A stretch of DNA of 64,000 bases from Acidobacteriota bacterium (GTDB lineage Bacteria > Acidobacteriota > Terriglobia > Acidiferrales > UBA7541), in assembly GCA_003223215.1 (NCBI GenBank), contig QHYH01000087.1, positions 1 through 64,000 on the forward strand, in the 5' to 3' direction. The position numbers and the translations under genes were made by a program. The notes beneath the pieces are model-generated. The model saw nothing but the letters and a program-made list of their open reading frames with translations, was not told the DNA's origin and did no database searches. Of this stretch, positions 1 to 64,000 are shown one piece after another. Each line of letters starts with the position of its first letter. The stretch's first letter is position 1.

Positions 1-2157
1 CAGGACAGGAAGTCCCGCGATACGCGCTCATTCGGTCAGAATAGCAACGGGGAGCTCTCGGACACACATTCAACGTGGCGCGCCTACGGCGGTGCCGCGG
101 ATGGCGCGCAGTACTCTTCGCTACACCAGATTGACCGCAGCAACGTCAACAAGCTGAAGAAGGTCTGGAGCTATCAGACTGGAGACGACCTGCCCTACGC
201 GTTCAATCCGCTGGTCGTCGACGACGTCATGTACGTGATGGCGCGGACCAATAGCATCGTCGCCCTCGACGCTACCACAGGAAAGGAAATCTGGACTCAT
301 TCCACCGGGGCGAAGACGGCGCTGATAACTAACCGAGGCATCGACTACTGGGAAAGCGTGGATCGCTCTGAACGGCGCCTGCTCTTTGCCGCCGACAACC
401 ATCTGCAGGCAATTGACGCACGGACCGGACAGACCATCGTTGACTTCGGCAACAGTGGCAGCACGGACCTCCGCGAGGGGCTTGGGCGCGATCCCAAGAC
501 GCTAACGCTGGTGCAGTCAACTAATCCCGGTCGCGTCTTCGAAGACCTATTGATCCTAGGCTCCGCTACGAATGAGGAGTACGACTCCGGCCCCGGCGAC
601 ATCCGAGCGTACAGCGTGCGCACAGGCAAGCTAGTCTGGAGCTTTCATACGATTCCGCACCCGGGCGAACCAGGCTATGAAACCTGGCCAAAGGACGCTT
701 GGAAAACGGCTGGTGGCGCAAATGCGTGGAACGGTATGGCCCTCGATTCCAATCGCGGCGTGGTCTACGTGCCCACTGCAAGCCCCAAGTACAACTTCTA
801 TGGTGCCAACCGCAAAGGGTCAAACCTATACGGCGACTGCCTGCTGGCTATCAATGCGCGCACAGGCACATTGCTTTGGTATTACCAAATGATCCATCAC
901 GACATCTGGGACTACGATAATGCCGGCACGCCTATGCTGACTACTGTTCGGCACAACGGCGAGCTGATTGACGTCGTCGCCCAGGTCAGCAAAGTCGGCT
1001 TTGTGTGGGTTTTCAATCGCGACACAGGCAAGCCGCTCTGGCCTATTGAGGAACGCGCAGTTCCGAAATCCGATATGCCAGGAGAGGAGGCGTGGCCAAC
1101 CCAGCCCTTTCCGTCGAAGCCGGCACCCTTTGCGCGACAGAGGTTCACGGTGGACGATCTGAGCCCGTATCTTGAGCCGGAAGAGCGAGACCGCCTGCGA
1201 ACGCAGATTCTGAAGGCGCGTAACCGTGGGCTTTTCGAACCGCCGAGCACGGAGGACACCGTCGAGATGCCCGGGAACAACGGCGGTGCGAATTTCGGCG
1301 GTTCTGCCGTGGATCCCAAGCACGGTTATCTGTACGTCGTCTCGAAGGATCTGCCGGCAATGCTAAAACTTTCTCTGGCAGATCCTCTTTCGAAAGCTGA
1401 CTCGCCGCAGTTGCGTCCGCGCGCTCTCTACCAGGCGAACTGCGAGCGGTGCCACCTTGACAATCTGCAGGGAGCACCTCCGGCTATCCCATCGTTGGTT
1501 GGACTGCCCAGACGGCTAAGCGGCAAACAGATCAGAACGATTGTGACGGATGGTAAGGGCTTGATGCCGCCATTCGCTAAGTTAACGAATGATGAGATTA
1601 ATCTAATCATAACTTATTTAGCGGACCCTGTGGACGCGTCCGCACGCACTTCTGCAAATCGGATTCCAGCCAATGCTGGAAGCGCCGATCTCACGGCGGC
1701 GCATTACCAAAGCGGCTTTGGATTTATGTTTGCAAACAGTGGCCTCTCTGTGATTGCGCCGCCCTGGACTACTCTGACCGCGTATGACCTCAATTCCGGT
1801 GAAATTCGCTGGAAGATCCCCTTGGGTGAAGTCCCCGAGTTTGCGGCTCGGGGCATCATCGATACAGGTTCCCACTTCCCAAAGGTGAACCCAGTCGTCA
1901 CCGCTGGCGGCCTCATTTTCACCGGCACGCGTGACCGCAAAGTAAGAGCACTCGATTCCGAAACCGGTAGGGTGCTGTGGGAAGCCACAGTCGACGCCGC
2001 GCTAGAGGGCATGCCAGCAGTTTACGAGCAGGCAGGTCGGCAATATGTGGTCTTCTGCGCAGCCGCGCGGGCCTCCATCCACACACAAGTGACACAGGGC
2101 CATCCCGGGTCTGCAACCAAGATCCCGGGCGCATACGTCGCATTCGCCCTTCAGTAA
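1..2157 (+). CDS. PQQ-dependent dehydrogenase with embedded cytochrome c domain (5' partial)
   Basis: Periplasmic quinoprotein that should oxidise an alcohol or sugar with PQQ and pass electrons to a haem c on the same chain. The frame is open from base 1, so the N-terminus and signal peptide are missing; 718 codons remain. Early residues WRAYGGAADGAQYSSL are typical of the glucose/alcohol dehydrogenase family. Propeller repeats such as ALDATTGKEIW, ARTGQTI and ARTGTLLWYYQ follow. A cytochrome c domain lies inside the chain: C481-x-x-C484-H485, with a likely axial Met near residue 522 (LMPPF). The last propeller blade follows it (DSETGRVLWEA). The first in-frame ATG at 229 is internal, because homologous sequence continues upstream. 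The substrate cannot be told from sequence. Confidence 0.93.
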   Translation, partial: QDRKSRDTRSFGQNSNGELSDTHSTWRAYGGAADGAQYSSLHQIDRSNVNKLKKVWSYQTGDDLPYAFNPLVVDDVMYVMARTNSIVALDATTGKEIWTHSTGAKTALITNRGIDYWESVDRSERRLLFAADNHLQAIDARTGQTIVDFGNSGSTDLREGLGRDPKTLTLVQSTNPGRVFEDLLILGSATNEEYDSGPGDIRAYSVRTGKLVWSFHTIPHPGEPGYETWPKDAWKTAGGANAWNGMALDSNRGVVYVPTASPKYNFYGANRKGSNLYGDCLLAINARTGTLLWYYQMIHHDIWDYDNAGTPMLTTVRHNGELIDVVAQVSKVGFVWVFNRDTGKPLWPIEERAVPKSDMPGEEAWPTQPFPSKPAPFARQRFTVDDLSPYLEPEERDRLRTQILKARNRGLFEPPSTEDTVEMPGNNGGANFGGSAVDPKHGYLYVVSKDLPAMLKLSLADPLSKADSPQLRPRALYQANCERCHLDNLQGAPPAIPSLVGLPRRLSGKQIRTIVTDGKGLMPPFAKLTNDEINLIITYLADPVDASARTSANRIPANAGSADLTAAHYQSGFGFMFANSGLSVIAPPWTTLTAYDLNSGEIRWKIPLGEVPEFAARGIIDTGSHFPKVNPVVTAGGLIFTGTRDRKVRALDSETGRVLWEATVDAALEGMPAVYEQAGRQYVVFCAAARASIHTQVTQGHPGSATKIPGAYVAFALQ

Positions 2158-2612
2158 AATTGTTTTCCCAGGATTGCCCGCAGCATATATCCGAACTGGG
2201 TTACCTCCAGTGGTCCATAGCTCGGTCCTCGAAGCCAATTGCGTTATCGAGTTGCATTGAGCAGCACAGCACGGTCGAACATTCGGAAGTAATTCTACTT
2301 GCCCGATAAGTCGGAAAAATCGGAAACTTGGGTTCCAGTACTTGACTTCACCGGTTACCGCGTTTACCAGGAGCTACTTCAAAGCAAGCTACCAGCGTCA
2401 AGCCTAAGATAGGTGCATGCCAATCGAGGTGGTTATACCGAGACCGCAACTCCACGAGTACGCCTCAGTGCGAGACCTCATAGAGATAGTAGCGACTGAG
2501 ACGTTTAAGGACCTTCTCGCTCCGAATCCCGTCCAGCTGAACACACTTGAATCAGCTGGCGTTGTACGACTCCATGGTCCCGCGACAACAGTTAATTAAT
2601 GCCAATCAACGG
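2158..2612. other. Intergenic stretch with one interspersed repeat
   Basis: This 455-base gap lies between two convergent genes. It holds one copy of the degenerate repeat family (2294-2371) and a 60-codon open frame at 2417-2599 (+) that has no clear ribosome site and no recognisable family. I do not call that frame a gene. Confidence 0.5.
2294..2371. repeat. Degenerate interspersed repeat, copy A
   Basis: It shares the order TCGGAAAAATCGG, CCAGTAC, ACTTC, ACCGCGTTTA with the copy at 9833-9905 in the same orientation, at roughly 70% identity by eye. It is noncoding here. Confidence 0.6.
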
Positions 2613-3347
2613 TCAAAGGTAAGGCGCATGCAGGTGAACAGGCGCAGCGGCTCTCCGGACGCGTAGGTTGATCACTTCCACCAAGACTGAGAAGCACACC
2701 GCAAAGTAGATATAACCCTTCGGTATGTGCATGCCGAGGCCATCGCCGACCAACGAGACGCCAATCAGCAGTAAGAACGACAGAGCGAGGACTTTCACCG
2801 TTGGATGGCGATTAACGAACGAGCTGATGGGCCTCGCTGAAAACATCATCACGCCGACGGCCAGAATCACGGCTGTAACCATGATGGTGATTTCGTCGGC
2901 CATGCCGACGGCGGTAATGACTGAATCCAGCGAGAAGACGATATCCATTAGCACGATCTGAGTAATGACATCGGCAAACGACGGCCGCACTCGCGCCGAA
3001 CGGTGGCCTTCTTCGCCCTCCAAACGCTCGTGAATTTCGATCGTTGCCTTCGCGAGCAGGAACAGGCCACCGCCGATCAAGATGAGATCGCGTCCCGAAA
3101 TAGGGCGTCCAAAGATGTAAAAAAGCGGAGCGGTCAGCCTGATGATCCAGACAACGGAAAGCAAAAGCAGAATGCGCGTTCCCATCGCAACCACGAGTCC
3201 CATTCGCCGAGCGTGGCTTTGCCGCGACTCCGGAAGCTTGCTCGACAGAATCGAAATAAAGATGACGTTGTCGACGCCGAGCACAATCTCAAGGAACGTC
3301 AGCGTGATGAGTGCGAGCAGACCGGAAGAAGTAAAGAATATATCCAT
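2613..3347 (-). CDS. TerC family integral membrane protein
   Basis: Polytopic inner-membrane protein of the TerC/Alx family, which is linked to metal-ion (notably manganese) export and tellurite resistance. The N-terminus has the family signature LEIVLGVDNVIF, and a second acidic membrane motif is LMDIVFSLDSV. Both carry the conserved Asp residues in membrane helices. Seven or so hydrophobic segments span about 244 residues. I chose the internal Met (MDIFFTSSG) because a GGGAGAG ribosome site precedes it; the longer frame to 3416 adds 23 polar residues. It lies downstream of the arsenic genes on the same strand but is separated from the aquaporin by about 230 bases, so it may be transcribed alone. 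Confidence 0.9.
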   Translation of the reverse strand: MDIFFTSSGLLALITLTFLEIVLGVDNVIFISILSSKLPESRQSHARRMGLVVAMGTRILLLLSVVWIIRLTAPLFYIFGRPISGRDLILIGGGLFLLAKATIEIHERLEGEEGHRSARVRPSFADVITQIVLMDIVFSLDSVITAVGMADEITIMVTAVILAVGVMMFSARPISSFVNRHPTVKVLALSFLLLIGVSLVGDGLGMHIPKGYIYFAVCFSVLVEVINLRVRRAAAPVHLHAPYL

Positions 3348-3577
3348 AGCGACCACTCTCCCTTGGAGCTGAGCTGTTACTGGGCTCTGCCGCACCTGAA
3401 ATAGAGTATTCACCATGAGGCGGATATTACACTGATTGGCTAAGCACCTTACCGGTAACCGCGTTAACGAGGAGTTGACCCAGAACCGCGTCTCTCTCGC
3501 ACCACAGCCTCAAGCTGCTCAACTTTCAGCCAAATTGTGCGTACCTACTCCTCGGAGCACGAATTAACAGGCGATTC

Positions 3578-4282
3578 TTACTTATCGGTATGCGGCACGA
3601 GCACGTCTTTGGCGGTTGACGGCAAGCTTGGAACCAGCCAGCGGAAAAGAAGCGTCGCGGCAATGCCACCAGCGAATTGTGCGGCGATGAACAGAGGCAC
3701 GTCGATGGGCCTGATGCCAGCGAATGTGTCACTGAGACCTCTCGCAATAGTCACAGCGGGATTTGCGAAGGAGGTGGACGCGGTAAACCAATATGCTGCT
3801 GTGATGTAGCTTCCGACGGCAAACGGGACCACGTTAGATCGCGACCGAGAGCATCCCCAAATCACACATAGAAGGCCGAAGGTGGCCGCGACCTCGCTAA
3901 CAAATTGAGATGGTCCACTCCGCACGTGGCGGGACAATGAAACGTATGGGAGCGAAAACATAATGTGGGCCAGTAAGGTTCCGCCGATGCCGCCAGCGAT
4001 TTGAGCAAGGACATACACGAGAGTTTCAGACAAAGGCAAACCACCTTCGAGAGCATCCGCAACAGATACTACTGGATTGAAGTGTGCGCCTGAAATCGGT
4101 CCAAAGGTGAGAATCAGAGCCACGAGCGTGGCGCCGGTAGCGATCGTATTGGCCAACAATGCCAATGCGACATTTCCATTTGCGAGGCGCTCGGCCATGA
4201 TGCCAGAGCCGACTACGGTCGCGACGAGAAGCAAGGTTCCGAAAAATTCAGCGGTCAATCGCCTACGCAGATTTGGCTTCAC
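3578..4282 (-). CDS. MIP family aquaporin/glycerol-type channel, arsenic operon
   Basis: Membrane channel of the aquaporin/glycerol facilitator superfamily. Two half-helix pore motifs are visible, GAHFNPVVS and SFANPAVTIARG, spaced as in the family, with six hydrophobic segments over about 234 residues. The gene follows arsC closely. In known ars operons an aquaporin (AqpS) takes the place of an arsenite pump: arsenate is reduced by ArsC and arsenite leaves by the channel. The GTG at 4282 overlaps the arsC stop by 20 bases and is preferred; an upstream ATG at 4339 would overlap arsC by 77 bases. No ArsB or Acr3 pump is visible in the window, which supports the channel as the export route. Confidence 0.87.
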   Translation of the reverse strand: MKPNLRRRLTAEFFGTLLLVATVVGSGIMAERLANGNVALALLANTIATGATLVALILTFGPISGAHFNPVVSVADALEGGLPLSETLVYVLAQIAGGIGGTLLAHIMFSLPYVSLSRHVRSGPSQFVSEVAATFGLLCVIWGCSRSRSNVVPFAVGSYITAAYWFTASTSFANPAVTIARGLSDTFAGIRPIDVPLFIAAQFAGGIAATLLFRWLVPSLPSTAKDVLVPHTDK

Positions 4283-4772
4283 TGGTCTGACCGATCCGAT
4301 CAATTTCCTTCTTAATTGCGAGCTTGTCCAGGCTAGCAAGGGGGAGGCACAGAAAGAGAGAGATTCTCCGTTCGAGAATCATGAATGCGTCTCGAAAGGC
4401 GCGTTCTATTTGTTCTGGTGTACCCGCCACTGCGGCAGGGTCGGGAACGCCCCAGTGCGCTGTCATTGGCTGACCCGGCCAGAGAGGGCAAGTTTCCTTG
4501 GCTGCGTTGTCGCAAACGGTGAACACAAAATCAAGGTGCGGTGCGCTCGGTTTCGCAAACTCTTCCCAGTTCTTGCTGCGCAGCTTTTCAGTTGGCAACC
4601 TCGCGTCCTGTAACAACTTGATTGCCTCTGGGCGGACTTTCCCTGAGGGATGACTACCTGCACTGTACCCCGTGAAGTTGGGTCGGCCTTTGTGATTCAA
4701 AATGGCCTCGGCCATAATCGAGCGCGCAGAGTTCCCCGTACATAGAAACAGAACGTTGTAGCGGCCGTGCAT
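4263..4772 (-). CDS. arsC: Arsenate reductase, thioredoxin-coupled type
   Basis: Cytoplasmic low-molecular-weight phosphatase-fold arsenate reductase. It has the anion loop CX5R near the N-terminus (C11-TGNSAR) and a Cys pair C87-x7-C95 (VCDNAAKETCP), the relay pattern of thioredoxin-coupled enzymes. It converts arsenate to arsenite. The 169-residue chain is longer than the usual 130-140 because of a C-terminal tail rich in basic and hydrophobic residues. The start lies 6 bases after the arsR stop, so the two are co-transcribed. The 3' end overlaps the aquaporin gene. Confidence 0.92.
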   Translation of the reverse strand: MHGRYNVLFLCTGNSARSIMAEAILNHKGRPNFTGYSAGSHPSGKVRPEAIKLLQDARLPTEKLRSKNWEEFAKPSAPHLDFVFTVCDNAAKETCPLWPGQPMTAHWGVPDPAAVAGTPEQIERAFRDAFMILERRISLFLCLPLASLDKLAIKKEIDRIGQTSEAKSA

Positions 4773-4778
4773 TTTCTG

Positions 4779-5114
4779 TCACTCCTTTCGGCGCGAATTC
4801 GCCGTTCCGGAGAACTGTGTGCATCCGCCTCGCCCACCGCAGCAATTCTCCATTAGGAATCCGGTCAGGCGATTGACACTGTCGAGGTTTGCGGAATAAG
4901 CGATGGATCGTCCATTCTTATGCGGCTGAACGAGATCGGCTGCGGCCAACACGTTAAGGTGAAACGAAAGTGTAGGACCTGGCAGCCGAAGACGACGTGC
5001 GATTGTCCCTGCGGGAAGTCCAGTCGGTGCATGCCTGACTAGCAGGCGAAAAATATTCAGCCGCGTCTCCTGCGCCAGGGCAGCCAACGAATCGACAGCG
5101 AATGATATCTTCAT
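4779..5114 (-). CDS. arsR: ArsR family arsenic-responsive repressor
   Basis: Winged-helix repressor of the SmtB/ArsR family, 111 residues. The helix-turn-helix region is AGTIARRLRLPGPTLSFHLNVL and the wing includes GRSIAYS. A Cys-rich C-terminal segment (ENCCGGRGGC) could bind arsenite. It is the first gene of arsR-arsC-aquaporin. A strong inverted repeat overlaps its start codon and -10 box, which implies autoregulation. Confidence 0.9.
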   Translation of the reverse strand: MKISFAVDSLAALAQETRLNIFRLLVRHAPTGLPAGTIARRLRLPGPTLSFHLNVLAAADLVQPHKNGRSIAYSANLDSVNRLTGFLMENCCGGRGGCTQFSGTANSRRKE

Positions 5115-5160
5115 ATTTCCAAAACAGTGGAAATATAAGATAATCCGCTGCGCTAGTCAA
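5113..5160 (-). promoter_or_regulatory. arsR promoter with overlapping ArsR operator
   Basis: On the minus strand TTGACT (5160-5155) and TATATT (5137-5132) are separated by exactly 17 bases. A 9-bp perfect inverted repeat, ATATTTCCA (5113-5121) and TGGAAATAT (5128-5136), covers the -10 box, the predicted start of transcription and the arsR start codon. Binding there would block RNA polymerase. Confidence 0.75.
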
Positions 5161-5251
5161 ATGCTCAAAACGCGACAGCAAGCATTTCATGGACATGCAA
5201 CTTCTCTTTCGTCGGCCCGCGAGCGGAACCGACTCTTCCCCGTAAAAATAT

Positions 5252-5294
5252 TTGACATGGTGCTCGTCATATTCTAATATCCGCATATATGAAT
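5252..5294 (+). promoter_or_regulatory. Promoter/operator of the divergent second arsR, near-leaderless
   Basis: TTGACA (5252-5257) and TAATAT (5275-5280) have a 17-base spacer, so transcription should start about 5286-5288, next to the ATG at 5289. An imperfect inverted repeat, ATTCTAATAT (5271-5280) and ATATATGAAT (5285-5294), covers the -10 box and start codon and fits an ArsR-type operator. There is no room for a ribosome site. Confidence 0.7.
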
Positions 5295-5666
5295 CTGGCA
5301 CTAACCGAAACGAAAGATCTCTTCGATGCGCTCGGTGACCGACTCCGGCTCCGCCTGGCTTGTTGTTTGTTGACGGTCAAGGAAGGTCTGTGCGTCTGCG
5401 AGCTCGTTGAAGCACTCAAAGTGTCGCAGCCGAATGCTAGCCGGCACCTGAGACTTATGAAGGCGGCGGGCTTGGTGAACGAGGAGCGGGACGGTCGATG
5501 GGTCTATTACAGGCTTAAGGATGCCGAACACCCTTTCTTTAAGAACATTCGCTGCTGCATCGAGACGGTCTGTTGTTGTGCCGATGTCCAAGAGGACTTG
5601 CGGCGGCTCCGGTCACGCCTGAAGTTGCGCCGGGGTGGCCGGTGCGTCGTGGGGTTTCGGCGCTGA
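5289..5666 (+). CDS. Second ArsR family regulator, CxC type
   Basis: ArsR/SmtB winged-helix repressor of 125 residues, divergent from the ars operon. The sensing helix carries LCVCELVEALKVSQPNASRHL, the classic arsenite-binding CVC motif in front of the recognition helix. More cysteines follow (RCCIETVCCCAD), more than in most relatives. It differs clearly from the other ArsR in the window, so the two are not a recent duplication. It is followed 25 bases later by a tiny Cys-rich open frame with a strong ribosome site, probably in the same transcript. Confidence 0.9.
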   Translation: MNLALTETKDLFDALGDRLRLRLACCLLTVKEGLCVCELVEALKVSQPNASRHLRLMKAAGLVNEERDGRWVYYRLKDAEHPFFKNIRCCIETVCCCADVQEDLRRLRSRLKLRRGGRCVVGFRR

Positions 5667-5691
5667 TACGCGCCGGGAAAGGAGGCCCGCT

Positions 5692-5742
5692 ATGAGTCCA
5701 TGTTGTCCTGGACCCTGCTGCCCGGGTGATGGCTGCTGCTAA
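5692..5742 (+). CDS. 16-residue Cys-rich microprotein
   Basis: A complete short frame reads MSPCCPGPCCPGDGCC and ends in TAA. A near-perfect Shine-Dalgarno AAAGGAGG sits 6 bases before the ATG, unusual strength for chance. Six of 16 residues are Cys, in three CC pairs separated by Pro/Gly. It follows the second arsR with no terminator between. By inference it could bind thiophilic metals such as As(III), Hg or Cu, or act as a metal-sensing leader peptide. No family is recognised, and translation must be shown. Confidence 0.55.
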   Translation: MSPCCPGPCCPGDGCC

Positions 5743-6362
5743 GCAGTCATCGTAGGGCCGAACCGGCAACGGAGTGGAGCGGCCGATCCTCTCCTCGCCG
5801 GTCACTCGGTGCTGCGAGAATCTCCATGCTCGGAGCTTTGTCGTCCTCCCGTGCGACTGTTGGAGTCGCACGAGTCTGCGACTTGTTGAGGCTCTGAGGT
5901 CCTCTGCCGTCGGAATGGCCCGAAACTACCCGGCCGTGTGATCGCCTTGGCGATTGTGCCCGATTGACGGTGCAACTCGGAAGTAATCCCTCCAACAATC
6001 CAATTCCACTTGCCTGGTAAGTTCGGGTAACCGGAGTGCGACCTGTAAAGCTGCTGAAAATGATTGTCTGGAGGAGGTAATCTATCAGACCGTGCGTCCC
6101 ATCGCACCCGAAGATGAAGATGCTTGCGTTCAATGATTCGAGGCCGGTACGCCCTGTCTTGGTCGGTGAGGAGTGGGGCGCACAGGCATTCGATATTATG
6201 AGGAACCTTGCCAGAAATGTTCCGGCGTCGCCGAAGCTGAAGCAGGGATTGAAGCCTAAACCCTGACGCGCTCTCTCTGGAATCGGACTCTCCCTGAAAT
6301 CATCCGTCTCTGCGCCTGAAAACCTTTGCGAAATCGAAGTTGGCATCGCATATGATGGACGC
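5743..6362. other. 620-base gap without a convincing gene
   Basis: A long minus-strand open frame here has no family features and looks like composition. The gap includes a repeat copy (6012-6040) preceded by CTCGGAAGTAAT, also seen near the copies at 2294 and 13841. I see no RNA gene. Confidence 0.4.
6012..6040. repeat. Degenerate interspersed repeat, partial copy
   Basis: CCTGGTAAGTTCGGGTAACC matches the start of the copies at 9833 and 11372. Only about 30 bases are preserved. Confidence 0.45.
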
Positions 6363-7319
6363 ATGCCAACGCGCAAATATTGTTGCGCCGCGCCACTTTC
6401 ACTAGCCATCGCGGTAAGCGTGGTGTGTCTCCGCCCAACCCCTGCTCGTGCGCAGGAACCTCCTCAAGGTGTGATCCGCGTGGGCGTAAGTCTCGTCCTG
6501 GTTGACGCCACGGTGAAAACCAAGGCCGGCCAAATCATGCCCGAACTAAAAAAGGAAGATTTCGAGCTTCGCGAAGACGGCGTCGCCCAAAACATTGACG
6601 TCTTTAGCCGCGACGAACTGGCGCTCGATGTCGCTCTCGTTTTGGATCTTAGCGATTCGATCGGTCCGTTCCGCGGCCCTTTGCGAGACGCCGCCAACAC
6701 GGCTCTCGCTGCGCTCAAACCCGACGACGAAGTCGCCCTTTTCACCTTTTCCACCGACGCCCAACTCCGCGTGCCCTTCACCAAAGACAAGGCTTCCATC
6801 GCCGATCAGATCAGCACTTTCCGTGCCGGCGGTGCGACCAATGTCAATGACGCCATCTTTCTGCCCGCCCAATATTTCCTCAAGCTCCCGCCGAAAAGCC
6901 GCCGCGTCATTGTTCTCATCAGCGATGACGTCGGCACGGATGCCGGCGGACAGGGCACCCGCGACATCATCACCGAAGCGATCGCCTCCGACGCCGTTCT
7001 CTACAACCTCAAAATCCCCGGTTACAACCCGCCGCAGACTCTCTTCGCTGCCGGTTTAGTTCCTGGCCTCGTCAACATTCGCAAAGTCATCGACCAAACC
7101 GGCGGAGAAATCTTCGACGTCCGGGACGTCGCTCATCTCGACGACGCCTTCCGCGCCCTGATTCAGCGCATCAAAACCCGCTACACCTTGGGCTACTACA
7201 CGCATGCCACCGCCGCCGAAGGCAAGCCCCACAAACTCGATATTCGCCTCGCTCCCATGTTCGGGAAAAAAGGCCGTGACTACGTCGTGCTCGCCAAGAC
7301 CGGCTTCTACGTTCACTAG
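6363..7319 (+). CDS. Secreted VWFA domain protein, acidobacterial type
   Basis: Exported protein of 318 residues with a signal peptide ending near PARAQ. After the leader comes the motif VDATVKTKAGQIMPELKKEDF, then ELREDGVAQNIDVFSRDE, which mark the VWFA-related domain family of Acidobacteriota. The metal-dependent adhesion site is modified: the usual DxSxS appears as DLSDSIG (LVLDLSDSIGPFRG). ISDDVGTDAGG and a C-terminal YTLGYYTHAT segment complete the family pattern. Role is unknown; these proteins are abundant and probably bind proteins or matrix outside the cell. It is the strongest phylum marker in the window. Confidence 0.9.
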   Translation: MPTRKYCCAAPLSLAIAVSVVCLRPTPARAQEPPQGVIRVGVSLVLVDATVKTKAGQIMPELKKEDFELREDGVAQNIDVFSRDELALDVALVLDLSDSIGPFRGPLRDAANTALAALKPDDEVALFTFSTDAQLRVPFTKDKASIADQISTFRAGGATNVNDAIFLPAQYFLKLPPKSRRVIVLISDDVGTDAGGQGTRDIITEAIASDAVLYNLKIPGYNPPQTLFAAGLVPGLVNIRKVIDQTGGEIFDVRDVAHLDDAFRALIQRIKTRYTLGYYTHATAAEGKPHKLDIRLAPMFGKKGRDYVVLAKTGFYVH

Positions 7320-7811
7320 CCCCTTCCTTACGCAGAGCCAATTCGGCCCGTCCCGCGAAGCCGCCGAACTCGGCCTCCCAGACATAGCCGACGATCCCTT
7401 TGGCCCTTCCGCAGACAACGGCCAAGGAAGCAGCGGGGGAGGTGGTGGCTGCACCGAGGAAGATTCTTGGAGCTTTGCATCAAGTGCTCGGCAATTTCAC
7501 GTCCGCTCCAGCTGGTTCGACTCCTGCTGGGATCGGAATAGCCGCCAACGTTTATGTTGAAGCCACTGGTCTATCCTCCGCCCAGTTCAATGCCTTAGTG
7601 CCCGACTCGACCGGCATCTTGCCCTGACTGATTCTTCGCGACTTACAACGCCAGATGCGCGGGAGTCTTCGGAACCGGTCCCAGTACTTGTCCGATTTAC
7701 CGCGTCTACCAGGCACTGGCCCGGACACAATACGAATGGCAAGTGCCATCCAAGGCATAAACGGAGTAACGTCAGCAAATTCAGGCTCGCGCAGCGATTA
7801 GAGAGAACGGC
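7320..7811. other. Gap with weak open frames and a repeat copy
   Basis: A 75-codon plus frame (7400-7627) has protein-like composition at its end (GIAANVYVEATGLSSAQFNAL) but no ribosome site or known family; it may be a gene fragment. A repeat copy lies at 7664-7716. Confidence 0.4.
7664..7716. repeat. Degenerate interspersed repeat, copy E
   Basis: CCCAGTACTTGTCCGATTTA and CCGCGTCTACCAGG align with the right half of the copy at 2294-2371. Confidence 0.5.
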
Positions 7812-8525
7812 TCACTTGCTGCAGCGGTCTGCGGGTTCGGGTGGAATGTTTGCTCCTGGTCCGGCTGGACCTGGATAGTTTCCTTGGATGCATGGAATCG
7901 CTTTCAGGTACTCGTAGATCGCACGAATGTCGTGGTCAGTCATGTTGCCATAGATGGGCCATGGCATGATTTGGAGAAGGTCACCGTCGAACGGAGGGAA
8001 CGGAGGAAAGCAGTTTGTCGTTCTGGTAGCCGAACACTTTGGATGAAGGGCATCGAAATCTTTCCCTGTCCTGAGGACTGTGAGGAATTCTTCAAACGTG
8101 TGATCCCCTTCAGGTGGTCGATGGCGTCAAGTTGCGGGTGATAATGTGGGGAGAAGGCGGCCCCGATATCATGCCGAAATCCCGACCCCGCCCAGGTAGG
8201 TCGCCGGATTGATCTTCGTCGGCTTCTGGCCAAAGTAGGGGTTTCCGCCAGGGAGGAATTCAGTAGCGGGATCGGCGGAGTGTCAGCCATTGCAATCACC
8301 CTGTGCGTTGACAATATAACTGCCTAATCCCACCAACGCCCGGTTTTTCCCCTCCAGGTTCAGCGGTACGGGTGCGATGTCGAAACCCTGTTCAATCCTC
8401 GAATCGGAGTTGTCGCCGCGGTCATCCGCCCTTCCGCGCGGTGAACTCGTCAACATTCCGACCATCGCAACTCCGGCAAAAGCCATCGTCGCTCCCACAA
8501 TTATCAATCGTTGTCCTCGTGTCAT
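7812..8525 (-). pseudogene. Decayed cytochrome c family gene
   Basis: On the minus strand the gene starts with a normal export signal (MTRGQRLIIVGATMAFAG) and reads VGLGSYIVNAQGDCNG up to the expected CNGCH haem site. There the second Cys codon is replaced by TGA, followed by HSADPATEFLPGGNPYFG. At least two frame changes follow before good sequence resumes (HTFEEFLTVLRTGKDFDALHP, then IMPWPIYGNMTDHDIRAIYEYL) and runs to PADRCSK and a stop. Stop plus frameshifts make loss of function much more likely than selenocysteine. The parent family is an acidobacterial c-type cytochrome. Confidence 0.8.
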
Positions 8526-8737
8526 GTGATTTTCCTTTCCAATTCCCTCCGTGGACGTAACGACTATTTCTGGGGGGACGCAGAATGATTGGGAGGGAAC
8601 GTTAAGTGCCAAATGTTAGAGACTGTCAAGGATGCGTACTGTTCAATTCTATACAGCTTGGGGAGATTTCTTGGTCGGGTGGGGTAACTCGTGTGAGAGT
8701 GCCCTCCGGCCAACGCGTGATGGAGTGAGGAAGTGTC

Positions 8738-9295
8738 TCAGAAGTTGATGGCTGAGGCGAAATGGCAAGGCTTTCCGTCGGGTGGAAAGGCGGAATCTTT
8801 GAGTCTCTTCAGTTCGTCTTCAATCGCCGAAAAGTCAGGAGGTATTTTTTCCTCTTTACCTGCGAACTTGCCAACGCCAAACGTCCTGCTCGTCTTCGCC
8901 AGGCCGTCGTCAATTCTGATGGTGTGCAATTCCAATTCCTCGTTACCTTGTGCCGCATAAATGAAGATGAACTGCCTCTCGGGTAACTCGAAGAAATGTC
9001 TTTGGATAATCAATCGCACTAGGTTCTTCACCACGTCCTGGCTGACTTTGGCCCTACAAGTGGGAATGTCGGTCACAGGCATCGGACGGTCTGGGTGTGC
9101 CTGTAGAATTAGTGAACCATCGCCGCGCACGAAGAACAGTTGAACCCAACCCTTGTGGATTGGCGGTTGGTAGACTACCGTCAGCCTTTGCAGTGCCGCA
9201 TGGTCTTGGAGCAGTGGTTCCAGGTCAAGAGAGTGTCTTTCCGATTCAAACGCCTGCGGCAAGACGAACAGAAGGAAAGCGAGGACGACTCTCAT
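8738..9295 (-). CDS. Hypothetical secreted protein
   Basis: A 185-residue protein with a short N-terminal hydrophobic signal (MRVVLAFLLFVLPQAF). The body has mixed beta/alpha composition, LTVVYQPPIHKGWVQLFFV and FELPERQFIFIYAAQGNEEL, with no catalytic motif I recognise. The ending DELKRLKDSAFPP is helical. No neighbour suggests a role. The frame is intact and codon use fits the region, so it is probably a real lineage-specific gene. Confidence 0.6.
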   Translation of the reverse strand: MRVVLAFLLFVLPQAFESERHSLDLEPLLQDHAALQRLTVVYQPPIHKGWVQLFFVRGDGSLILQAHPDRPMPVTDIPTCRAKVSQDVVKNLVRLIIQRHFFELPERQFIFIYAAQGNEELELHTIRIDDGLAKTSRTFGVGKFAGKEEKIPPDFSAIEDELKRLKDSAFPPDGKPCHFASAINF

Positions 9296-9432
9296 ATCAG
9301 TACTCTTTTTGATTCCATTCTAACGCAGCCGAGTTGTCTATTCTTTGCCCCGAAGTGAGCCAAGTCCTGATAATGTCGCGTTACCGGTAAGGTTCGTACC
9401 ATCACCCTGACCGCAGACTTGCTCGCAACCCA

Positions 9433-9981
9433 CTAGCCCATCGCCGCTTCTAACTCTTCGTTAGCTTGGGCATTGAGATGAGGGCGAAGTCTTGCCACGA
9501 ACGCTTTGTCATGGACCAAGCCCCCGACCAAATCGCCCAAGGTTTCCTGCATCCAATACTCGCGACTCAATGCCATTTCGTTTGTGACTGAGTAGAACGA
9601 TTCAAAAAGACTTGGGTCATCGCGGCGACGAAGCACTTCTTCGGCGAGAAGAGCGGAAGAGGTATAGGGTTCGGGCACCACAGGGTCGAGATTTTCTGGG
9701 TCGCTAAAGAGATGGATGAGATTCGGAAAATGTCCCCGAAGATACCGCACCACATCTGCGGGTTGCATCATCGGAACGGGAACTGCATCGTAGAGCCCAT
9801 CGGGTCCAGAATATATCACCTTCCTGTTCAGGTCCTGGTTAGTCGGAAAATCGGTAAAGTTCGGGCCAGTACCCACTTCGGCGATAACCGCGTTAAATCG
9901 GGACATAGGCAGTCGGCCCGACCTCCTGCTCGCGATTATTTGGGAATAAGCCAGCGATAGCCCTGACGGCCCACATGCCAC
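9433..9981 (-). CDS. Hypothetical protein with a repeat-derived N-terminus
   Basis: The C-terminal 115 residues look like a genuine helical protein (DVVRYLRGHFPNLIHLFSD, LLAEEVLRRRDDPSLFESFY, TLGDLVGGLVHDKAFVARL). The part before it, about residues 26-53 (RFNAVIAEVGTGPNFTDFP), is encoded by an interspersed repeat that is noncoding elsewhere in the window. Either the repeat inserted and its frame was captured as a new N-terminus, or the true start is lost and this is a gene fragment. No function is recognised. Confidence 0.45.
   Translation of the reverse strand: MACGPSGLSLAYSQIIASRRSGRLPMSRFNAVIAEVGTGPNFTDFPTNQDLNRKVIYSGPDGLYDAVPVPMMQPADVVRYLRGHFPNLIHLFSDPENLDPVVPEPYTSSALLAEEVLRRRDDPSLFESFYSVTNEMALSREYWMQETLGDLVGGLVHDKAFVARLRPHLNAQANEELEAAMG
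9833..9905. repeat. Degenerate interspersed repeat, copy B, inside an open frame
   Basis: Best preserved copy: TCCTGGTTAGTCGGAAAATC, then AAAGTTCGGGCCAGTACC, ACTTCGGCGATAACCGCG. It lies within the minus-strand frame at 9433-9981. Confidence 0.6.
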
Positions 9982-10114
9982 GTCGGACAGTCTGGACCTG
10001 CCAAACTACGCTTTGAAATCAGCCTGGATTGGTTGTGAAAAAGGGCAGTCACTCGTTGCTTTCGGAGTCGTGCAATGGCTAACTATTAATATTATAGTTG
10101 CGGACATTCTGGCA

Positions 10115-10903
10115 ATGACCTTCAAAATGAAGCTATTTGCGATTCTTTGGCTGGCTGGGATGGTGGGTGTTCTCTCTATCCTGCTCATCGATTTGTCCGC
10201 TGTGATCGCCAGTCTTCCGGTGCGAGCGGGGACGAAGATCCCGCCAATCACGCCGGCCCTGAAGCTCCTAACCTTGGTTCAACCGGGGATTCTCTTGATC
10301 CTCGCGGTTCTACTAGGTGTCGCGCTGGCTCCTAAGGTCCGTCTCTCGTCGCCTATAGCTGAAGCGGCTGCTAGCGGCAGGCAGTTACGCCGGCCTCTAT
10401 TACCGCAAATCATTCCTGGTCTCCTTGGCGGTATGATGGGTGGCGTCGCCATTGTCTTGACGGCCCAACTTTGGAAACCGCTTCTAGCGCCTGAGGTGAT
10501 TGCGCGAATCGCAGGATTCGGCAAACTCCTACCGGTTCCGACGCGCCTGCTGTATGGCGGAATCACCGAAGAATTGCTGATGCGTTGGGCTCTGATGACG
10601 GTGCTTGTATGGGCAATCTGGCGGCTGTTTCAAAAGGGGCGAGAGCGGCCGAACTCCAGTTGCTATGTGAGTGCGATCCTGATTTCGTCGGTGGTATTCG
10701 GCGTTGGTCACTTGCCGGTGGCCTTCTTGGTGGTACCCAATGTCACGTTGTCCTTGGCTGGTTACGTAATCGTCGTAAATTCCGCATTTGGCTTCGTGGC
10801 AGGCTATCTGTACTGGAGGAAAGGGCTTGAATCGGCAATGATTGCCCATATGTGTACTCATCTTGTAATATTGACCGCGAGTTGTCTTGGAGCGTATTTT
10901 TGA
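10115..10903 (+). CDS. CPBP family intramembrane metalloprotease
   Basis: Polytopic membrane protein of the CAAX-protease/bacteriocin-processing family. The conserved motifs are in order: EELLMRW (EExxxR), then FGVGHLPVAF with the metal-binding His, then the late segment GYLYWRKGLESAMIAHMCTH with further His. About seven hydrophobic helices fit the fold. The Met at 10115 begins just before the first hydrophobic segment; an in-frame ATG at 10013 would add an unlikely polar extension. Substrates of such stand-alone members are unknown. The next gene is on the same strand, after about 80 bases. Confidence 0.85.
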   Translation: MTFKMKLFAILWLAGMVGVLSILLIDLSAVIASLPVRAGTKIPPITPALKLLTLVQPGILLILAVLLGVALAPKVRLSSPIAEAAASGRQLRRPLLPQIIPGLLGGMMGGVAIVLTAQLWKPLLAPEVIARIAGFGKLLPVPTRLLYGGITEELLMRWALMTVLVWAIWRLFQKGRERPNSSCYVSAILISSVVFGVGHLPVAFLVVPNVTLSLAGYVIVVNSAFGFVAGYLYWRKGLESAMIAHMCTHLVILTASCLGAYF

Positions 10904-10983
10904 GCTCACACAGTTGAAGCATTCGTGGTCAGGGTTCTGAATTTCTGAACCTTTGGTAAGGGCGGCGGCAGATGGAGGAAAGC

Positions 10984-11355
10984 ATGATCAGGAGCCGAAC
11001 TGCTTTTGTTTTCTTACTCGTTTGCGGTCTCGTAGTCCTCGGATCAGTGTCGGGTCAGCAAACGGACGCATCCCGCCCCGGTTGGATCAGTGACGAGAGT
11101 TGCGGAACCCAACATACGAAGCCGGGTCGCGCGGATTGTGTGCAGAAATGCTGGCGTGGAGGTGCTTCGGTGGGGCACCCGGAATGGAAACCCCAACGGG
11201 CCGTCTTTGTGGCAGACGATGATCAAGGAATCTGGATTGTCGGCAACCCTGAAGCCGTTAGGAACTTGCCTGCTACACACGTGGTGCTGGCAGGCAAATT
11301 CGACTGTGCGAGGAAGACCATTCACGTCGAGAAGATCGCACCTGCTGCGCACTAG
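10984..11355 (+). CDS. Hypothetical secreted protein
   Basis: A 123-residue exported protein: signal peptide MIRSRTAFVFLLVCGLVVLG, then GWISDESCGTQHTKPGRADC and VFVADDDQGIWIVGNPEAV. The Cys spacing (DESCG, RADCVQKCW, FDCARK) suggests disulfides or metal binding. The ATG at 10984 is chosen because GGAGG ends 5 bases before it; the ATG at 10972 would contain that site. I recall this domain pattern from acidobacterial secreted proteins, without a known function. Confidence 0.7.
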   Translation: MIRSRTAFVFLLVCGLVVLGSVSGQQTDASRPGWISDESCGTQHTKPGRADCVQKCWRGGASVGHPEWKPQRAVFVADDDQGIWIVGNPEAVRNLPATHVVLAGKFDCARKTIHVEKIAPAAH

Positions 11356-11371
11356 CGCGGTCCAAAGTACG

Positions 11372-11418
11372 GGTCACATCCTGGTAAGTTCGCGTAATCG
11401 GACGTGTTCGGTCCAGTG
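11372..11418. repeat. Degenerate interspersed repeat, copy C
   Basis: TCCTGGTAAGTTCGCGTAAT, then CGGACGTGTTCGGTCCAGTG, aligns with the left half of the copy at 9833-9905. It lies between two convergent genes. Confidence 0.5.
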
Positions 11419-11443
11419 TCCACATGGCAGTAGCACCTTGGCG

Positions 11444-13108
11444 CTAGTGGCTATTTGCAAGAGGCGGCGGTTCGGTTAATGGAAGATCGACCGTGATTGG
11501 GGCGTGATCAGATAGGGATTCCTCGGGACCGCTGTTGAGTTCCATTAGTGTCCAGGCGAAGTGCGGAGCGAACTGATATTTCCCACCGGGTTTTCGGGAA
11601 TCAGTAGCGAGACCCTTGACGAAGAACCAGTCGAGTCTGTATTCACCGAACAACCCGCCGTAGGTCTTGGCGAGCGCAAAAGTATAGCGGAATCCTTTGC
11701 TGCTGCGCTGGTTGGAATCGCTGAGCGTGCCGCCTCTGCCTTCAGCGCTGCGCTCGTCCTCACCGCGAAAATCGAAAACATGGCCATCGTCGAATCGAAA
11801 CTTGTTGCTCTCCTCAAAAAGCTTAGCATCTTTCTTGCGGGAGACTATGGGCACATCAAAGCCAGTAGGATCATTCTTATTACGCATGATGTTGACGGGC
11901 ATGAACAGGATGGTAGGCGCCCCGGTGGACCATTTGACAGCTTGAATGGCCCATTTGTCGTAATCCTTGACGCGATCGGTGAGCACCTTGGAGACCGACA
12001 CTGGGGCGTTGTCGGTGCCGGTCGTGTTCAAATCACCGCCGAGAATAACGGGATTATGGTCGGTGCGGATCCAGTCGAGGATTTGCATGGCCTGTTTAGC
12101 GCGGCACCCGGGCTTACATTTGTTCTCAAGGTGAGGGGCGACAACGGTTACAGCGCCGGTGGGAGATTCGGGTACAGCGAGTTCGACGAAAAGCGCTGTG
12201 CGGCCGCCTCGCCGAATCTCGCGGGCAATTCTTTCCATGAAGGCGACGTTGGCAGCTTTGCGGCGCCCGGCCTCCAGCTTGGAAATTTCCTTTTTTTCGC
12301 TAGCGTACCAGTCATAACAAACGGAAAGCGGGCGCAGCGAGGCTTTACGAATGGGATAGCGGCTTAGGACCGCCGTGCCGTGCATGCCGAGATATCTGGA
12401 TTTGTCCGCATCAAAGGATTTCTGAATGTCGGCTTGAGCCTCCTTGTCTTCCAACTCGACTTTTTCTAGGCCGAGATTCAGGGGATCGAGTTCCAGGAAC
12501 TCGACACCATAGGCGTAATTCATATTGAGAGCTTTGGCAAGGTCGCGCGTGACATCACGATAGTCGGTGCGGGTAACTCCATAGTCGACCTCGTTGAGAA
12601 TGAGGACATCCGCGGGTTGGAGGACGTCGAGTTGCTGCTTCACGACCTTTAGCTGGTCGGAAGTCAGAGGTTTGGTCTTGGGATCCTTCTTTTCAGCAAG
12701 GACCTGATCAAACTTTTCCGGCTCAGAGAGCGCGATACGAATCTGATCGAAGTGAATACCGCGTTCAATGTTCCAGCAAATGGCGCGAAGCAAGGGGCCA
12801 AGTTCCGGCGAAGAGGGACGCTTCGGCTTGGCACCCTTGAAATAGGCCTCGTTGTTGAGAAAAGGAGTGTTAAGGAGATGTTCGAGTTTTTCCGCAAGTG
12901 CGGGTGAAGGAGGATCATTCTTTTCGAGGTCTACAAGTTCTCCGAACGTGAACAGGTCGGGCTTGGAAAAGCGAACGAAGTCGTCTTGCGCTGCAACGAG
13001 GTGATGGGAGGCTGCAAGGACAAAGAGAAATGAGAGACCGGCGACAACACAGCTAGAGCACAATAAGGACACGCGAGGCGTCGCCGCCTTGAAGATTGGT
13101 CGACCCAT
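11444..13108 (-). CDS. Secreted endonuclease/exonuclease/phosphatase-fold hydrolase
   Basis: Exported 554-residue member of the DNase I-like metallohydrolase superfamily. A signal peptide ends near HHLVAAQ. Fold motifs appear in order: RAICWNIERG (N for metal), LNEVDYG (catalytic Glu), GTAVLSRYPI, GGDLNTTGTDN (DxN), and the terminal SLSDHAPITVDL (SDH). It could cleave nucleic acid, phospholipid or a sugar phosphate; sequence does not decide. GGAGGG lies 9 bases before the ATG. The long helical insert after the first motif is unusual for the smaller members. Confidence 0.87.
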   Translation of the reverse strand: MGRPIFKAATPRVSLLCSSCVVAGLSFLFVLAASHHLVAAQDDFVRFSKPDLFTFGELVDLEKNDPPSPALAEKLEHLLNTPFLNNEAYFKGAKPKRPSSPELGPLLRAICWNIERGIHFDQIRIALSEPEKFDQVLAEKKDPKTKPLTSDQLKVVKQQLDVLQPADVLILNEVDYGVTRTDYRDVTRDLAKALNMNYAYGVEFLELDPLNLGLEKVELEDKEAQADIQKSFDADKSRYLGMHGTAVLSRYPIRKASLRPLSVCYDWYASEKKEISKLEAGRRKAANVAFMERIAREIRRGGRTALFVELAVPESPTGAVTVVAPHLENKCKPGCRAKQAMQILDWIRTDHNPVILGGDLNTTGTDNAPVSVSKVLTDRVKDYDKWAIQAVKWSTGAPTILFMPVNIMRNKNDPTGFDVPIVSRKKDAKLFEESNKFRFDDGHVFDFRGEDERSAEGRGGTLSDSNQRSSKGFRYTFALAKTYGGLFGEYRLDWFFVKGLATDSRKPGGKYQFAPHFAWTLMELNSGPEESLSDHAPITVDLPLTEPPPLANSH

Positions 13109-13293
13109 AGTCTAATTCCCTCCATGAAAAACGCAAGCGGGATGGCTGGGAGCATACCACCATCAATGCGTTTCGCCTCGAATTTCGGGACTATCCTACG
13201 CCTGACCTCCCGCCGCGCGGTTCTCCGGAAACAGGCATCCAGACGACGTCGCTCGCCTGCTGCGTCAGGCGGCAAGATGCAGCAAACAGGGAA

Positions 13294-13734
13294 ATGCCCT
13301 ACGGGTATCGGCTCGATGTGAGCGGTGGTGACTATGCACTCGTACCCACAAGGACGCGGAATTCAAACGGTGATCTTGAAGATTTACTGCCACTGCTAGA
13401 TCGGAACGTGACTATTCCTTTGGGGACGCGCAGGATTGCTGAATACGCAAATCTGATGACAGACGAACTTAGCAAGCAGACAGGGTTGCACATCGGTTGC
13501 TGTCAAAGGTTAGTGGCAGGAGTTCCCTGGGGGATGGCGAAAGTCAGGTTTGAAGCCGACAACAAGCCTGCCCGCGAGGTCTTGAAGTGGCTCATCCTCA
13601 GTGAGCAGCAAGCGAACTCCCAAGCATCCAGTAGGCACCCCGATTACGACCATTGGGTCGTCAGCTGTGACGGAACGGGAGCCCCATGGTGCTTCATAGA
13701 GGTCGAAGGTAAGTTCTCGTCACGGTGCCCATAG
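13294..13734 (+). CDS. Hypothetical protein, possibly N-terminally truncated
   Basis: A 146-residue protein with coherent composition (LLPLLDRNVTIPLGTRRIAE, YANLMTDELSKQTGLHIGCC, VPWGMAKVRFEADNKPAREV). The last part has WCFIEVEG before a short tail. No catalytic motif is seen. No ribosome site precedes the ATG, and the protein begins within what looks like a structured domain, so the 5' part may be lost. Confidence 0.5.
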   Translation: MPYGYRLDVSGGDYALVPTRTRNSNGDLEDLLPLLDRNVTIPLGTRRIAEYANLMTDELSKQTGLHIGCCQRLVAGVPWGMAKVRFEADNKPAREVLKWLILSEQQANSQASSRHPDYDHWVVSCDGTGAPWCFIEVEGKFSSRCP

Positions 13735-13922
13735 CACCAGTCATTTTCCTTTCGATGATTATTGTCGTCAGGCGATTTCACTCAGTCCGCCGTCTCGCTT
13801 CTTTGGGCGAATCACGAGCAAACTCGAAGTAATCGAACAAGCCTGGTAAGTTAACAAAGAGGTTAATTATACAATTACTTACTAGCGTTAATCAGGCCTG
13901 TGCACGGAGCTAATTCCAAGCA

Positions 13923-14240
13923 CAGAGGTCTTAGCAAACAGCCACGCTGAAAAGGGTGTCTTCATAGGTCCCACAAAAATAAGCGCTTACACGAGGGAGA
14001 ATCCAAAATAATTTCTTGTGGGTTTTCGGCCGGGCCGTTTTCTGATTCAAGAGCAGGCGGCACATTTCGGCTCTTGAGTTGCAGTTCCAAGGTTACGGGC
14101 TGCATGTGGTTGAGGTCCTCGCATAGGTGCCGGGCAGCATAGTCGATTTCGCGATTCGTAGATCCGCTACCATGTCCAGTAGGACCCACAAGAAATTGTC
14201 TTAAAACGCGCGAGAAGGTGGCTGTTTGCTAAGACCTCTG
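13923..14240. mobile_element. MITE-like element, 23-bp terminal inverted repeats, 5-bp target duplication
   Basis: Perfect 23-bp inverted repeats bound the segment: 13923-13945 (begins CAGAGGTCTTAGCAAACAGC) and its exact reverse complement at 14218-14240. The bases directly outside are AAGCA on both sides (13918-13922 and 14241-14245), as expected of a target duplication. At 318 bp it is too short for a transposase. The 75-codon minus frame inside shows no transposase motif. It was probably moved by a transposase elsewhere in the genome. Confidence 0.75.
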
Positions 14241-14269
14241 AAGCAACGAACGTCTCTGATTGGGTTGAC

Positions 14270-14974
14270 CTACCCGGCGGTTTGCCGAGCCTCGAGAACT
14301 GGCTGCGTTTTGGTAGAGCGAACCTTCTCTAGTTCGTACGCGAGCCCTGTTACGTCGAACTGTGTTGTGACCCCGGGTTCGACTTCTAAAAGCATCGTCT
14401 TGTGCTCCATCATATCTTGAATAAGGAGTTGGTCACCTCCAACAGAAGCACTGGTGGGGCCTTCCAGCACTGGACCGATGGGAACGTCTGTCTTGGCGGG
14501 GTATGACCATAAGACGCTGTATAGGTTCTCCGTGGCGAACCCCAGTTGGTCCCACTCGATGCGTTTCTCTAGTCCGTCCTCAAATTTCACACGGAGATAC
14601 ATTAACTTGCCTTTGGCCGGCAGGTTATGGACTGACTCCCAGTGCCCGTGCCTGACGAAAGACAAAAAAGAATACGATCCCTTCTGGAGAACGATTAAAT
14701 CAAATTTGCGGTCTAACGAAGTACGCTTCAGCGTAACAGCGTTGCCGACCCCGTCTTTGACATTTTCAGAGCGCCAGGCTTGCTGCTTTGTCTGTCCGAC
14801 CGACGGTACGGAAAGCGCAGGCGCTGGCTCTACAGCGGGAGAGGTACTGGCTGGCGCAACCGACGCCTTCACCACTGCCGGTGCGCTTTTCGAGACGGCT
14901 TTCTCGGAATTTCCTGAGCAGCCTAAAATAGTAAACAGTATGCCTGTCGACACCAATAAAAGGACCCTTGTCAT
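14270..14974 (-). CDS. Hypothetical lipoprotein
   Basis: A 234-residue lipoprotein with lipobox ILGC (signal peptidase II cleavage before Cys19). A low-complexity Ala/Pro/Ser/Val linker spans about residues 25-60. The globular part includes KFDLIVLQKGSYSFLSFVRH and KLMYLRVKFEDGLEKRIEW, beta-rich and resembling a domain of soluble ligand-binding lipoproteins. No enzymatic motif is seen. A GGAG site precedes the start. Confidence 0.65.
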   Translation of the reverse strand: MTRVLLLVSTGILFTILGCSGNSEKAVSKSAPAVVKASVAPASTSPAVEPAPALSVPSVGQTKQQAWRSENVKDGVGNAVTLKRTSLDRKFDLIVLQKGSYSFLSFVRHGHWESVHNLPAKGKLMYLRVKFEDGLEKRIEWDQLGFATENLYSVLWSYPAKTDVPIGPVLEGPTSASVGGDQLLIQDMMEHKTMLLEVEPGVTTQFDVTGLAYELEKVRSTKTQPVLEARQTAG

Positions 14975-15134
14975 CCTTGTCTCCTCACAAACTGTTCGAC
15001 GATTGTCAAAGGCTCAATGTTTTAAGTTTGAGGTTCTTTGTGCAAACCTCGAATAGCCCGAAGGTACAGGTGTGCTCATGTGTGAAACTGACGGTTCCCA
15101 CACACTATAAAAGGGCGCCCCTTTGGAGTAGGTT

Positions 15135-15284
15135 TTGAGTGCGAGCTCGATTCTGCAGTTCATCGACGGGCTGCGCGGAGATGTGCGCGTCACGTTTGAA
15201 GAAGGAACCTGGGCAGCCTGGTTGTACGAGCCAGGTCCGTGTGCGGTTGTGATTTTAGGAAAATGTGAAAGAATGACTCAGTGA
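15135..15284 (+). pseudogene. IS110-family transposase N-terminal remnant
   Basis: The frame reads ILQFIDGLRGDVRVTFEEGT then WAAWLYEPG, which matches the early part of IS110-type (DEDD) transposases, where VTFEEGT-x-AxWLYDLL is conserved. It stops at 15284 and no later domain is present. Confidence 0.55.
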
Positions 15285-15331
15285 ACTGGCCACGAGACTG
15301 ACCGAACGACAGTTCTTGACTGGATGGCAAA

Positions 15332-17089
15332 ATGCAGATTCGCCATCTTCCGACGACATGCCACCTGCGCGCCTATCAAAGCGAAGCGTTGAATGCGGTT
15401 TGCGATGCCTACCGGTCCGGCAAACGGCGTGTGATCGTTTCATTGCCCACGGGCACCGGGAAAACGGTGGTGTTCGCTCATTTCCCGCGCGTTCTCAAGA
15501 TGAAGAAACGATTACTCGTGCTCGCCCATCGGGAGGAACTGCTGCTGCAGGCGCGGGATAAGTTTCGATCCATTGATCCCGAATTGAAGGTGGAGATTGA
15601 ACAAGCCGGCAGTCGCGCCGCTGACGATGCGAAGGTGGTCATTGCTTCCGTACCAACGTTAGCTCGCAGCGGCGCTCGCTTGTCGCGGCTGCAGCCGGAT
15701 GAGTTCTCCATCGTGGTTGTTGATGAAGCGCACCACGCAGTCGCACCTAGCTACCGGCGCATCTTCGATCACTTCGGCCTGTTCGAACCCAACGTTTCCC
15801 GCTACCTGATCGGTTTCACTGCCACGCCGCGGCGCGGTGATAAGCAAGGACTCGGCGAAGTATTTCAGGAGGTCTGTTACGCACGGGACATGCGCGAGAT
15901 GATTGCGGACCGTTACCTGTGTCCCATTACAGGCTGGCGCGTGGCCAGCGATTTGTCCCTTGATCACGTGAAAGTCCGACATGGCGATTTTATCGAAAGC
16001 CAGCTCGCACACGCGGTGAATATACCCCTGCGCAACAGTTTGCTGGTGAAAGCCTATCGAGATTTCGCACCGGGAAGACGCGCTATCGTCTTCTGCGTGG
16101 ACGTGGCGCACGCTAAGGACGTGCATCGCGTGTTTGCCGAGGCCGGGATTCGAGCGGCGACGGTCTGGGGCGCACTTTCAAGAGATCAGCGCCGCTCGAC
16201 TCTAGCGGCGTTCTCGGCAGGAGAGATCGATGTAGTTACCAACTGTAATGTGCTGACCGAGGGTTTTGATGAACCGCGCGTCGATTGCGTAATCATGGCG
16301 CGGCCGACGAAATCGAAGCTGCTTTACGCGCAAATGCTCGGGCGCGGCACGCGGCTGCATCCTGGAAAGAAGGACCTCGTGGTCATCGACGTTGCCGACA
16401 ACTCCAGAACCCATCAATTGCCGGGCTTGCACACCTTGTTCAATTTGCCGCTCAACATGAATCTGAAGGGCGGCAATGCCCTGGAGGTCGAACGACAGAT
16501 CGAACGATTCAATCGGACGCAGCCGTGGATCGATATATCGCGCATCCGGACACCTGAAGATCTCAAGGTCGCTGCGGAACGGATTGAGTTCTTCAACTTC
16601 GACCCGCCAGCGGAAATACGGGCCTACACACAGAATACGTGGCAGGCCGTGCCCGCAGGATACCGGCTCGGCCTCCCCGAGGGCGAATGGATTTCGATCG
16701 AGCCCAATCTCCTCGACGCGTGGGATATTCGACTTTCCTCGGTTCGCCAGAGCTCAGTATTATTGTTGAGTCGCGCCACAAGTCTGGCCGCGGCGGTTGC
16801 ATCCGCGGACCGTTTTGTGGTCCTCCATCGTCCCGACGCGCGGCGGCTGGTTGAACGCTCGGCCCACTGGAGAAACGAACTCCCCAGCGACAAACAAAAA
16901 CAGGTTCTTGCCCTTAACAGGATTCCCGTGCCCCAAGGGCTTACACGCGGGCAGGCCGCCCAAATGATCTCGCAACTTGTGTCTGCGCACCGGGCTCCGG
17001 CAAACACGCAAACGACGAACGCTCCTGCTAACAACCAGGACCTGAAATCCCGCAGTCGAGCCCGCGAGACCTATCACTCAAAATCGTAG
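15332..17089 (+). CDS. DEAD/DEAH-box SF2 helicase
   Basis: ATP-dependent superfamily 2 helicase of 585 residues. Domain 1: Q-like LRAYQSEAL, Walker A LPTGTGKT, Walker B VVVDEAHH, motif III FTATPRR. Domain 2: AIVFCVDVAHA, NVLTEGFDEP and motif VI MLGRGTRLHPGK. This layout matches the SSL2/type III restriction-like (ResIII plus Helicase_C) group. The C-terminal 190 residues are less conserved and end in a polar tail. No methylase or nuclease partner lies beside it, so a restriction role is not supported; a stand-alone repair or defence helicase is possible. Confidence 0.9.
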   Translation: MQIRHLPTTCHLRAYQSEALNAVCDAYRSGKRRVIVSLPTGTGKTVVFAHFPRVLKMKKRLLVLAHREELLLQARDKFRSIDPELKVEIEQAGSRAADDAKVVIASVPTLARSGARLSRLQPDEFSIVVVDEAHHAVAPSYRRIFDHFGLFEPNVSRYLIGFTATPRRGDKQGLGEVFQEVCYARDMREMIADRYLCPITGWRVASDLSLDHVKVRHGDFIESQLAHAVNIPLRNSLLVKAYRDFAPGRRAIVFCVDVAHAKDVHRVFAEAGIRAATVWGALSRDQRRSTLAAFSAGEIDVVTNCNVLTEGFDEPRVDCVIMARPTKSKLLYAQMLGRGTRLHPGKKDLVVIDVADNSRTHQLPGLHTLFNLPLNMNLKGGNALEVERQIERFNRTQPWIDISRIRTPEDLKVAAERIEFFNFDPPAEIRAYTQNTWQAVPAGYRLGLPEGEWISIEPNLLDAWDIRLSSVRQSSVLLLSRATSLAAAVASADRFVVLHRPDARRLVERSAHWRNELPSDKQKQVLALNRIPVPQGLTRGQAAQMISQLVSAHRAPANTQTTNAPANNQDLKSRSRARETYHSKS

Positions 17090-17182
17090 GCGGTCACCGA
17101 GCTCGGATCGAACCCTTGCGCGCCGGGTCAGCCGTTTTCACGCGTAATCCGCGCCGAAGCCGGGTAGGCAGCCCTGTGTGCA

Positions 17183-17452
17183 TCAGGCTCCGTAGCATCT
17201 TTTCCATTTCTTGCCACTACCGCACGGGCACGGGTCGTTGCAATTCTGGTCGTCCGCGAAGGAATTGTCTGCGTTTTCAAGGTGCGGGCACACAACTGCC
17301 TCAGCAGTGAGTGACGCATGGACAATAGCGAATCTAAGCTCCGCACGGGCTTTTTTCAGCGATTCCAACAAACTCTGTTCGGAGTACCAAGGGTTCTTTT
17401 CTGCCTCGAGCCGACCGGCCTTGCTGTCTCGATATTGGTAAGAGATCGACAC
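17183..17452 (-). CDS. SEC-C motif protein
   Basis: A small protein of 89 residues ending in DPCPCGSGKKWKRCYG, the zinc-binding SEC-C motif (CxCxSGxxxxxCC/H-type) found at the SecA C-terminus and on many small proteins. The rest is helical and charged. It starts with GTG. It probably binds zinc and a nucleic acid or protein partner; function is not known. Confidence 0.65.
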   Translation of the reverse strand: MSISYQYRDSKAGRLEAEKNPWYSEQSLLESLKKARAELRFAIVHASLTAEAVVCPHLENADNSFADDQNCNDPCPCGSGKKWKRCYGA

Positions 17453-17610
17453 AGTCGGCCGGAGGGCGTCCTGTCCCGCTTCCTGGCGAAGGCGAATTGA
17501 ACGATAGAACAGCTTCCTGGCACAGGCGTTTCGGATTGCAGCAGTATCGGTCGTTGATCAGCCAAGTTTCCTGTTCATGAGTAAACTCAAGCCTCCTGGC
17601 AAAGGGGAAA

Positions 17611-18333
17611 ATGTCGAAATATGCGACCATGGTGCCAGCCAGGATTCGGGTGGAAACGAGACCTCGCAGTCTCGCAGTCCCTGCTTCTTGGCCCAGGTGC
17701 TCAATTTCATGTACCGTGCGATGCGAGTCGTGCGACCAGCGTGAAACCCTCGCGGAAGCAGGAATCAACTATGTCTTATCGGGGCATGGATTGAGCAACG
17801 GACACCATTGCAGGATCTGTGGGCGCGTGCGGCCGAACGAGCAGTTTCCCGGCAAGGGCCACAAAATTCATGTGTGCAAACGCTGCCAGAGGGTGCCAAA
17901 AAGCGAACGGCGGGCCGTGGAAGACCGGGACGATATCTTTGGGTTTATGCACCAATCTCATATTTCCAAGAAAAACGTGGCTCGTTTGGAACAATTGGCG
18001 AAGTCGGAGACGCCGCAAGTTGCCAGCCTTGCCGCGATTGTTTTGGAGGTAGCGCGGGTCACACCCTGCAAGTGCAGAAGAGTCAGAATCCTTGCCCGTA
18101 ACCATCGGGACCTACTGCGCAGGTTGGGTGAAACCGGCCTGGTTTTTGCCCACACTTGGGACCGGCTGCCACCGGAAGTCTTAGCACAAATGCATTTGGA
18201 AGAAACAGAGGTCTCTGTAAAAGAGGATAAAGCGAAGTTGCTTGCACCAGAGATCTCGAGAATCATGCCTTGCCCGCTCCAGAAGACTCAGCAACCTGAG
18301 CAACCCTCAAACCTATCGTGGTGCCTTGATTAG
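17611..18333 (+). CDS. Zinc-ribbon hypothetical protein
   Basis: The central part contains HHCRICGRVRPNEQFPGKGH and HVCKRCQRVPKSERR, two CxxC pairs that form a treble-clef or zinc-ribbon site. It is followed by EDRDDIFGFMHQSHISKKN and a helical C-terminus with a second cluster, TPCKCRRVRI. The first 60 residues of the frame are poorly protein-like, so the true start may be a TTG near 17791. It lies opposite the SEC-C gene. Function unknown; nucleic acid binding is plausible. Confidence 0.55.
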   Translation: MSKYATMVPARIRVETRPRSLAVPASWPRCSISCTVRCESCDQRETLAEAGINYVLSGHGLSNGHHCRICGRVRPNEQFPGKGHKIHVCKRCQRVPKSERRAVEDRDDIFGFMHQSHISKKNVARLEQLAKSETPQVASLAAIVLEVARVTPCKCRRVRILARNHRDLLRRLGETGLVFAHTWDRLPPEVLAQMHLEETEVSVKEDKAKLLAPEISRIMPCPLQKTQQPEQPSNLSWCLD

Positions 18334-18393
18334 CTGACCAGGCACGAAAAGGAGTGGACGATGCCACTAGCAGCTAAGGTACGCTTTCTGCAG

Positions 18394-18431
18394 TAGATGG
18401 GCCACAATCGCATGCGGTTGTGGCCCATCTA
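18394..18431. terminator. Bidirectional hairpin between convergent genes
   Basis: TAGATGGGCCACAA and TTGTGGCCCATCTA form a perfect 14-bp stem around a 10-base loop that is itself nearly palindromic. It lies between the stop codons of two convergent genes. There is no clear U-tract, so termination is likely but not certain. Confidence 0.55.
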
Positions 18432-18491
18432 TGTACGGCTTCTCGATAAACCATGGGTGGTCACCGGTTCCGAGCGCTGCTAACCGTTCAC

Positions 18492-18941
18492 CTACTTCAT
18501 CGCCAGAAGAATCGGCACGCTCTCGACCAGTTGAGGCGCCGCAGCGATCTGTGTCCGCTCGTCTTTAGGCACGGCAAAGTTCACGACCAGGTTCGCAATA
18601 GCTAAGTGCAGCGACGTGATTCTGTAGCGTCCCCCGGTGCGCACGGCGACGAGCATATTCTTCTCACCGATCCTCGCGCCCAGATCTTGCATCGAGGTGA
18701 TCGTCTCGCCGATCCGGCCCTGTGGGGCGAGGGTAACGAGGTAGACTGCGCCGCTTGCCGAGTTTGCTGAGTGAACGGAAAAGGTATAGTTCCCTGGCGG
18801 CAAAACAGCATTCCCCCACTTTGCCTCGAAGGGCAGAGTGAAGCTTCCGGCCGCCTTCGCCTGCGCGTTCGCCGTGCCCGTGAAGATGCCAGCCAGCGCA
18901 AGCGCGGCGATTGTCAACATCCCATTCCGAAGTGCTTTCAT
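18492..18941 (-). CDS. Hypothetical secreted protein
   Basis: A 149-residue exported protein: signal peptide to TANAQA, then SFTLPFEAKWGNAVLPPGNY and a beta-rich body (FSVHS, AVYLVTL, YRITSLHLA). Small beta proteins of this layout are frequent in Acidobacteriota; their role is not known to me. A GGAG site precedes the ATG. Confidence 0.7.
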   Translation of the reverse strand: MKALRNGMLTIAALALAGIFTGTANAQAKAAGSFTLPFEAKWGNAVLPPGNYTFSVHSANSASGAVYLVTLAPQGRIGETITSMQDLGARIGEKNMLVAVRTGGRYRITSLHLAIANLVVNFAVPKDERTQIAAAPQLVESVPILLAMK

Positions 18942-19517
18942 GGTGGGTCTCCTTCACAAATTTGAATCAGATTTCGCGGGGCCTTTTACGACTCGCGCGA
19001 TGTCGCGACTGTGGCGCACATGGGCCGGGGACTTCAATGGACGGCGGCTCCCAGCCTCATGGAACGTTTGTCCCTTGGTTACCGATTGAAAAGAAAGGCC
19101 GAATCGAGATAACTCCCTCCTCAGTGGCCTCTCCTGACCCGAAGAGTCCGGAAAATGGACAAAATCAACAGACAAAGGAAGGTGCAGCAGGGGAAGGTTG
19201 AGTATTTCAAAGGACTGAGCGAAGTGCAGTGGAAACGGAAGGTTAGGGCGATTCGGGAGGCCCCGTCCGGACGTTGGCAAACATTTCCAGGCTGGACCCG
19301 CGGATCGCTGGCCTGGAATCAGCGTACTTGCAAGAACTTTTCCGATTTTTGGATTATAAGGAGTTGGCGAAGCGCGTTGATTGAGAAATGGCTTTCTTCT
19401 GCGCAATACTTGCGATTTCTGTGCCAGAATGGGCGGCGTTTTGATTGCAGTCTTGGGCCTTTCAGGCTACAGCCTGGCTATTAACAGAAAATTCTCGGCA
19501 TCGAAAGGGGCCGTCTC
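18942..19517. other. Gap of about 575 bases
   Basis: One 109-codon plus frame (19155-19484) has basic, Trp-rich composition without family features and is not called. I see no repeat or RNA here. Confidence 0.35.
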
Positions 19518-20924
19518 ATGCGGCAAACGGTAGAGGCGATTTGCACATTGACAGCGTTATTCGCAGTCCTCGTGGCTAATGCACAGGTGGCCAACACACC
19601 GGTGCCTCGGTACGACTTGCTGCTCAAGGGGGGCCACGTCATTGATCCCGCGAACGGCTTAGACGGAAAAAGGGACGTTGCTGTTCTGGTGGGCAAGGTC
19701 GCAGCCGTTGAAAAGGACATTCCCGCCAACGAAGCACTGAAAGTTGTGGATGTCTCAGGTCTTTACGTCACGCCAGGCCTGATCGACATCCACTACCACG
19801 TTGGGCACGGAGGCGCACCGCTCAATTGGTTCGCTCCCGACTCGCCGGATCACGAAGTTCCGGCCCTCGCTGCTCTGCTCACCGCTGATCCGCGCTCGCA
19901 ACTTGCTCCGCTCGGCGTTCCAGCGGATTTGGCCTTGCAGTCCGGCGTAACCACCATCGTTGACGCTGGAACGGCGGGGGCGGACACCTTTCTCCAGGAA
20001 AAGGAAGAAGTGATCGACCACGCGAAGGTACGTGTGCTGGCGTTTCTAAACATCGTGGCCGATGGCATGACAGGGGGATTGGAACAGACCGTTGACCAAA
20101 TGGATGTGAAGCGCTGTGCTGACACCGTCCTCAGATACTCGGACATCATCGTGGGTGTAAAAACGGCTCACTATTGGACCCAGAAACCCCTGGAGGAATT
20201 GCATCCCACCTGGGCCGCTGTCGATCGAGCGGTCGCATGTGGAGAAGCAGCCAAGGTTCCGGTTATGTTTGATTTCTGGCCGCGCCCGGAGAGGAGCTAT
20301 GCGGACCTCATTCTCGAGAAGGCTAGACCCGGAGACATTCATACCCATGTGTTTGCGCAACAGTTCCCGATCGTTCTCGAGGATGGGAAACTCAATCCGA
20401 TCCTGCAACAAGCGCGAAACCGTGGAGTAATTTTCGATGTAGGCCACGGAGCGGGCAGCTTCTGGTTCCGCAATGCCGTGCGCGCCGTCAAGCAGGGATT
20501 TGTTCCCGACTCCATGTCCACGGACTTGCACACCGGCGATTTCTTAATTCTCAGCATGAGCAATGTGATGTCCAAGTTTCTGAGCATGGGTGTACCACTG
20601 AGCGATTTGATCCGGCGTGCCACAGTCAATCCTGCGCACGAAATTCACCGGCCAGAGCTTGGGACTTTGTCGATCGGCAAGGATGCCGACATCGCTGTTC
20701 TGGACGAATTGCACGGTCATTTCGGCTACATTGACTGCGGTTACGCCAAGATGGAAGGCACCTCCCAAATCGTAGCGCGAATGACCATTCGCGCAGGACG
20801 AATTCTCTACGATCCCTCGGGCCTCAGTATGGTCCAGTGGGAAAAAGCTCGTCCGCAGTATTTCAATATTCCCATGTTGCAAGGTTCGCTGCCGGCAACC
20901 GCCGACAGCTACCCGAGAAATTAA
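19518..20924 (+). CDS. Amidohydrolase/deacetylase family metallohydrolase
   Basis: Exported member of the amidohydrolase superfamily (468 residues, signal peptide to about NAQVA). The metal site begins at GLIDIHYHVGHGG (HxH). Later metal ligands lie in IHTHVFAQ and FDVGHGAGSF, and the catalytic Asp in SMSTDLHTGD. The chain ends with the beta sandwich IGKDADIAVLDE. It resembles the EF_0837/AHA_3915 group, often paired with a SelA-like PLP enzyme, as here: the next gene starts 12 bases on with AAGGAGG before its ATG. Together they may degrade an N-acylated or amino-sugar compound; the substrate is inferred, not seen. Confidence 0.88.
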   Translation: MRQTVEAICTLTALFAVLVANAQVANTPVPRYDLLLKGGHVIDPANGLDGKRDVAVLVGKVAAVEKDIPANEALKVVDVSGLYVTPGLIDIHYHVGHGGAPLNWFAPDSPDHEVPALAALLTADPRSQLAPLGVPADLALQSGVTTIVDAGTAGADTFLQEKEEVIDHAKVRVLAFLNIVADGMTGGLEQTVDQMDVKRCADTVLRYSDIIVGVKTAHYWTQKPLEELHPTWAAVDRAVACGEAAKVPVMFDFWPRPERSYADLILEKARPGDIHTHVFAQQFPIVLEDGKLNPILQQARNRGVIFDVGHGAGSFWFRNAVRAVKQGFVPDSMSTDLHTGDFLILSMSNVMSKFLSMGVPLSDLIRRATVNPAHEIHRPELGTLSIGKDADIAVLDELHGHFGYIDCGYAKMEGTSQIVARMTIRAGRILYDPSGLSMVQWEKARPQYFNIPMLQGSLPATADSYPRN

Positions 20925-20936
20925 AAAGGAGGAAGC

Positions 20937-22190
20937 ATGGAATCGATCAGCCGTCGACAACTTTTTCGCGAGGGGAGCCAGGCACTAGCGGGTGGCGTGT
21001 GCATCGGCCGCCTATTCCCTGTGAATGGCTCGACGCCTCCTACAGGTGCCGTAGATTATTACCAGAAACTTGGCGTAACTCCATTCATCAACGCCGCTGG
21101 CACCTATACGATCCTATCCGCGTCCATCATGCCGGAGGAAGTGCAAGCAGCGGTTGCTTGGGCGGCACAAAAGCCTGTTCACCTGATGGAACTCCAAAAG
21201 GCCGCCGGCGAGTACCTGGCGAGGCGTCTCCGCTGCGAAGGGGCGTTGGTCACTTCGGGTGCTGCAGCTGCAATTACGCTCGCGACAGCGGCGTGCATCA
21301 CTCGGGGTAACAAATCCGCGATTGCAAATATTCCCGCCGAAATGCAGGGGTTAAGGAACGAAGTCATCGTCCAAAAGACGCATCACTATGACTACGATCA
21401 CGCGATTCGCGACTGTGGCGCGCGCTTCATCGATGTGGAGACGCTCGATGAATATGAACGGGCGTTCACCGAACGCACAGTAATGACCCAGTTCTTCAAT
21501 GCTGCCGAGGGTGGCCGGATAGGCAGGGAAGATTGGGTCCGCGTCGCCCACAAGCATGGGGTGCCGTGCTTCAACGATGCTGCTGCCGATGTGCCGCCTA
21601 TTTCCAACCTCTGGAACTATACGGAAATGGGGTTTGATCTGGTGGCTTTTTCCGGTGGAAAGGGTATTCGCGGACCGCAATGTACTGGGTTGCTCTTGGG
21701 GAAGAAAGATTTGATCGACGCGGCACAATTAAACAATTCACCCTACTCGAACACCATCGGCCGTGGGATGAAAGTCGGGAAGGAGGAGATCATTGGCCTC
21801 GTCGCTGCCGTGGACTGGTTTCTTAAACAGGACGATGCCGCAATGGAAGCGGAATATCGCGCCCGAGCGCAGCGAATCGCAGAACTCGTTCAAGGCATTC
21901 CCAGCGTTGAAGCAAGAATTTTCATTCCCCCTGTTGCGAACCATGTCCCACACTTGGTGATTACTTACGACCTGAATCGAATCAAACTGTCAGCAAGAGA
22001 GGTGATGCAAAAGATGCGCGAAGGAGTCCCCCGCATTGAACTGAACCCATCCACAGGCGGAGGCCCCGCCAGCGCCGGGCTACCGGGAGGCAACAACGCG
22101 ATTGTTGTGGGCGTCTGGATGCTGCAACCGGGAGAAGATCAGATTGTCGGGAGGCGGCTTCAAGAGGTCTTTGGAGAAGGCGCGAAATGA
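20937..22190 (+). CDS. SelA/DgaE-like PLP-dependent enzyme, Tat-exported
   Basis: Fold-type I PLP enzyme of 417 residues. The N-terminus has a twin-Arg signal (SRRQLFREGSQALAGG), unusual for a PLP enzyme and implying an extracytoplasmic location with the preceding amidohydrolase. INAAGTYTILSASIMPEEV and the site ALVTSGAAAAITLAT match SelA-like ammonia-lyases. The PLP Lys is in AFSGGKGIRGPQCTG. The nearest named family is D-glucosaminate-6-phosphate ammonia lyase (DgaE). It is probably the second gene of a two-gene operon. Confidence 0.85.
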   Translation: MESISRRQLFREGSQALAGGVCIGRLFPVNGSTPPTGAVDYYQKLGVTPFINAAGTYTILSASIMPEEVQAAVAWAAQKPVHLMELQKAAGEYLARRLRCEGALVTSGAAAAITLATAACITRGNKSAIANIPAEMQGLRNEVIVQKTHHYDYDHAIRDCGARFIDVETLDEYERAFTERTVMTQFFNAAEGGRIGREDWVRVAHKHGVPCFNDAAADVPPISNLWNYTEMGFDLVAFSGGKGIRGPQCTGLLLGKKDLIDAAQLNNSPYSNTIGRGMKVGKEEIIGLVAAVDWFLKQDDAAMEAEYRARAQRIAELVQGIPSVEARIFIPPVANHVPHLVITYDLNRIKLSAREVMQKMREGVPRIELNPSTGGGPASAGLPGGNNAIVVGVWMLQPGEDQIVGRRLQEVFGEGAK

Positions 22191-22481
22191 GCACCAACAA
22201 CGAAATAGCGAGACCGATGCCAAGCACGAGTAAGTCCGTTGCTCAACCATGCCCATATGTAAGACATAGTTGATTCCTGCTTCCGCGAGATTGGTTTCGC
22301 GCTGTCGGTGAGACCGGCACCAGAGCCTTCCTCTCGCTGATTCGGGCGCAACTTGCCCGGTGGACCGTTTAACAGCAGAGATTCTTCAGGTCACGCCTTC
22401 TTCTGTGGTGGGAGTTCCTGGGAGCTACTCAACCATTTGCCAGGACCGCTAGAGTTAACGTCGTTAGCGGGAAGCCCAAGA

Positions 22482-22862
22482 CTAGGTGTGGCCAGCGGTC
22501 TTTCCCCGCTTTTTGAGCATATACGGGCGATGCTGGCCTAGTAGCGCAAGTACTTTTGCTCGCGAAAACTGGAACTTTTGTGGCTCGGGGCGTGGTAGCA
22601 ATTCTCCGTTCGGCCCGATTTGACTGGTTATTTCGAGCCACTCCTCAGCCGATTCGGCTACTTGCACTGCCGCGAGCCCTAGGTCCCGGGGCACGTGATC
22701 TTCGCCACCTCCCGGGCACGCGCAGTATGTCAAGACCATCCGTTCGTCTGGCATTTCAAGCAGGATTTTCCGAAAGTCCGCTTCCGACATTTCGCAGTCC
22801 TTCCAGCGTTCCTGGCAAATTTGTCTTTCCCGCAATTCCTTCGCTAACTGATGAAGGTCCAT
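22482..22862 (-). CDS. Hypothetical protein
   Basis: A 126-residue soluble protein: helical start (LHQLAKELRERQICQERWKD), then MVLTYCACPGGGEDHVPRDL with two Cys and a His. The C-terminus is basic. No family is recognised. An inverted repeat upstream at 22930-22945 could regulate it. Confidence 0.5.
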   Translation of the reverse strand: MDLHQLAKELRERQICQERWKDCEMSEADFRKILLEMPDERMVLTYCACPGGGEDHVPRDLGLAAVQVAESAEEWLEITSQIGPNGELLPRPEPQKFQFSRAKVLALLGQHRPYMLKKRGKTAGHT

Positions 22863-23070
22863 TGGGTTGCCTTTCTTTGCAAATTTATTGCCGCGGGCTT
22901 GACGCCCGGCGATTTCCCCATTCTATATTATGCCCAATAGGGCATTTGAGAAGAGACGCATACGAAGATTCTCCCGCGAGGGCCTCCTGCGACATGCTCC
23001 GCTCAGCTGGCAGACAGCAATCATCCGGAAAGAGTTTTAGCCAGCAACGAGGTTGTGGCCTCAGAGCCGC
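22863..23070. other. Gap before a toxin-antitoxin graveyard
   Basis: Only the palindrome at 22930-22945 stands out in this part. The rest of the gap to 23844 is covered by the fragments listed separately. Confidence 0.35.
22930..22945. promoter_or_regulatory. Candidate operator ATGCCC-AATA-GGGCAT
   Basis: Six-bp arms flank four bases. On the minus strand GGGCATAATATAG follows, which could hold a -10 box for the gene at 22482. Such operators are typical of small regulators of toxin-antitoxin operons. Confidence 0.4.
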
Positions 23071-23187
23071 TCACAATACGGGGGCGAATCGCCTTAGGTG
23101 TGACCGAGCCTGACGGCTCGCAGCTTCGTGAACGCAAAAGTGGACGAGCGCGCTTGCGTCCCAGAACGCCGTTGTTTTCTTCTTTAC
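23071..23187 (-). pseudogene. PIN-domain (VapC-like) toxin fragment
   Basis: The frame reads TTAFWDASALVHFCVHEAAS then RQARSHLRRFAPVL and a stop. FWDASALV with its catalytic Asp is the PIN-domain N-terminus. The remaining 90 or so residues are absent. Confidence 0.6.
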
Positions 23188-23230
23188 AGCTCTTCTTCTC
23201 TGTCGACCACAAGCGCTTGAATGGCCTTAT

Positions 23231-23437
23231 TCACCGCCCAACACTGCCCGTTGGAATTTTCAGAAGTTGCTTAATGTCAAGACGCGTCTCCGGGAGGCCT
23301 AGCTTTCCAGACGCAACCAGCTTGAGTTCTTGATCGTCGGCACCTTCAGCTGAGAAAGGAACAAGCTTCGCCGCGGGAAGGTTGCAGTCTCGGATCACTA
23401 CCTCTTCGCTGCCCTTGGCAAAATGTAAGATACTTGC
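23231..23437 (-). pseudogene. Antitoxin (VapB/Phd-like) remnant
   Basis: EEVVIRDCNLPAAKLVPFSA and LVASGKLGLPETRLDIKQLL match the second half of Phd/VapB antitoxins. The DNA-binding start is missing or out of frame. It lies just upstream of the PIN fragment, as in vapBC operons. Confidence 0.6.
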
Positions 23438-23690
23438 TGAGCCGATTTATGGAGCAGGAATAGGCTTTCCACAAAGGTCGTACCTGGACCGTGCCCGCAG
23501 GCAATCTCTCTAACCATTCTGCGGGCGACTCCCGCTGGCCGAGGTGCTACACCATTTGCGAAGGAGTGTAAGGACTATCCTTTGATGAGTCGATTCTTGT
23601 TCAGGTCGCTGTCGGAAATTGTTGATGCATCCAGGAACTCGCTCCTCAGATGCAATTCCCCAACGTAAGCCGGTCGTGCCATTCACCTTA

Positions 23691-23707
23691 TGAATGACTA
23701 TCATTCA
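23691..23707. promoter_or_regulatory. Candidate operator TGAATGA-cta-TCATTCA
   Basis: Perfect 7-bp inverted repeat directly upstream of the ATPase remnant. The nearby ATTCACC and CATGAATAG repeat half-sites, as in autoregulated small operons. Confidence 0.4.
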
Positions 23708-23710
23708 CAG

Positions 23711-23847
23711 CATGAATAGAAAACTATCTCCCGTCATCTGCAAGAGGCCGTCGTGGAGCGCTTGCACGTGATGCCGGCGGTGTTCGTAATGGGAGCACGG
23801 CAAACCGATAAGAGCACACTGGCTGTTCTCGTCGGAGTACGCAAATG
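23711..23847 (+). pseudogene. AAA-type ATPase N-terminal remnant
   Basis: After MNRKLSP and a frame change comes LQEAVVERLHVMPAVFVMGA then RQTDKSTLAVL. This resembles the Walker A start (GARQTGKSTL) of DUF4143-type ATPases, with the key Gly changed to Asp. The frame stops at the methyltransferase start codon. Confidence 0.5.
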
Positions 23848-24639
23848 ACCAGTGGAATCGACCCTTACGCCGTGCTGGCTAAATACTACGATGGCGCCTA
23901 CGCGGCCATGACAGATCTCATCGATGGGCCTTTCTATGTGGACCTGGCACAGCGCATCGGCGGGCCGGTTCTCGAAATTGGTTGCGGCACCGGCCGCGTG
24001 CTGCTGCCCATCGCCCGTGCGGGCACCACCATTCACGGTGTCGACAGTTCTCTGCCCATGCTCGGCATTCTTCGCGAGAAGATCGAGCGGGAACCTCCGG
24101 ATGTGCGCGAACGGATTCGCACCCATCACGGTGACATGCGCAATTTCCGCCTCGAAAAGAAATATCCATTGGTGATTATTCCGTTCCGGCCTATGCAGCA
24201 TATGCACTCTATCGAGGAGCAGGTCCGCGCCCTCACCACCGCAGCATTTCACCTCCCTGAAAAAGGGATTCTGGCCTTCGACGTCTTCTACCCGAAATTC
24301 GAAGTGCTACAGGCACGGCTCGGCGAGGAAATCCTGGAGATCGAGTGGACGGATCCCTCTGCTATGAACCACATCGTGCGGCGCTACTACCGGAAAGATG
24401 CGGTCGACAAAATCCACCAGATCTACACGCTTACATTTCTTCTCCGAACCTACGAAGACGGAGACTTAATTCGTGAGGAATGCGAGTCGCCGACCCTCTC
24501 CTACTACACCTATCCGCATCTCCGGGCGCTTTTCCTGTTAACGGGACTGGAAGTTGTGGAAGAGTGCGGCTCTTTCAGCAAGGCGCCGCTCGACAATAGC
24601 GCCACGGACATGATCTTCCTGCTGCGACGCACAATCTAG
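23845..24639 (+). CDS. Class I SAM-dependent methyltransferase
   Basis: A 264-residue methyltransferase. Motif I is VLEIGCGTGRVLLPIA, the acidic loop is GVDSSLPMLG, and HHGDMRNF follows. The C-terminal part (YYTYPHLRALFLLTGLEVVE) fits small-molecule methyltransferases of the type 11/25 group. The start ATG overlaps the stop of an ATPase remnant, so the gene may have acquired a new upstream region. The substrate is unknown; no operon partner. Confidence 0.85.
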   Translation: MTSGIDPYAVLAKYYDGAYAAMTDLIDGPFYVDLAQRIGGPVLEIGCGTGRVLLPIARAGTTIHGVDSSLPMLGILREKIEREPPDVRERIRTHHGDMRNFRLEKKYPLVIIPFRPMQHMHSIEEQVRALTTAAFHLPEKGILAFDVFYPKFEVLQARLGEEILEIEWTDPSAMNHIVRRYYRKDAVDKIHQIYTLTFLLRTYEDGDLIREECESPTLSYYTYPHLRALFLLTGLEVVEECGSFSKAPLDNSATDMIFLLRRTI

Positions 24640-24873
24640 CACCTGCCCTCGCGGAGACATCAGGTCGGTGTGTGCTCTTGCACATCGAGGCTGCCGTTAC
24701 CAACGCGTGGACAACAGGGGGCAAGCCCGGCGTTCGGATACCGGTCCGTGCGTCTAGCGGCCTTACTGGGCTTCGCCGGCACGGCTAGCCTCTCCGCCAT
24801 CCCAGTCGGTCTCCTGTTTAGTCTTTGACCAAGTCCTTTGCGAACTACTGCCCGTCACTGGGAAGTGCCGATG

Positions 24874-24898
24874 TATAATTGGTACTAGTACTACTAGT
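24874..24898 (+). promoter_or_regulatory. Promoter -10 and palindromic operator before a glycosidase gene
   Basis: TATAAT at 24874-24879 is followed by ACTAGTA-c-TACTAGT (24884-24898), a perfect 7-bp inverted repeat over the expected start of transcription. AGGAGG precedes the ATG at 24920. No clear -35 hexamer is seen. Confidence 0.5.
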
Positions 24899-24919
24899 CC
24901 TGTCCCAGGAGGGCTGGCG

Positions 24920-26338
24920 ATGTTTCGTGATGTAGCGCAAAGGGTTAGCAGAAACCTATGCCTTGGCATGATGCTGATTCCCGTCAGCTTCGCGATAAGC
25001 GAACTGCTCATCGGGTGTGGTGCCGGGGCTTCTTGGATGGGTCCGAACGATTCTGCAGTCACACACTTCGCGTACACCAATAGCCCGCTTGTGGCTACTT
25101 TTGTTCCAGCGAGTAGGTCCATTCTAGACGCGTATTTCGGGATGACCATTCACCGGCTGGTCGCAAACCCCACGTCATCGACGGCGGCGGTGCCATTCCC
25201 CGCATTCCCAATTCACACGTTCCGCCTCTGGGATGTGGTGAACTGGGCGACGCTGGAACCGGCGGATGGCCAGTACAATTGGACCACGATGGATGACACG
25301 ATTGCGTCCGCTGAACGAAATGGGGTACGGGACTTTATTTTTACTCTCGGCTACGTGCCACCGTGGGCGTCGAAAAACCCAGCTGATCCCTGCGGATCGA
25401 CGGGGGCGGCAGGGACATGCGACGCCCCCGACATGCGAGCGTTTGACGACTTCCTTACTCAGCTGGTTCGACGCTACTGCGGTGTGGTGCAATATTACGA
25501 AACGTGGAATGAGCCGAACCTCACGGATTTCTGGAACGGAACAGACGCGCAACTTCTGAGCATTGCAAGGGACCTATACCAAATCGCGAAGGACCCCGCC
25601 AATTGCGGCTGCACAAACGGCGTTTGCGCTCCTGGCGGTGGCGTCAATGCGAATAAGGTCCTATTGCCCTCAGTCAACCGCATCAACGAGCCTAATCTGA
25701 GTTGGCTCGATAGCTATTTATTTTTGGCGGCAGCAGGCGGGACCTATCCGTATGCGGATGTTGCCTCCTTTCATGGCTATGGCTACACACAACCCGAGGA
25801 CATCGTGCAAGGCGTGGCGCAACTAAAGAAAACGCTCGCAAGACATGGCCTGTCATCGCTTGAGATATGGGACACCGAGGCAAGTTGGGGAACCACAACA
25901 GTTAACGACCAGGAACAAGAAGCATCATGGCTGATGCGCTTTCACGTAGTTCAGGCGGTATCGGGGGTGTCGCGCCTGGTTTGGTATGCCTATGATAACT
26001 GCGCTTGGGGAACCTTATGGGGACCCGCATGTGGCGATTCGTCAGATAATTGGCAAGGCGTCAGGCTACCCGGCGAGGCTTATGCTACGGTCGAGGGTTG
26101 GATGGTTGGGGCCACGCTTGATCATTGTGACCAATACCAAGACGGCCTTTGGGCGTGCGAGTTACAACGGGCAGGCGGTTATGAGGGTTGGGTCCTGTGG
26201 GACAGCACCGGAGCCAGCCGCTCGGTTCGCATACCCAATAAACTGCAGCTAACGGAATACCGCGATTGGCAAAACAACATCAGTGTTCTGCCAGAGGAAA
26301 TCACGGTTGATCAAATGCCCGTACTCGTCGAGAACTGA
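24920..26338 (+). CDS. Secreted clan GH-A glycoside hydrolase, GH39-like
   Basis: Exported (alpha/beta)8-barrel glycosidase of 472 residues, perhaps a lipoprotein (LLIGCGAG). The acid/base Glu is in YYETWNEPNL and the likely nucleophile Glu in EIWDTEASWG, the two sites expected in clan GH-A. FRLWDVVNWATLEPADGQY marks an early barrel strand. It is a paralogue of the hydrolase inside the exopolysaccharide locus (55808-57109), with the same WNEPN and WDT/WNT signatures. It probably trims or releases a related polysaccharide. It has its own promoter and palindromic operator. A 43-base intergenic repeat follows it and recurs after the last gene of the polysaccharide locus. Confidence 0.82.
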   Translation: MFRDVAQRVSRNLCLGMMLIPVSFAISELLIGCGAGASWMGPNDSAVTHFAYTNSPLVATFVPASRSILDAYFGMTIHRLVANPTSSTAAVPFPAFPIHTFRLWDVVNWATLEPADGQYNWTTMDDTIASAERNGVRDFIFTLGYVPPWASKNPADPCGSTGAAGTCDAPDMRAFDDFLTQLVRRYCGVVQYYETWNEPNLTDFWNGTDAQLLSIARDLYQIAKDPANCGCTNGVCAPGGGVNANKVLLPSVNRINEPNLSWLDSYLFLAAAGGTYPYADVASFHGYGYTQPEDIVQGVAQLKKTLARHGLSSLEIWDTEASWGTTTVNDQEQEASWLMRFHVVQAVSGVSRLVWYAYDNCAWGTLWGPACGDSSDNWQGVRLPGEAYATVEGWMVGATLDHCDQYQDGLWACELQRAGGYEGWVLWDSTGASRSVRIPNKLQLTEYRDWQNNISVLPEEITVDQMPVLVEN

Positions 26339-26406
26339 TTGCGAGGAGATGAGATTGGTTGGTCGGAATCCGACGGCCATCAGCTTCGGCCTTCCCGAAT
26401 CCAGTT

Positions 26407-26449
26407 CGGCACCTGCATTAGTCGTTGCGAGGCCTGCTCAGCGTTCACT
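26407..26449. repeat. 43-base repeat, copy 1
   Basis: Begins CGGCACCTGCATTAGTCGTT. It matches 61196-61238 at 39 of 43 positions by eye. Both lie just after the last gene of a polysaccharide-related unit. Confidence 0.6.
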
Positions 26450-26569
26450 CTACACGGAAGGCTTGCCGGAACGAATCAACAGTTATCAACAGTTGTGACC
26501 ACGTGCTGGTCGCATTTGATCTTGCTATAATCTTGCCCTCTGCACGAAGGCAGAACGCGGGACCATAGC

Positions 26570-27949
26570 ATGGTGGCAGCCGCTCCGTCCGCAATTACGC
26601 ACCCTCTAAGACGTCCTCCCGGCCCCAAGGGCCATTTCCTCCTTGGCAATCTGGCCGCTGTCTCACGCGACTGGCTGGGATTCTATTCGCGTTGCGCTAA
26701 GGAGTATGGCGACGTTGTGCAACTTCGCTACCTTCACGTTCCTATCTGCTTGCTGATGCATCCTCGCGACATCGAATATGTGCTGGTCACAAATCCCGGG
26801 AACTTCACCAAGTCCGCCGATTATCGCGCCCTCGCTCGCGTTCTCGGGAATGGCTTGCTAACCAACGAAGGCAAACCGTGGCAGCGCCAACGAGGCCTGA
26901 TCCAGCCGGCCTTCCGCCGCGAAAACATCTTGTCCTATGCGCCGCTCGTGACTCGCGCCGCCGGCCGCATGCTCGCTTCCTGGACCAGCGGCGAATCACG
27001 CAACGTTCACGAGGACATGATGGGCGTGACGCTCCAGATCGTCGCACAATGCCTGTTTGGAGCGGAGGTCACCGGCGTCGCCGAACGTGTCGGCAAAGCC
27101 ATGCAAGTTGTAACCGACAGGTTCATGGCGGATGCCAGCCAGGCTCTCCTCCTCCCGTTTGACCTTCCGGACTTCCTGGCGCCAGCGCGGCGCCGCGCCA
27201 TCAGTGACCTGAACAAAATCATCAACGGCATCGTCGGCGAGCGTCGCGCCTCGAATCAGCCGCGCGGAGATTTGCTCGACACTCTTCTTCAGGTGCGCGA
27301 TTCCGAGGGTCAATCGATGAGCGACACCCAATTGCGCGATGAGGTTATGACCCTCTTTCTCGCTGGACACGAGACTACCGCGCTCGCGCTGTCTTGGACC
27401 TGCTTCCTGCTCGCCGAGAATCCTTGCATAGAGGCTAAGCTCGTCGAAGAACTTCGCGCGGTGCTCAGCGGTCGTGAACCTACAGCCGAGGATCTTCCCC
27501 TTCTGCGCTACACCGAAATGATCCTCAAAGAATCGATGCGGCTCTATCCGGCCGTTTGGGGCATTGGACGCCGCGCCGTGGCGGACTGCGAAATTGGCGG
27601 CTATCGTGTGACTGCCGGCACGAATATCTTCATCTTTCAATCACTGACGCAGCGCGACCCGCGTTTCTTCTCCAATCCGGACACATTTGATCCCGAGCGC
27701 TGGCGCGAAGATCCCCTCCGCTCGGGAAAAATCCCTCGATTCGCCTATTTCCCTTTTGGCGGTGGTCCGAGGGTATGCGTCGGCGCGGCCTTTGCCATGC
27801 TGGAGGCCACGCTGCTGCTCGCCATGATCCAACAGAGGTTCCATCTTGACCTCGTGCCCGGTCATCCCGTCCAACCGCATGCCTCCGTCACGTTGCGGCC
27901 CAAGCACGGCATCCGTGTAACCGTGCACCGCCGCGCGTCCTCCGCCTGA
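26570..27949 (+). CDS. Cytochrome P450
   Basis: Haem-thiolate monooxygenase of 459 residues. I-helix oxygen motif AGHETTA, K-helix ESMRLYP (ExxR) and haem loop FGGGPRVCVGAAF with the Cys ligand are all intact. The PPGPKGHFLLGNL start is typical of class II-like bacterial P450s of the CYP110/CYP102-like type, without a membrane anchor. No ferredoxin or reductase lies nearby, so redox partners are encoded elsewhere. A TATAAT at 26526-26531 may be its -10 box. The substrate is unknown; fatty acids or terpenoids are usual for such stand-alone enzymes. Confidence 0.93.
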   Translation: MVAAAPSAITHPLRRPPGPKGHFLLGNLAAVSRDWLGFYSRCAKEYGDVVQLRYLHVPICLLMHPRDIEYVLVTNPGNFTKSADYRALARVLGNGLLTNEGKPWQRQRGLIQPAFRRENILSYAPLVTRAAGRMLASWTSGESRNVHEDMMGVTLQIVAQCLFGAEVTGVAERVGKAMQVVTDRFMADASQALLLPFDLPDFLAPARRRAISDLNKIINGIVGERRASNQPRGDLLDTLLQVRDSEGQSMSDTQLRDEVMTLFLAGHETTALALSWTCFLLAENPCIEAKLVEELRAVLSGREPTAEDLPLLRYTEMILKESMRLYPAVWGIGRRAVADCEIGGYRVTAGTNIFIFQSLTQRDPRFFSNPDTFDPERWREDPLRSGKIPRFAYFPFGGGPRVCVGAAFAMLEATLLLAMIQQRFHLDLVPGHPVQPHASVTLRPKHGIRVTVHRRASSA

Positions 27950-28127
27950 GGCACTCTTGCCGCACAACCGAGGATCCAGACCGCCCACTCTGGCGCTTCT
28001 GGCCCGAATTTCTCACGAGCAGTTGGGGAGAGAGGTCTCGGCGGTCCGGTTTTCGAGGAATTCGGGCCAGGGGCAACGTGTCCGGTTGGCGGAACTGACG
28101 GGACTTGAGCCGATTATAAGGGTGAAG

Positions 28128-28652
28128 TCAGTTCGCTGCTCCCGGAGCAGGCATCTTGTACGCCTCTGCTGGAATCGGTTCAGTCGAGACCGCCGCGCTG
28201 GAGATAAGCTTCCACTTCCCAGCCGTCTTCTGCCAGGTGTCAACCACAACGAAATGCGCTCCTGGAACATTTGCATTGGGATCTTTGAACCCGGAAGCCG
28301 TGTAAGTTCCCCCATACGTCACCGTTGCGGTATCGCCCGAAATGCGAACCTTAACATCGTGTATGTCAGTACTTGCTTTTGCGTCTGGGTTGGCCGTTCT
28401 TATCCCTACGATCATCTTCTCGTAGTCGGCTGGGCTCTGGTCATAGACGTGCCCCAGGGGATCGATGCTGATAACGCGTGGTCCGAGAATGCTTTTCTGA
28501 AAGGCGACATCCGCGTCGCTGAATCCTGAATGCTTGGCTGCTTCCATTTCGAGATTCTTAAGCGTTTCCTCGTCGGATGTCGGCATGGACGAAGTTCGTG
28601 GGCAAATCACCAAAGTAAACAGCGAAATCAGGAGCAAAGAGAACAAGCGATT
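28128..28652 (-). CDS. Secreted NTF2-like (SnoaL/DUF4440) protein
   Basis: A 174-residue exported protein: signal peptide MNRLFSLLLISLFTLVI, then an NTF2-like cone fold. Seen features are the helical start (SDEETLKNLEMEAAKHSGF), SIDPLGHVYDQSPADYEKMI, VRISGDTATVTYGGTYTA and the final strand FVVVDTWQKTAGKWKLISS. Members bind small ligands or act as simple enzymes; no catalytic residue is certain here. The start at 28652 has AAAGGAGG before it; the longer frame does not. Confidence 0.78.
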   Translation of the reverse strand, partial: NRLFSLLLISLFTLVICPRTSSMPTSDEETLKNLEMEAAKHSGFSDADVAFQKSILGPRVISIDPLGHVYDQSPADYEKMIVGIRTANPDAKASTDIHDVKVRISGDTATVTYGGTYTASGFKDPNANVPGAHFVVVDTWQKTAGKWKLISSAAVSTEPIPAEAYKMPAPGAAN

Positions 28653-28950
28653 CATTGGCCCTCCTTTGCCACCGCACTCTAACATATCAACTTTGCGAGG
28701 GCCAATTTAACGACGGCATCCGCGGCATCCGTACCAGTGATTTGCAGCATTGCGCGTCCGGAACGCGTACTCAGAAGCAATCCCGAAATCACATTATGAG
28801 TCGTAGCCTGGCACTTGCCCCCTTAGCGGCATAACTCGACTGATGCTATGCTTTGCCGCAGGTCGCGTGGTGTGGCTTGGGTAGTGGCGATAAACGTCGA
28901 TAAGCCGGGCTCGTTGGCGTAAAAGCCGTTTCGAGGAGCGAGAAAACACC

Positions 28951-29604
28951 GTGGGGACCATAATCCCGTTATCGGATGCGTCGCGGCGCCCGGCACACTT
29001 TCCGCTGATGACGCTGCTCATTATTGTGATTAACGGGTTTGTTTTTGTGCAGGAATTGCTAGGCGGCGAAGCGTTTGTGCTCAACTGGGCCGCAGTCCCG
29101 GCCAACATTGTGGGCGGCCATCATTGGATCACTCTGCTTACCGCCATGTTCATTCATGGTAGTTGGTCGCACATCATCGGCAACATGATCTTCTTGTGGG
29201 CCTTTGGGCCGGAGATTGAAGACGCCATGAATCCCTTGCGGTACGTGGCCTTCTACCTTCTTGGCGGATTGGTGGCGATGCTGGCCCAGGTCATCGCCAA
29301 CTCTCATTCCACAGTTCCCAACCTTGGTGCAAGTGGCGCGATAGCCGCAGTGATGGGCGCTTTTCTTGTCACCTATCCTCGCGATCGGATTCGCGTGCTC
29401 CTAGTCATCTTCTTTTTTGTCCGTGTGACACTCATTCCGGGCGCGCTTCTGATCGGTGTGTGGTTCCTCATCCAACTGTTCAATGCGGGCAGCGTGGCCA
29501 CGGTCCAGACAGGAGGTATAGCTTATCTCGCACACGTAGGAGGATTCATATTTGGGGCCGTATTCGGGCGATTGTTCGTGGATCCTGACCGCATCGCTCA
29601 GTAG
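28951..29604 (+). CDS. Rhomboid family intramembrane serine protease
   Basis: Six-helix membrane protease of 217 residues. The catalytic Ser is in GASGAIAAVMG and the catalytic His in LAHVGGFIFG. The oxyanion/His-Asn motif is HGSWSHIIGNMIFLW. An N-terminal PHFPLMTL-like segment precedes helix 1. It starts with GTG. The 3' end of the gene is duplicated in decayed form at 32133-32239, beyond ppk. Substrates are unknown. Confidence 0.9.
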   Translation: MGTIIPLSDASRRPAHFPLMTLLIIVINGFVFVQELLGGEAFVLNWAAVPANIVGGHHWITLLTAMFIHGSWSHIIGNMIFLWAFGPEIEDAMNPLRYVAFYLLGGLVAMLAQVIANSHSTVPNLGASGAIAAVMGAFLVTYPRDRIRVLLVIFFFVRVTLIPGALLIGVWFLIQLFNAGSVATVQTGGIAYLAHVGGFIFGAVFGRLFVDPDRIAQ

Positions 29605-29619
29605 CGGAGACAGCTGTCA

Positions 29620-29831
29620 AAAAGGGAATGATGTTTCGGACGACGGGCGTCCGCCCGCGCGCTTCCACCGGGCACCTCAAAAGCCAACCTGATTTCCGTG
29701 CCTACCGGTGACGGGTCAGTCGCGGAGACAAAATACGTGAAGCCTGGCAATCCCGAATCTGCGTTCACCATCACGTCGCCATCTCGATCTTCGACGGGAC
29801 CGCCCACAGCCTGTAGCGAGTCAGGACTTGG
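29620..29831 (-). pseudogene. PilZ-domain-like C-terminal fragment
   Basis: A minus frame beyond the ppk stop reads GFTYFVSATDPSPVGTEI then RLAFEVPGGSARADA. The pattern G-x-FV-x-(P)-PVGT-x-I-x-L-x-F-x-x-PGG is the second half of PilZ domains, which bind c-di-GMP. The RxxxR and DxSxxG start is not found. Confidence 0.4.
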
Positions 29832-32079
29832 TGCGCCTGTCCGTGCGCCGATCGGCGACCAGCCGCTTGCGAGACAACGCCGCCAGGCCCTTGCCGACCT
29901 TGAGAGGTGCCTTTTCAGATGTAAGAAACTGGAGTTGGCTGTGGATGGCATCCGCTTGACCTCGCCTGCTGCCTCGACTGTAACTTCCGTCGCTTTGCAA
30001 ATGATGAGCTTTCTTTTCGTCGGCCAACTGGATGTCAAGAATGTCCTTCAAGCGACGAACCAATTGGGGGCTGTGGATCGGAAAGAGGATTTCGACTCGA
30101 TGACTCAAGTTCCTTCGCATGAGGTCGGCGCTGCCGAGATAAACTTCCTCGGCACCTCCGTTCCGGAAATAATAGACGCGGCTGTGCTCTAAGAACCGAC
30201 CAACGATACTCGTGACGCGGATATTGTCACTGAACCCACTGACCGAGGGCCGCAAGCAACAAAGTCCCCGTATCAACAGGTCAACCTTCACACCGGCTTG
30301 CGAGGCCTGATAGAGCAATCTGATCATTTGCTGATCTTCCAGTGCGTTCATTTTGAAGATCAGATGGCCGCGCTCGCCCTTCTTCTGAAGGGCAATTTCT
30401 CTGAGGATCAATTCTTCGAGCCGCTGCCTTAGATTGACGGGTGCCACCAGGAGTTCGCGCGGCTCATTCTTCCGGGAGTACCCCGTCAGGGCGTTGAAAA
30501 AGTAGGTGACATCGTTAGCGATCTGTTCGCTGCAGGTGAAAAAGCCGAAGTCGGAATAAACCCGTGCGGTCACCGGATTGTAATTGCCCGTTCCCAGGTG
30601 CACATAGCGGCGAATTTCCTCGCCTTCCCGCCGGACCACCAGGGCGGTCTTGGAGTGGACCTTCATGCCGACCAGTCCGTAGACAACATGTACACCGGCA
30701 TCCTCCAGGGTGCGTGCCCACTCGATGTTGCTTTCCTCGTCGAACCGTGCTTTGAGTTCGACGAGCACGGATACCTGTTTTCCCTGCTCTATGGCCTCCA
30801 GAAGGGCGGCGACAATCGGTGAGTTGCGACCCACCCGATACAAGGTCATCTTGATTGCCAAAACATTCGGGTCACGCGCCGCTTGCTCGAGGAATTCCAC
30901 GACCGGTTGAAAAGACTCGTAGGGATGATGCAGCAAGAGATCCTCGCGGCGGATGGCAGAGAACACGTCCCCTTCGGCATCGGCCCCGAGACTCTGTGGA
31001 ATCGAAGGCACAAGGGGCTTGTCCTTCAAATCTGGCCGGTCCAGTGCATAGAGTTCGATCAATCGCTTCAGGCCGACGGAGCCTCTGATCCGGTACACAT
31101 CCTGTTTGTCGATTGGCAGATTGCCGGCCAGGATCTCGAGAATTTTATCGGAAACGTTTGCGTCCACCTGTAGGCGCACGGCAGAGGTAAACCGCCGCTG
31201 CCTCATGGCCTCTTCGACGCTTTCCAAGAGGTCGTCGCTCTCCAGTTCTTGAATGGCCACTTCTGCATCGCGAGTTACCCGGAAAGCGTGTGCTTCCACG
31301 ATTTCCATTCCAGGGAAGAGCAGATGTAGATTGGCGATTATCAGCTGTTCCAACCACACAAACTTCATTTCGGACTTTAACGACGTGGAGACCTTTTTGT
31401 GTTGGTGATCCGTCTCTACGAGAACCAACCTGGGCAGAGAGTCCGGCACCTTCACACGAGCGAAGTTTTCCGTGCCCTGGTTGTCTCCCACGACCACGGC
31501 CAGATTCAAACTGCCGCTCGAGATGTGCGGGAACGGCCGCCCGGGGTCGAACGCCAACGGGGTGAGAACTGGGAACACGGTCTCAAGGAAATACGAGTCC
31601 ATCGCGGACCGTTCTTCCTGCGTTAGTGAGGAAATGCCTAAGATTCGGATTCCTTCGCGCTGCAGGGCCGGCAATAGTGTGTCCCGCAAGAGATCCTGGA
31701 TTACTTGAACAAGTCGCCGGACCTCCTCGCGAATGCGCTGTAATTGGATGGCTGCGGGCAGGCCATCGACGCTGGCCTCTTGCGTACCGCTCGCCGCCTG
31801 CTTTTGCAAACCGGCGACGCGTACCATAAAAAACTCATCCAAATTGGAGCTGACGATAGAGACAAACTTTACTCTTTCGAGCAGTGGGTTTTCCGGATCC
31901 TGCGCTTCCTGTAAGACTCTTTTCTGAAACTCCAATAAGCTGAGTTCGCGGTTGATGTATAACTCGGGAGACGCGAGCGTCAGAGTTTGCGGACCGGTTG
32001 GTGCGATCGTGACGGGCGTTGCGACACCCGCCGCCTCCGCTTGTTCGTCCGAACCCAATTCACTGCGTGGGGAGGCCAT
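29821..32079 (-). CDS. ppk1: Polyphosphate kinase 1
   Basis: Makes inorganic polyphosphate from ATP at the membrane. 752 residues, a usual length for the family when the C-terminal tail is included. Domains in order: N domain (YINRELSLLEFQKRVL, SNLDEFFMVRVAG), head domain, then two PLD-like domains. The autophosphorylated His is in GMKVHSKTALV, followed by RYVHLGTGNYNP; the second catalytic His region is RVEILFPIHSPQL. The tail after LADEKKAHH is basic and Ser-rich. It is transcribed opposite to its neighbours, and direct repeats derived from the rhomboid gene lie on both sides. Confidence 0.95.
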   Translation of the reverse strand: MASPRSELGSDEQAEAAGVATPVTIAPTGPQTLTLASPELYINRELSLLEFQKRVLQEAQDPENPLLERVKFVSIVSSNLDEFFMVRVAGLQKQAASGTQEASVDGLPAAIQLQRIREEVRRLVQVIQDLLRDTLLPALQREGIRILGISSLTQEERSAMDSYFLETVFPVLTPLAFDPGRPFPHISSGSLNLAVVVGDNQGTENFARVKVPDSLPRLVLVETDHQHKKVSTSLKSEMKFVWLEQLIIANLHLLFPGMEIVEAHAFRVTRDAEVAIQELESDDLLESVEEAMRQRRFTSAVRLQVDANVSDKILEILAGNLPIDKQDVYRIRGSVGLKRLIELYALDRPDLKDKPLVPSIPQSLGADAEGDVFSAIRREDLLLHHPYESFQPVVEFLEQAARDPNVLAIKMTLYRVGRNSPIVAALLEAIEQGKQVSVLVELKARFDEESNIEWARTLEDAGVHVVYGLVGMKVHSKTALVVRREGEEIRRYVHLGTGNYNPVTARVYSDFGFFTCSEQIANDVTYFFNALTGYSRKNEPRELLVAPVNLRQRLEELILREIALQKKGERGHLIFKMNALEDQQMIRLLYQASQAGVKVDLLIRGLCCLRPSVSGFSDNIRVTSIVGRFLEHSRVYYFRNGGAEEVYLGSADLMRRNLSHRVEILFPIHSPQLVRRLKDILDIQLADEKKAHHLQSDGSYSRGSRRGQADAIHSQLQFLTSEKAPLKVGKGLAALSRKRLVADRRTDRRTKS

Positions 32080-32132
32080 AGCGGTTTGTTATTTTACTCG
32101 ATTTCAGCAACGAGGAACGCCGTCAATTTTGG

Positions 32133-32239
32133 TACGACGTGCGGGCCAGACACGAGGAGTAACTTATCAGGCATCTGGATTGGGGCCGGGCTCGGGCCAG
32201 TGTTCGTGGATCCTGACTGCAAGGCTCAGTGGCGGAGAC
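32133..32239 (+). pseudogene. Decayed copy of the rhomboid gene 3' end
   Basis: The last 38 bases (32202-32239) match 29574-29611 at 34 of 38 positions, including the BamHI-like GTTCGTGGATCCTGAC. Weaker similarity extends left (CGGGCCAGACACGAGGAGTA against the coding region before LAHVGGF). No open frame remains. Confidence 0.55.
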
Positions 32240-32271
32240 GTCGGTGGTTCCGACAGACTGCGGCTGGTCGG

Positions 32272-33210
32272 CTACGCTACGCCTGGAGCTGTTGGACTTG
32301 AGTCAGGCTTCGGTTGTAATTTGAACCAGGCTACAACCCTGTCCCAGTCAACAAAAACGAGAAGCTGCGGCACGTTTAAGAAAACCAAGTTCATCGCCAG
32401 CAGAATGCCCAAGTGGAAGACCGCCACAAGCGGGACAAGCACCCTCCGCGGCCACTTCCAGAAAAGTGCCGTGATCAGGCCAAGCTCAAACAAGAGCGTG
32501 CCGATTCCCACACTCCAACAGGCAAACGGCCTGTCGGCAATCCACGTTCCCAGGGTATGGAAAACTCGGATCTGCTCCTCTTCGGTGCACCACAGCATCC
32601 AGTTTCGGATGTTGGATGCGGAAGCCCACTTCCAACCGACGCCCATGAGCTTAGCGTATCCGGAAAAGAAATAGATCTCGACGAGGTAGAGCTGGAGCAG
32701 GCGAACGGGCCAGGTGTAGTCGCTGCTGTCCGCCGACAGCTTGTCCCGCCTCGACGGGAGCAGCGTCCAGCAGTCCCCACAAGGGGAAAAAGAAAGGGTA
32801 AGCAGGGCGATCACCGAAATTGTAAAACCCCGCGCGTAGGGATGGGGAATCCAGATGAGCGATTCGAGCGGGGCGAGGTGATAAAGCAGCAGGCCTGACA
32901 CAAAGCAACAAAATCTCGGCAGTACTCCCACCATCCCACCCAGCAAAGCGATCGCGGTGATCCATACCAGCACGTGCTCCAGACCGGGATGTCCCGGGAA
33001 AACGAGGTAGCGCCAGCGAGCGCTCGCTCCTACCTGGCTCCAGAACACAGAAGGCAAGCCGGACATTTCTGCGAGGTTTCTTGAAAGCAGCACCCAAAGG
33101 GAGTACGCGGCGAATATGATTCTCGCCGCGGCCAGATTCCGAGGCGAACCTCGCGCAAACCAAAATCGGTTCCAAGCTGCGATCCACCACGAAGGATCAA
33201 GGAATTTCAT
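32272..33210 (-). CDS. HTTM-like polytopic membrane protein
   Basis: A 312-residue membrane protein resembling the HTTM domain shared with vitamin K-dependent gamma-carboxylase. The segment AAARIIFAAYSLWVLL, the HPYARGFTISVIALL region and LYLVEIYFFSGYAKLMGVGW are typical. The C-terminal lumenal carboxylase domain is absent, so carboxylation is not implied. Start and stop of adjacent genes overlap by 4 bases (ATGA), so it is co-transcribed with the next two genes on the minus strand. Function unknown. Confidence 0.75.
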   Translation of the reverse strand: MKFLDPSWWIAAWNRFWFARGSPRNLAAARIIFAAYSLWVLLSRNLAEMSGLPSVFWSQVGASARWRYLVFPGHPGLEHVLVWITAIALLGGMVGVLPRFCCFVSGLLLYHLAPLESLIWIPHPYARGFTISVIALLTLSFSPCGDCWTLLPSRRDKLSADSSDYTWPVRLLQLYLVEIYFFSGYAKLMGVGWKWASASNIRNWMLWCTEEEQIRVFHTLGTWIADRPFACWSVGIGTLLFELGLITALFWKWPRRVLVPLVAVFHLGILLAMNLVFLNVPQLLVFVDWDRVVAWFKLQPKPDSSPTAPGVA

Positions 33211-33851
33211 GGTTGTCGATAGTCGAAAATAAGGACGCGTGTGACCTTTTGCGGGTCACGACGGCGCTCTTCGAGGTTCCACGTTTCTCCGTAGATTCTC
33301 AACCCGACAAAGCGATCCGGCGGAACCTTTCCCGGGTGCGACCAGATCGCAGGATGCAGCATGTGGGTCGGCGCGGTCAGTGGACCGAACCATCGATTCG
33401 GGTACGGTAACCCGGCTGGGCTCAAGGCTTGTTCCCGCGCGCGGTTCGCCCGGCCCAGTAGGTAAGTTCCCAAACGGTCGCGGGCCGCCGGGTCAAGTTG
33501 CGCAAGGTGCAACCTTATCCAGGACTCTAGTTCCTCAAGCCCCAGCGGCCGCCATGCCCGGTAATCGATATCGTATTCTCTGCGGTCAGTATCTACCCCC
33601 ACGAATCGGGGCAAGGGGGGATAGTTCGAGCCAGTAGGCACAGCGTATGCCAGCACAGGCCACGAGGAAAATGGCCAGAGGTTGTGTTGCGTTAAACCCG
33701 CTCCGAAACTGATCAAGAGGACGGCACAAAGAAAGATGTTTGTCCGGCGGCGCTGCGCAATGGAGGAGCGAAGCCCGCCCGCAAGGGCAACCCGCAGCCC
33801 CAATATCACGAACATTAAGAAGCAAAAGGTGCTCGAAATGTTTGTTTTCAC
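33207..33851 (-). CDS. Hypothetical membrane-anchored protein, partner of HTTM protein
   Basis: About 214 residues with two N-terminal hydrophobic helices (FCFLMFVILGLRVALAGG, LCAVLLISFGAGL) and a soluble tail (YDIDYRAWRPLGLEELESWI, RVLIFDYRQP). A GTG at 33851 starts 8 bases after the formyltransferase stop and right before the first helix; an ATG at 33926 would overlap that gene by 68 bases. In my recollection proteins like this accompany HTTM proteins; the link here is by position. Confidence 0.6.
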   Translation of the reverse strand: MKTNISSTFCFLMFVILGLRVALAGGLRSSIAQRRRTNIFLCAVLLISFGAGLTQHNLWPFSSWPVLAYAVPTGSNYPPLPRFVGVDTDRREYDIDYRAWRPLGLEELESWIRLHLAQLDPAARDRLGTYLLGRANRAREQALSPAGLPYPNRWFGPLTAPTHMLHPAIWSHPGKVPPDRFVGLRIYGETWNLEERRRDPQKVTRVLIFDYRQP

Positions 33852-33858
33852 AGTTAGA

Positions 33859-34764
33859 TCACCGATCCGGTCGGCGCGATTTTCCCAGTTGTACCGACCC
33901 ATCCCGGCAGTACAGGTTCCAGCCAAAAGAAGTTGACTCTATTAGGCCGGCTGCTTTGTCACAATCGTGCGTGGTGTACCCGAGAACCGATCTGTACCGA
34001 ACTTGCCGCTCGGAACGATCGCAAAGCGGTTCAAGACGCCGGGGGCATAGCCCTCGAAGGAAATGCCAAACCCGCTCGGCATCCCACTCCGAAAAAGGAA
34101 CAAGTCTAGTCCCATGTGCGACACGTGGGGCATAGGTTGCCAGGGTTTCCTCCTGTGGTCGAGACCTAGCCTCCCCGGATGCAAGCTGGTCCAAAACCCG
34201 CAGCAGCAACTCTCCTCCCAGAAGGGCCTTTTTAGCGTACAAGCGATCCACCGGGAATCCGCGGGGCAAATCGAAAGCTTCCTGCGCGAAAATAGCGCCA
34301 GCGTCGGCCCGCTCGTTCATGCCATGCACGGTAACGCCGGTCCGTCGATCGTTATGGTAATAGACCCACAGCAACGGGTTCGCGCCACGATGACGAGGCA
34401 GCAACGACGAGTGGACGTTCAACGCGGCTCGCCCGGCGGTTTGGAGGACGTCGCGACCGAGGAGCCACGGGAACGCGGAGACACAGATGACGTCCGGCCG
34501 AAGCCGTTCGAGCTCGTTGGCGAGTTCGGAATCGGACCCGGCGGTCGCCTCAAGCAGGGGTACATCGTGAATTCTTGCCCACCGGGCCATAGCCGCCGAC
34601 GTCCCCATTCCGGTCCGCCATAGGATCGAGCGAGCCGTTCGACGCAACCAGGATTGCGATCGTGAAGGCTTCACCAGGGCGATGACCCGATGTGCACGGG
34701 AGACCGCCTCGAGGGGAACCATGCTGCCATCCCCGCTACTGCCGAAAAAGACAATCCTCAGCAC
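33859..34764 (-). CDS. Formyltransferase (Fmt-like)
   Basis: A 301-residue protein of the formyl_transf_N family. The formyl-folate site is NVHSSLLPRHRGANPLLWV (the SLLPxxRG motif with catalytic Asn and His). The catalytic Asp region is GVTVHGMNERADAGAI. It is shorter and more divergent than the housekeeping methionyl-tRNA formyltransferase, so an amino-sugar or peptide substrate is likelier than tRNA. It is the first gene of a three-gene minus unit divergent from the peptide locus, which suggests but does not prove a shared pathway. Confidence 0.8.
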   Translation of the reverse strand: MLRIVFFGSSGDGSMVPLEAVSRAHRVIALVKPSRSQSWLRRTARSILWRTGMGTSAAMARWARIHDVPLLEATAGSDSELANELERLRPDVICVSAFPWLLGRDVLQTAGRAALNVHSSLLPRHRGANPLLWVYYHNDRRTGVTVHGMNERADAGAIFAQEAFDLPRGFPVDRLYAKKALLGGELLLRVLDQLASGEARSRPQEETLATYAPRVAHGTRLVPFSEWDAERVWHFLRGLCPRRLEPLCDRSERQVRYRSVLGYTTHDCDKAAGLIESTSFGWNLYCRDGSVQLGKSRRPDR

Positions 34765-35110
34765 GATCGAACTTCTCCGCCGAGCGGAACTAGGGCGAGG
34801 ACCTTCCCTCTAGGGACGAGTCCTCGAAACGCCCTGCCGGTCACGGAGTCCCCGCGGCACCGCATCGCCAACGAGCTTCTCTGAGGAAGAGATGCCTCGT
34901 CGTGCGCCATGCTGCGTGGCGCGGAATGGGCATAGACCTCGCGTACTTCCATTGCGCTTTGCGATCGAACCCGCATAAACTTCGCTCGAATGACAAGAGC
35001 AAATGCGCTTTGGGTCGTTTGCATGGTCGATTTGGCTCGCTCGCCACCCTTGACAAAAACATTTTCCGTTGATAGATTACGCCCGTTCGTTGAAAATTTA
35101 AGGCCTTCGA
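34765..35110. other. Divergent intergenic region
   Basis: It separates the formyltransferase unit (minus) from the peptide locus (plus). The one clear signal is the promoter at 35050-35078. Confidence 0.4.
35050..35078 (+). promoter_or_regulatory. Promoter of the peptide cassette 1
   Basis: TTGACA (35050-35055), 17-base spacer, TAGATT (35073-35078). Transcription would start near 35085, about 26 bases before the decayed PqqD-like gene. Cassette 2 has the same arrangement. Confidence 0.65.
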
Positions 35111-35328
35111 AGCCACCCCAGCCTAGTGTCGAAGCCCGCCGATGGATGGCTTGCAGAAAAAAACGATCCTATCGGATTCCGCTAAACCATAAGTTCCGCT
35201 TGCTCAATCGGACTGCGGCGCTCGGCGCGAGGATCCGCAAAAGTTTTTCGGGGGTTGTGCTTTGAAGACGCCGTTCGCGATACCTCGCTAAACTTTGCGA
35301 TCGAATCCCTTCCAGGAGACAAACCGTG
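35111..35328 (+). pseudogene. Decayed PqqD-like recognition protein, copy 1
   Basis: It aligns with the intact PqqD-like gene at 41661-41951: the upstream AGGCCTTC, the NHKFRLLNRTAA segment and the block CAAAAGTTTTTCGGGGGTTG are shared. The start codon is lost, about 45 bases encoding IWNQLATPAASETVG are deleted, and stops occur. The end still overlaps the peptide start as GTGA. Confidence 0.8.
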
Positions 35329-35487
35329 ATGCAGCAAGACAACAAACCAAGCGCCCCGCCCGAGAATAACGACCGACACGCTTCCCCCATGCCGGCCTAT
35401 GAGCCGCCTCGCCTAACGGTCATGGACGAGAACCAAGTCATGAGCGTGTTCCAGGTTCCCGTCGTCGCCGGATCATGGTGGGGCTAG
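35326..35487 (+). CDS. RiPP precursor-like peptide 1 (lasso-type leader)
   Basis: A 53-residue peptide. Residues 1-22 are polar (PSAPPENN). Then PAYEPPRLTVMD carries YxxPxL, the motif by which lasso-peptide leaders bind their PqqD-like recognition protein. The end is FQVPVVAGSWWG. GGAGACAAACC lies before the GTG start, identical in cassette 2; an ATG follows directly and may be used. Residues 23-53 are identical to peptide 2, and all four base differences in that stretch are silent. A lasso core is unlikely: counting by analogy with known precursors, no Asp or Glu lies at ring positions 7-9 and no Thr at -2. Confidence 0.75.
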   Translation: MMQQDNKPSAPPENNDRHASPMPAYEPPRLTVMDENQVMSVFQVPVVAGSWWG

Positions 35488-36611
35488 TGCACGGTGTTCG
35501 AGCCGCTACAGACTCCGGCTCTCCGTCGGTCGAGGCGCGGCCGCTTCGTCCCTCCTCTTGGTGGCTAGAGCCGTCCAAATTGCTGAAACGCTTTTCACAC
35601 CTACGGGAAAATTCTCGTTCCTGCGACTGGTATCGCATCGTGGATGGTTTTCTGGGCGTTGACTCAGAAGATTTGCCCTTGCGGCAGAGATTTAGAACGC
35701 TCTACGCGGAACTCCTCTCCGAGCCTCCTTCGCCGTCGGAGGCAACCCCATGGGTGCGGTGCCACATCCAGGTGCAGGATGGGTTGCCCGCCCACCTGGT
35801 CACATTCACAGCTCCGTCAGAGGTTGCGATCATCGATTTCCTGCTCGCACTGTTTTCCCATCGCGGTTATGTCGAAATGGATCATGCTGCCGGCGGTTGG
35901 CGGTCCATCGCTTTGGCAGGCAGGACTCCGCCACTGCTGACAGCCAGAGGCGCCGAGGTGCTGGTGGACGCACGGGAGACCTGGCAGCCACTCATCGGGA
36001 ATTGCGCTGTCAATTGGGTCATGCACCTGCAGCCCGACCTACTGTTCTTCCACGCGGCTGCGTTGGCCATCGGAAGGGAAGGCGTTTTGATTGCGGGCGA
36101 AAAGGCGGCCGGCAAATCTACGTTGTCGATGGCGCTCGCCGCACGGGGCCACGACTTTTTCGGAGATGAGATCGCCGCGGTGCGTACGGAAACGTTTCAG
36201 TTGGCGCCCTTTCGTCGGGCCGTATCGGTTCGAGAAGGGCCGCAAGCCCCGGCGGTCGAGAAGCGACTCGCCGAGAAATGCTGCTTTACGGAAACGTTTC
36301 CCGATGGCACGGTGCGCTCTCGCGCACGCGCCTGTGAACTTTTCCCCGCCTCCGACGCTCGTCCACAAACCCTTCGGTGGGTCTTTTTTCTGCGTGGATT
36401 CGACGATCGACCACATGCGGAACCGTTCCGTCCGCGCTCGGAGGACCTGCGTTTGCTCATGCCGCTCGCTTGCACGTTTTGGGGGAGGTCTTCTAGGGCG
36501 CGAATCGCGCAGGTTGCCAGATTGCTGTCCAACGTCCATTGTTATTTTCTCTACCCGGGACTGCCGGAAGATACGGCTGAGCTGGTGGAGAGAATTGTGA
36601 GGTCAGAATGA
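35475..36611 (+). CDS. HprK-like kinase
   Basis: A 378-residue protein with the P-loop fold of HPr kinase: FHAAALAIGREGVLIAG, Walker A GEKAAGKST (residues 208-216), then HDFFGDEIAAV with the acidic pair. The first 180 residues are not HprK and have no known domain. HprK-like kinases in lasso-peptide loci phosphorylate the precursor; here Ser50 in AGSWWG is the obvious candidate (inference). The ATG overlaps the last 13 bases of peptide 1; a GTG at 35487 (TAGTG) is an alternative. Related kinases with PqqD-like partners also occur in exopolysaccharide loci. Confidence 0.82.
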   Translation: MVGLVHGVRAATDSGSPSVEARPLRPSSWWLEPSKLLKRFSHLRENSRSCDWYRIVDGFLGVDSEDLPLRQRFRTLYAELLSEPPSPSEATPWVRCHIQVQDGLPAHLVTFTAPSEVAIIDFLLALFSHRGYVEMDHAAGGWRSIALAGRTPPLLTARGAEVLVDARETWQPLIGNCAVNWVMHLQPDLLFFHAAALAIGREGVLIAGEKAAGKSTLSMALAARGHDFFGDEIAAVRTETFQLAPFRRAVSVREGPQAPAVEKRLAEKCCFTETFPDGTVRSRARACELFPASDARPQTLRWVFFLRGFDDRPHAEPFRPRSEDLRLLMPLACTFWGRSSRARIAQVARLLSNVHCYFLYPGLPEDTAELVERIVRSE

Positions 36612-37159
36612 GTCTTTCGGTGCAGGAGAGAGCTGAGTACGTCGCTACATTTCGCTTCATCCAGGTTTTTCTCATGGAAACGCTTGCTCGCTGGGTGCCT
36701 CCGACTCCAGAGATGGAGGTCAAGGTCTTGTTCGGACGCCACATCTGGGACCTTGCACAGCAGGCCGACGCGCTGGGAAGGCGGGGCTACGAGCTGCGTG
36801 CGCCGTTGCAGTTCAGCCTTCGACCCGCCGAGAGCTACGTCGAGGTCCTCGAGGAGTTTGCCCGGACCAACACTACCCCTCAAAAGATTCACGGCTTTTA
36901 TGATGTGATCCTGCCGGGCCTTGCGGCACGATACCGGAATTACTTGGAGCGTACCGACCGTTTGTTGGACGAACCTACCGTGCGCGTGGTGGAAAAGATT
37001 CTCGGCGAGTTTAACAGGATGATCGGGGAGAGTGAAGCGCTGCGGAAGGAACTCTCTCAACTGCGGCTGACCGACAAGGACTGGCCGGCTGGGCTTGCGA
37101 AGCGCGAGGCGAGTGAAGCGAATATCGTCGTGCGCCGGTCTTCTGCGGCAGTTGCATGA
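36608..37159 (+). CDS. Helical protein of unknown function, peptide locus
   Basis: A 183-residue helical protein. The start overlaps the kinase stop by 4 bases. The segment MEVKVLFGRHIWDLAQQADA then LGRRGYELRA looks like a ferritin-like helix pair but lacks the two ExxH motifs of the next genes. FARTNTTPQKIHGFYDVILP follows. It may be a non-catalytic partner of the diiron proteins. I do not recognise a family. Confidence 0.65.
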   Translation: MSLSVQERAEYVATFRFIQVFLMETLARWVPPTPEMEVKVLFGRHIWDLAQQADALGRRGYELRAPLQFSLRPAESYVEVLEEFARTNTTPQKIHGFYDVILPGLAARYRNYLERTDRLLDEPTVRVVEKILGEFNRMIGESEALRKELSQLRLTDKDWPAGLAKREASEANIVVRRSSAAVA

Positions 37160-37169
37160 AGGAGGGCCT

Positions 37170-37979
37170 ATGGCCGGAATGAAGCCTGAAGAAACCAAGC
37201 AAGTAAAAGGGATGACGTTGCGACGCGATCCGGCCCGGGAGGCCTGCTTTAAGGTGGTCGACAGCGACGCGGAGCTCGAAGAGTGGCCGGGGATGACCGA
37301 GATTTCCCGGCGTCAACGCATCCACCGCCACATGAACAACGAGACAGGAGCGATTGAGATCGCCGCGCAATGTCTCGTGGATTTCCCCGAGGCGCCGTGG
37401 GAACTGCGCATGCACCTGGCGCGTCAGTGTTGGGATGAAAGCCGGCACGTGGCCGGGCTCTATCGGCGCTTGCGTGAGATCGGCGGCTACAAGGGAGAGT
37501 TTCCAATTTCCTGCTTTGAGTGGTGTGTGACGTGTTCGCTCGACACGCTGGCGGCGCGACTGGCGCTCCAAAACCGCACCTTCGAAGCGGGCGAACTGGA
37601 CCTGCTTGGTCAGCTACCGGCCAAGTGGCGGGAAGCAGGCGATGAGAAAACGGCCGAGGTCCTCGAGTCCATCCTTGGCGATGAAATCACCCATGTTCGC
37701 TTTGCTAATCAATGGCTGAGAGTCTTGGTGCGGGAGGATCGCCGGCTTGCGCTCAAGATCGCCATGGCCGTTCGCTTCCTCTCGGCCGTCACCGCCGCAT
37801 TGGCACCGCAAGACGGGCAATTGAGCCCCGTCGGGCTGCCCTACGAAGAGCCGCAAAACAGAATTACCCAGGTCAACGTTGCCGACCGCAAACAAGCCGA
37901 TTTCACCGACAGTGAAATCGACGAGTACTTGCGTCAGTCAGGGTTTCAGCCGATTATGACCGGCAATGCCGAAGGATGA
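37170..37979 (+). CDS. Ferritin-like diiron protein, paralogue 1
   Basis: A 269-residue four-helix protein with a full set of diiron ligands: Glu58/Glu63 region (NNETGAIEIAAQ), E90-SR-H93 (CWDESRHV), Glu139 (NRTFEAGEL) and E172-IT-H175 (DEITHVRF). The layout is like DUF455/MiaE/PaaC-type oxygenases. It could oxidise a substrate with O2; a peptide side chain such as Trp is an inference from context. GGAGG lies 5 bases before the ATG and 2 bases after the previous stop. Cys residues (SCFEWCVTCS) are peculiar to this copy. Confidence 0.8.
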   Translation: MAGMKPEETKQVKGMTLRRDPAREACFKVVDSDAELEEWPGMTEISRRQRIHRHMNNETGAIEIAAQCLVDFPEAPWELRMHLARQCWDESRHVAGLYRRLREIGGYKGEFPISCFEWCVTCSLDTLAARLALQNRTFEAGELDLLGQLPAKWREAGDEKTAEVLESILGDEITHVRFANQWLRVLVREDRRLALKIAMAVRFLSAVTAALAPQDGQLSPVGLPYEEPQNRITQVNVADRKQADFTDSEIDEYLRQSGFQPIMTGNAEG

Positions 37980-38745
37980 TGAACACTCCGTGAGCACTGC
38001 CGGCAATTTAGATCCCGCGCTGTTTGGACCAGCTCCGGCCCGCGATGAACGTTTTACCGAGAAGCGCCGGTGGATCGAGTGTGCCAATTTTCCCAATGAC
38101 CACCCCCTGAGGATTATTGAATTCTTTCATCGCCAAATGAACGAGGAATTGAACGGCGTAGAAAATGCCGCGCAGTCGCTCGCCGACTTTCCGGACACGG
38201 ACTGGAAGGTACGCATGTCGATCGCCCGCCAGTGCGCCGACGAAGCTCGCCATGTCGAAATGTTCCGGCGCATCTTCGAGAGCCGGGGTGGCAAACTCGG
38301 GGAATACCCAATTCTGAATTTCCAGTACCGGATCATCGCCAATCTCGGCGATCTCTTGAGCCGCTTGGTGGTACAAAACCGCAGCTTTGAAGCGGGCGGA
38401 ATCGATGCGGTGAGTTTCGCCATCGACGAAGCCCGCAAAAGAGGCGATCAGGAACTGGTGGATCTGTTCGAGATGCAACAGGCCGACGAAATCACCCATG
38501 TTCGCTTCGCCAATGAATTTATCTCGGAGACCATCCGCAAGGATCCTCGTGCCGCATTGCGGGTGGCGAAGGCCCTGACCCTTGCTTCCACCGCATTCCT
38601 CGAGGTCATGGGTAGAGAAGCCATCGAGAAGGTCGCATACCTCACGGACGAAAAGGGCCGGCTGGAAGCCGGTTTTGGGCTCGCGGAAGTAAAGGCCGCT
38701 ACCACGCAGGCAATCAAACGGCGCGCCTCGTATGAAAGCCACTGA
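37966..38745 (+). CDS. Ferritin-like diiron protein, paralogue 2
   Basis: A 259-residue paralogue of the preceding gene, overlapping it by 14 bases. Ligands are kept: NEELNGVENAAQ, ADEARHVEMF (ExxH), NRSFEAGGID and DEITHVRFANEF (ExxH). The first helix reads FHRQMNEELNG where paralogue 1 has IHRHMNNETGA. Tandem paralogues could form a heterodimer or act on two positions. The function is not known. Confidence 0.8.
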   Translation: MPKDDEHSVSTAGNLDPALFGPAPARDERFTEKRRWIECANFPNDHPLRIIEFFHRQMNEELNGVENAAQSLADFPDTDWKVRMSIARQCADEARHVEMFRRIFESRGGKLGEYPILNFQYRIIANLGDLLSRLVVQNRSFEAGGIDAVSFAIDEARKRGDQELVDLFEMQQADEITHVRFANEFISETIRKDPRAALRVAKALTLASTAFLEVMGREAIEKVAYLTDEKGRLEAGFGLAEVKAATTQAIKRRASYESH

Positions 38746-39862
38746 TCTCGCGGGAATGGCAAATCCCTGGTCGGGAGGCGTGTCTTCCGGCCGAGAGGAT
38801 CGCAATCCGAACGATGCTGGGGCTCTCGCTCCCGGCCAAAACAAGCGCGGCTGGATCGAGTCCCCGCTGTTCGATCTGAGCCTGTTTACCTTGTCACCGC
38901 TTGCCGGTCTATTCGTCATACTGCCGGTGCTCCTGTCGCCAAAGGGCCTGCACGTCTACATTGCGGCCACCTATCTGATTGCCATTCCGCACTATGTCTC
39001 GAGCTTCAGCTTTTATCTGGGCGATGAGAACCTGGCGTACTACCGCACGCGTCGGTTGGCTTTTTTTGCTGGTCCGGTGTTGATCCTCATCGGCGTGATG
39101 GCGTTGCGACTCACCAAGCTGGACGCCGCGGTGCAGTCTTCGCTCTATGTGTGGAATGTCTTTCACGTTTCCATGCAAAGCGCCGGCATCCTGGCCCTCT
39201 ATCGGCGCCTCCATGGAGGTTCGCTCTCCGAGAGCCGGTTTGCACGTGCTTCCCTGCTCGGCGTGAACGGGAGTCTGGCATTTTTGCATATTGACCGCTT
39301 TGATCCGATTTATCAGAACCTGCTGAGGATGCATTTCCCGGTGTGGGCCATTCCCGCCACCTTTCTGAGTGTCGCGGTGGTTGGGCTGATCTTCTACTTC
39401 GCGAGACTTCGGCGGCGTGCGAAACCGATGCGAGCCCCCGAGCTCACCTTTCTTGTCTCAAGCCTGCTGCTCTTCCACCCCTACCTGTGGGTCCGCGACC
39501 TGGATCTTGCGACCTTTGGCATGCTCATGGGGCATTTTTTGCAGTATTTGGGCATCGTCTGGTTGCTCAATCGCAGGAAGTACGCGACCTTGAAGGGTTC
39601 CGAACACCAGCAGATGCTTTCCTCGATCAGTAGCAAGACCCCGCTTCTCCTGCTCACCTTGGTTTCCGTCGGGCTGGCATTTTATGTGGCGCAAAAGAGC
39701 AGTGCTTGGCTGGGCGTTCCTGTTTCTTACGTCATCCTTTGGAATTCGCTGGCACTGGTTCACTTCTACCTGGACGGGCTCATCTGGGCGTTCAAGAATC
39801 CGTTCGTTCGCAAGTCCATTGGACCGCACCTCACTCCGGAATCGCACATGGCCGCGCAATGA
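38732..39862 (+). CDS. Polytopic membrane protein, peptide locus
   Basis: A 376-residue protein with about nine hydrophobic helices. Conserved-looking polar membrane residues are AIPHYVSSFSFYLGDENLAY and NVFHVSMQSAGILALYRR. Their His residues could bind metal or a cofactor. The start overlaps the preceding gene by 14 bases. I do not recognise the family. Confidence 0.7.
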   Translation: MKATDLAGMANPWSGGVSSGREDRNPNDAGALAPGQNKRGWIESPLFDLSLFTLSPLAGLFVILPVLLSPKGLHVYIAATYLIAIPHYVSSFSFYLGDENLAYYRTRRLAFFAGPVLILIGVMALRLTKLDAAVQSSLYVWNVFHVSMQSAGILALYRRLHGGSLSESRFARASLLGVNGSLAFLHIDRFDPIYQNLLRMHFPVWAIPATFLSVAVVGLIFYFARLRRRAKPMRAPELTFLVSSLLLFHPYLWVRDLDLATFGMLMGHFLQYLGIVWLLNRRKYATLKGSEHQQMLSSISSKTPLLLLTLVSVGLAFYVAQKSSAWLGVPVSYVILWNSLALVHFYLDGLIWAFKNPFVRKSIGPHLTPESHMAAQ

Positions 39863-40147
39863 GGGGAGGCAACCGAGATAACCCGGTGGCCGAGCGTCTC
39901 GGAGCAAGCGGCCACTGCTATTTCGAGCTTGCTCGAGTTGCCGTTCGGGCGAAACACACTTGATTTCCTCCTCCGACGAGCCGTCTCTCTACTTTTTGTA
40001 TTCGATGAGAGTCTCTGTCCCTTGGGAAAGCCAAGGACTGTGCCATCCCGAGAGCTTTTGGAGGTTCGAGCGGCCGGATCTCAAATTGTGCCTGGCAGAA
40101 TTTCGCGTTCGCTTCCGAGTACAACGCCGGCACACTGGAGGCTCAAG

Positions 40148-41497
40148 ATGGAAAATGAGGGTCGACCGGCGCCCCGTTGGTCGCGGGCGCAACTCTTGGC
40201 GTTTCGATTCGCCTTTGTCTACCTTATCTTGTACTACCTTCCGTTCCCCTTCGGTGCCTTTCCCTACACCGGCCGAGTCGCGCAAAAATACGAATCACTC
40301 TGGCACCAGCTCGTGCCTTGGGTTGGCCGGCATGTCCTTCACCTGAGCTATGAGATTTTGACCTCCACGAACTGCAGTGGCGATACCACCTATGAATATG
40401 TGCGAGTCCTGTGTTTTTTCGGCTTGGCCCTCGCTGCCTCGCTTGTTTGGTCCATGCTCGATCGATCGAGCTCAAACTACCAGCGCATGCATGCATGGCT
40501 CCGGCTTTATGTCCGGCTTTCCGTTGGAGCCGCGATGCTCATGTACGCAGGGGCTAAGATTTTCTTGCAGCATTTTCCTCCGCCCAATCTCTATAAGCTG
40601 CTCGAGCCCCTCGGCAATTACTCACAGATGAGCTTGCTTTGGACCCTTATGGGTGCGTCTCGCGGCTACACCCTGTTTGTCGGCTGTCTGCAGATGCTTG
40701 CAGGCATCCTGCTTTTCCTTCCGCGGCTGACAACTCTCGGAGCTCTGGTCGGCATTGCGGTCTTTTCGAACATTTTTGCTCTCAACTTGGGCTATGACTT
40801 GCCGATTAAGATCTATTCCTTGCACATCCTGCTCGTCTGCTTGTTTCTTGTTCTGCCGGACGCGCCGCGGTTGGTTCGCTTCTTCTTGCTCAATCAAGAG
40901 GTGGCATCTTTGTCCGAAAACGGGCTCTTTCATCTCCGGCGTCTAAACACGGCCGCCCTGGTGGCGCAATTGGCGCTCGGCGGGGTTCTTGCCTGCACTT
41001 ACCTTGTGCATGCGTACGATTACGAAAAACGGCACTTCAGCCCGGCTTCTCGGCCTCCGTTCTTCGGCATCTGGAACGTCGAGGAATTCCTGCTCGGCGG
41101 CAAGGTGCTGCCCCCGCTCGAAACCGACGGGACCCGCTGGCAAAGGGTGGTCTTTCAGTTTCCCACGGAGATTGGCATTCAGTCGATGAACGGCTCGTGG
41201 ATGGGATATTGGCTGCGCGCGGACATGGCGGGGAAGACCTTGGCCATGGGAAAACCCAATGACTCCAACGGAGAGTTCGAATTCGTCTTTGCAGACCCAG
41301 ATTCGCGGTCGCTGACCCTCGAAGGAACCGACGGGAGAAACGAGATTCGGGTGAAACTTCGCCGATTGGACGAAAAACAATTTGCGCTGCTCGCCAGAGG
41401 CTTCCACTGGATCGACGAGGACGCTGCTTTGGTGCAGGATGAAGAGGGTGTCTGTGATCGCGTCCGGCAGACAGGAGGTCCTCTCCCTGCGCGCTGA
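40148..41497 (+). CDS. DoxX-like membrane protein
   Basis: A 449-residue protein. The N-terminal two thirds hold about eight helices, including LSVGAAMLMYAGAKIFLQHF and LGNYSQMSLLWTLMGAS, a DoxX-like pattern. The last 130 residues are soluble and beta-rich (WQRVVFQFPTEIGIQSMNGS). The ATG at 40148 begins MENEGRP just before the first helix; the frame upstream is open but not protein-like. A 285-base gap precedes it. Role unknown; DoxX-like proteins often serve oxidoreductase complexes. Confidence 0.7.
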   Translation: MENEGRPAPRWSRAQLLAFRFAFVYLILYYLPFPFGAFPYTGRVAQKYESLWHQLVPWVGRHVLHLSYEILTSTNCSGDTTYEYVRVLCFFGLALAASLVWSMLDRSSSNYQRMHAWLRLYVRLSVGAAMLMYAGAKIFLQHFPPPNLYKLLEPLGNYSQMSLLWTLMGASRGYTLFVGCLQMLAGILLFLPRLTTLGALVGIAVFSNIFALNLGYDLPIKIYSLHILLVCLFLVLPDAPRLVRFFLLNQEVASLSENGLFHLRRLNTAALVAQLALGGVLACTYLVHAYDYEKRHFSPASRPPFFGIWNVEEFLLGGKVLPPLETDGTRWQRVVFQFPTEIGIQSMNGSWMGYWLRADMAGKTLAMGKPNDSNGEFEFVFADPDSRSLTLEGTDGRNEIRVKLRRLDEKQFALLARGFHWIDEDAALVQDEEGVCDRVRQTGGPLPAR

Positions 41498-41602
41498 AAA
41501 ATTCTCTGCGGTCCTCAAGGCAGGGCGGCTTGCTCAAACGAGGTGTGTGTAGGCGGCTTGCGGTCGAGGCCGACGACCGATGACAGACGACCGATGACCA
41601 GC

Positions 41603-41631
41603 TTGACCGTGACTCTCGCCCTTGCTAGGCT
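41603..41631 (+). promoter_or_regulatory. Promoter of peptide cassette 2
   Basis: TTGACC (41603-41608), 17-base spacer, TAGGCT (41626-41631). Start of transcription near 41638, about 23 bases before the PqqD-like gene. Confidence 0.5.
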
Positions 41632-41660
41632 AAAACCCCGGCCAAATTGAGGCCTTCAAA

Positions 41661-41951
41661 GTGAGCACGGTCTACCGTCGAAGTCCCGCCATAGAGATGG
41701 CACCCCTGCAGGAAGAGACCATCCTGTTTGATCCGCAAAACAACAAGTTCTGCTTGCTCAATCGCACTGCCGCTTTCATTTGGAACCAGCTGGCCACGCC
41801 GGCAGCTTCCGAGACGGTCGGCGCCGAGCTCTGCAAAAGTTTTTCGGGGGTTGCACTGGAAAACGCCGTGCGCGATGCGAGAGGCGCACTCGAAGAGATG
41901 CGCTCGCTGAACTTCGTGATCGAAGAATCTGTTCCGGGAGACAAACCGTGA
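41661..41951 (+). CDS. PqqD-like peptide recognition protein (RRE)
   Basis: A 96-residue PqqD-family winged-helix protein, the RiPP recognition element that presents precursor leaders to enzymes. Seen: TILFDPQNNKFCLLNRTAAF (beta strands with the LN-x-T/A-x-x-x-W motif), IWNQLATPAASETVGAELCK and a final helix ALEEMRSLNFVIEE. GTG start with GAGG 8 bases upstream. The stop overlaps the peptide start as GTGA. It is the only intact copy and would have to serve both peptides. Confidence 0.87.
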   Translation: MSTVYRRSPAIEMAPLQEETILFDPQNNKFCLLNRTAAFIWNQLATPAASETVGAELCKSFSGVALENAVRDARGALEEMRSLNFVIEESVPGDKP

Positions 41952-42109
41952 CGGAACTGGACAACAGACCAAGCGCCCCGCCCGAGAAAAACGACAGACA
42001 GGCTTCCTCACTGCCGGCCTATGAGCCGCCTCGCCTCACGGTTATGGACGAGAACCAAGTCATGAGTGTGTTCCAGGTTCCCGTCGTCGCCGGCTCATGG
42101 TGGGGCTAA
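41948..42109 (+). CDS. RiPP precursor-like peptide 2 (lasso-type leader)
   Basis: A 53-residue peptide beginning at the GTG that overlaps the PqqD-like stop. It differs from peptide 1 at eight positions in residues 2-22 and at none in residues 23-53 (PAYEPPRL...VVAGSWWG). The YxxPxL motif, Ser50 and the terminal Trp-Trp-Gly are conserved. Divergence confined to the first part shows selection on the second part, including the part beyond the leader motif. Confidence 0.78.
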   Translation: MTELDNRPSAPPEKNDRQASSLPAYEPPRLTVMDENQVMSVFQVPVVAGSWWG

Positions 42110-42349
42110 GCCTCCTTGTTCGGTTCGATCGTACGCTAGATTCGCCGATCACTTTGTTCCTCCTGATTGCTGCTGGTTTTGTATCGAGTGGGTCGCTGGT
42201 CTACGACGAAGGGGCTCCGAGTGACTGGCTGCGAATCCCGACATCGGTGATCCGCAGCACGGAGCTCTTAATTTGAGTTCCAATTCGGACGAATTGGGCC
42301 TGGGGAGAGCTCCGTTGCTCCAGGAAGTCTTCATCGCCGAGGCGGTAGC

Positions 42350-42937
42350 GTGAAACTGAATCCATCGAGTGTCGTGGCCCAGCCGGTTGTCGCGAGCGAG
42401 CGCTTGCTGGCGATCTCGAGTCTCCTAAAGAGAGGATCTCGGGATTTCGATTTTCAACTTCATGGCAAGAGTATGGCCCCCGCGCTGCCCGATGGCTCCT
42501 GGATCCGCGTCAGGCCGGCTGCTGATGGCCGGTTCACGGTCGGCCAAGTACTGACCTACGTGGCGAAGGACCGCGTGGTGGCCCATCGTTTGGTGCTGTC
42601 CATGAAATCGCGGAGCACGGAGTATCTGATTACCCGCGGAGATGCGACGGTCTGTTGTGATTGGCCGGTGCCCGCGACGTCCGTTTTGGGCACAGTGATT
42701 GGATTTTCTGCCGACCGGCCATGGCAACCAGTAGGTCCGCCTCCGGAGAGATGGTTGGGCTTTCGCTCGACGGCATTGCTGATCTCGAGCGTGGTTGCCC
42801 ATCTCCTGAAAGTGAGCCCTCGCGCCGCTGTCTTCACCGCAAAAAGGTTCATTCGTATTCATGGAATGGTCGAGAGAGCCATGGGCTATCTAAAGCGTCG
42901 CGTGGTTCTTGGTTCGCGTCGAGGAGTCGCTCTCTGA
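42350..42937 (+). CDS. S26-family (SipW-like) peptidase
   Basis: A 195-residue protein with the S26 signature HGKSMAPALPDGSWI (nucleophile Ser41), then VVAHRLVL with His79 and LITRGDAT. Ser/His dyads occur in SipW/ER-type signal peptidases. There is no clear N-terminal membrane anchor, so it may act in the cytoplasm; a hydrophobic segment (STALLISSVVAHLL) lies later. It is a candidate for removing the peptide leader, because no transglutaminase-type B2 protease was found. GTG start. Confidence 0.75.
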   Translation: MKLNPSSVVAQPVVASERLLAISSLLKRGSRDFDFQLHGKSMAPALPDGSWIRVRPAADGRFTVGQVLTYVAKDRVVAHRLVLSMKSRSTEYLITRGDATVCCDWPVPATSVLGTVIGFSADRPWQPVGPPPERWLGFRSTALLISSVVAHLLKVSPRAAVFTAKRFIRIHGMVERAMGYLKRRVVLGSRRGVAL

Positions 42938-42978
42938 AGCAGGATTGGAAACCGCCGAGGCCTTCGCAATCGAAAAGC

Positions 42979-44319
42979 GTGCAGTCCCCCTCTTCCCCTT
43001 ATCCAGGCTATTCGCGCGAGAACGAGTTTTTGCTTCAATTGCTGGGTCGGCCGCGTCAGGAACGGTCCCTGCCGCTCCAAGCCACCGCATCACAGGTCGA
43101 TTGGCAGCGCTTGTTTCAAATCACACCGCCAGATTTAACCGCCTATCTTGAATACAAGATCCGTGAGCACGGTTTCGCCGGTCAATGCCCGGCTGAGCTG
43201 TTGCGGGAAGCCGGGCATGCCCGTCTGGCCGCCGCAGCCCGATGGCTGCGCTTGCGTTTTGAACTGCAGAACCTAGTGAGAGAGTTTAGGCGGCATGAGG
43301 TCGAGTTCGTGATTTTGAAAGGCGCCGTGCTGGCGTTTATGGCCTACCCCGATTCTTCGCTGCGGCCTGTTTCTGACGTCGATCTGCTGGTGCGCCCGGA
43401 AAGTCTCGCGAAAACTCTAAAGCTCATCGGGGACGCTGGTTTCAAGTGCCCGAAGCGATTCGAGTTTACAGACCCTTTGATGGTGAAAGATTTTGTGGTT
43501 CCTGGAGAAGAGATCTCCCTGCCACTTGAAAAACCCGGCACGCAGGCGCTCATCGAGGTACATACGCAGCTAGAATCTGCCGAACCATGGTTTGCGGTAC
43601 CGACGGCAAAGGTTTGGGAGCACGTCGAGAAAGCAGACTGGAACGATTTGTGTATTCCCGTCCTTGATGCGCATGAATTCCTCTTTCATTTGGTGCTGCA
43701 CCTCTCACGGGGCCACTTCTTCTCCCTGGGATTGCGGCCGCTGCTCGATATTCATCTATGGGTGGAACTTCAGGCGAAGCGCTTGGACTGGGACGGGATC
43801 CGCGGGGAGAGCATCGTCAGGGGCTACCGGGACTGGATGTACCTAACACTCAAGATGGTGAGAGACTGTTTCGCGACCGGAATCCCGTCGGAATTCTTCA
43901 CTCAGATGGAGGCGCCGCTAAAGCTCAACCAGCTCGAAAGCCTCGCTTACGAACAGATTTGGCTAAATCACGGCTTGCAATCCCTGGTTCCCCCGCGTCT
44001 GGCCATAACCTTTTCACATCCATCGGTCGGGCAAGCCATTGGTTCCTTGTTCCGGAGAATAGGGCGGGGGAAGTCGTTTGACGGTCGAACCATTCCCGCC
44101 TTGAGGGCCCCAAAGACCACTCCCTGGCACCGGAGTTTTCGTGGCCTCCTTCGTGATTTGAAGATCAAAGCGCCACTCTACCTGAGGGCCTGGCGGAACG
44201 GCAGCCTGGCCTGGTCGAGCCTTCGGCAAGCGGCCCGCTTGGTCAGAGGACGAGGAGAGATCAGAGAAATTCTCATGAATCGGCACGAGACGGGGAGGCA
44301 ACAGGAAGAAAATGGATAG
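42979..44319 (+). CDS. Nucleotidyltransferase family protein (NTP_transf_5)
   Basis: About 446 residues. The transferase core is FVILKGAVLAFMAYPDSSLR then PVSDVDLLV, with the two catalytic Asp in SDVDLLV. Helical repeats follow (LDAHEFLFHLVLHLSRGHFF). Proteins of this family are frequent beside PqqD-like and HprK-like genes in exopolysaccharide and lasso-type loci; their reaction is unknown. The start is uncertain: the frame runs back into the peptidase gene, and a GTG at 42979 is the best codon after its stop. Confidence 0.75.
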   Translation: MQSPSSPYPGYSRENEFLLQLLGRPRQERSLPLQATASQVDWQRLFQITPPDLTAYLEYKIREHGFAGQCPAELLREAGHARLAAAARWLRLRFELQNLVREFRRHEVEFVILKGAVLAFMAYPDSSLRPVSDVDLLVRPESLAKTLKLIGDAGFKCPKRFEFTDPLMVKDFVVPGEEISLPLEKPGTQALIEVHTQLESAEPWFAVPTAKVWEHVEKADWNDLCIPVLDAHEFLFHLVLHLSRGHFFSLGLRPLLDIHLWVELQAKRLDWDGIRGESIVRGYRDWMYLTLKMVRDCFATGIPSEFFTQMEAPLKLNQLESLAYEQIWLNHGLQSLVPPRLAITFSHPSVGQAIGSLFRRIGRGKSFDGRTIPALRAPKTTPWHRSFRGLLRDLKIKAPLYLRAWRNGSLAWSSLRQAARLVRGRGEIREILMNRHETGRQQEENG

Positions 44320-44389
44320 ATAGGACTTTTCGATGTCCTAACTATGGGAAGCCGACTCTCCGGGGACTTGGGGGACTTGGAATACGAAG

Positions 44390-44417
44390 TTGCGGGACCG
44401 AGGAGTGTTGTTATAAT
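44390..44417 (+). promoter_or_regulatory. Promoter of the exopolysaccharide locus
   Basis: TTGCGG (44390-44395), 16-base spacer, TATAAT (44412-44417), 123 bases before the first gene. Just upstream is the tandem GGGGACTTGGGGGACTTGG, a possible activator site. Confidence 0.6.
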
Positions 44418-44539
44418 GGCCGGTTCAAGACGAGAAGACCCGCTCGCGGCCCGTTGCCGAACCCAACCCGATCTACCTAAGTCCGGGCCTCAGGGAAGCA
44501 TCTTCGTACTTGGGTGCCATTCAAGACGGGAGGACGGCG

Positions 44540-46009
44540 ATGGGAGCACCGGATAAGGTGCCAGTGCACATGTCCCTGGTGGACCAGGAAATCACTCGCA
44601 CCCCGGGAACACGGCCGCCTTCGCGAATCCCCCCCAAACTCGTGGAGAACGTTCGCCTCCTCTGGAACAACCGCAGGCTGTTTGTTCGCGTCGCGATCTA
44701 TGCCCTGGCCACAACCATCCTGTTGGCCTTGGTGATTCCGAAGCGATACGAGGCAACCACGCAGTTGATGCCGCCGGAAAATGTCTCTAGCGAGGCCGTG
44801 GCTCTGCTAGGAACCGTCGGGGCACGCGGCTCGGGCTCCCCGGGAATCGCCGAGTCGATCGGGGGAGCGGCGCTCGGAGGGGTCGCAAGCGATCTACTGG
44901 GAATGAAGAATACCAGTGCGCTGTTTGTGAGCATCCTCTACAGCCGCACCGTTGCCGACAGGCTGATCGAGCAATTTCAGTTGCAAAGCGTATACCACGC
45001 GAAGCTTATTGAGGACGCACGCGTACAGCTTTGGGAACACGTGGACATTTCCGCAGAGCGCAAGAGCGGCGTCATTGGAATTACCGTCACGGACCGCGAC
45101 CCGCAACGCGCGGCGGCGATGGCCCAAGCCTACGTCAGCGAACTGAACCGGCTGGTCGCGGAGGTAAGCACCTCGGCGGCCCGGCGCGAGCGACTCTTTC
45201 TCGAAGACCGCTTAAAAACGGTAAAAGCGGATCTCGACAACGCCACCGCCCGATTCAGCCAATTTTCCAGCGCCAACAGCGCGATTGATGTCCCGGCACA
45301 AGGAAGAGCCATGGTCGAGGCCGCCGCCTGGCTGCAGGGCCAACTGATCTTCGCGGAATCGCAACTCCAGGGACTCGAAAGGATTTACGCGCCTGGAAAT
45401 GTACGCGTGCAAGCCCAACGGGCACGCGTGGCCGAGTTGAAGAAGCAACTCGAAAAACTCGGCGGCAGCGATTCCGCTTCCGATGCAACAAACGACCACT
45501 CCCCTTACCCCTCCATGCGAAAACTGCCGTTGCTTGGGGCAAAGTATTTCGATCTGTATCGGGAGACCAAGATTCAAGAGACCTTGTATCAACTATTGAC
45601 CCAGCAGTATGAGCTCGCCAAGGTCGAAGAAGCAAAGTCGATTCCTAGCGTCAAACTGCTTGACGCCGCAGTTGTGCCAACCAAGAAGTCCTATCCGCCC
45701 CGGTCGCTGATCGTTGTATCAGGCACGCTGCTATCCTTGGCACTCGCGGTCGTGTGGGTTTTCCTGCGCGATTGGTGGTCCGGAATCGTTCCCGACGATC
45801 CTGGCCGCGAATTGGCCGCGGAGATAAACCAGTCGCTTAGAGCCAGCGCGCGGCATCTTCGACCGGTCCGCTCGGCACTCGGCTGGGCGCGGGCGCTCCT
45901 GAAACCTCGGGACCCAAACGAGCCCTTCGCCGAGGAAACGCCGCAAGATGACGAAGGAGCCAAGCAAGAGGAGAAGAGACGAAGTATTGGCGCGCGAGCG
46001 GGCTCTTGA
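44540..46009 (+). CDS. Wzz/GumC-type chain-length determinant
   Basis: Inner-membrane polysaccharide co-polymerase of 489 residues that sets chain length in Wzx/Wzy export. N-terminal helix LFVRVAIYALATTILLALVI, then the Wzz segment PKRYEATTQLMPPENVS. A periplasmic coiled-coil region covers about residues 190-310. The C-terminal Pro-rich helix is PPRSLIVVSGTLLSLALAVV. A cytosolic tail follows without a tyrosine kinase domain. GGGAGG precedes the ATG at 44540, preferred over 44510. Confidence 0.87.
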   Translation: MGAPDKVPVHMSLVDQEITRTPGTRPPSRIPPKLVENVRLLWNNRRLFVRVAIYALATTILLALVIPKRYEATTQLMPPENVSSEAVALLGTVGARGSGSPGIAESIGGAALGGVASDLLGMKNTSALFVSILYSRTVADRLIEQFQLQSVYHAKLIEDARVQLWEHVDISAERKSGVIGITVTDRDPQRAAAMAQAYVSELNRLVAEVSTSAARRERLFLEDRLKTVKADLDNATARFSQFSSANSAIDVPAQGRAMVEAAAWLQGQLIFAESQLQGLERIYAPGNVRVQAQRARVAELKKQLEKLGGSDSASDATNDHSPYPSMRKLPLLGAKYFDLYRETKIQETLYQLLTQQYELAKVEEAKSIPSVKLLDAAVVPTKKSYPPRSLIVVSGTLLSLALAVVWVFLRDWWSGIVPDDPGRELAAEINQSLRASARHLRPVRSALGWARALLKPRDPNEPFAEETPQDDEGAKQEEKRRSIGARAGS

Positions 46010-46071
46010 CCTGGAGGCTCGCAAAAGTCACTGAACTCGGAAGTGGTCGTCGATTTTCGAAGGAGGGGCAG

Positions 46072-47607
46072 TTGCCCGGGGGAGCGTTCTCCCCTCGAAC
46101 AGCGATGGACGTCACACCACAAAATAGAGCGGTTGCCGCGCCGGTCGTTGAACCTCCGGCCGGGCACCGAGCGGCTCTCGACGCCCTGCTTGCAAGCGAG
46201 ACTCCGCGTCGTTCGCGACTCAAAGCGAGCGGGCCGCACGGTCTGCCAGTACAGGTCGCTTATGCGGTCATCGATTGTGTCATGGTGGGTCTGGTGGGCA
46301 CACTGGTTTTTTATTCGCAGTCGGTCATCGCTCTCGAACCGCCTGCACTCGGCACTTACGTGCCCGTGGTTTTCGCTTATGCCGTGCTGGTGGTGTTGAG
46401 TTGTACAAGTCAGGATCTTTATCGCACCCCTCGCGACCGCGGAGTTTTGGAAGAAACTCTGATGGTTTTGAAGGCCGTGAGTTTGGCAACGGCGGTTCTG
46501 GTGCTGTTCGTATTTGCCTTTGGAGCGCAGGGGATTACTCGCATCTCCGTACTTGAGCTGGGGATCCTGACGGGAGCGACTCTTTCCGGTTGGCGTTACC
46601 TCAAGCGCCGGCTGATCCTCAGCCGCACTCATCGGGGGATGGGAGTCTCTCGAGTCCTGATAGTAGGAGCGGGAAGGACCGGCCGGGCTCTCGCGGCCTC
46701 CTTGGGAGCGAATCCGTCTCTCGGATATCAGGTGTGCGGCTTTCTGGAAGCTCAGCCCTCTTCCGACGCGCGGATTCTGGGCAAGCTCGGTGAGCTCGAG
46801 CGCGTTCTGGCCGAGCAGTTCATCGACCAGGTGTTTGTGACTCCACCGATCGACCGAGAAGTCGTCAAGCAGTTCGTGCTCGTGGCGCGTCAACTGCGTC
46901 TCGGACTGAAGGTTGTCCCGGATCTTTATGACGGCATAGGGTGGCGTGCGCCGGTGCACGCCATCGGCGGATTCCCGCTCCTCGAGCTCAACGAGAACCC
47001 CATTCCCGGGCTCGGAGTGGCGATCAAGCGACTCCTGGACGTGGTGATTGCAGCCTGCGGCCTGGTGGTAACGGCTCCGTTGCTCGTCCTGCTGGCGGCG
47101 ATCGTGCGGCTCGATTCACCCGGACCGGCCTTCTATCCAGCCATGAGAGTCGGATACAAGGGGCGGCAGTTCCGCTGCTGGAAGCTGCGCACGATGTTTG
47201 TCGGCGCGGACCGCCGGAAGGAGGCCCTTCGCGAGACCAACGAACGCGCCGGACCGTGGTTCAAGATGAAGAATGATCCCCGCGTCACTCGTGTCGGGAG
47301 ATGGCTGCGAAAATTCAGCCTGGACGAACTGCCGCAATTGTGGAACGTGCTGTGCGGCGAGATGAGCATGGTCGGGCCGCGACCGCATCCCTTGGACGAC
47401 TTTAACCGCTACCAGCCAGAACACCTCCGGCGTCTCGACGTCAAACCCGGGCTTACCGGCCTGTGGCAAGTAACTGCGAGACGAGACCCCTCGTTTGAAA
47501 CCAATCTGGCGCTGGACCTCGAATACATTGAGAACTGGAGCCTGCGGCTGGACCTCGAGATTTTGTTCCGGAGCCTCGCGGAGCTGTGGAAAGGCAGCGG
47601 TGAATGA
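46072..47607 (+). CDS. Polyprenyl glycosylphosphotransferase (WbaP-type)
   Basis: Membrane enzyme that starts the repeat unit by moving a hexose-1-phosphate to undecaprenyl phosphate. About 511 residues. Four N-terminal helices, a CoA-binding-like domain (VLIVGAGRTGRALAASLG), helix VVIAACGLVVTAPLLVLLA, then the catalytic domain FRCWKLRTMF, FSLDELPQLWNVLCGEM and SMVGPRPHP. TTG at 46072 has AAGGAGG 6 bases before it; TTG at 46006 (overlapping the wzz stop) or ATG at 46105 are alternatives. Confidence 0.9.
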   Translation: MPGGAFSPRTAMDVTPQNRAVAAPVVEPPAGHRAALDALLASETPRRSRLKASGPHGLPVQVAYAVIDCVMVGLVGTLVFYSQSVIALEPPALGTYVPVVFAYAVLVVLSCTSQDLYRTPRDRGVLEETLMVLKAVSLATAVLVLFVFAFGAQGITRISVLELGILTGATLSGWRYLKRRLILSRTHRGMGVSRVLIVGAGRTGRALAASLGANPSLGYQVCGFLEAQPSSDARILGKLGELERVLAEQFIDQVFVTPPIDREVVKQFVLVARQLRLGLKVVPDLYDGIGWRAPVHAIGGFPLLELNENPIPGLGVAIKRLLDVVIAACGLVVTAPLLVLLAAIVRLDSPGPAFYPAMRVGYKGRQFRCWKLRTMFVGADRRKEALRETNERAGPWFKMKNDPRVTRVGRWLRKFSLDELPQLWNVLCGEMSMVGPRPHPLDDFNRYQPEHLRRLDVKPGLTGLWQVTARRDPSFETNLALDLEYIENWSLRLDLEILFRSLAELWKGSGE

Positions 47608-47826
47608 ACTTTGCGCAAAGCGAGCGATTTTCTGCGCCGCTCGAGAGAGATGCGGCTTTCTTCTACCGCCGAAGCTTTGCGATTACGGATCCAGCTCCAG
47701 GACAGGTCGTTGGAAAACGCTGTCTTTCACTCGAGCTCCCTCCTCCGGTGCGAAAACAAAAGCTAGCGAAGAATTCTCATTGAACCTAATCCTGTCTCGT
47801 CAAGACTGGGAATCGGGAGACTCACG

Positions 47827-49353
47827 TTGAGCTCCATCGACTGGATTGCGAACCGCATCGAAGCGATGCGCAACGATTGGTTCTCGCCGGGAGAGGAGCG
47901 AAGCAGCCCGGCAGCGGTGATGTTGTCCTTGCTGGGTGACTCGGCCCAATACCTTGTCGGCATGGCCGTGATGGGCCTGGCCAACGTGTTTCTTCTGCCC
48001 ATCTACACGCGTTTCTTGAGCCCGTCTGATTTCGGACTCTATGCGCTTGTCGAATTGCTGGCGCTTACTTTGACCTCGATTTCCGGGTTGGGGTTCACCG
48101 TTTCTTACTTAAAGAGTTTCGCAGTTTCTGGTCCAGGCGAGGTGCCGAAACTTTTCGGGACCATGCTCTGGGTCAACGGTCTAGCGGCCGTCATCACCGG
48201 AGGAGGGCTGTCGCTCTTCCTCGCGAGTCCTGAGTCCGCGAGCCTACTGCGCGGAGATGCGCGCCGTTTCGCCTGGTTGCTGCTGCCGCTTGTCGTGCTC
48301 GAAACCCTGCAAGGGGTTCTTTTGACACACCTGCGGGCCCAAAGGAGGGCTGGGAGTTTCTCTTGGGCAGCCGCGATCCGGCTTTTAAGCATCGCTGCTC
48401 TAAGCATCTGGCTCGTGGTTGGCCGCGGCGAAGGATTGCCGGGTGTATTCAAAGCCCGGGTGCTCGGGGATGTCCTCGCGTGTCTCCTCCTGTGGGGAAT
48501 GACCGCTTCCGACCTTTCCTGGTCGGCCTCCTTGCCTTCGGCGTTGTCCATGGCCAAATACGGATTGCCGGTGATGGGCAGCGCTCTGATCATGATGATC
48601 CTGGATGGCGCGGGGCGTTTTTTCCTCGACCACTACGGAAGCCTTGAACAGGTAGGGCTTTACTCTGTGGCCGTCAAAATTTCCGGCATCATGCGGCTGC
48701 TCGTCGTGGTTCCTTTCGGGGCCGCCTGGGGCGGGTTGCTCTTCCAGATCGCCAAGAGGCCAAGAGCACCGTTGATTTACTCGAAGCTTATGAGCTATCT
48801 CTTGGTTGCTTCGGTCTCGATTGCGGTCGTGCTTTCTCTTTTCTCACCTCTCTTTCTGCGCATTCTAGCTACGCGGGAATACTCTCGGAGCCTTTCCTGC
48901 GTTCCTTGGCTGCTTCTGGTCCAGGCGGTCGCCGTGCTGCAGTACCCGTCTTCGGTGGGCTTGTATCTCGGATCGGCCACGCGGTGGTTACCGCCCATAT
49001 TCTCCTGCGGCATCCTCGTAAGCTTCTTCCTCAACCGTCTTCTGATACCGAACTTTGGAGTCTTGGGGGCTGCTTGGGCGTGGCTCGGCGCCTGGGTGGT
49101 GATCACCTTGCTTATGGCCTCGGTAGGCCAGCGCCACTACCCACTGCACTATGATAAGAAACCTTTCCTGATCGCCTGCGCTCCATGCGTCCTCCTTCTC
49201 GCTGCGTCTCGTTTGGGGCTATTAGTCAACGGAGCGGGCGGAATTGTTGCGCCCGCCGTCTTGAGCACGGTGATCCTAGCTGGCGCGATCGGCTATATCT
49301 GGGACGATCTGCGAACGCTTGATGTGGGATGGCCCGAGGGGGGCAAAGAGTAG
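47827..49353 (+). CDS. Wzx-type polysaccharide flippase
   Basis: Polytopic MOP-superfamily protein of 508 residues with about 14 hydrophobic helices. The opening AVMGLANVFLLPIYTRFLSP and SDFGLYALVELLALTLTSIS are the family signature. It should move lipid-linked repeat units across the inner membrane for the polymerase encoded next. A TTG start is used. A 219-base gap with no called gene precedes it. Confidence 0.88.
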   Translation: MSSIDWIANRIEAMRNDWFSPGEERSSPAAVMLSLLGDSAQYLVGMAVMGLANVFLLPIYTRFLSPSDFGLYALVELLALTLTSISGLGFTVSYLKSFAVSGPGEVPKLFGTMLWVNGLAAVITGGGLSLFLASPESASLLRGDARRFAWLLLPLVVLETLQGVLLTHLRAQRRAGSFSWAAAIRLLSIAALSIWLVVGRGEGLPGVFKARVLGDVLACLLLWGMTASDLSWSASLPSALSMAKYGLPVMGSALIMMILDGAGRFFLDHYGSLEQVGLYSVAVKISGIMRLLVVVPFGAAWGGLLFQIAKRPRAPLIYSKLMSYLLVASVSIAVVLSLFSPLFLRILATREYSRSLSCVPWLLLVQAVAVLQYPSSVGLYLGSATRWLPPIFSCGILVSFFLNRLLIPNFGVLGAAWAWLGAWVVITLLMASVGQRHYPLHYDKKPFLIACAPCVLLLAASRLGLLVNGAGGIVAPAVLSTVILAGAIGYIWDDLRTLDVGWPEGGKE

Positions 49354-49363
49354 AGGAAAAGCC

Positions 49364-50692
49364 ATGAACGCACCGGGCAAACTCGAGAAAGGCCTCGCCA
49401 TTGTTCTTCTGCTTCTCTCGACGGGAGCATTCCTGAATCTCTTTCTAAAACACGGCAAATTCCGTTTTGAGGCCAATGCGGGATTGCCTTTCATGCAGGT
49501 CATCTGGGCCGGCCTATATTTGTTCGTCCTGTTTTTCTTGATCAAAGAGGCCCGGGGGTTTTGGCGTCTTCTTCTTCGGGGGTGGCCGTTTTTGTTGCTC
49601 CTGGCTATCTGCCTTCTGTCGATCAGTTGGTCTGACGCCAAGGGACTGACAGCGAGACGCAGCGTGGCCTTGTTGGCGACCACGGTTACCGGCGTTTATT
49701 TGGCAATCCGCTATTCCTTCAAAGAACAACTGAAACTTCTCGTGACGCTCGCCAAGATCTCGATCGTGTTGAGCCTCATTTTCGGGGCCTTTCATCTCGG
49801 GACTTCGGTCGACAGCCTGAGCGGGCGCATGAACGGCCTTTTCCTCGAGCGCAATAGCCTGCTCAGCATCATCTTTGACGTTTTGCCTGTCGAAGGGGTC
49901 TTCAATCTATGGAGCCAGCCGTGGTACGGGATCTTCACGCAACGAAACGGCCTGGGGATGATGATGGCTCTCAGCACCGTGGTTCTCCTGCTGTGGGGCC
50001 ATCTTGAACCAGAGGAGAAATGGAGGGCTTATCCTTGGGCCGGCCTCAGCTTTCTTCTCCTTTTCTTGTCAGGTTCACTGACCGGCCTTCTGAGCCTTGG
50101 CGCGGTCCTCGTGGCGGCCTGGCTGTTGCGGTATGTGCAGCGCAATCCAGCGAGAGTGCGCCGGATACTCGTGGCTAGCGTCGGCGTCACCGCCATCGCG
50201 CTTTATTTTGTGGCCTACAACTTCTCGACCGTGGCCGCCTTCTTCGACCGGGACGTCACTCTCACCGGCCGCACGACGATCTGGGGAGCTTCTCTGATCC
50301 TGGGCATGGATCATCCCTGGATCGGTCATGGGTTCAATGCCTTTTGGCTCGGTGACGAGGGTCCCTCCGGAGAGGTTCGCAAGCTCGCCGGGTGGGACGT
50401 ACCCAGCGCGCATAATGGCTACCTGGAAATCTGGCTCGATCTCGGAATATGCGGGTTAGCCGCATTTTTTCTGGGATTTGCGCGCCATTTCCGGAAGGCG
50501 GTCCAGTGTTTTGTTCGGGAGGGTCTGTGGGAGGCCGCCTGGCCACTCCTGTTTCTCATTTTTCTCTTCTTTGTGAATCTCGCACAGAGCGCTCTTCTTT
50601 CGCCGAACTACGTGCTTTGGATCCTTTATGTGGCGATCTCCTGCCGCGTTTGCCTTGTGACCGCGAGGCCATCGGAAGAAGGTGCAAGGTGA
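49364..50692 (+). CDS. O-antigen ligase/polymerase family protein (Wzy-type)
   Basis: Membrane protein of 442 residues with about 11 helices. A large periplasmic loop holds the family motif GRTTIWGASLILGMDHPWIG and then SAHNGYLEIWLDLG. It probably polymerises the repeat units. The ATG at 49364 follows AGAGGAAAAGCC and lies just after the flippase stop; the longer frame overlaps that gene. Confidence 0.85.
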   Translation: MNAPGKLEKGLAIVLLLLSTGAFLNLFLKHGKFRFEANAGLPFMQVIWAGLYLFVLFFLIKEARGFWRLLLRGWPFLLLLAICLLSISWSDAKGLTARRSVALLATTVTGVYLAIRYSFKEQLKLLVTLAKISIVLSLIFGAFHLGTSVDSLSGRMNGLFLERNSLLSIIFDVLPVEGVFNLWSQPWYGIFTQRNGLGMMMALSTVVLLLWGHLEPEEKWRAYPWAGLSFLLLFLSGSLTGLLSLGAVLVAAWLLRYVQRNPARVRRILVASVGVTAIALYFVAYNFSTVAAFFDRDVTLTGRTTIWGASLILGMDHPWIGHGFNAFWLGDEGPSGEVRKLAGWDVPSAHNGYLEIWLDLGICGLAAFFLGFARHFRKAVQCFVREGLWEAAWPLLFLIFLFFVNLAQSALLSPNYVLWILYVAISCRVCLVTARPSEEGAR

Positions 50693-51564
50693 TCGCACGT
50701 CACCCTGCCGCTGCTTCCCCGACCGTTCCGTCGCAGGCGCGGTTTGATGCCAAGTCCTATTGGGAAACACGCCTGCGACAACACCCGGGGCTATGCGGTG
50801 TGGGAAACACGCGCATGGGCAAACCCTACATCCAGTGGCTATACCGGGTCCGGCGCACGGTATTCTTGCGACTCCTTGGATCTTTGGGTACGGATTTCAG
50901 CCGAGCGCGGATTTTCGACATTGGATCGGGCACGGGCTTCTATCTGGAGTTATGGAAGGAACTCGGAGTTTCCTCGATCGCCGGATGCGATTTGACGGAG
51001 ATCGCCGTGTCACGCCTGCGGAGCAAGTTTCCCTCAACCAGGATTTTCGAAATGGACATCAGCGATGCTCTGTTACCTTCCGCGCGCGAAGAGTATGACT
51101 TTGTGTCGGCCTTCGACGTGTTGTTCCACATCGTGGAGGAAGAGCGTTACGAGCAGGCGATTCGGAACGTGCATGCGCTGCTCCGTCCTGGGGGCCTGTT
51201 TCTTTTCTCGGACTTGCTGGTCCACGGTAGCCCCCTCTCGGGCGAGCATGTGACTTTTCGCAGCCTCAACCGAGTGGAGCTGTTGCTTAGGAATACGGGG
51301 TTTGCTGTGCTTCGCCGCGTACCCATGTTCGTGCTCATGGAAGAACCCCTAGACTCTCGGAGCTCGGTCTACCGTTTTCTCTGGAAACTGGCTACCTACC
51401 CAGCCCGCCACAGCGGGCTTGCGGGGTTCGTCCTCGGCGCGCTGCTTTATCCGCTCGAATGTTTCCTGACAAAGATCTTCGACGAAAGCCCCACAACCGA
51501 GATCATTGCCTGCCAGAAGCGTCCCGCAGGGCTTTTCGAGGACTCGCGTGAGGAGACCGCATGA
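50689..51564 (+). CDS. Class I SAM-dependent methyltransferase, polysaccharide locus
   Basis: A 291-residue methyltransferase. Motif I is IFDIGSGTGFYLELW, then AGCDLTEIAV, FEMDISDAL and the post-motif FDVLFHIVEEERY. It starts with GTG overlapping the polymerase stop (GTGA) and ends overlapping the next start (ATGA), so translation is coupled. It probably O-methylates a sugar of the polymer. Confidence 0.87.
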   Translation: MIARHPAAASPTVPSQARFDAKSYWETRLRQHPGLCGVGNTRMGKPYIQWLYRVRRTVFLRLLGSLGTDFSRARIFDIGSGTGFYLELWKELGVSSIAGCDLTEIAVSRLRSKFPSTRIFEMDISDALLPSAREEYDFVSAFDVLFHIVEEERYEQAIRNVHALLRPGGLFLFSDLLVHGSPLSGEHVTFRSLNRVELLLRNTGFAVLRRVPMFVLMEEPLDSRSSVYRFLWKLATYPARHSGLAGFVLGALLYPLECFLTKIFDESPTTEIIACQKRPAGLFEDSREETA

Positions 51565-54029
51565 GGATGAGTCCAGCGATCTCGCCCGACCTCACGGACG
51601 CGCAAGCGCGAGCTGTGACTATGAGCGGTCTCGAGACTAAGCCAGTCGTGGTCATCTTTGCTGAGCCACTTCTGGCGCCAAGCATGACCTTTATCCGCGC
51701 ACAGGCTTCCGCGCTTACCGAGTTCACGGCCTTGTATGTCAGCCCCCAGCGGGCCTCTCCGAGCCTTCCGTTTCCCTCCGATCGTGCCGTCCTGCTGTGC
51801 GATAATCCCCGGGCACCGCAAGTCTGGAACCGGCTCAAGCAGATCCCCTTCAAGGTATTCGGTTACGCGCCCTTTTTCTTCCGGCGCGTCGCGGAGCATG
51901 AGCCCGTCCTAGTTCATGCGCACTTCGCCCCGGCCGGGCTTACCGCTCTTCCCCTGGCCCGCTGGCTGAAGGTGCCTCTGGTCGTCACCGTTCATGGCTA
52001 CGATGCCACGGTCAACGACGCGGATCTTATCCGCTCTCATTATCGAGCGCGAGTGTATGTCCGCAAGCGCCACCTCCTGCACCAGCAAACCGCGCTCTAC
52101 CTCGCGGTCTCGGAGTTTCTGCGAAAGGAGATGATCGCCCGGGGATTTCCCGAAGAGCGCATCGTAGTGCACTACATCGGAGTAGACACGCAGTTTTTTG
52201 AGCCCGACCGGCACAGGGCGCGAGAGCCGGTGGTTCTGTTTACCGGCAGGCTCACGGAGAAAAAGGGATGCGCGCATCTTATCAAGGCGATGCATGAGGT
52301 CGAGGCGGTGGCGCCTGAAACCAAGCTCGTGGTGATCGGCGATGGAGAGCTTCGCGAGGAACTGGAGGACATGGCCAGCCGGGGCCTGCGGAACTACTCC
52401 TTCCTGGGAGTGCAATCCCCCACTGTTGTGCGCGAGTGGATGAATCGAGCTAGCGTTTTCTCCGTGCCGAGCGTTCGTGCGCAATCCGGCGATGCCGAGG
52501 GATTGGGAATGGTCTTTCTAGAGGCCCAGGCGATGGGACTTCCCGTGGCCGGTTTTCGCTCGGGGGGAGTGCCGGAAGCTGTCGAGGATGGAGAGACCGG
52601 ATTGCTGGCCGAGGAGGGAGATTGGCGCACTCTTGCGGGCCATATCCTCACCCTTCTCGAAGATCGCCATCGTTGGAGGGCCATGAGCGAGGCGGGCCGG
52701 AGGCGGGTTCGCGCGTCGTTCAATCTGGTAACGCAGACCGCCAAACTCGAGGGAATGTACGGAAGGGTGCTGCAAGAGGCGGGTTCGCAGCGCAGGTTTA
52801 AATCTCTTGTTCCCGCGCCGACGTCAACCGCGACACGTTCCCCGTTCCCGAGGCGTCCAAAGCAACTCCCTACAACTCCCGGAGGAAGGTTTGCGTTTGT
52901 CCAGCCTATCTGTACGCATTATACGGTTGGGCTGTTCACCCGTCTCGCCGAACGTCTCGACGCGCAATACTTTTTCTACTCCGACGGTCGGGAATGGTAT
53001 TGGCAAGCCGAGCATGGAGTGCGCACTGGAGATTTTCCCCACGAATACCTTGGCGGTTTCCGCTTGGGAAAGGCCCGCATTGCACCCGCGCTTCCTTGGA
53101 AGCTTTTGCGTTGTCCTGCGCGGGCCATTCTGAGCTCGATCGACGGCAGATTCGCCCTCCCGGCCGCTTATTTGGTGGCGCGATCGAAACGTGTGCCGTT
53201 TCTGCTTTGGACGGGCCTTTGGTCTAGAGTAGACACTCCGCTGCACCGGCGGATCTTCGCGCTTACGCGCTTTCTTTATCGCCATGCCGACGCGGTCGTC
53301 GTCTACGGCGAGCATGTCAAACGCTATCTTGTTTCGGAAGGCGTGCGAGCGGAGCGCATTTTCGTGGCTCCCCACGCGGTGGACAATGCGTTCTACTCCC
53401 GCTTGGTCTCGGATTCCGAGAAGCAGGCGCTCAGAAACAAACTGGGCATCCAGGCGGGACAAAATGTGGTCTTGTACCTCGGACGCCTCGAGGCGGTCAA
53501 GGGAATCCCACACCTTCTCGAGGCCTTTGCGGCATCGTGCCTCGAGAACGCGGTTCTCGTTATTGCCGGAGCCGGTCGGGAGCGCCCGACTCTCGAGCAG
53601 CTCGTTTCTCGCCTGGGCATCGACGAGCGAGTCCGCTTTGCAGGCTATGTGCCGGTCGACGAAACAGTCGCGTACTACGCTCTCGCGAGCGTCGTGGTAC
53701 TTCCCTCGGTGACCACCCCGCAGGCCAAGGAGGCTTGGGGGCTGGTCGTGAATGAGGCCTTCAACCAGGGTGTGCCCGTAATCGCGACCGATGCGGTCGG
53801 AGCAGTTGCAGGAGGCTTGGTTCGGGACGGGGTAAACGGTCTCGTCGTGCCGGAGGCGAACTCGGCAGCGATTACCGTCGCGCTCGAGAGGGTTGTGAAC
53901 GATCCCGCCGCAAGGCAGCGCCTGGGAGCCGCCGCAAAACAAGTGATCGCCGAGTGGAGCCACGACGCCCAAGCTGCTGGCTTTGCACGTGGTCTCGAGT
54001 TCGCACTCGGAACGACGGTGGAGCCGTGA
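51561..54029 (+). CDS. Tandem GT4-GT4 glycosyltransferase fusion
   Basis: An 822-residue protein made of two glycosyltransferase family 4 units. Unit 1 (about 15-405): HAHFAPAGLTALPLA, VTVHGYDATV, TGRLTEKKGCAHLI, SVRAQSGDAEGLGMVFLEAQ (the EX7E region). A Pro/Ser/Thr/Arg linker spans about 410-440. Unit 2 (about 445-820): FVQPICTHYTVGLFTRLAER, LGRLEAVKGIPHLLEAF, AKEAWGLVVNEAFNQGVPVI. The two halves differ clearly, so this is a fusion of distinct enzymes rather than a recent internal duplication. It could add two sugars in sequence. Confidence 0.88.
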   Translation: MRMSPAISPDLTDAQARAVTMSGLETKPVVVIFAEPLLAPSMTFIRAQASALTEFTALYVSPQRASPSLPFPSDRAVLLCDNPRAPQVWNRLKQIPFKVFGYAPFFFRRVAEHEPVLVHAHFAPAGLTALPLARWLKVPLVVTVHGYDATVNDADLIRSHYRARVYVRKRHLLHQQTALYLAVSEFLRKEMIARGFPEERIVVHYIGVDTQFFEPDRHRAREPVVLFTGRLTEKKGCAHLIKAMHEVEAVAPETKLVVIGDGELREELEDMASRGLRNYSFLGVQSPTVVREWMNRASVFSVPSVRAQSGDAEGLGMVFLEAQAMGLPVAGFRSGGVPEAVEDGETGLLAEEGDWRTLAGHILTLLEDRHRWRAMSEAGRRRVRASFNLVTQTAKLEGMYGRVLQEAGSQRRFKSLVPAPTSTATRSPFPRRPKQLPTTPGGRFAFVQPICTHYTVGLFTRLAERLDAQYFFYSDGREWYWQAEHGVRTGDFPHEYLGGFRLGKARIAPALPWKLLRCPARAILSSIDGRFALPAAYLVARSKRVPFLLWTGLWSRVDTPLHRRIFALTRFLYRHADAVVVYGEHVKRYLVSEGVRAERIFVAPHAVDNAFYSRLVSDSEKQALRNKLGIQAGQNVVLYLGRLEAVKGIPHLLEAFAASCLENAVLVIAGAGRERPTLEQLVSRLGIDERVRFAGYVPVDETVAYYALASVVVLPSVTTPQAKEAWGLVVNEAFNQGVPVIATDAVGAVAGGLVRDGVNGLVVPEANSAAITVALERVVNDPAARQRLGAAAKQVIAEWSHDAQAAGFARGLEFALGTTVEP

Positions 54030-54769
54030 CGGGAAACCACGCCGCTTCGTTGGTTACCACGAGTTGGGACGATGGGCATCCTCTCGATCTGCGCATTGCC
54101 GACCTGCTCGCGAGATACGGCTTAACCGGCACGTTCTACATTCCCCGCAACGTGGGCTGGCCAACGATGACTGCCGGCGAGATCTGCCAGCTCGGTTCGC
54201 GGTTTGAAGTGGGCGCCCATACGCTCGATCACACCGCGCTCAACCGAGCTGCGGACGGCGAAGTGCTGCGCCAGTTGTCGGGGTCGCGCGCGTGGATCGA
54301 AGATGTCACGGGGAAGCCCTGCCGAGTCTTTTGTTTCCCCGCAGGCAAGTACCGGCGAGCACAGTTGCCCCTGGTGCGAGGAGCGGGATATCTGTCGGCA
54401 AGAACGATCGAATTCCTCTCAACCGACTTGCCACGCCGTGTCGAGGGGCTCGCACTGATTCCCACCACCGTGCAAGCCTACCCTCACTCGCCCGTCGCCT
54501 ATGCCAGGAATGCCCTCAAGCGGTGGTCTTTGGTAAACCTGTTTCGGACGGGGGCTTTGTTGTCGAGACGCGATTGGCAGAAACTCGCAGGGAAGTTGCT
54601 CGAGCGAACTCTCCGTCACGGGGGTGTTTTTCACCTCTGGGGACACTCCTGGGAAATTGAGCAGGAACACCAATGGGACCGGCTCGAAAAATTGCTGGCA
54701 ACGATTGCGGCAAACAAAGACAAGGTAACCTCGATGACGAACTCAGAGCTGGGATCCTATGCGCTTTAA
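54026..54769 (+). CDS. Polysaccharide deacetylase
   Basis: NodB-fold carbohydrate esterase family 4 protein of 247 residues. Motif 1 is TTSWDDGHP (catalytic Asp and metal Asp), motif 2 VGAHTLDHTAL (HxxxH), motif 3 FCFPAGKYRR, with a late LWGHSWE. GTG start overlapping the previous stop. It should remove acetyl groups from an N-acetylated sugar in the polymer or its precursor. There is no signal peptide, so it acts in the cytoplasm or on lipid-linked units. Confidence 0.85.
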   Translation: MTGNHAASLVTTSWDDGHPLDLRIADLLARYGLTGTFYIPRNVGWPTMTAGEICQLGSRFEVGAHTLDHTALNRAADGEVLRQLSGSRAWIEDVTGKPCRVFCFPAGKYRRAQLPLVRGAGYLSARTIEFLSTDLPRRVEGLALIPTTVQAYPHSPVAYARNALKRWSLVNLFRTGALLSRRDWQKLAGKLLERTLRHGGVFHLWGHSWEIEQEHQWDRLEKLLATIAANKDKVTSMTNSELGSYAL

Positions 54770-55748
54770 TACGGAAGAAATCGCAGGAAGTCTTTGCTGT
54801 CCCGATGATCAGAGATCCTTGCGCTCGAACGACGGAACTCTACGATGCTGCCATTGCGGCAGAGTCTATCCGGTCCGGGAAGGAGGGATCCTCGACCTCC
54901 TTCCAAGCAAGCCTGCGGGATCGCCGGCCAACCCGGAATACGCAGCCTATTACCATTTCGAGTTTTACCGAGCCTTCGAACCTCGAGAAGGCGCGAACCC
55001 GTGGGGCCTCCGTGAAACTCAGTCGCCGTCGTGGAGGCGGCATCGCGAGCGGCAGGTGCGTACCGTCCTTTCCATGCTGAGAAGAGACGAGGCCCGGTTC
55101 GAGGATCGCATCCTTGGCGATGTCTCTGCGGGTGTAGGAGATTACACGCTCTCCTACGCGCGGCACTTCAAGTGGGTGCTCCATTGCGACCTGTCGATCG
55201 ACGCCCTGCGTTACGCCCTCGCAAGGTCCCGCCGCATGGGTCTTCAGAATGTCTTCTTTTTGCGCGTGGACTATTTTGCCCTGCCCTTTCGTAGCTCGAT
55301 CGATCGACTGCTGTGTCTGGATACCTTGATTCGCGGGCAAGACCATGAGAAGGCTCTGTTAAACCAGATCGAGAGGGCCACTGCGAGCGAGGGCCGGGCC
55401 ATCGTCGACTTTCATCATTGGTGGCACAACCCGCTGCGGCGGCTCGGCCTGCTGCCGCAAAACTTCGGGAATAATCGCAGTTATACGCGAAGTGGCGCCG
55501 AAGGCCTGCTGCGGGAGTGCGGAGTGGAAGGCTGGAGGCTGGTCCGCTTCTACCAGGAGTTTGCACCAGAGAGCACGTCTTTAAAACGGATTTCTTGGCT
55601 GTTGCCTGCGACACGCTTATTATATGAGTTCGGGTCGGCCGCTTCCGGACACACCTCGCGAGCCAGCGCCGAAACCGACTTTTCAACCACCTCCCAGCCC
55701 AATCCGTCGGATACCGCTCGCGGAGCGGCAAAGATCTGGTACACCTGA
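54759..55748 (+). CDS. Methyltransferase-like protein with Trm112-type zinc ribbon
   Basis: A 329-residue protein. The N-terminus has two CxxC-like pairs (SLCCPDDQ, LRCCHCGRVYPVREG), a Trm112-like ribbon ending in GILDLLP. A degenerate SAM-binding fold follows: GDVSAGVGDYTLSYARHF then VLHCDLSIDALRYALARS. The usual GxGxG is ASAGVG-like, weaker than normal. The last 50 residues are Ser/Thr-rich and may be added sequence. The start overlaps the deacetylase. Confidence 0.75.
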   Translation: MRFNTEEIAGSLCCPDDQRSLRSNDGTLRCCHCGRVYPVREGGILDLLPSKPAGSPANPEYAAYYHFEFYRAFEPREGANPWGLRETQSPSWRRHRERQVRTVLSMLRRDEARFEDRILGDVSAGVGDYTLSYARHFKWVLHCDLSIDALRYALARSRRMGLQNVFFLRVDYFALPFRSSIDRLLCLDTLIRGQDHEKALLNQIERATASEGRAIVDFHHWWHNPLRRLGLLPQNFGNNRSYTRSGAEGLLRECGVEGWRLVRFYQEFAPESTSLKRISWLLPATRLLYEFGSAASGHTSRASAETDFSTTSQPNPSDTARGAAKIWYT

Positions 55749-55807
55749 CCCCTGCGAGAGGAAGGGAGCCGAAGCCGACGCCACCATTCGAAAGGAGGAC
55801 GCGCAGC

Positions 55808-57109
55808 ATGTCTACGGCGCCGAGGTCTGCGTTGCGCCTTTTCGCGTTGCTGGTCCTGGCTGCGATCTCGGTCGAGTTGTGGAAGAGTAGGGCGCGCGCG
55901 ACAAGGCTCGTGCCTCCGAGCGAGCCCGTTCCACTTTCCTTCTTCGGCCTGCACATACACCATCTCCCGCAGCCGACACCCTGGCCTCGAGTCTCGTTCG
56001 GTTCCTGGCGCCTTTGGGACGCCTATGTAGTCTGGCCCAACGTGGAGCCGCAAAAAGGGCAGTGGGATTTCTCGCACCTCGATGGTTATATCTCTCTGGC
56101 GGAGAGTCATAGTGTCGAGATCTTGTTGCCCCTCGGGCTAACACCCGCGTGGGCTTCTAGCCGGCCGAAAGAAAAGTCAGGTTATGAACCCGGCAACGCT
56201 GCTGAACCTCGGAATATTTCCGATTGGAGCGAGTATGTTCGCGAGGTCGCCACGCGTTACAAAGGCCGCATCCACGCCTACGAGATTTGGAATGAACCGA
56301 ACCTGAGCGATTTCTTTTCTGGCCGACCGGACACGATGCTCGAACTGGCCCGCGAAGCCTATGGCGTTCTGAAGCAAGTGGACGAGACGGTTCTCGTCGT
56401 TTCGCCGTCCGCCACCGGGCAAACGGGAATCGCATGGCTTGAACACTATCTGCAGATGGGGGGTGGCGCGTACGCCGACGTAATCGGGTTTCACTTTTAT
56501 GTCACACCGGGCGCACCGGAAGCCATGCTGGAGCTCGGAGAGCGCTTGCGCACCGTGCTAGAGGAAAACCATTTGGCGACGAAGCCCCTGTGGAACACCG
56601 AAACGGGCTGGCTCATCGAGAACCGGTTGAGCAAGGTCACGCCGCAAAACTCCTCCTTTAGCAGGGTACTGACGCTCGAGGAAGCCTCCGCCTATGTGGC
56701 GCGTTCCTATCTGCTGAACTGGGCCATGGGCGTCCGACGATTTTACTTTTATTCCTGGGACAGCGAGGTCGGCGGATTGACGGAAGCGGATGGACAGACC
56801 TTGAAACCTCCGGCAACCGCTTTTGCGGAAACCGAGAAGTGGCTGGTTGACGCGCGCATGGTTTCTTGTCTTCCCGATCGGAGTGGCACCTGGATTTGCG
56901 AACTGAGCCGTCCGGATCATCGCGCGTGGGTCGTTTGGAATCCGGCCCGAACCGTGGAATTCAAGATTCCCGAGGCGTGGACGGTAAGCGAGGAGAGAGA
57001 TTTGTCCGGTAGACAGCTTTCCTTAAGTCCCGCTTCCACCGTTTTCATCGGACCAGCCCCCGTTTTGCTGTCCCGTGAACGACCATCTCGAGAACGCCAG
57101 GGGGGCTGA
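55808..57109 (+). CDS. Clan GH-A glycoside hydrolase in the polysaccharide locus
   Basis: A 433-residue hydrolase with a signal anchor (LRLFALLVLAAISVELW). Acid/base Glu in YEIWNEPNLSDFF and nucleophile Glu in PLWNTETGWL; early strand WRLWDAYVVWPNVEPQKGQW. Hydrolases inside Wzx/Wzy loci commonly trim the nascent polymer in the periplasm. It is a paralogue of the protein at 24920-26338. AAAGGAGG precedes the ATG. Confidence 0.85.
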   Translation: MSTAPRSALRLFALLVLAAISVELWKSRARATRLVPPSEPVPLSFFGLHIHHLPQPTPWPRVSFGSWRLWDAYVVWPNVEPQKGQWDFSHLDGYISLAESHSVEILLPLGLTPAWASSRPKEKSGYEPGNAAEPRNISDWSEYVREVATRYKGRIHAYEIWNEPNLSDFFSGRPDTMLELAREAYGVLKQVDETVLVVSPSATGQTGIAWLEHYLQMGGGAYADVIGFHFYVTPGAPEAMLELGERLRTVLEENHLATKPLWNTETGWLIENRLSKVTPQNSSFSRVLTLEEASAYVARSYLLNWAMGVRRFYFYSWDSEVGGLTEADGQTLKPPATAFAETEKWLVDARMVSCLPDRSGTWICELSRPDHRAWVVWNPARTVEFKIPEAWTVSEERDLSGRQLSLSPASTVFIGPAPVLLSRERPSRERQGG

Positions 57110-57140
57110 TACGGCGTATGGGAACGAACAAGGACAACCG

Positions 57141-58349
57141 ATGAAAGTGCTCATGCTGCACTGCCGATATAAAAAGCGCGGAGGGGAAGACCTGGCGGTT
57201 GAATCCGAAGAACAACTGCTCTCGACCCGCGGTCATGCCGTTTTCCCTTACCGTCGGAACAATGCGGAAATCGAGCCGTTCACGATCGTTGAAAAGGCGG
57301 CCTTGCCCTTGACGACCGTGTGGTCGAACAAAACCCTTGCCGAGGTCCGGCACTTTGCCTTGAACCACCAGCCGGACGTGGCGCACTTCCACAACACCTT
57401 TCCTTTGATCTCCCCGTCGGCTTATTCCGCTTGTCAGTTGGCGGGGATTCCCGTGGTGCAGACGCTTCACAACTATCGCCTCGTGTGTCCCGGGACGACG
57501 CTCTCGCGCGGCGGGAAGCCCTGCGAGTGCTGCCTCGGGAAAGGGATTGCCTGGCCGGCGGTGCGCTATGCCTGCTATCGCGGAAATAGAACGGCGAGCG
57601 GAACCGTTGCCGCCATGCTCGCGATCCACCGGGCTCTCGGCACTTGGACCAAGAGGGTAGACTTGTATGTCGCGCTGTCGAATTTTGCCAGAGATAAGTT
57701 CATCGCTGGCGGACTGCCCGCGGCAAAAATTGTCGTCAAACCCAATTTTGTTCATCCTGATCCAGGCGCCGAGCGCGACGTTTCCGACTACGCCTTGTTC
57801 GTGGGTCGTCTCTCTCCGGAAAAAGGATTGGGAACCTTGCTCGCCGCTTGGAAGCAACTCGGGAGCAAGATTGCTCTGCGGATCGTGGGGGATGGCCCCC
57901 TGCGCCGTGAGCTCGAAGCTCTGGTCGAGAGGCTGGGGCTTGCTCGGGTGCGGTTTCTCGGTCACCTCGACCGCCAAGCGGTTTTTGCGGCAATGAAGAG
58001 TGCTCGATTCTTGGTCGTGCCGAGCGAGTGCTACGAGAATCTCCCCATGACGGTCACGGAGGCTTACGCCTGCGGCACCCCAACCATCGTAGCGGGACTC
58101 GGAGCCCTCGAAGAGATGGTAGCAGACGAACGCACCGGGATACACTTTGTCCCGGGTAATGCCGAGGACCTGGCCTGCAAGGTGGAATGGGTTTGGACCC
58201 ATCCGCGAGATATGGAAGAGATCGGACAGGCCGGCCGCGCTGAGTTCGTGGCCAAGTACACCGCCGACAGAAACTATGAGATGCTCATGGCCATTTATAA
58301 ACGCGCCATCGAATCGCGGCAGGAAGACCTCCCTTGGCGAGTGAATTGA
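57141..58349 (+). CDS. Glycosyltransferase family 4
   Basis: A 402-residue GT4 enzyme. MKVLMLHCRYKKRGGED opens the first Rossmann fold, followed by VVQTLHNYRLVCPGTTLSRG with a Cys-rich loop (PCECCLGKGI), then FVGRLSPEKGLGTLLAAW, RFLGHLDRQA and the EX7E region VPSECYENLPMTVTEAYA. The ATG at 57141 is preferred; a GTG at 57075 would overlap the hydrolase gene by 35 bases. Confidence 0.9.
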   Translation: MKVLMLHCRYKKRGGEDLAVESEEQLLSTRGHAVFPYRRNNAEIEPFTIVEKAALPLTTVWSNKTLAEVRHFALNHQPDVAHFHNTFPLISPSAYSACQLAGIPVVQTLHNYRLVCPGTTLSRGGKPCECCLGKGIAWPAVRYACYRGNRTASGTVAAMLAIHRALGTWTKRVDLYVALSNFARDKFIAGGLPAAKIVVKPNFVHPDPGAERDVSDYALFVGRLSPEKGLGTLLAAWKQLGSKIALRIVGDGPLRRELEALVERLGLARVRFLGHLDRQAVFAAMKSARFLVVPSECYENLPMTVTEAYACGTPTIVAGLGALEEMVADERTGIHFVPGNAEDLACKVEWVWTHPRDMEEIGQAGRAEFVAKYTADRNYEMLMAIYKRAIESRQEDLPWRVN

Positions 58350-59128
58350 GGAACGGAGTGGAAGTACGGAGGCTCTCCTTCGAAGTCCTGGGTGTGCATG
58401 TGGACGCGCTGGACCTTCCGGAAGCATGTCGAACCGTCCGCGAGTGGATCGAGCACCGGCGCGGTTGCCGCTATGTCGCACTCACCGGCATGCACGGGAT
58501 CATGGAGGCGCAACACGATCCTGCCTTCAAATGCATCCTTAATGCCGCCGACCTGGTGGTGCCAGATGGCACGCCTCTGGTTTGGCTTAGCCGATTTCGG
58601 GGACGGCCGCTCACGCGCCGGGTCTACGGGCCTGAGCTCATGCTCGAGGTGTGCCGGCAAACCGCTTCGACGGGCTGTCGTCATTTCCTGGTTGGCGGGG
58701 CGCCCGGCGTCGCGGACCGACTCGCGACCATCCTCAAGCGCAGGTTTCCAGGGCTCGTGATTGCGGGCACATGCTCGCCTCCGTTCGAACCCTGGACCGA
58801 AGCGCAAGAAGAAGAACTCGTGGCCACCATCAATCGGGCCGCCCCGGACGTCGTTTGGGTTGGTCTTGGCACGCCCAAACAGGAGCAATGGATGCACCGG
58901 CACCGCGGCCATTTGCAGGCTGCGGTTCTGCTGGGCGTAGGAGCGGCGTTTGATATCCATTCGGGGAGGCGAAGACAGGCGCCCCGCTGGATACGCGAGA
59001 ACGGAGGAGAATGGCTTTTCCGATTGGTTCAGGAACCCCGGAGACTCTGGCGGCGCTACCTCGTCTATGGACCGCAATTTCTCTTTTCCGTTGCGCTCGA
59101 ATCGCTCAAGCTCAGAAGATTCGAATAG
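58334..59128 (+). CDS. WecG/TagA/CpsF family glycosyltransferase
   Basis: A 264-residue GT26 enzyme. Signatures: VALTGMHGIMEAQHDP, AADLVVPDGTPLVWLSRF, FLVGGAPGVADRLA and VWVGLGTPKQEQWM, ending GVGAAFDIHSGRRRQAPRW. It adds N-acetylmannosaminuronate or N-acetylmannosamine in known pathways. The start overlaps the preceding gene by 16 bases. Confidence 0.92.
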   Translation: MASELRNGVEVRRLSFEVLGVHVDALDLPEACRTVREWIEHRRGCRYVALTGMHGIMEAQHDPAFKCILNAADLVVPDGTPLVWLSRFRGRPLTRRVYGPELMLEVCRQTASTGCRHFLVGGAPGVADRLATILKRRFPGLVIAGTCSPPFEPWTEAQEEELVATINRAAPDVVWVGLGTPKQEQWMHRHRGHLQAAVLLGVGAAFDIHSGRRRQAPRWIRENGGEWLFRLVQEPRRLWRRYLVYGPQFLFSVALESLKLRRFE

Positions 59129-59256
59129 TTCGGTTGAAACCTTGCCGAGAAGCGGGTTGATTTTCGCTCGCTGTACGGAGCATTTGATTTCTGTTCACCA
59201 AAGCTGCTCGAGCAACGCATCGTCCTAATAGGGCGGAAGGAAAAACACCTGTCGTC

Positions 59257-61176
59257 ATGTGCGGAATCGTTGGCTCCATACAAACCGGTGAGCACGTACC
59301 GCTTCGAGACGCGGTTCGACGGGCCATGGATCATATGGTCCATCGCGGGCCGGACGGCCAAGGCCTAGAGGAGTTTATCGTCAGAAACGGCACCGCTTCG
59401 TCCACTTTGGGCGCACCTCCGATTGCCACGGTCTTGTTCGGTCACCGCAGATTGGCCATCATCGATCTATCGGAAGCCGCGCGCCAGCCCATGTCGACTC
59501 CCGACGGCCGATTCCACCTTAGTTTCAATGGCGAGATTTACAACTATCGGGAAATTCGCGCCGAACTCAAGAATCTCGGCCACAGTTTCCGGACCAGCTC
59601 CGATGCGGAAGTGCTGCTCGAGGGATGGCGAAGATGGGGAAAGGCCTTGCTGCCGCGCCTGATCGGTATGTTTGCGTTTGCCGTTTTCGATTCCGAGCAC
59701 GCTTCTGTCCTGCTCGCGCGAGACCCCTTTGGCATCAAGCCGCTTTATTACGTCCAGGACAGGCACAGAATCGTATTTGCCTCGGAAATTGCTCCGCTGC
59801 TCGAGGTCCCCGGGGTGAGCCGCAAGGCACACCCACAGACGGTCTATGACTTCCTTTCCGGCGCAATGGGGGAACTTGCCGACAGGACCTTTTTTCAAGA
59901 CGTCCGCCAGCTTGCAGCCGGGCACTATTTGGCAATTTCCTGCGCATCTCCCGGGACGGCAGAGCCCGTGTGTTACTGGGAACTCGAGCGGAAACGGGCC
60001 CAGTGCATATCGCCCCAAGAGGCGAGCTCAGGCTTCCGCGATCTTTTCGAGCAAAGCATCAGACTGCATCTGCGGAGCGACGTTCCTGTTGGCGTGTCTC
60101 TTTCCGGAGGCATGGATTCGTCTGCGATCACGGCCATGGTCCGAGCTGTCCAGGGCCCGGAAATCCCATTACACACGTTTAGTTATGTCGCAGAAGATCC
60201 TGAGCTCTCAGAAGAACGGTGGTCTGGAATGGTCGCGCGGGCGATGGCGGCCAAACAGCACCTAGTCCACATTCATCCCAACGAGCTCGTCGAGGACTTT
60301 CGCGAGCTAGTGCGCGTGCAAGAACAGCCATTTGGATCGCCAACCATCTACGCCCAGTACCGCATTTTTCGATCCGTTCACGAGGCGGGCGTGAAAGTGG
60401 TGTTGACCGGCCAGGGTGCAGATCAATATCTCGGGTACATTCGGCATCTCCCCGTGCGTCTTGCCACCCTCGTGCGGACAGGCCATTGGTTAGCGGCCAT
60501 GCAGTTCCTGCGGCATGCGAAGGCGCTGCCTACGTCGGCGGCACTAAGCCTCCGGGGGGTGGTACGCGAGACCCTTCCGGCGACCCTTGTAGAAACCGTG
60601 AGGCGTGTGCGAACAAGGCCGCCGCTCGGGGCCAATGCCGATTGGTTTCGCGAGCGCGGGATCGGCTCTCCAAGAACCCGTTACAGCAAAGGTCCTGGAC
60701 GCAGTTTGCACGGTCTGGCGAAGCAGAACCTTTTGGAGGCTCTTCCCGCCTTGCTTCGGTTTGAAGACAGAAATGCAATGGCCTTTTCGGTAGAGAACCG
60801 CGTTCCCTTCCTGACTACTGATCTTCTCCATTTTGTATTTTCCCTGCCCGAGGAAGAAATTATTTCCGCGGAGGGTCGTTGCAAGGCGGTTCTGCTTCGT
60901 GCCATGCGCGGGCTCGTCCCCATGGAGGTCCTCGACCGCCGCGACAACATCGGGTTTGCCATGCCCATCTCGAAACTGAATCGTCAAACGCAGTCGTGGC
61001 TCCAAGGTATCCTGAGGGGCGCCGCCGCCATTCCTGCTCTGGATGTTGCCGAACTCGAGAGACGTGTGAACCTGACCCTGGACAATCAAGCGTCCGATAC
61101 AGAGTCAGAACGCTGGTTGTGGCGATGGCTGAGCCTCATAACCTGGGCCAGCGAGTTCCAAGTGCGCTTTGCGTGA
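59257..61176 (+). CDS. asnB: Asparagine synthetase (glutamine-hydrolysing)
   Basis: A 639-residue enzyme with an N-terminal class II amidotransferase domain (catalytic Cys2 in MCGIVGS, FNGEIYNY) and a synthetase domain with the ATP loop SLSGGMDSSAI. Such enzymes in exopolysaccharide loci are thought to amidate a sugar acid. A relative closes the lasso-peptide ring, but those lack glutaminase activity more often, and this protein sits 15 kb from the peptides. A sugar role is favoured; a peptide role cannot be excluded. Last gene of the block. Confidence 0.9.
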   Translation: MCGIVGSIQTGEHVPLRDAVRRAMDHMVHRGPDGQGLEEFIVRNGTASSTLGAPPIATVLFGHRRLAIIDLSEAARQPMSTPDGRFHLSFNGEIYNYREIRAELKNLGHSFRTSSDAEVLLEGWRRWGKALLPRLIGMFAFAVFDSEHASVLLARDPFGIKPLYYVQDRHRIVFASEIAPLLEVPGVSRKAHPQTVYDFLSGAMGELADRTFFQDVRQLAAGHYLAISCASPGTAEPVCYWELERKRAQCISPQEASSGFRDLFEQSIRLHLRSDVPVGVSLSGGMDSSAITAMVRAVQGPEIPLHTFSYVAEDPELSEERWSGMVARAMAAKQHLVHIHPNELVEDFRELVRVQEQPFGSPTIYAQYRIFRSVHEAGVKVVLTGQGADQYLGYIRHLPVRLATLVRTGHWLAAMQFLRHAKALPTSAALSLRGVVRETLPATLVETVRRVRTRPPLGANADWFRERGIGSPRTRYSKGPGRSLHGLAKQNLLEALPALLRFEDRNAMAFSVENRVPFLTTDLLHFVFSLPEEEIISAEGRCKAVLLRAMRGLVPMEVLDRRDNIGFAMPISKLNRQTQSWLQGILRGAAAIPALDVAELERRVNLTLDNQASDTESERWLWRWLSLITWASEFQVRFA

Positions 61177-61195
61177 CACGCCGGACTGGGCGGCT

Positions 61196-61238
61196 CGGCT
61201 CCTGCATTAGTCGTTTCGGGGCCTGCTCGGCGTTCACT
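61196..61238. repeat. 43-base repeat, copy 2
   Basis: Starts CGGCTCCTGCATTAGTCGTT, 20 bases after the asnB stop. Matches 26407-26449. Confidence 0.6.
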
Positions 61239-61413
61239 TGCGTTCACCACCTGCATGCTTGCCGAGTCGCCTTCGCGACCTTCTGCACCAGAGGCTCCAG
61301 CAGTCTCGTCGCCTCCACCGCTGCTCTGATTGCTACCGGGTGGAGCGAACCAGTTCCCCGGGCGGGTCTCACGGAGCATCACCAATGTCGCGAAACTCCG
61401 CTAAAATCGTAGA

Positions 61414-62074
61414 ATGCGTGACTCTTCTGGTCAAACGCGCGACCGCTCGCTGTTCGCCGCTCTAACTACTGCACTCCTCTTCTTCGCGGCTTCATCTATA
61501 GCGCAAACAAAAACTGCAAATGTCACCGCGCGCCAGGAGTTTCTGAAAAAGCTGGTCGCCGCGGCGGAGGAGAGAACGAGCCACACCGTGCGTTACGACT
61601 CGGCCTATGTCCGTATTCCTTATCCGGGAGGAGATGTTCCTGAGGATACCGGTGTGTGCACGGATGAAGTAATCCGCTCGTACCGTGGCGTGGGCGTCGA
61701 TCTCCCAGAAAGAAGTCCACGAGGACATGGCGAATAACTATTCGGCCTACCCTCGGAAATGGAGGACGCCGAGGACGCGTACAGACACGAACATCGATCA
61801 CCGGCGCGTGCCCAATCTAATGGTCTTCTTTACCCGCAAAGGGGAATCGCTAGAGATCACCGACCATGCGGGCGGCTATTTGCCTGGCGACATCGTTACT
61901 TGGGATCTTGGCGGCGGGGTTCCGCACATCGGCATTGTCGTCGACGAGAAATCAGCGGAAGATAGCCGCCACCTGATCGTACACAACATCGGACAGGGTC
62001 CAAAGAGGGAAGACGTGCTGTTCGAATGGAAAATCACCGGACACTACCGCTACTACGGGCCAGCACTCTTCTAG
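61414..62074 (+). pseudogene. DUF1287 family protein, frameshifted
   Basis: Two frames join into one secreted DUF1287 protein. The first (61414-) gives the signal and HTVRYDSAYVRIPYPGGDVP then GVCTDEVIRSYRGVGVDL; the second gives QKEVHEDMANNYSAYPRKW, NIDHRRVPNLMVFF and GDIVTWDLGGGVPHIGIVVD. One extra C in the CCC after GATCT (about 61701-61704) causes the shift. Everything else is intact, so this is a recent loss or a sequencing error. Confidence 0.8.
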
Positions 62075-62324
62075 TCTAGTCTAGAAGCTGTTGCACAACT
62101 TACAAAAGTCATTGATTCCATTGGGCCAAAGTTGGGTCGTGGCACATCTTCCAGTGTCAGAGCCACTTGCACAGTGCCGATTTGGGTGCCGCCCGCGTCC
62201 AGGGTGCGACTGAATTCGATGACCCAGGTAGCCGGGCATTTCCCACTGGAGACCGGTGAAGAAGAGATTGAAATGATTGTTCCTGTTTGGGCCATTGTGC
62301 TGGCAACCGCAAAACAAAGAGCCT

Positions 62325-62454
62325 GGGTGAAGGGTTGGAAGAAACGCTGACGGTCCATCGCTTGGACGTGAGAGCGGTGTTGCGGCGGAAACAATCCACC
62401 ACCAACCCGATCGAACCGTGTCTGTCGGGGTGCCGCGGGCGGCGCGGAACATAG
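62325..62454 (+). pseudogene. IS256-type (mutator family) transposase C-terminal remnant
   Basis: EETLTVHRLDVRAVLRRKQS and TTNPIEPCLSG match the conserved C-terminal LRRxLxTTNPIES region of IS256 transposases. It stops at 62454. The bases from 62075 to 62324 hold no clear gene. Confidence 0.6.
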
Positions 62455-62620
62455 AGCGCTGCGAGAAGGAAATCAGCCGCTGCGCTGGACAGCCAGCGGA
62501 CTCCTCCGAAGCAGGGAAAAAGTTCCGACGCATCAAACGCTATCAAGAAACCCTGTTGCTGAAGGAGCCTTTGAACCGCTCGCCTATTCAGCAGAAGAAG
62601 TTGCGGACCGCAGAAGCCGC

Positions 62621-62854
62621 TTGAACTTGATTGCTGGGAGCATTACAGTGCAAAACATTGAGAGTCGCGGCAATCAACTAAAACTCGGACATCCTCCCCA
62701 GGTCTGTGGCTTGCGCGACGCTTACAACCTGGGCGAGGATTGGGTCTCTGACATTTTCATGTGGCTAAACCAGGCGCCAATTACCGTCATGAGCGAAAGC
62801 TATCGAACGGATTTGATGCTCAAGAGGCTTGAGGTGGAAACGCGGAAGCGATAA
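62621..62854 (+). CDS. Possible small hypothetical protein
   Basis: A 77-codon frame (LKLGHPPQVCGLRDAYNL, VSDIFMWLNQAPITVMSES) ending 13 bases before the next gene. No family or ribosome site is seen. It may be a fragment. Confidence 0.3.
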   Translation: MNLIAGSITVQNIESRGNQLKLGHPPQVCGLRDAYNLGEDWVSDIFMWLNQAPITVMSESYRTDLMLKRLEVETRKR

Positions 62855-62867
62855 CAGGACAAGAACA

Positions 62868-63476
62868 ATGGCCGGACAAGACCTGCAACGTCGAGAAATG
62901 CTTCGCATTATGGCCACCGCCGCTGCCGCGTCGAAGTTTCCAGGATTCGCCAAATGGTCGTTCATTTGCTCGCACGACAAGTCCGTAGAATCCATTCGAC
63001 CAGAAGGTTATCAGCCGCTGTTCTTTTCTCCCTCCGAATACGCCTTAGTGGAACGTCTTACGGAACTCATCATTCCCAACGATACGACTCCGGGCGCGAA
63101 AGAGGCGGGCGTCTCGGAGTTTGTGGACTTCATGGTGGCCCGCAATACTGACAAGCAATATTCCATGCGCTTGGGAATCAGTTGGTTGAACGCGCACTGC
63201 GAGCGCCTGTTCGGCAGAACGTTCATGTCACTCGTTGAGGCGCAACAGGTGGCTGTCCTCGAGCCGCTGGCGTACAAAGCGAAGCATCGCGCGGGCGAAG
63301 AAGATGGCCGCAAATTCTTCCTCGCTATCAAAGAACTCACGGTCATGGGTTTTTACACCACCGAAATCGGGTACAAGGAAATCGACAATCCGGCGCTAAA
63401 GTTCCATGCGAAGTCGCCCGCATGCCCGCACGTCGATGATCCCGGACACAAACATTTGCCTCCGCCCAAATGGTGA
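62868..63476 (+). CDS. Gluconate 2-dehydrogenase subunit 3-like protein
   Basis: Small helical subunit (202 residues) that accompanies GMC-type flavoprotein dehydrogenases. The export signal QRREMLRIMATAAAASKFPG suggests Tat transport in complex with its partner. The family region is SEYALVERLTELIIPNDTTPG then GAKEAGVSEFVDFMV, ending with a His-rich tail (DPGHKHLPPPKW). The partner gene follows after 6 bases. The ATG at 62868 starts just before the signal. Confidence 0.88.
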   Translation: MAGQDLQRREMLRIMATAAAASKFPGFAKWSFICSHDKSVESIRPEGYQPLFFSPSEYALVERLTELIIPNDTTPGAKEAGVSEFVDFMVARNTDKQYSMRLGISWLNAHCERLFGRTFMSLVEAQQVAVLEPLAYKAKHRAGEEDGRKFFLAIKELTVMGFYTTEIGYKEIDNPALKFHAKSPACPHVDDPGHKHLPPPKW

Positions 63477-63482
63477 GGCGCC

Positions 63483-64000
63483 ATGCCGAAACAAATCTAT
63501 GACGTGATCGTGATTGGAAGCGGTGCCGGCGGCGGCATGGCCATCAAAACGCTCTGCGAAGCCGGCCTCAAGGTCTGCTGTCTTAACGCCGGGCGCAGGC
63601 TCGATCCTGCCAAAGACTTCCGCAACCATCGCAAACCATGGCAGATGACATTTCGCGGGTTCGGCGATCCCGCAAAGCGCTCGGAATCCGTTGGTTATAT
63701 GGACAGCGAATGGGTGCCGGGCGTGTGGGAACACGAAATCAGGTATACCACCGCTCCCGGAACCGAGTGGACTTGGCCACGCTGCTGGGCCGTGGGAGGA
63801 AAAACCAATTTTTGGGGAAGGTCCTCCGCCCGGTTTGGCGATATCGATTTCCTCGCTGCTTCGCTCGATGGCTACGACGTGGATTGGCCGGTCGCCTACC
63901 AGGAGATCGCTCCTTACTATTCGCGCGTCGAGCGCATGATTGGAGTGTCCAGTTCAATCCAGAACCGCCCCAGCAATCCCGATGGTGAATACCTGCCGCC
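63483..64000 (+). CDS. GMC family oxidoreductase (3' partial)
   Basis: Start of an FAD-dependent GMC dehydrogenase cut by the right edge; 172 codons are visible. The FAD loop is DVIVIGSGAGGGMAIKTLCE, and RCWAVGGKTNFWGRSSARFG is the second GMC signature. PVAYQEIAPYYSRVERMIGV is also typical. With the preceding subunit it would oxidise a sugar or alcohol in the periplasm, delivering electrons to a cytochrome. The full gene should be about 1.7 kb. Confidence 0.93.
   Translation, partial: MPKQIYDVIVIGSGAGGGMAIKTLCEAGLKVCCLNAGRRLDPAKDFRNHRKPWQMTFRGFGDPAKRSESVGYMDSEWVPGVWEHEIRYTTAPGTEWTWPRCWAVGGKTNFWGRSSARFGDIDFLAASLDGYDVDWPVAYQEIAPYYSRVERMIGVSSSIQNRPSNPDGEYLP

Follow-up and report, generated by a model that had tools for sequence, protein, structure and literature searches.

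What is made by two short peptide genes and the enzymes surrounding them in a soil Acidobacteriota genome? The window (the whole stretch of 64,000 nucleotides analysed here) encodes two 53-residue peptides with a YxxPxL motif and a common VPVVAGSWWG end, exactly as an earlier note had described. The PqqD-like protein, HprK-like kinase, two diiron proteins, S26 peptidase and nucleotidyltransferase listed there on the same strand could each be matched to a family. A decayed pqqD copy, the protein u183 and two conserved membrane proteins were added to this list, while only one pqqD is intact. The features are, in their order along the window:

32272..34764, minus strand: HTTM membrane protein, 239-aa protein and formyltransferase, neighbours recurring in other genomes
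about 35100..35325, plus strand: decayed second pqqD copy, whose alignment to 41640-41948 shows gaps of 42 and 24 bases besides smaller indels
35326..35487, plus strand: precursor peptide 1, YEPPRLTVMDENQVMSV-FQVPVVAGSWWG, starting at GTG 35326 or ATG 35329; based on the family alignment, Tyr-FQ spacing and purifying selection
35475..36611, plus strand: HprK-like peptide kinase (TIGR04352, 1.6e-14) with P-loop GEKAAGKST, an upstream His and GDE; its start overlaps the end of peptide 1 by 13 bases
36608..37159, plus strand: u183, a conserved 183-aa putative helper protein without a family, kept in every locus with intact coverage
37170..37979 (ORF opens at 37095), plus strand: FerA, DUF455 diiron protein (PF04305, 4.5e-29)
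37966..38745, plus strand: FerB, DUF455 diiron protein (PF04305, 6.9e-20; AF2 pLDDT 84) with a diiron oxygenase fold
38732..39862, plus strand: mem376, a membrane protein in which four His motifs are conserved (PHY, WNxxHVSxQS, GHxxQYL, HFYxDG)
39929..41497, plus strand: mem522, membrane protein detected only in acidobacterial relatives
41661..41951, plus strand: PqqD-like RiPP recognition element (RRE) (PF05402, 1.1e-9; profile matches to TbiB1, 2e-8, and LppB, 8e-7)
41948..42109, plus strand: precursor peptide 2, whose GTG start overlaps the pqqD stop
42350..42937, plus strand: S26 leader peptidase of the Ser-His-Asp type (TIGR02228, 7e-9, under the cut-off), with SM, HR and GD invariant in 14 homologues
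42979..44319, plus strand: NTP_transf_5 nucleotidyltransferase (PF14907, 4e-42); the ORF opens with TTG 42661, and homology places the true start near GTG 42979
59257..61176, plus strand: AsnB-like amidotransferase with Cys2, a recurrent neighbour elsewhere and possibly in the pathway

Downstream of the nucleotidyltransferase, genes for Wzz, a sugar transferase (Bac_transf), Wzx and Wzy_C follow on the same strand, and the run does lead into a Wzx/Wzy locus, as had been noted. A cytochrome P450 gene (26570-27949) precedes the cluster by about 7 kb, and a tRNA-Ser(gct) is predicted at 55039-55126, inside a methyltransferase ORF (54759-55748).

Peptides 1 and 2 are identical over their last 31 residues. 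With the Tyr numbered as 1, an alignment of 13 distinct peptides shows it to be invariant, as are the Pro three residues later, Gln19 and the WW pair; position 18 is F or I, position 20 is V, I, L or M, and position 21 is mostly Thr. The spacing from Tyr to FQ is constant and gap-free, giving the family motif YxxPx[LIV]x[VAT][ML]...[FI]Q...WW. The residue preceding WW varies; G011 has Met there, L079 Cys and L089 Gly. When the four most closely related genomes are compared, codons 23-53 carry 2-17 synonymous versus 0-7.5 non-synonymous changes, with dN no higher than 0.11 and dS ranging from 0.1 to saturation, while selection on the first 22 codons is relaxed. In both the window and its same-genus relative G024, peptide 1 is still intact although the pqqD in front of it has decayed. 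The short frames might also be untranslated, with the conserved stretch acting as a regulatory element before HprK, and the overlap of the peptide end with the kinase start would fit this. However, the changes are mostly synonymous, peptide 2 precedes a different gene and is equally well conserved, and conservation at the protein level spans phyla, making such an element extremely improbable. Given the constant Tyr-FQ spacing, WW in 13 of 13 sequences and the near-zero dN over the conserved part, the peptide is considered genuine. A PDB sequence search with the peptide returned nothing useful.

As suggested in the earlier note, other genomes were searched for a conserved peptide beside PqqD- and HprK-like genes. 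The cluster with its peptide was found at 14 further loci in Acidobacteriota and Gemmatimonadota, i.e. 15 including the window. Since peptide, spacing and gene set repeat in these 14 other loci, the gene association is not due to chance. Allowing for contigs that end early, pqqD, peptide, HprK, u183, FerA, FerB and S26 are kept across the 15 loci of the two phyla, with reordering in some (L059, L079). Among same-genus relatives, G024 has two peptide copies in the same layout, G015 has one and G011 has one divergent copy; when 399 genomes from the class were searched with u183, a further full cluster came up in G365, a member of another family. A FerB scan of 84,980 species pointed to clusters in Acidobacteriota, Gemmatimonadota, Proteobacteria and Omnitrophota, two of these loci (Proteobacteria, Omnitrophota) having the enzymes without the peptide; in the proteobacterial locus, L061, neither peptide nor pqqD was found nearby. 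A peptide-only profile retrieved extra clusters in G443, G466 and G428 (Acidobacteriota) and in G841, G857, G876 and G402 (Gemmatimonadota set), all with pqqD plus HprK, u183 and FerA as far as the contigs extend. Because these clusters were not used in building the profile, they independently confirm the association between peptide and enzymes. The cluster is infrequent, with matches in 4 of the 36 genomes from the genus, 6 of the 396 from the phylum (one being the window's own genome and two without the cluster) and 5 of the 298 from the Gemmatimonadota phylum. A peptide match in L080 looks like chance, as no pqqD is present, and was rejected. On the 4 kb contig L081 (682-1024), a pqqD lies beside a different YxxP peptide (MTNENNHSDPTPTGLPPYEPPQVTTYSEDQVLKELGDAKALTAFDPLSPNY), another RiPP-like pair. 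L057 carries, after mem522, a second mem376 broken into two fragments (12717-13098), a remnant of a wider tandem duplication.

The leader raises the question of a lasso peptide. Among crystallised RREs, the PqqD profile recognises TbiB1, LppB (7.6e-7), TfuB1 and PbaB1, and the Asp aligned with LppB D70, which bonds the leader Tyr (PMC13381572), is invariant in 11 aligned sequences. Against TIGR04353, the PqqD relatives reach at best 26 of 35 bits, under its cut-off. Paeninodin and Bsf of Bradymonas (PMC10368454) share with the WW cluster a YxxPxL leader, an RRE, an HprK-like kinase and a nucleotidyltransferase. With cleavage before FQ, the Tyr of the WW peptides would stand at -17, as in the phosphorylated lasso peptides (PMC10368454). 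A lasso peptide with an unusual ring would thus agree with the leader spacing, the lasso-type RRE, the kinase and NTP transferase pair, and the AsnB-like genes without Cys2 in L023, L061 and L062. Against it, none of 13 predicted cores has Asp or Glu (none at core position 7-9), no B2 peptidase was found at the locus, the core genes include no dedicated macrolactam cyclase, and the AsnB of the window has Cys2, matches asparagine synthase best and lies 15 kb away. A canonical lasso peptide is excluded by the missing acidic residue and the lack of a nearby B2, in agreement with the earlier note, and we regard an unusual ring as very improbable. The genome's only Transglut_core3 (B2) match lies on another contig beside another PqqD, forming a separate lasso-type B1 (PqqD) and B2 pair (G000 contig 279, L083, about 8500-9295, minus strand). 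An RRE tree (19 rows, long branches) did not separate placement of the window-type RREs with lasso from placement with the linear peptides discussed below.

A closer parallel is found in the linear polyphosphorylated peptides (LPP) of Bacillota (Popov et al. 2026, PMC13381572), to which phylum their authors restrict them. LPP and WW clusters have in common a discrete YxxP-binding RRE, an HprK-like kinase, a SipW/archaeal-type Ser-His-Asp leader peptidase and an uncharacterised NTP transferase, with no macrolactam cyclase. The kinase of the window matches TIGR04352 with 53.7 bits against a 200-bit cut-off and PF07475 with 7e-6, and its relatives keep the P-loop and His/Asp residues. Kinases of this type phosphorylate a core Ser in the lasso precursor BsfA and the linear precursor LppA (PMC10368454, PMC13381572). 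Relatives of kinase A and of the PqqD-type chaperone of the HPr-rel-A system (NCBIfam TIGR04352/TIGR04353) are present here, both under the curated cut-offs. The Ser, His and Asp of the S26 peptidase, invariant in 14 homologues, correspond to S29, H68 and D93 of LppS. The S26 proteins show no strong N-terminal membrane helix by hydropathy, which together with the triad fits the expectation for a predicted LppS-like leader peptidase. The PF14907 nucleotidyltransferase occurs in the window and many loci and is absent within the flanks of some.

The WW peptides match the LPP precursor motif YxxPxVLxHQxIxFETxxS only at YxxPx[LIV], FETxxS being absent as such. In addition, the WW cluster differs from LPP in its two DUF455 diiron proteins and u183 and in its acidobacterial and gemmatimonadotal hosts, and an MsbA-type exporter, an LPP feature, was not found among the genes annotated at the window. 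With a shared tool set, a failed precursor motif, two diiron proteins per complete locus and other phyla, the WW cluster would work like an LPP cluster, yet is not one. The earlier proposal of a new peptide class therefore holds in part: no description of the family was found in the literature searched, but ‘class’ is too strong, as RRE, HprK-like kinase, SipW-like peptidase and NTP transferase form the published LPP set.

The diiron proteins set the cluster apart. FerA and FerB score 102 and 72 bits, above the PF04305 gathering score of 34.3, and both keep the Glu, ExxH, Glu, ExxH diiron-type ligands of a four-helix bundle, which are invariant in the FerA alignment. The FerB model (pLDDT 84) aligns with the azoxy synthase VlmB, ADO, R2lox and MiaE at Z 14-16 and 10-18% identity, in a helical bundle where Z values of about 13-14 can be common. 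These proteins share the fold and the Glu/ExxH pattern with the DUF455 proteins, and the model thus supports an oxygenase type, while naming no substrate. A PDB sequence search with FerB gave nothing useful. Moreover, literature searches on DUF455 with RiPP and on ferritin-like proteins with PqqD returned nothing relevant, and no DUF455 or ferritin-like oxygenase linked to a RiPP precursor was found. u183 is related to the N-terminal part of ferritin-like proteins of 430-520 aa. Such proteins are encoded in L051-L055, where one chain joins a u183-like and a DUF455-like ferritin domain, suggesting that u183 is a split-off partner domain. These distant matches were rejected as clusters, being fusions in unrelated contexts without a YxxP peptide of the WW type beside them. 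The mem376 model (pLDDT 63) gave no meaningful fold match, and no family could be assigned.

Taken together, the product of the WW gene cluster is very probably a peptide that carries chemical modifications and ends in two tryptophans. That this is a RiPP cluster with a linear, RRE-guided, probably phosphorylated and oxidised product is the reading we favour as likely. Weighing against it are the kinase score well below the family threshold, the varying residue before WW, the missing FETxxS, the common helical-bundle fold of FerB, the L061 locus in which neither peptide nor pqqD was found, and the failure to identify an exporter. In the pathway that we infer, including its order and the substrate of each enzyme, the PqqD-like protein would bind the leader via YxxP and offer the peptide to the modifying enzymes. 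A Ser/Thr in the core, most probably the neighbour of WW, would be phosphorylated by the HprK-like kinase, and the two DUF455 proteins, with u183 as probable partner, would oxidise the core, where the invariant Trp-Trp is the most likely site. Leader removal would fall to the S26 peptidase, which would most probably cut behind the small residue located 16 positions past the Tyr and release FQVPVVAGSWWG. By lasso spacing, this cleavage would fall before FQ and after A/V/S/T with L/M/F at -3, a predicted site resembling that of LppS (T-1, F-3); a later cleavage, e.g. before or within the S/T-WW segment, would also be possible. The nucleotidyltransferase might attach further groups, as might AsnB-, formyltransferase- and hydroxylase-type enzymes in many genomes, and the product would stay linear. 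More tentative is the specific proposal of a cross-phylum peptide family in which RRE-guided DUF455 diiron enzymes oxidise or crosslink the invariant Trp-Trp, which we consider possible but doubtful.

Several of these enzymes recur around the cluster. AsnB-like, formyltransferase, HTTM and fatty-acid-hydroxylase (PF04116) genes are recurrent neighbours elsewhere, and the window cluster is also flanked by formyltransferase and HTTM (32272-34764) and by AsnB (59257). PF04116 membrane proteins lie by the cluster in L064, L077, L078, L087-L089, L062 and L023, in L088 replacing mem376 in position. AsnB-like proteins lacking the glutaminase Cys2 are encoded in L061 (11421-13373), L062 (1337-3322) and L023 (15527-17515), in L061 and L062 directly after the S26 peptidase; in L061, a broken hydroxylase-like frame lies upstream. 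Another possibility might be that the peptide is a scaffold from which one or both Trp are oxidised and excised as a small redox cofactor or signalling compound, comparable to Glu-Tyr in PQQ biosynthesis. The PqqD adaptor, invariant WW, several oxygenase-type enzymes and the AsnB and formyltransferase beside the cluster are consistent with this. On the other hand, no radical SAM or PqqB/PqqC-like gene is present among the annotated genes, the single peptidase is leader-peptidase-like, and conservation of the core includes FQ[VI]T, which would be superfluous for a WW unit that is released. A released small molecule is therefore unlikely compared with the linear modified peptide.

Finally, the earlier note had linked the peptide to the polysaccharide, as being secreted with it, attached to it or controlling it. 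The Wzz/Wzx/Wzy locus adjoins the cluster in the window, G024, G015 and partly G365, and LPP clusters are often near capsule genes too (PMC13381572). Yet in a check covering homologues of the window's polysaccharide genes and the Pfam-sampled neighbours of five loci, polysaccharide-gene homologues were found beside the cluster only in G024, G015 and G365 (L056, L057 and L058), i.e. the window's own lineage. They are absent from 14 other locus sequences (13 clusters), and the five Pfam-sampled loci have no Wzx/Wzy or glycosyltransferase. The co-occurrence with Wzx/Wzy, which the earlier note had proposed to test, thus did not hold generally, and since the homologues are confined to one lineage, the link is not general. 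A role tied to the polysaccharide is accordingly quite improbable, and the linkage in a single lineage is no guide to function.

The WW peptide family looks like an undescribed, iron-enzyme-equipped cousin of the LPP, extending the logic of RRE, kinase and SipW-like peptidase beyond Bacillota and giving DUF455, a diiron family so far uncharacterised, a concrete peptide as candidate substrate. If true, Trp-Trp oxidation or crosslinking by DUF455 proteins would be a new peptide-modifying chemistry, possibly yielding a peptide-derived redox cofactor. The WW motif with its fixed Tyr-FQ spacing can also serve as a query for mining the genomes of little-studied soil phyla.
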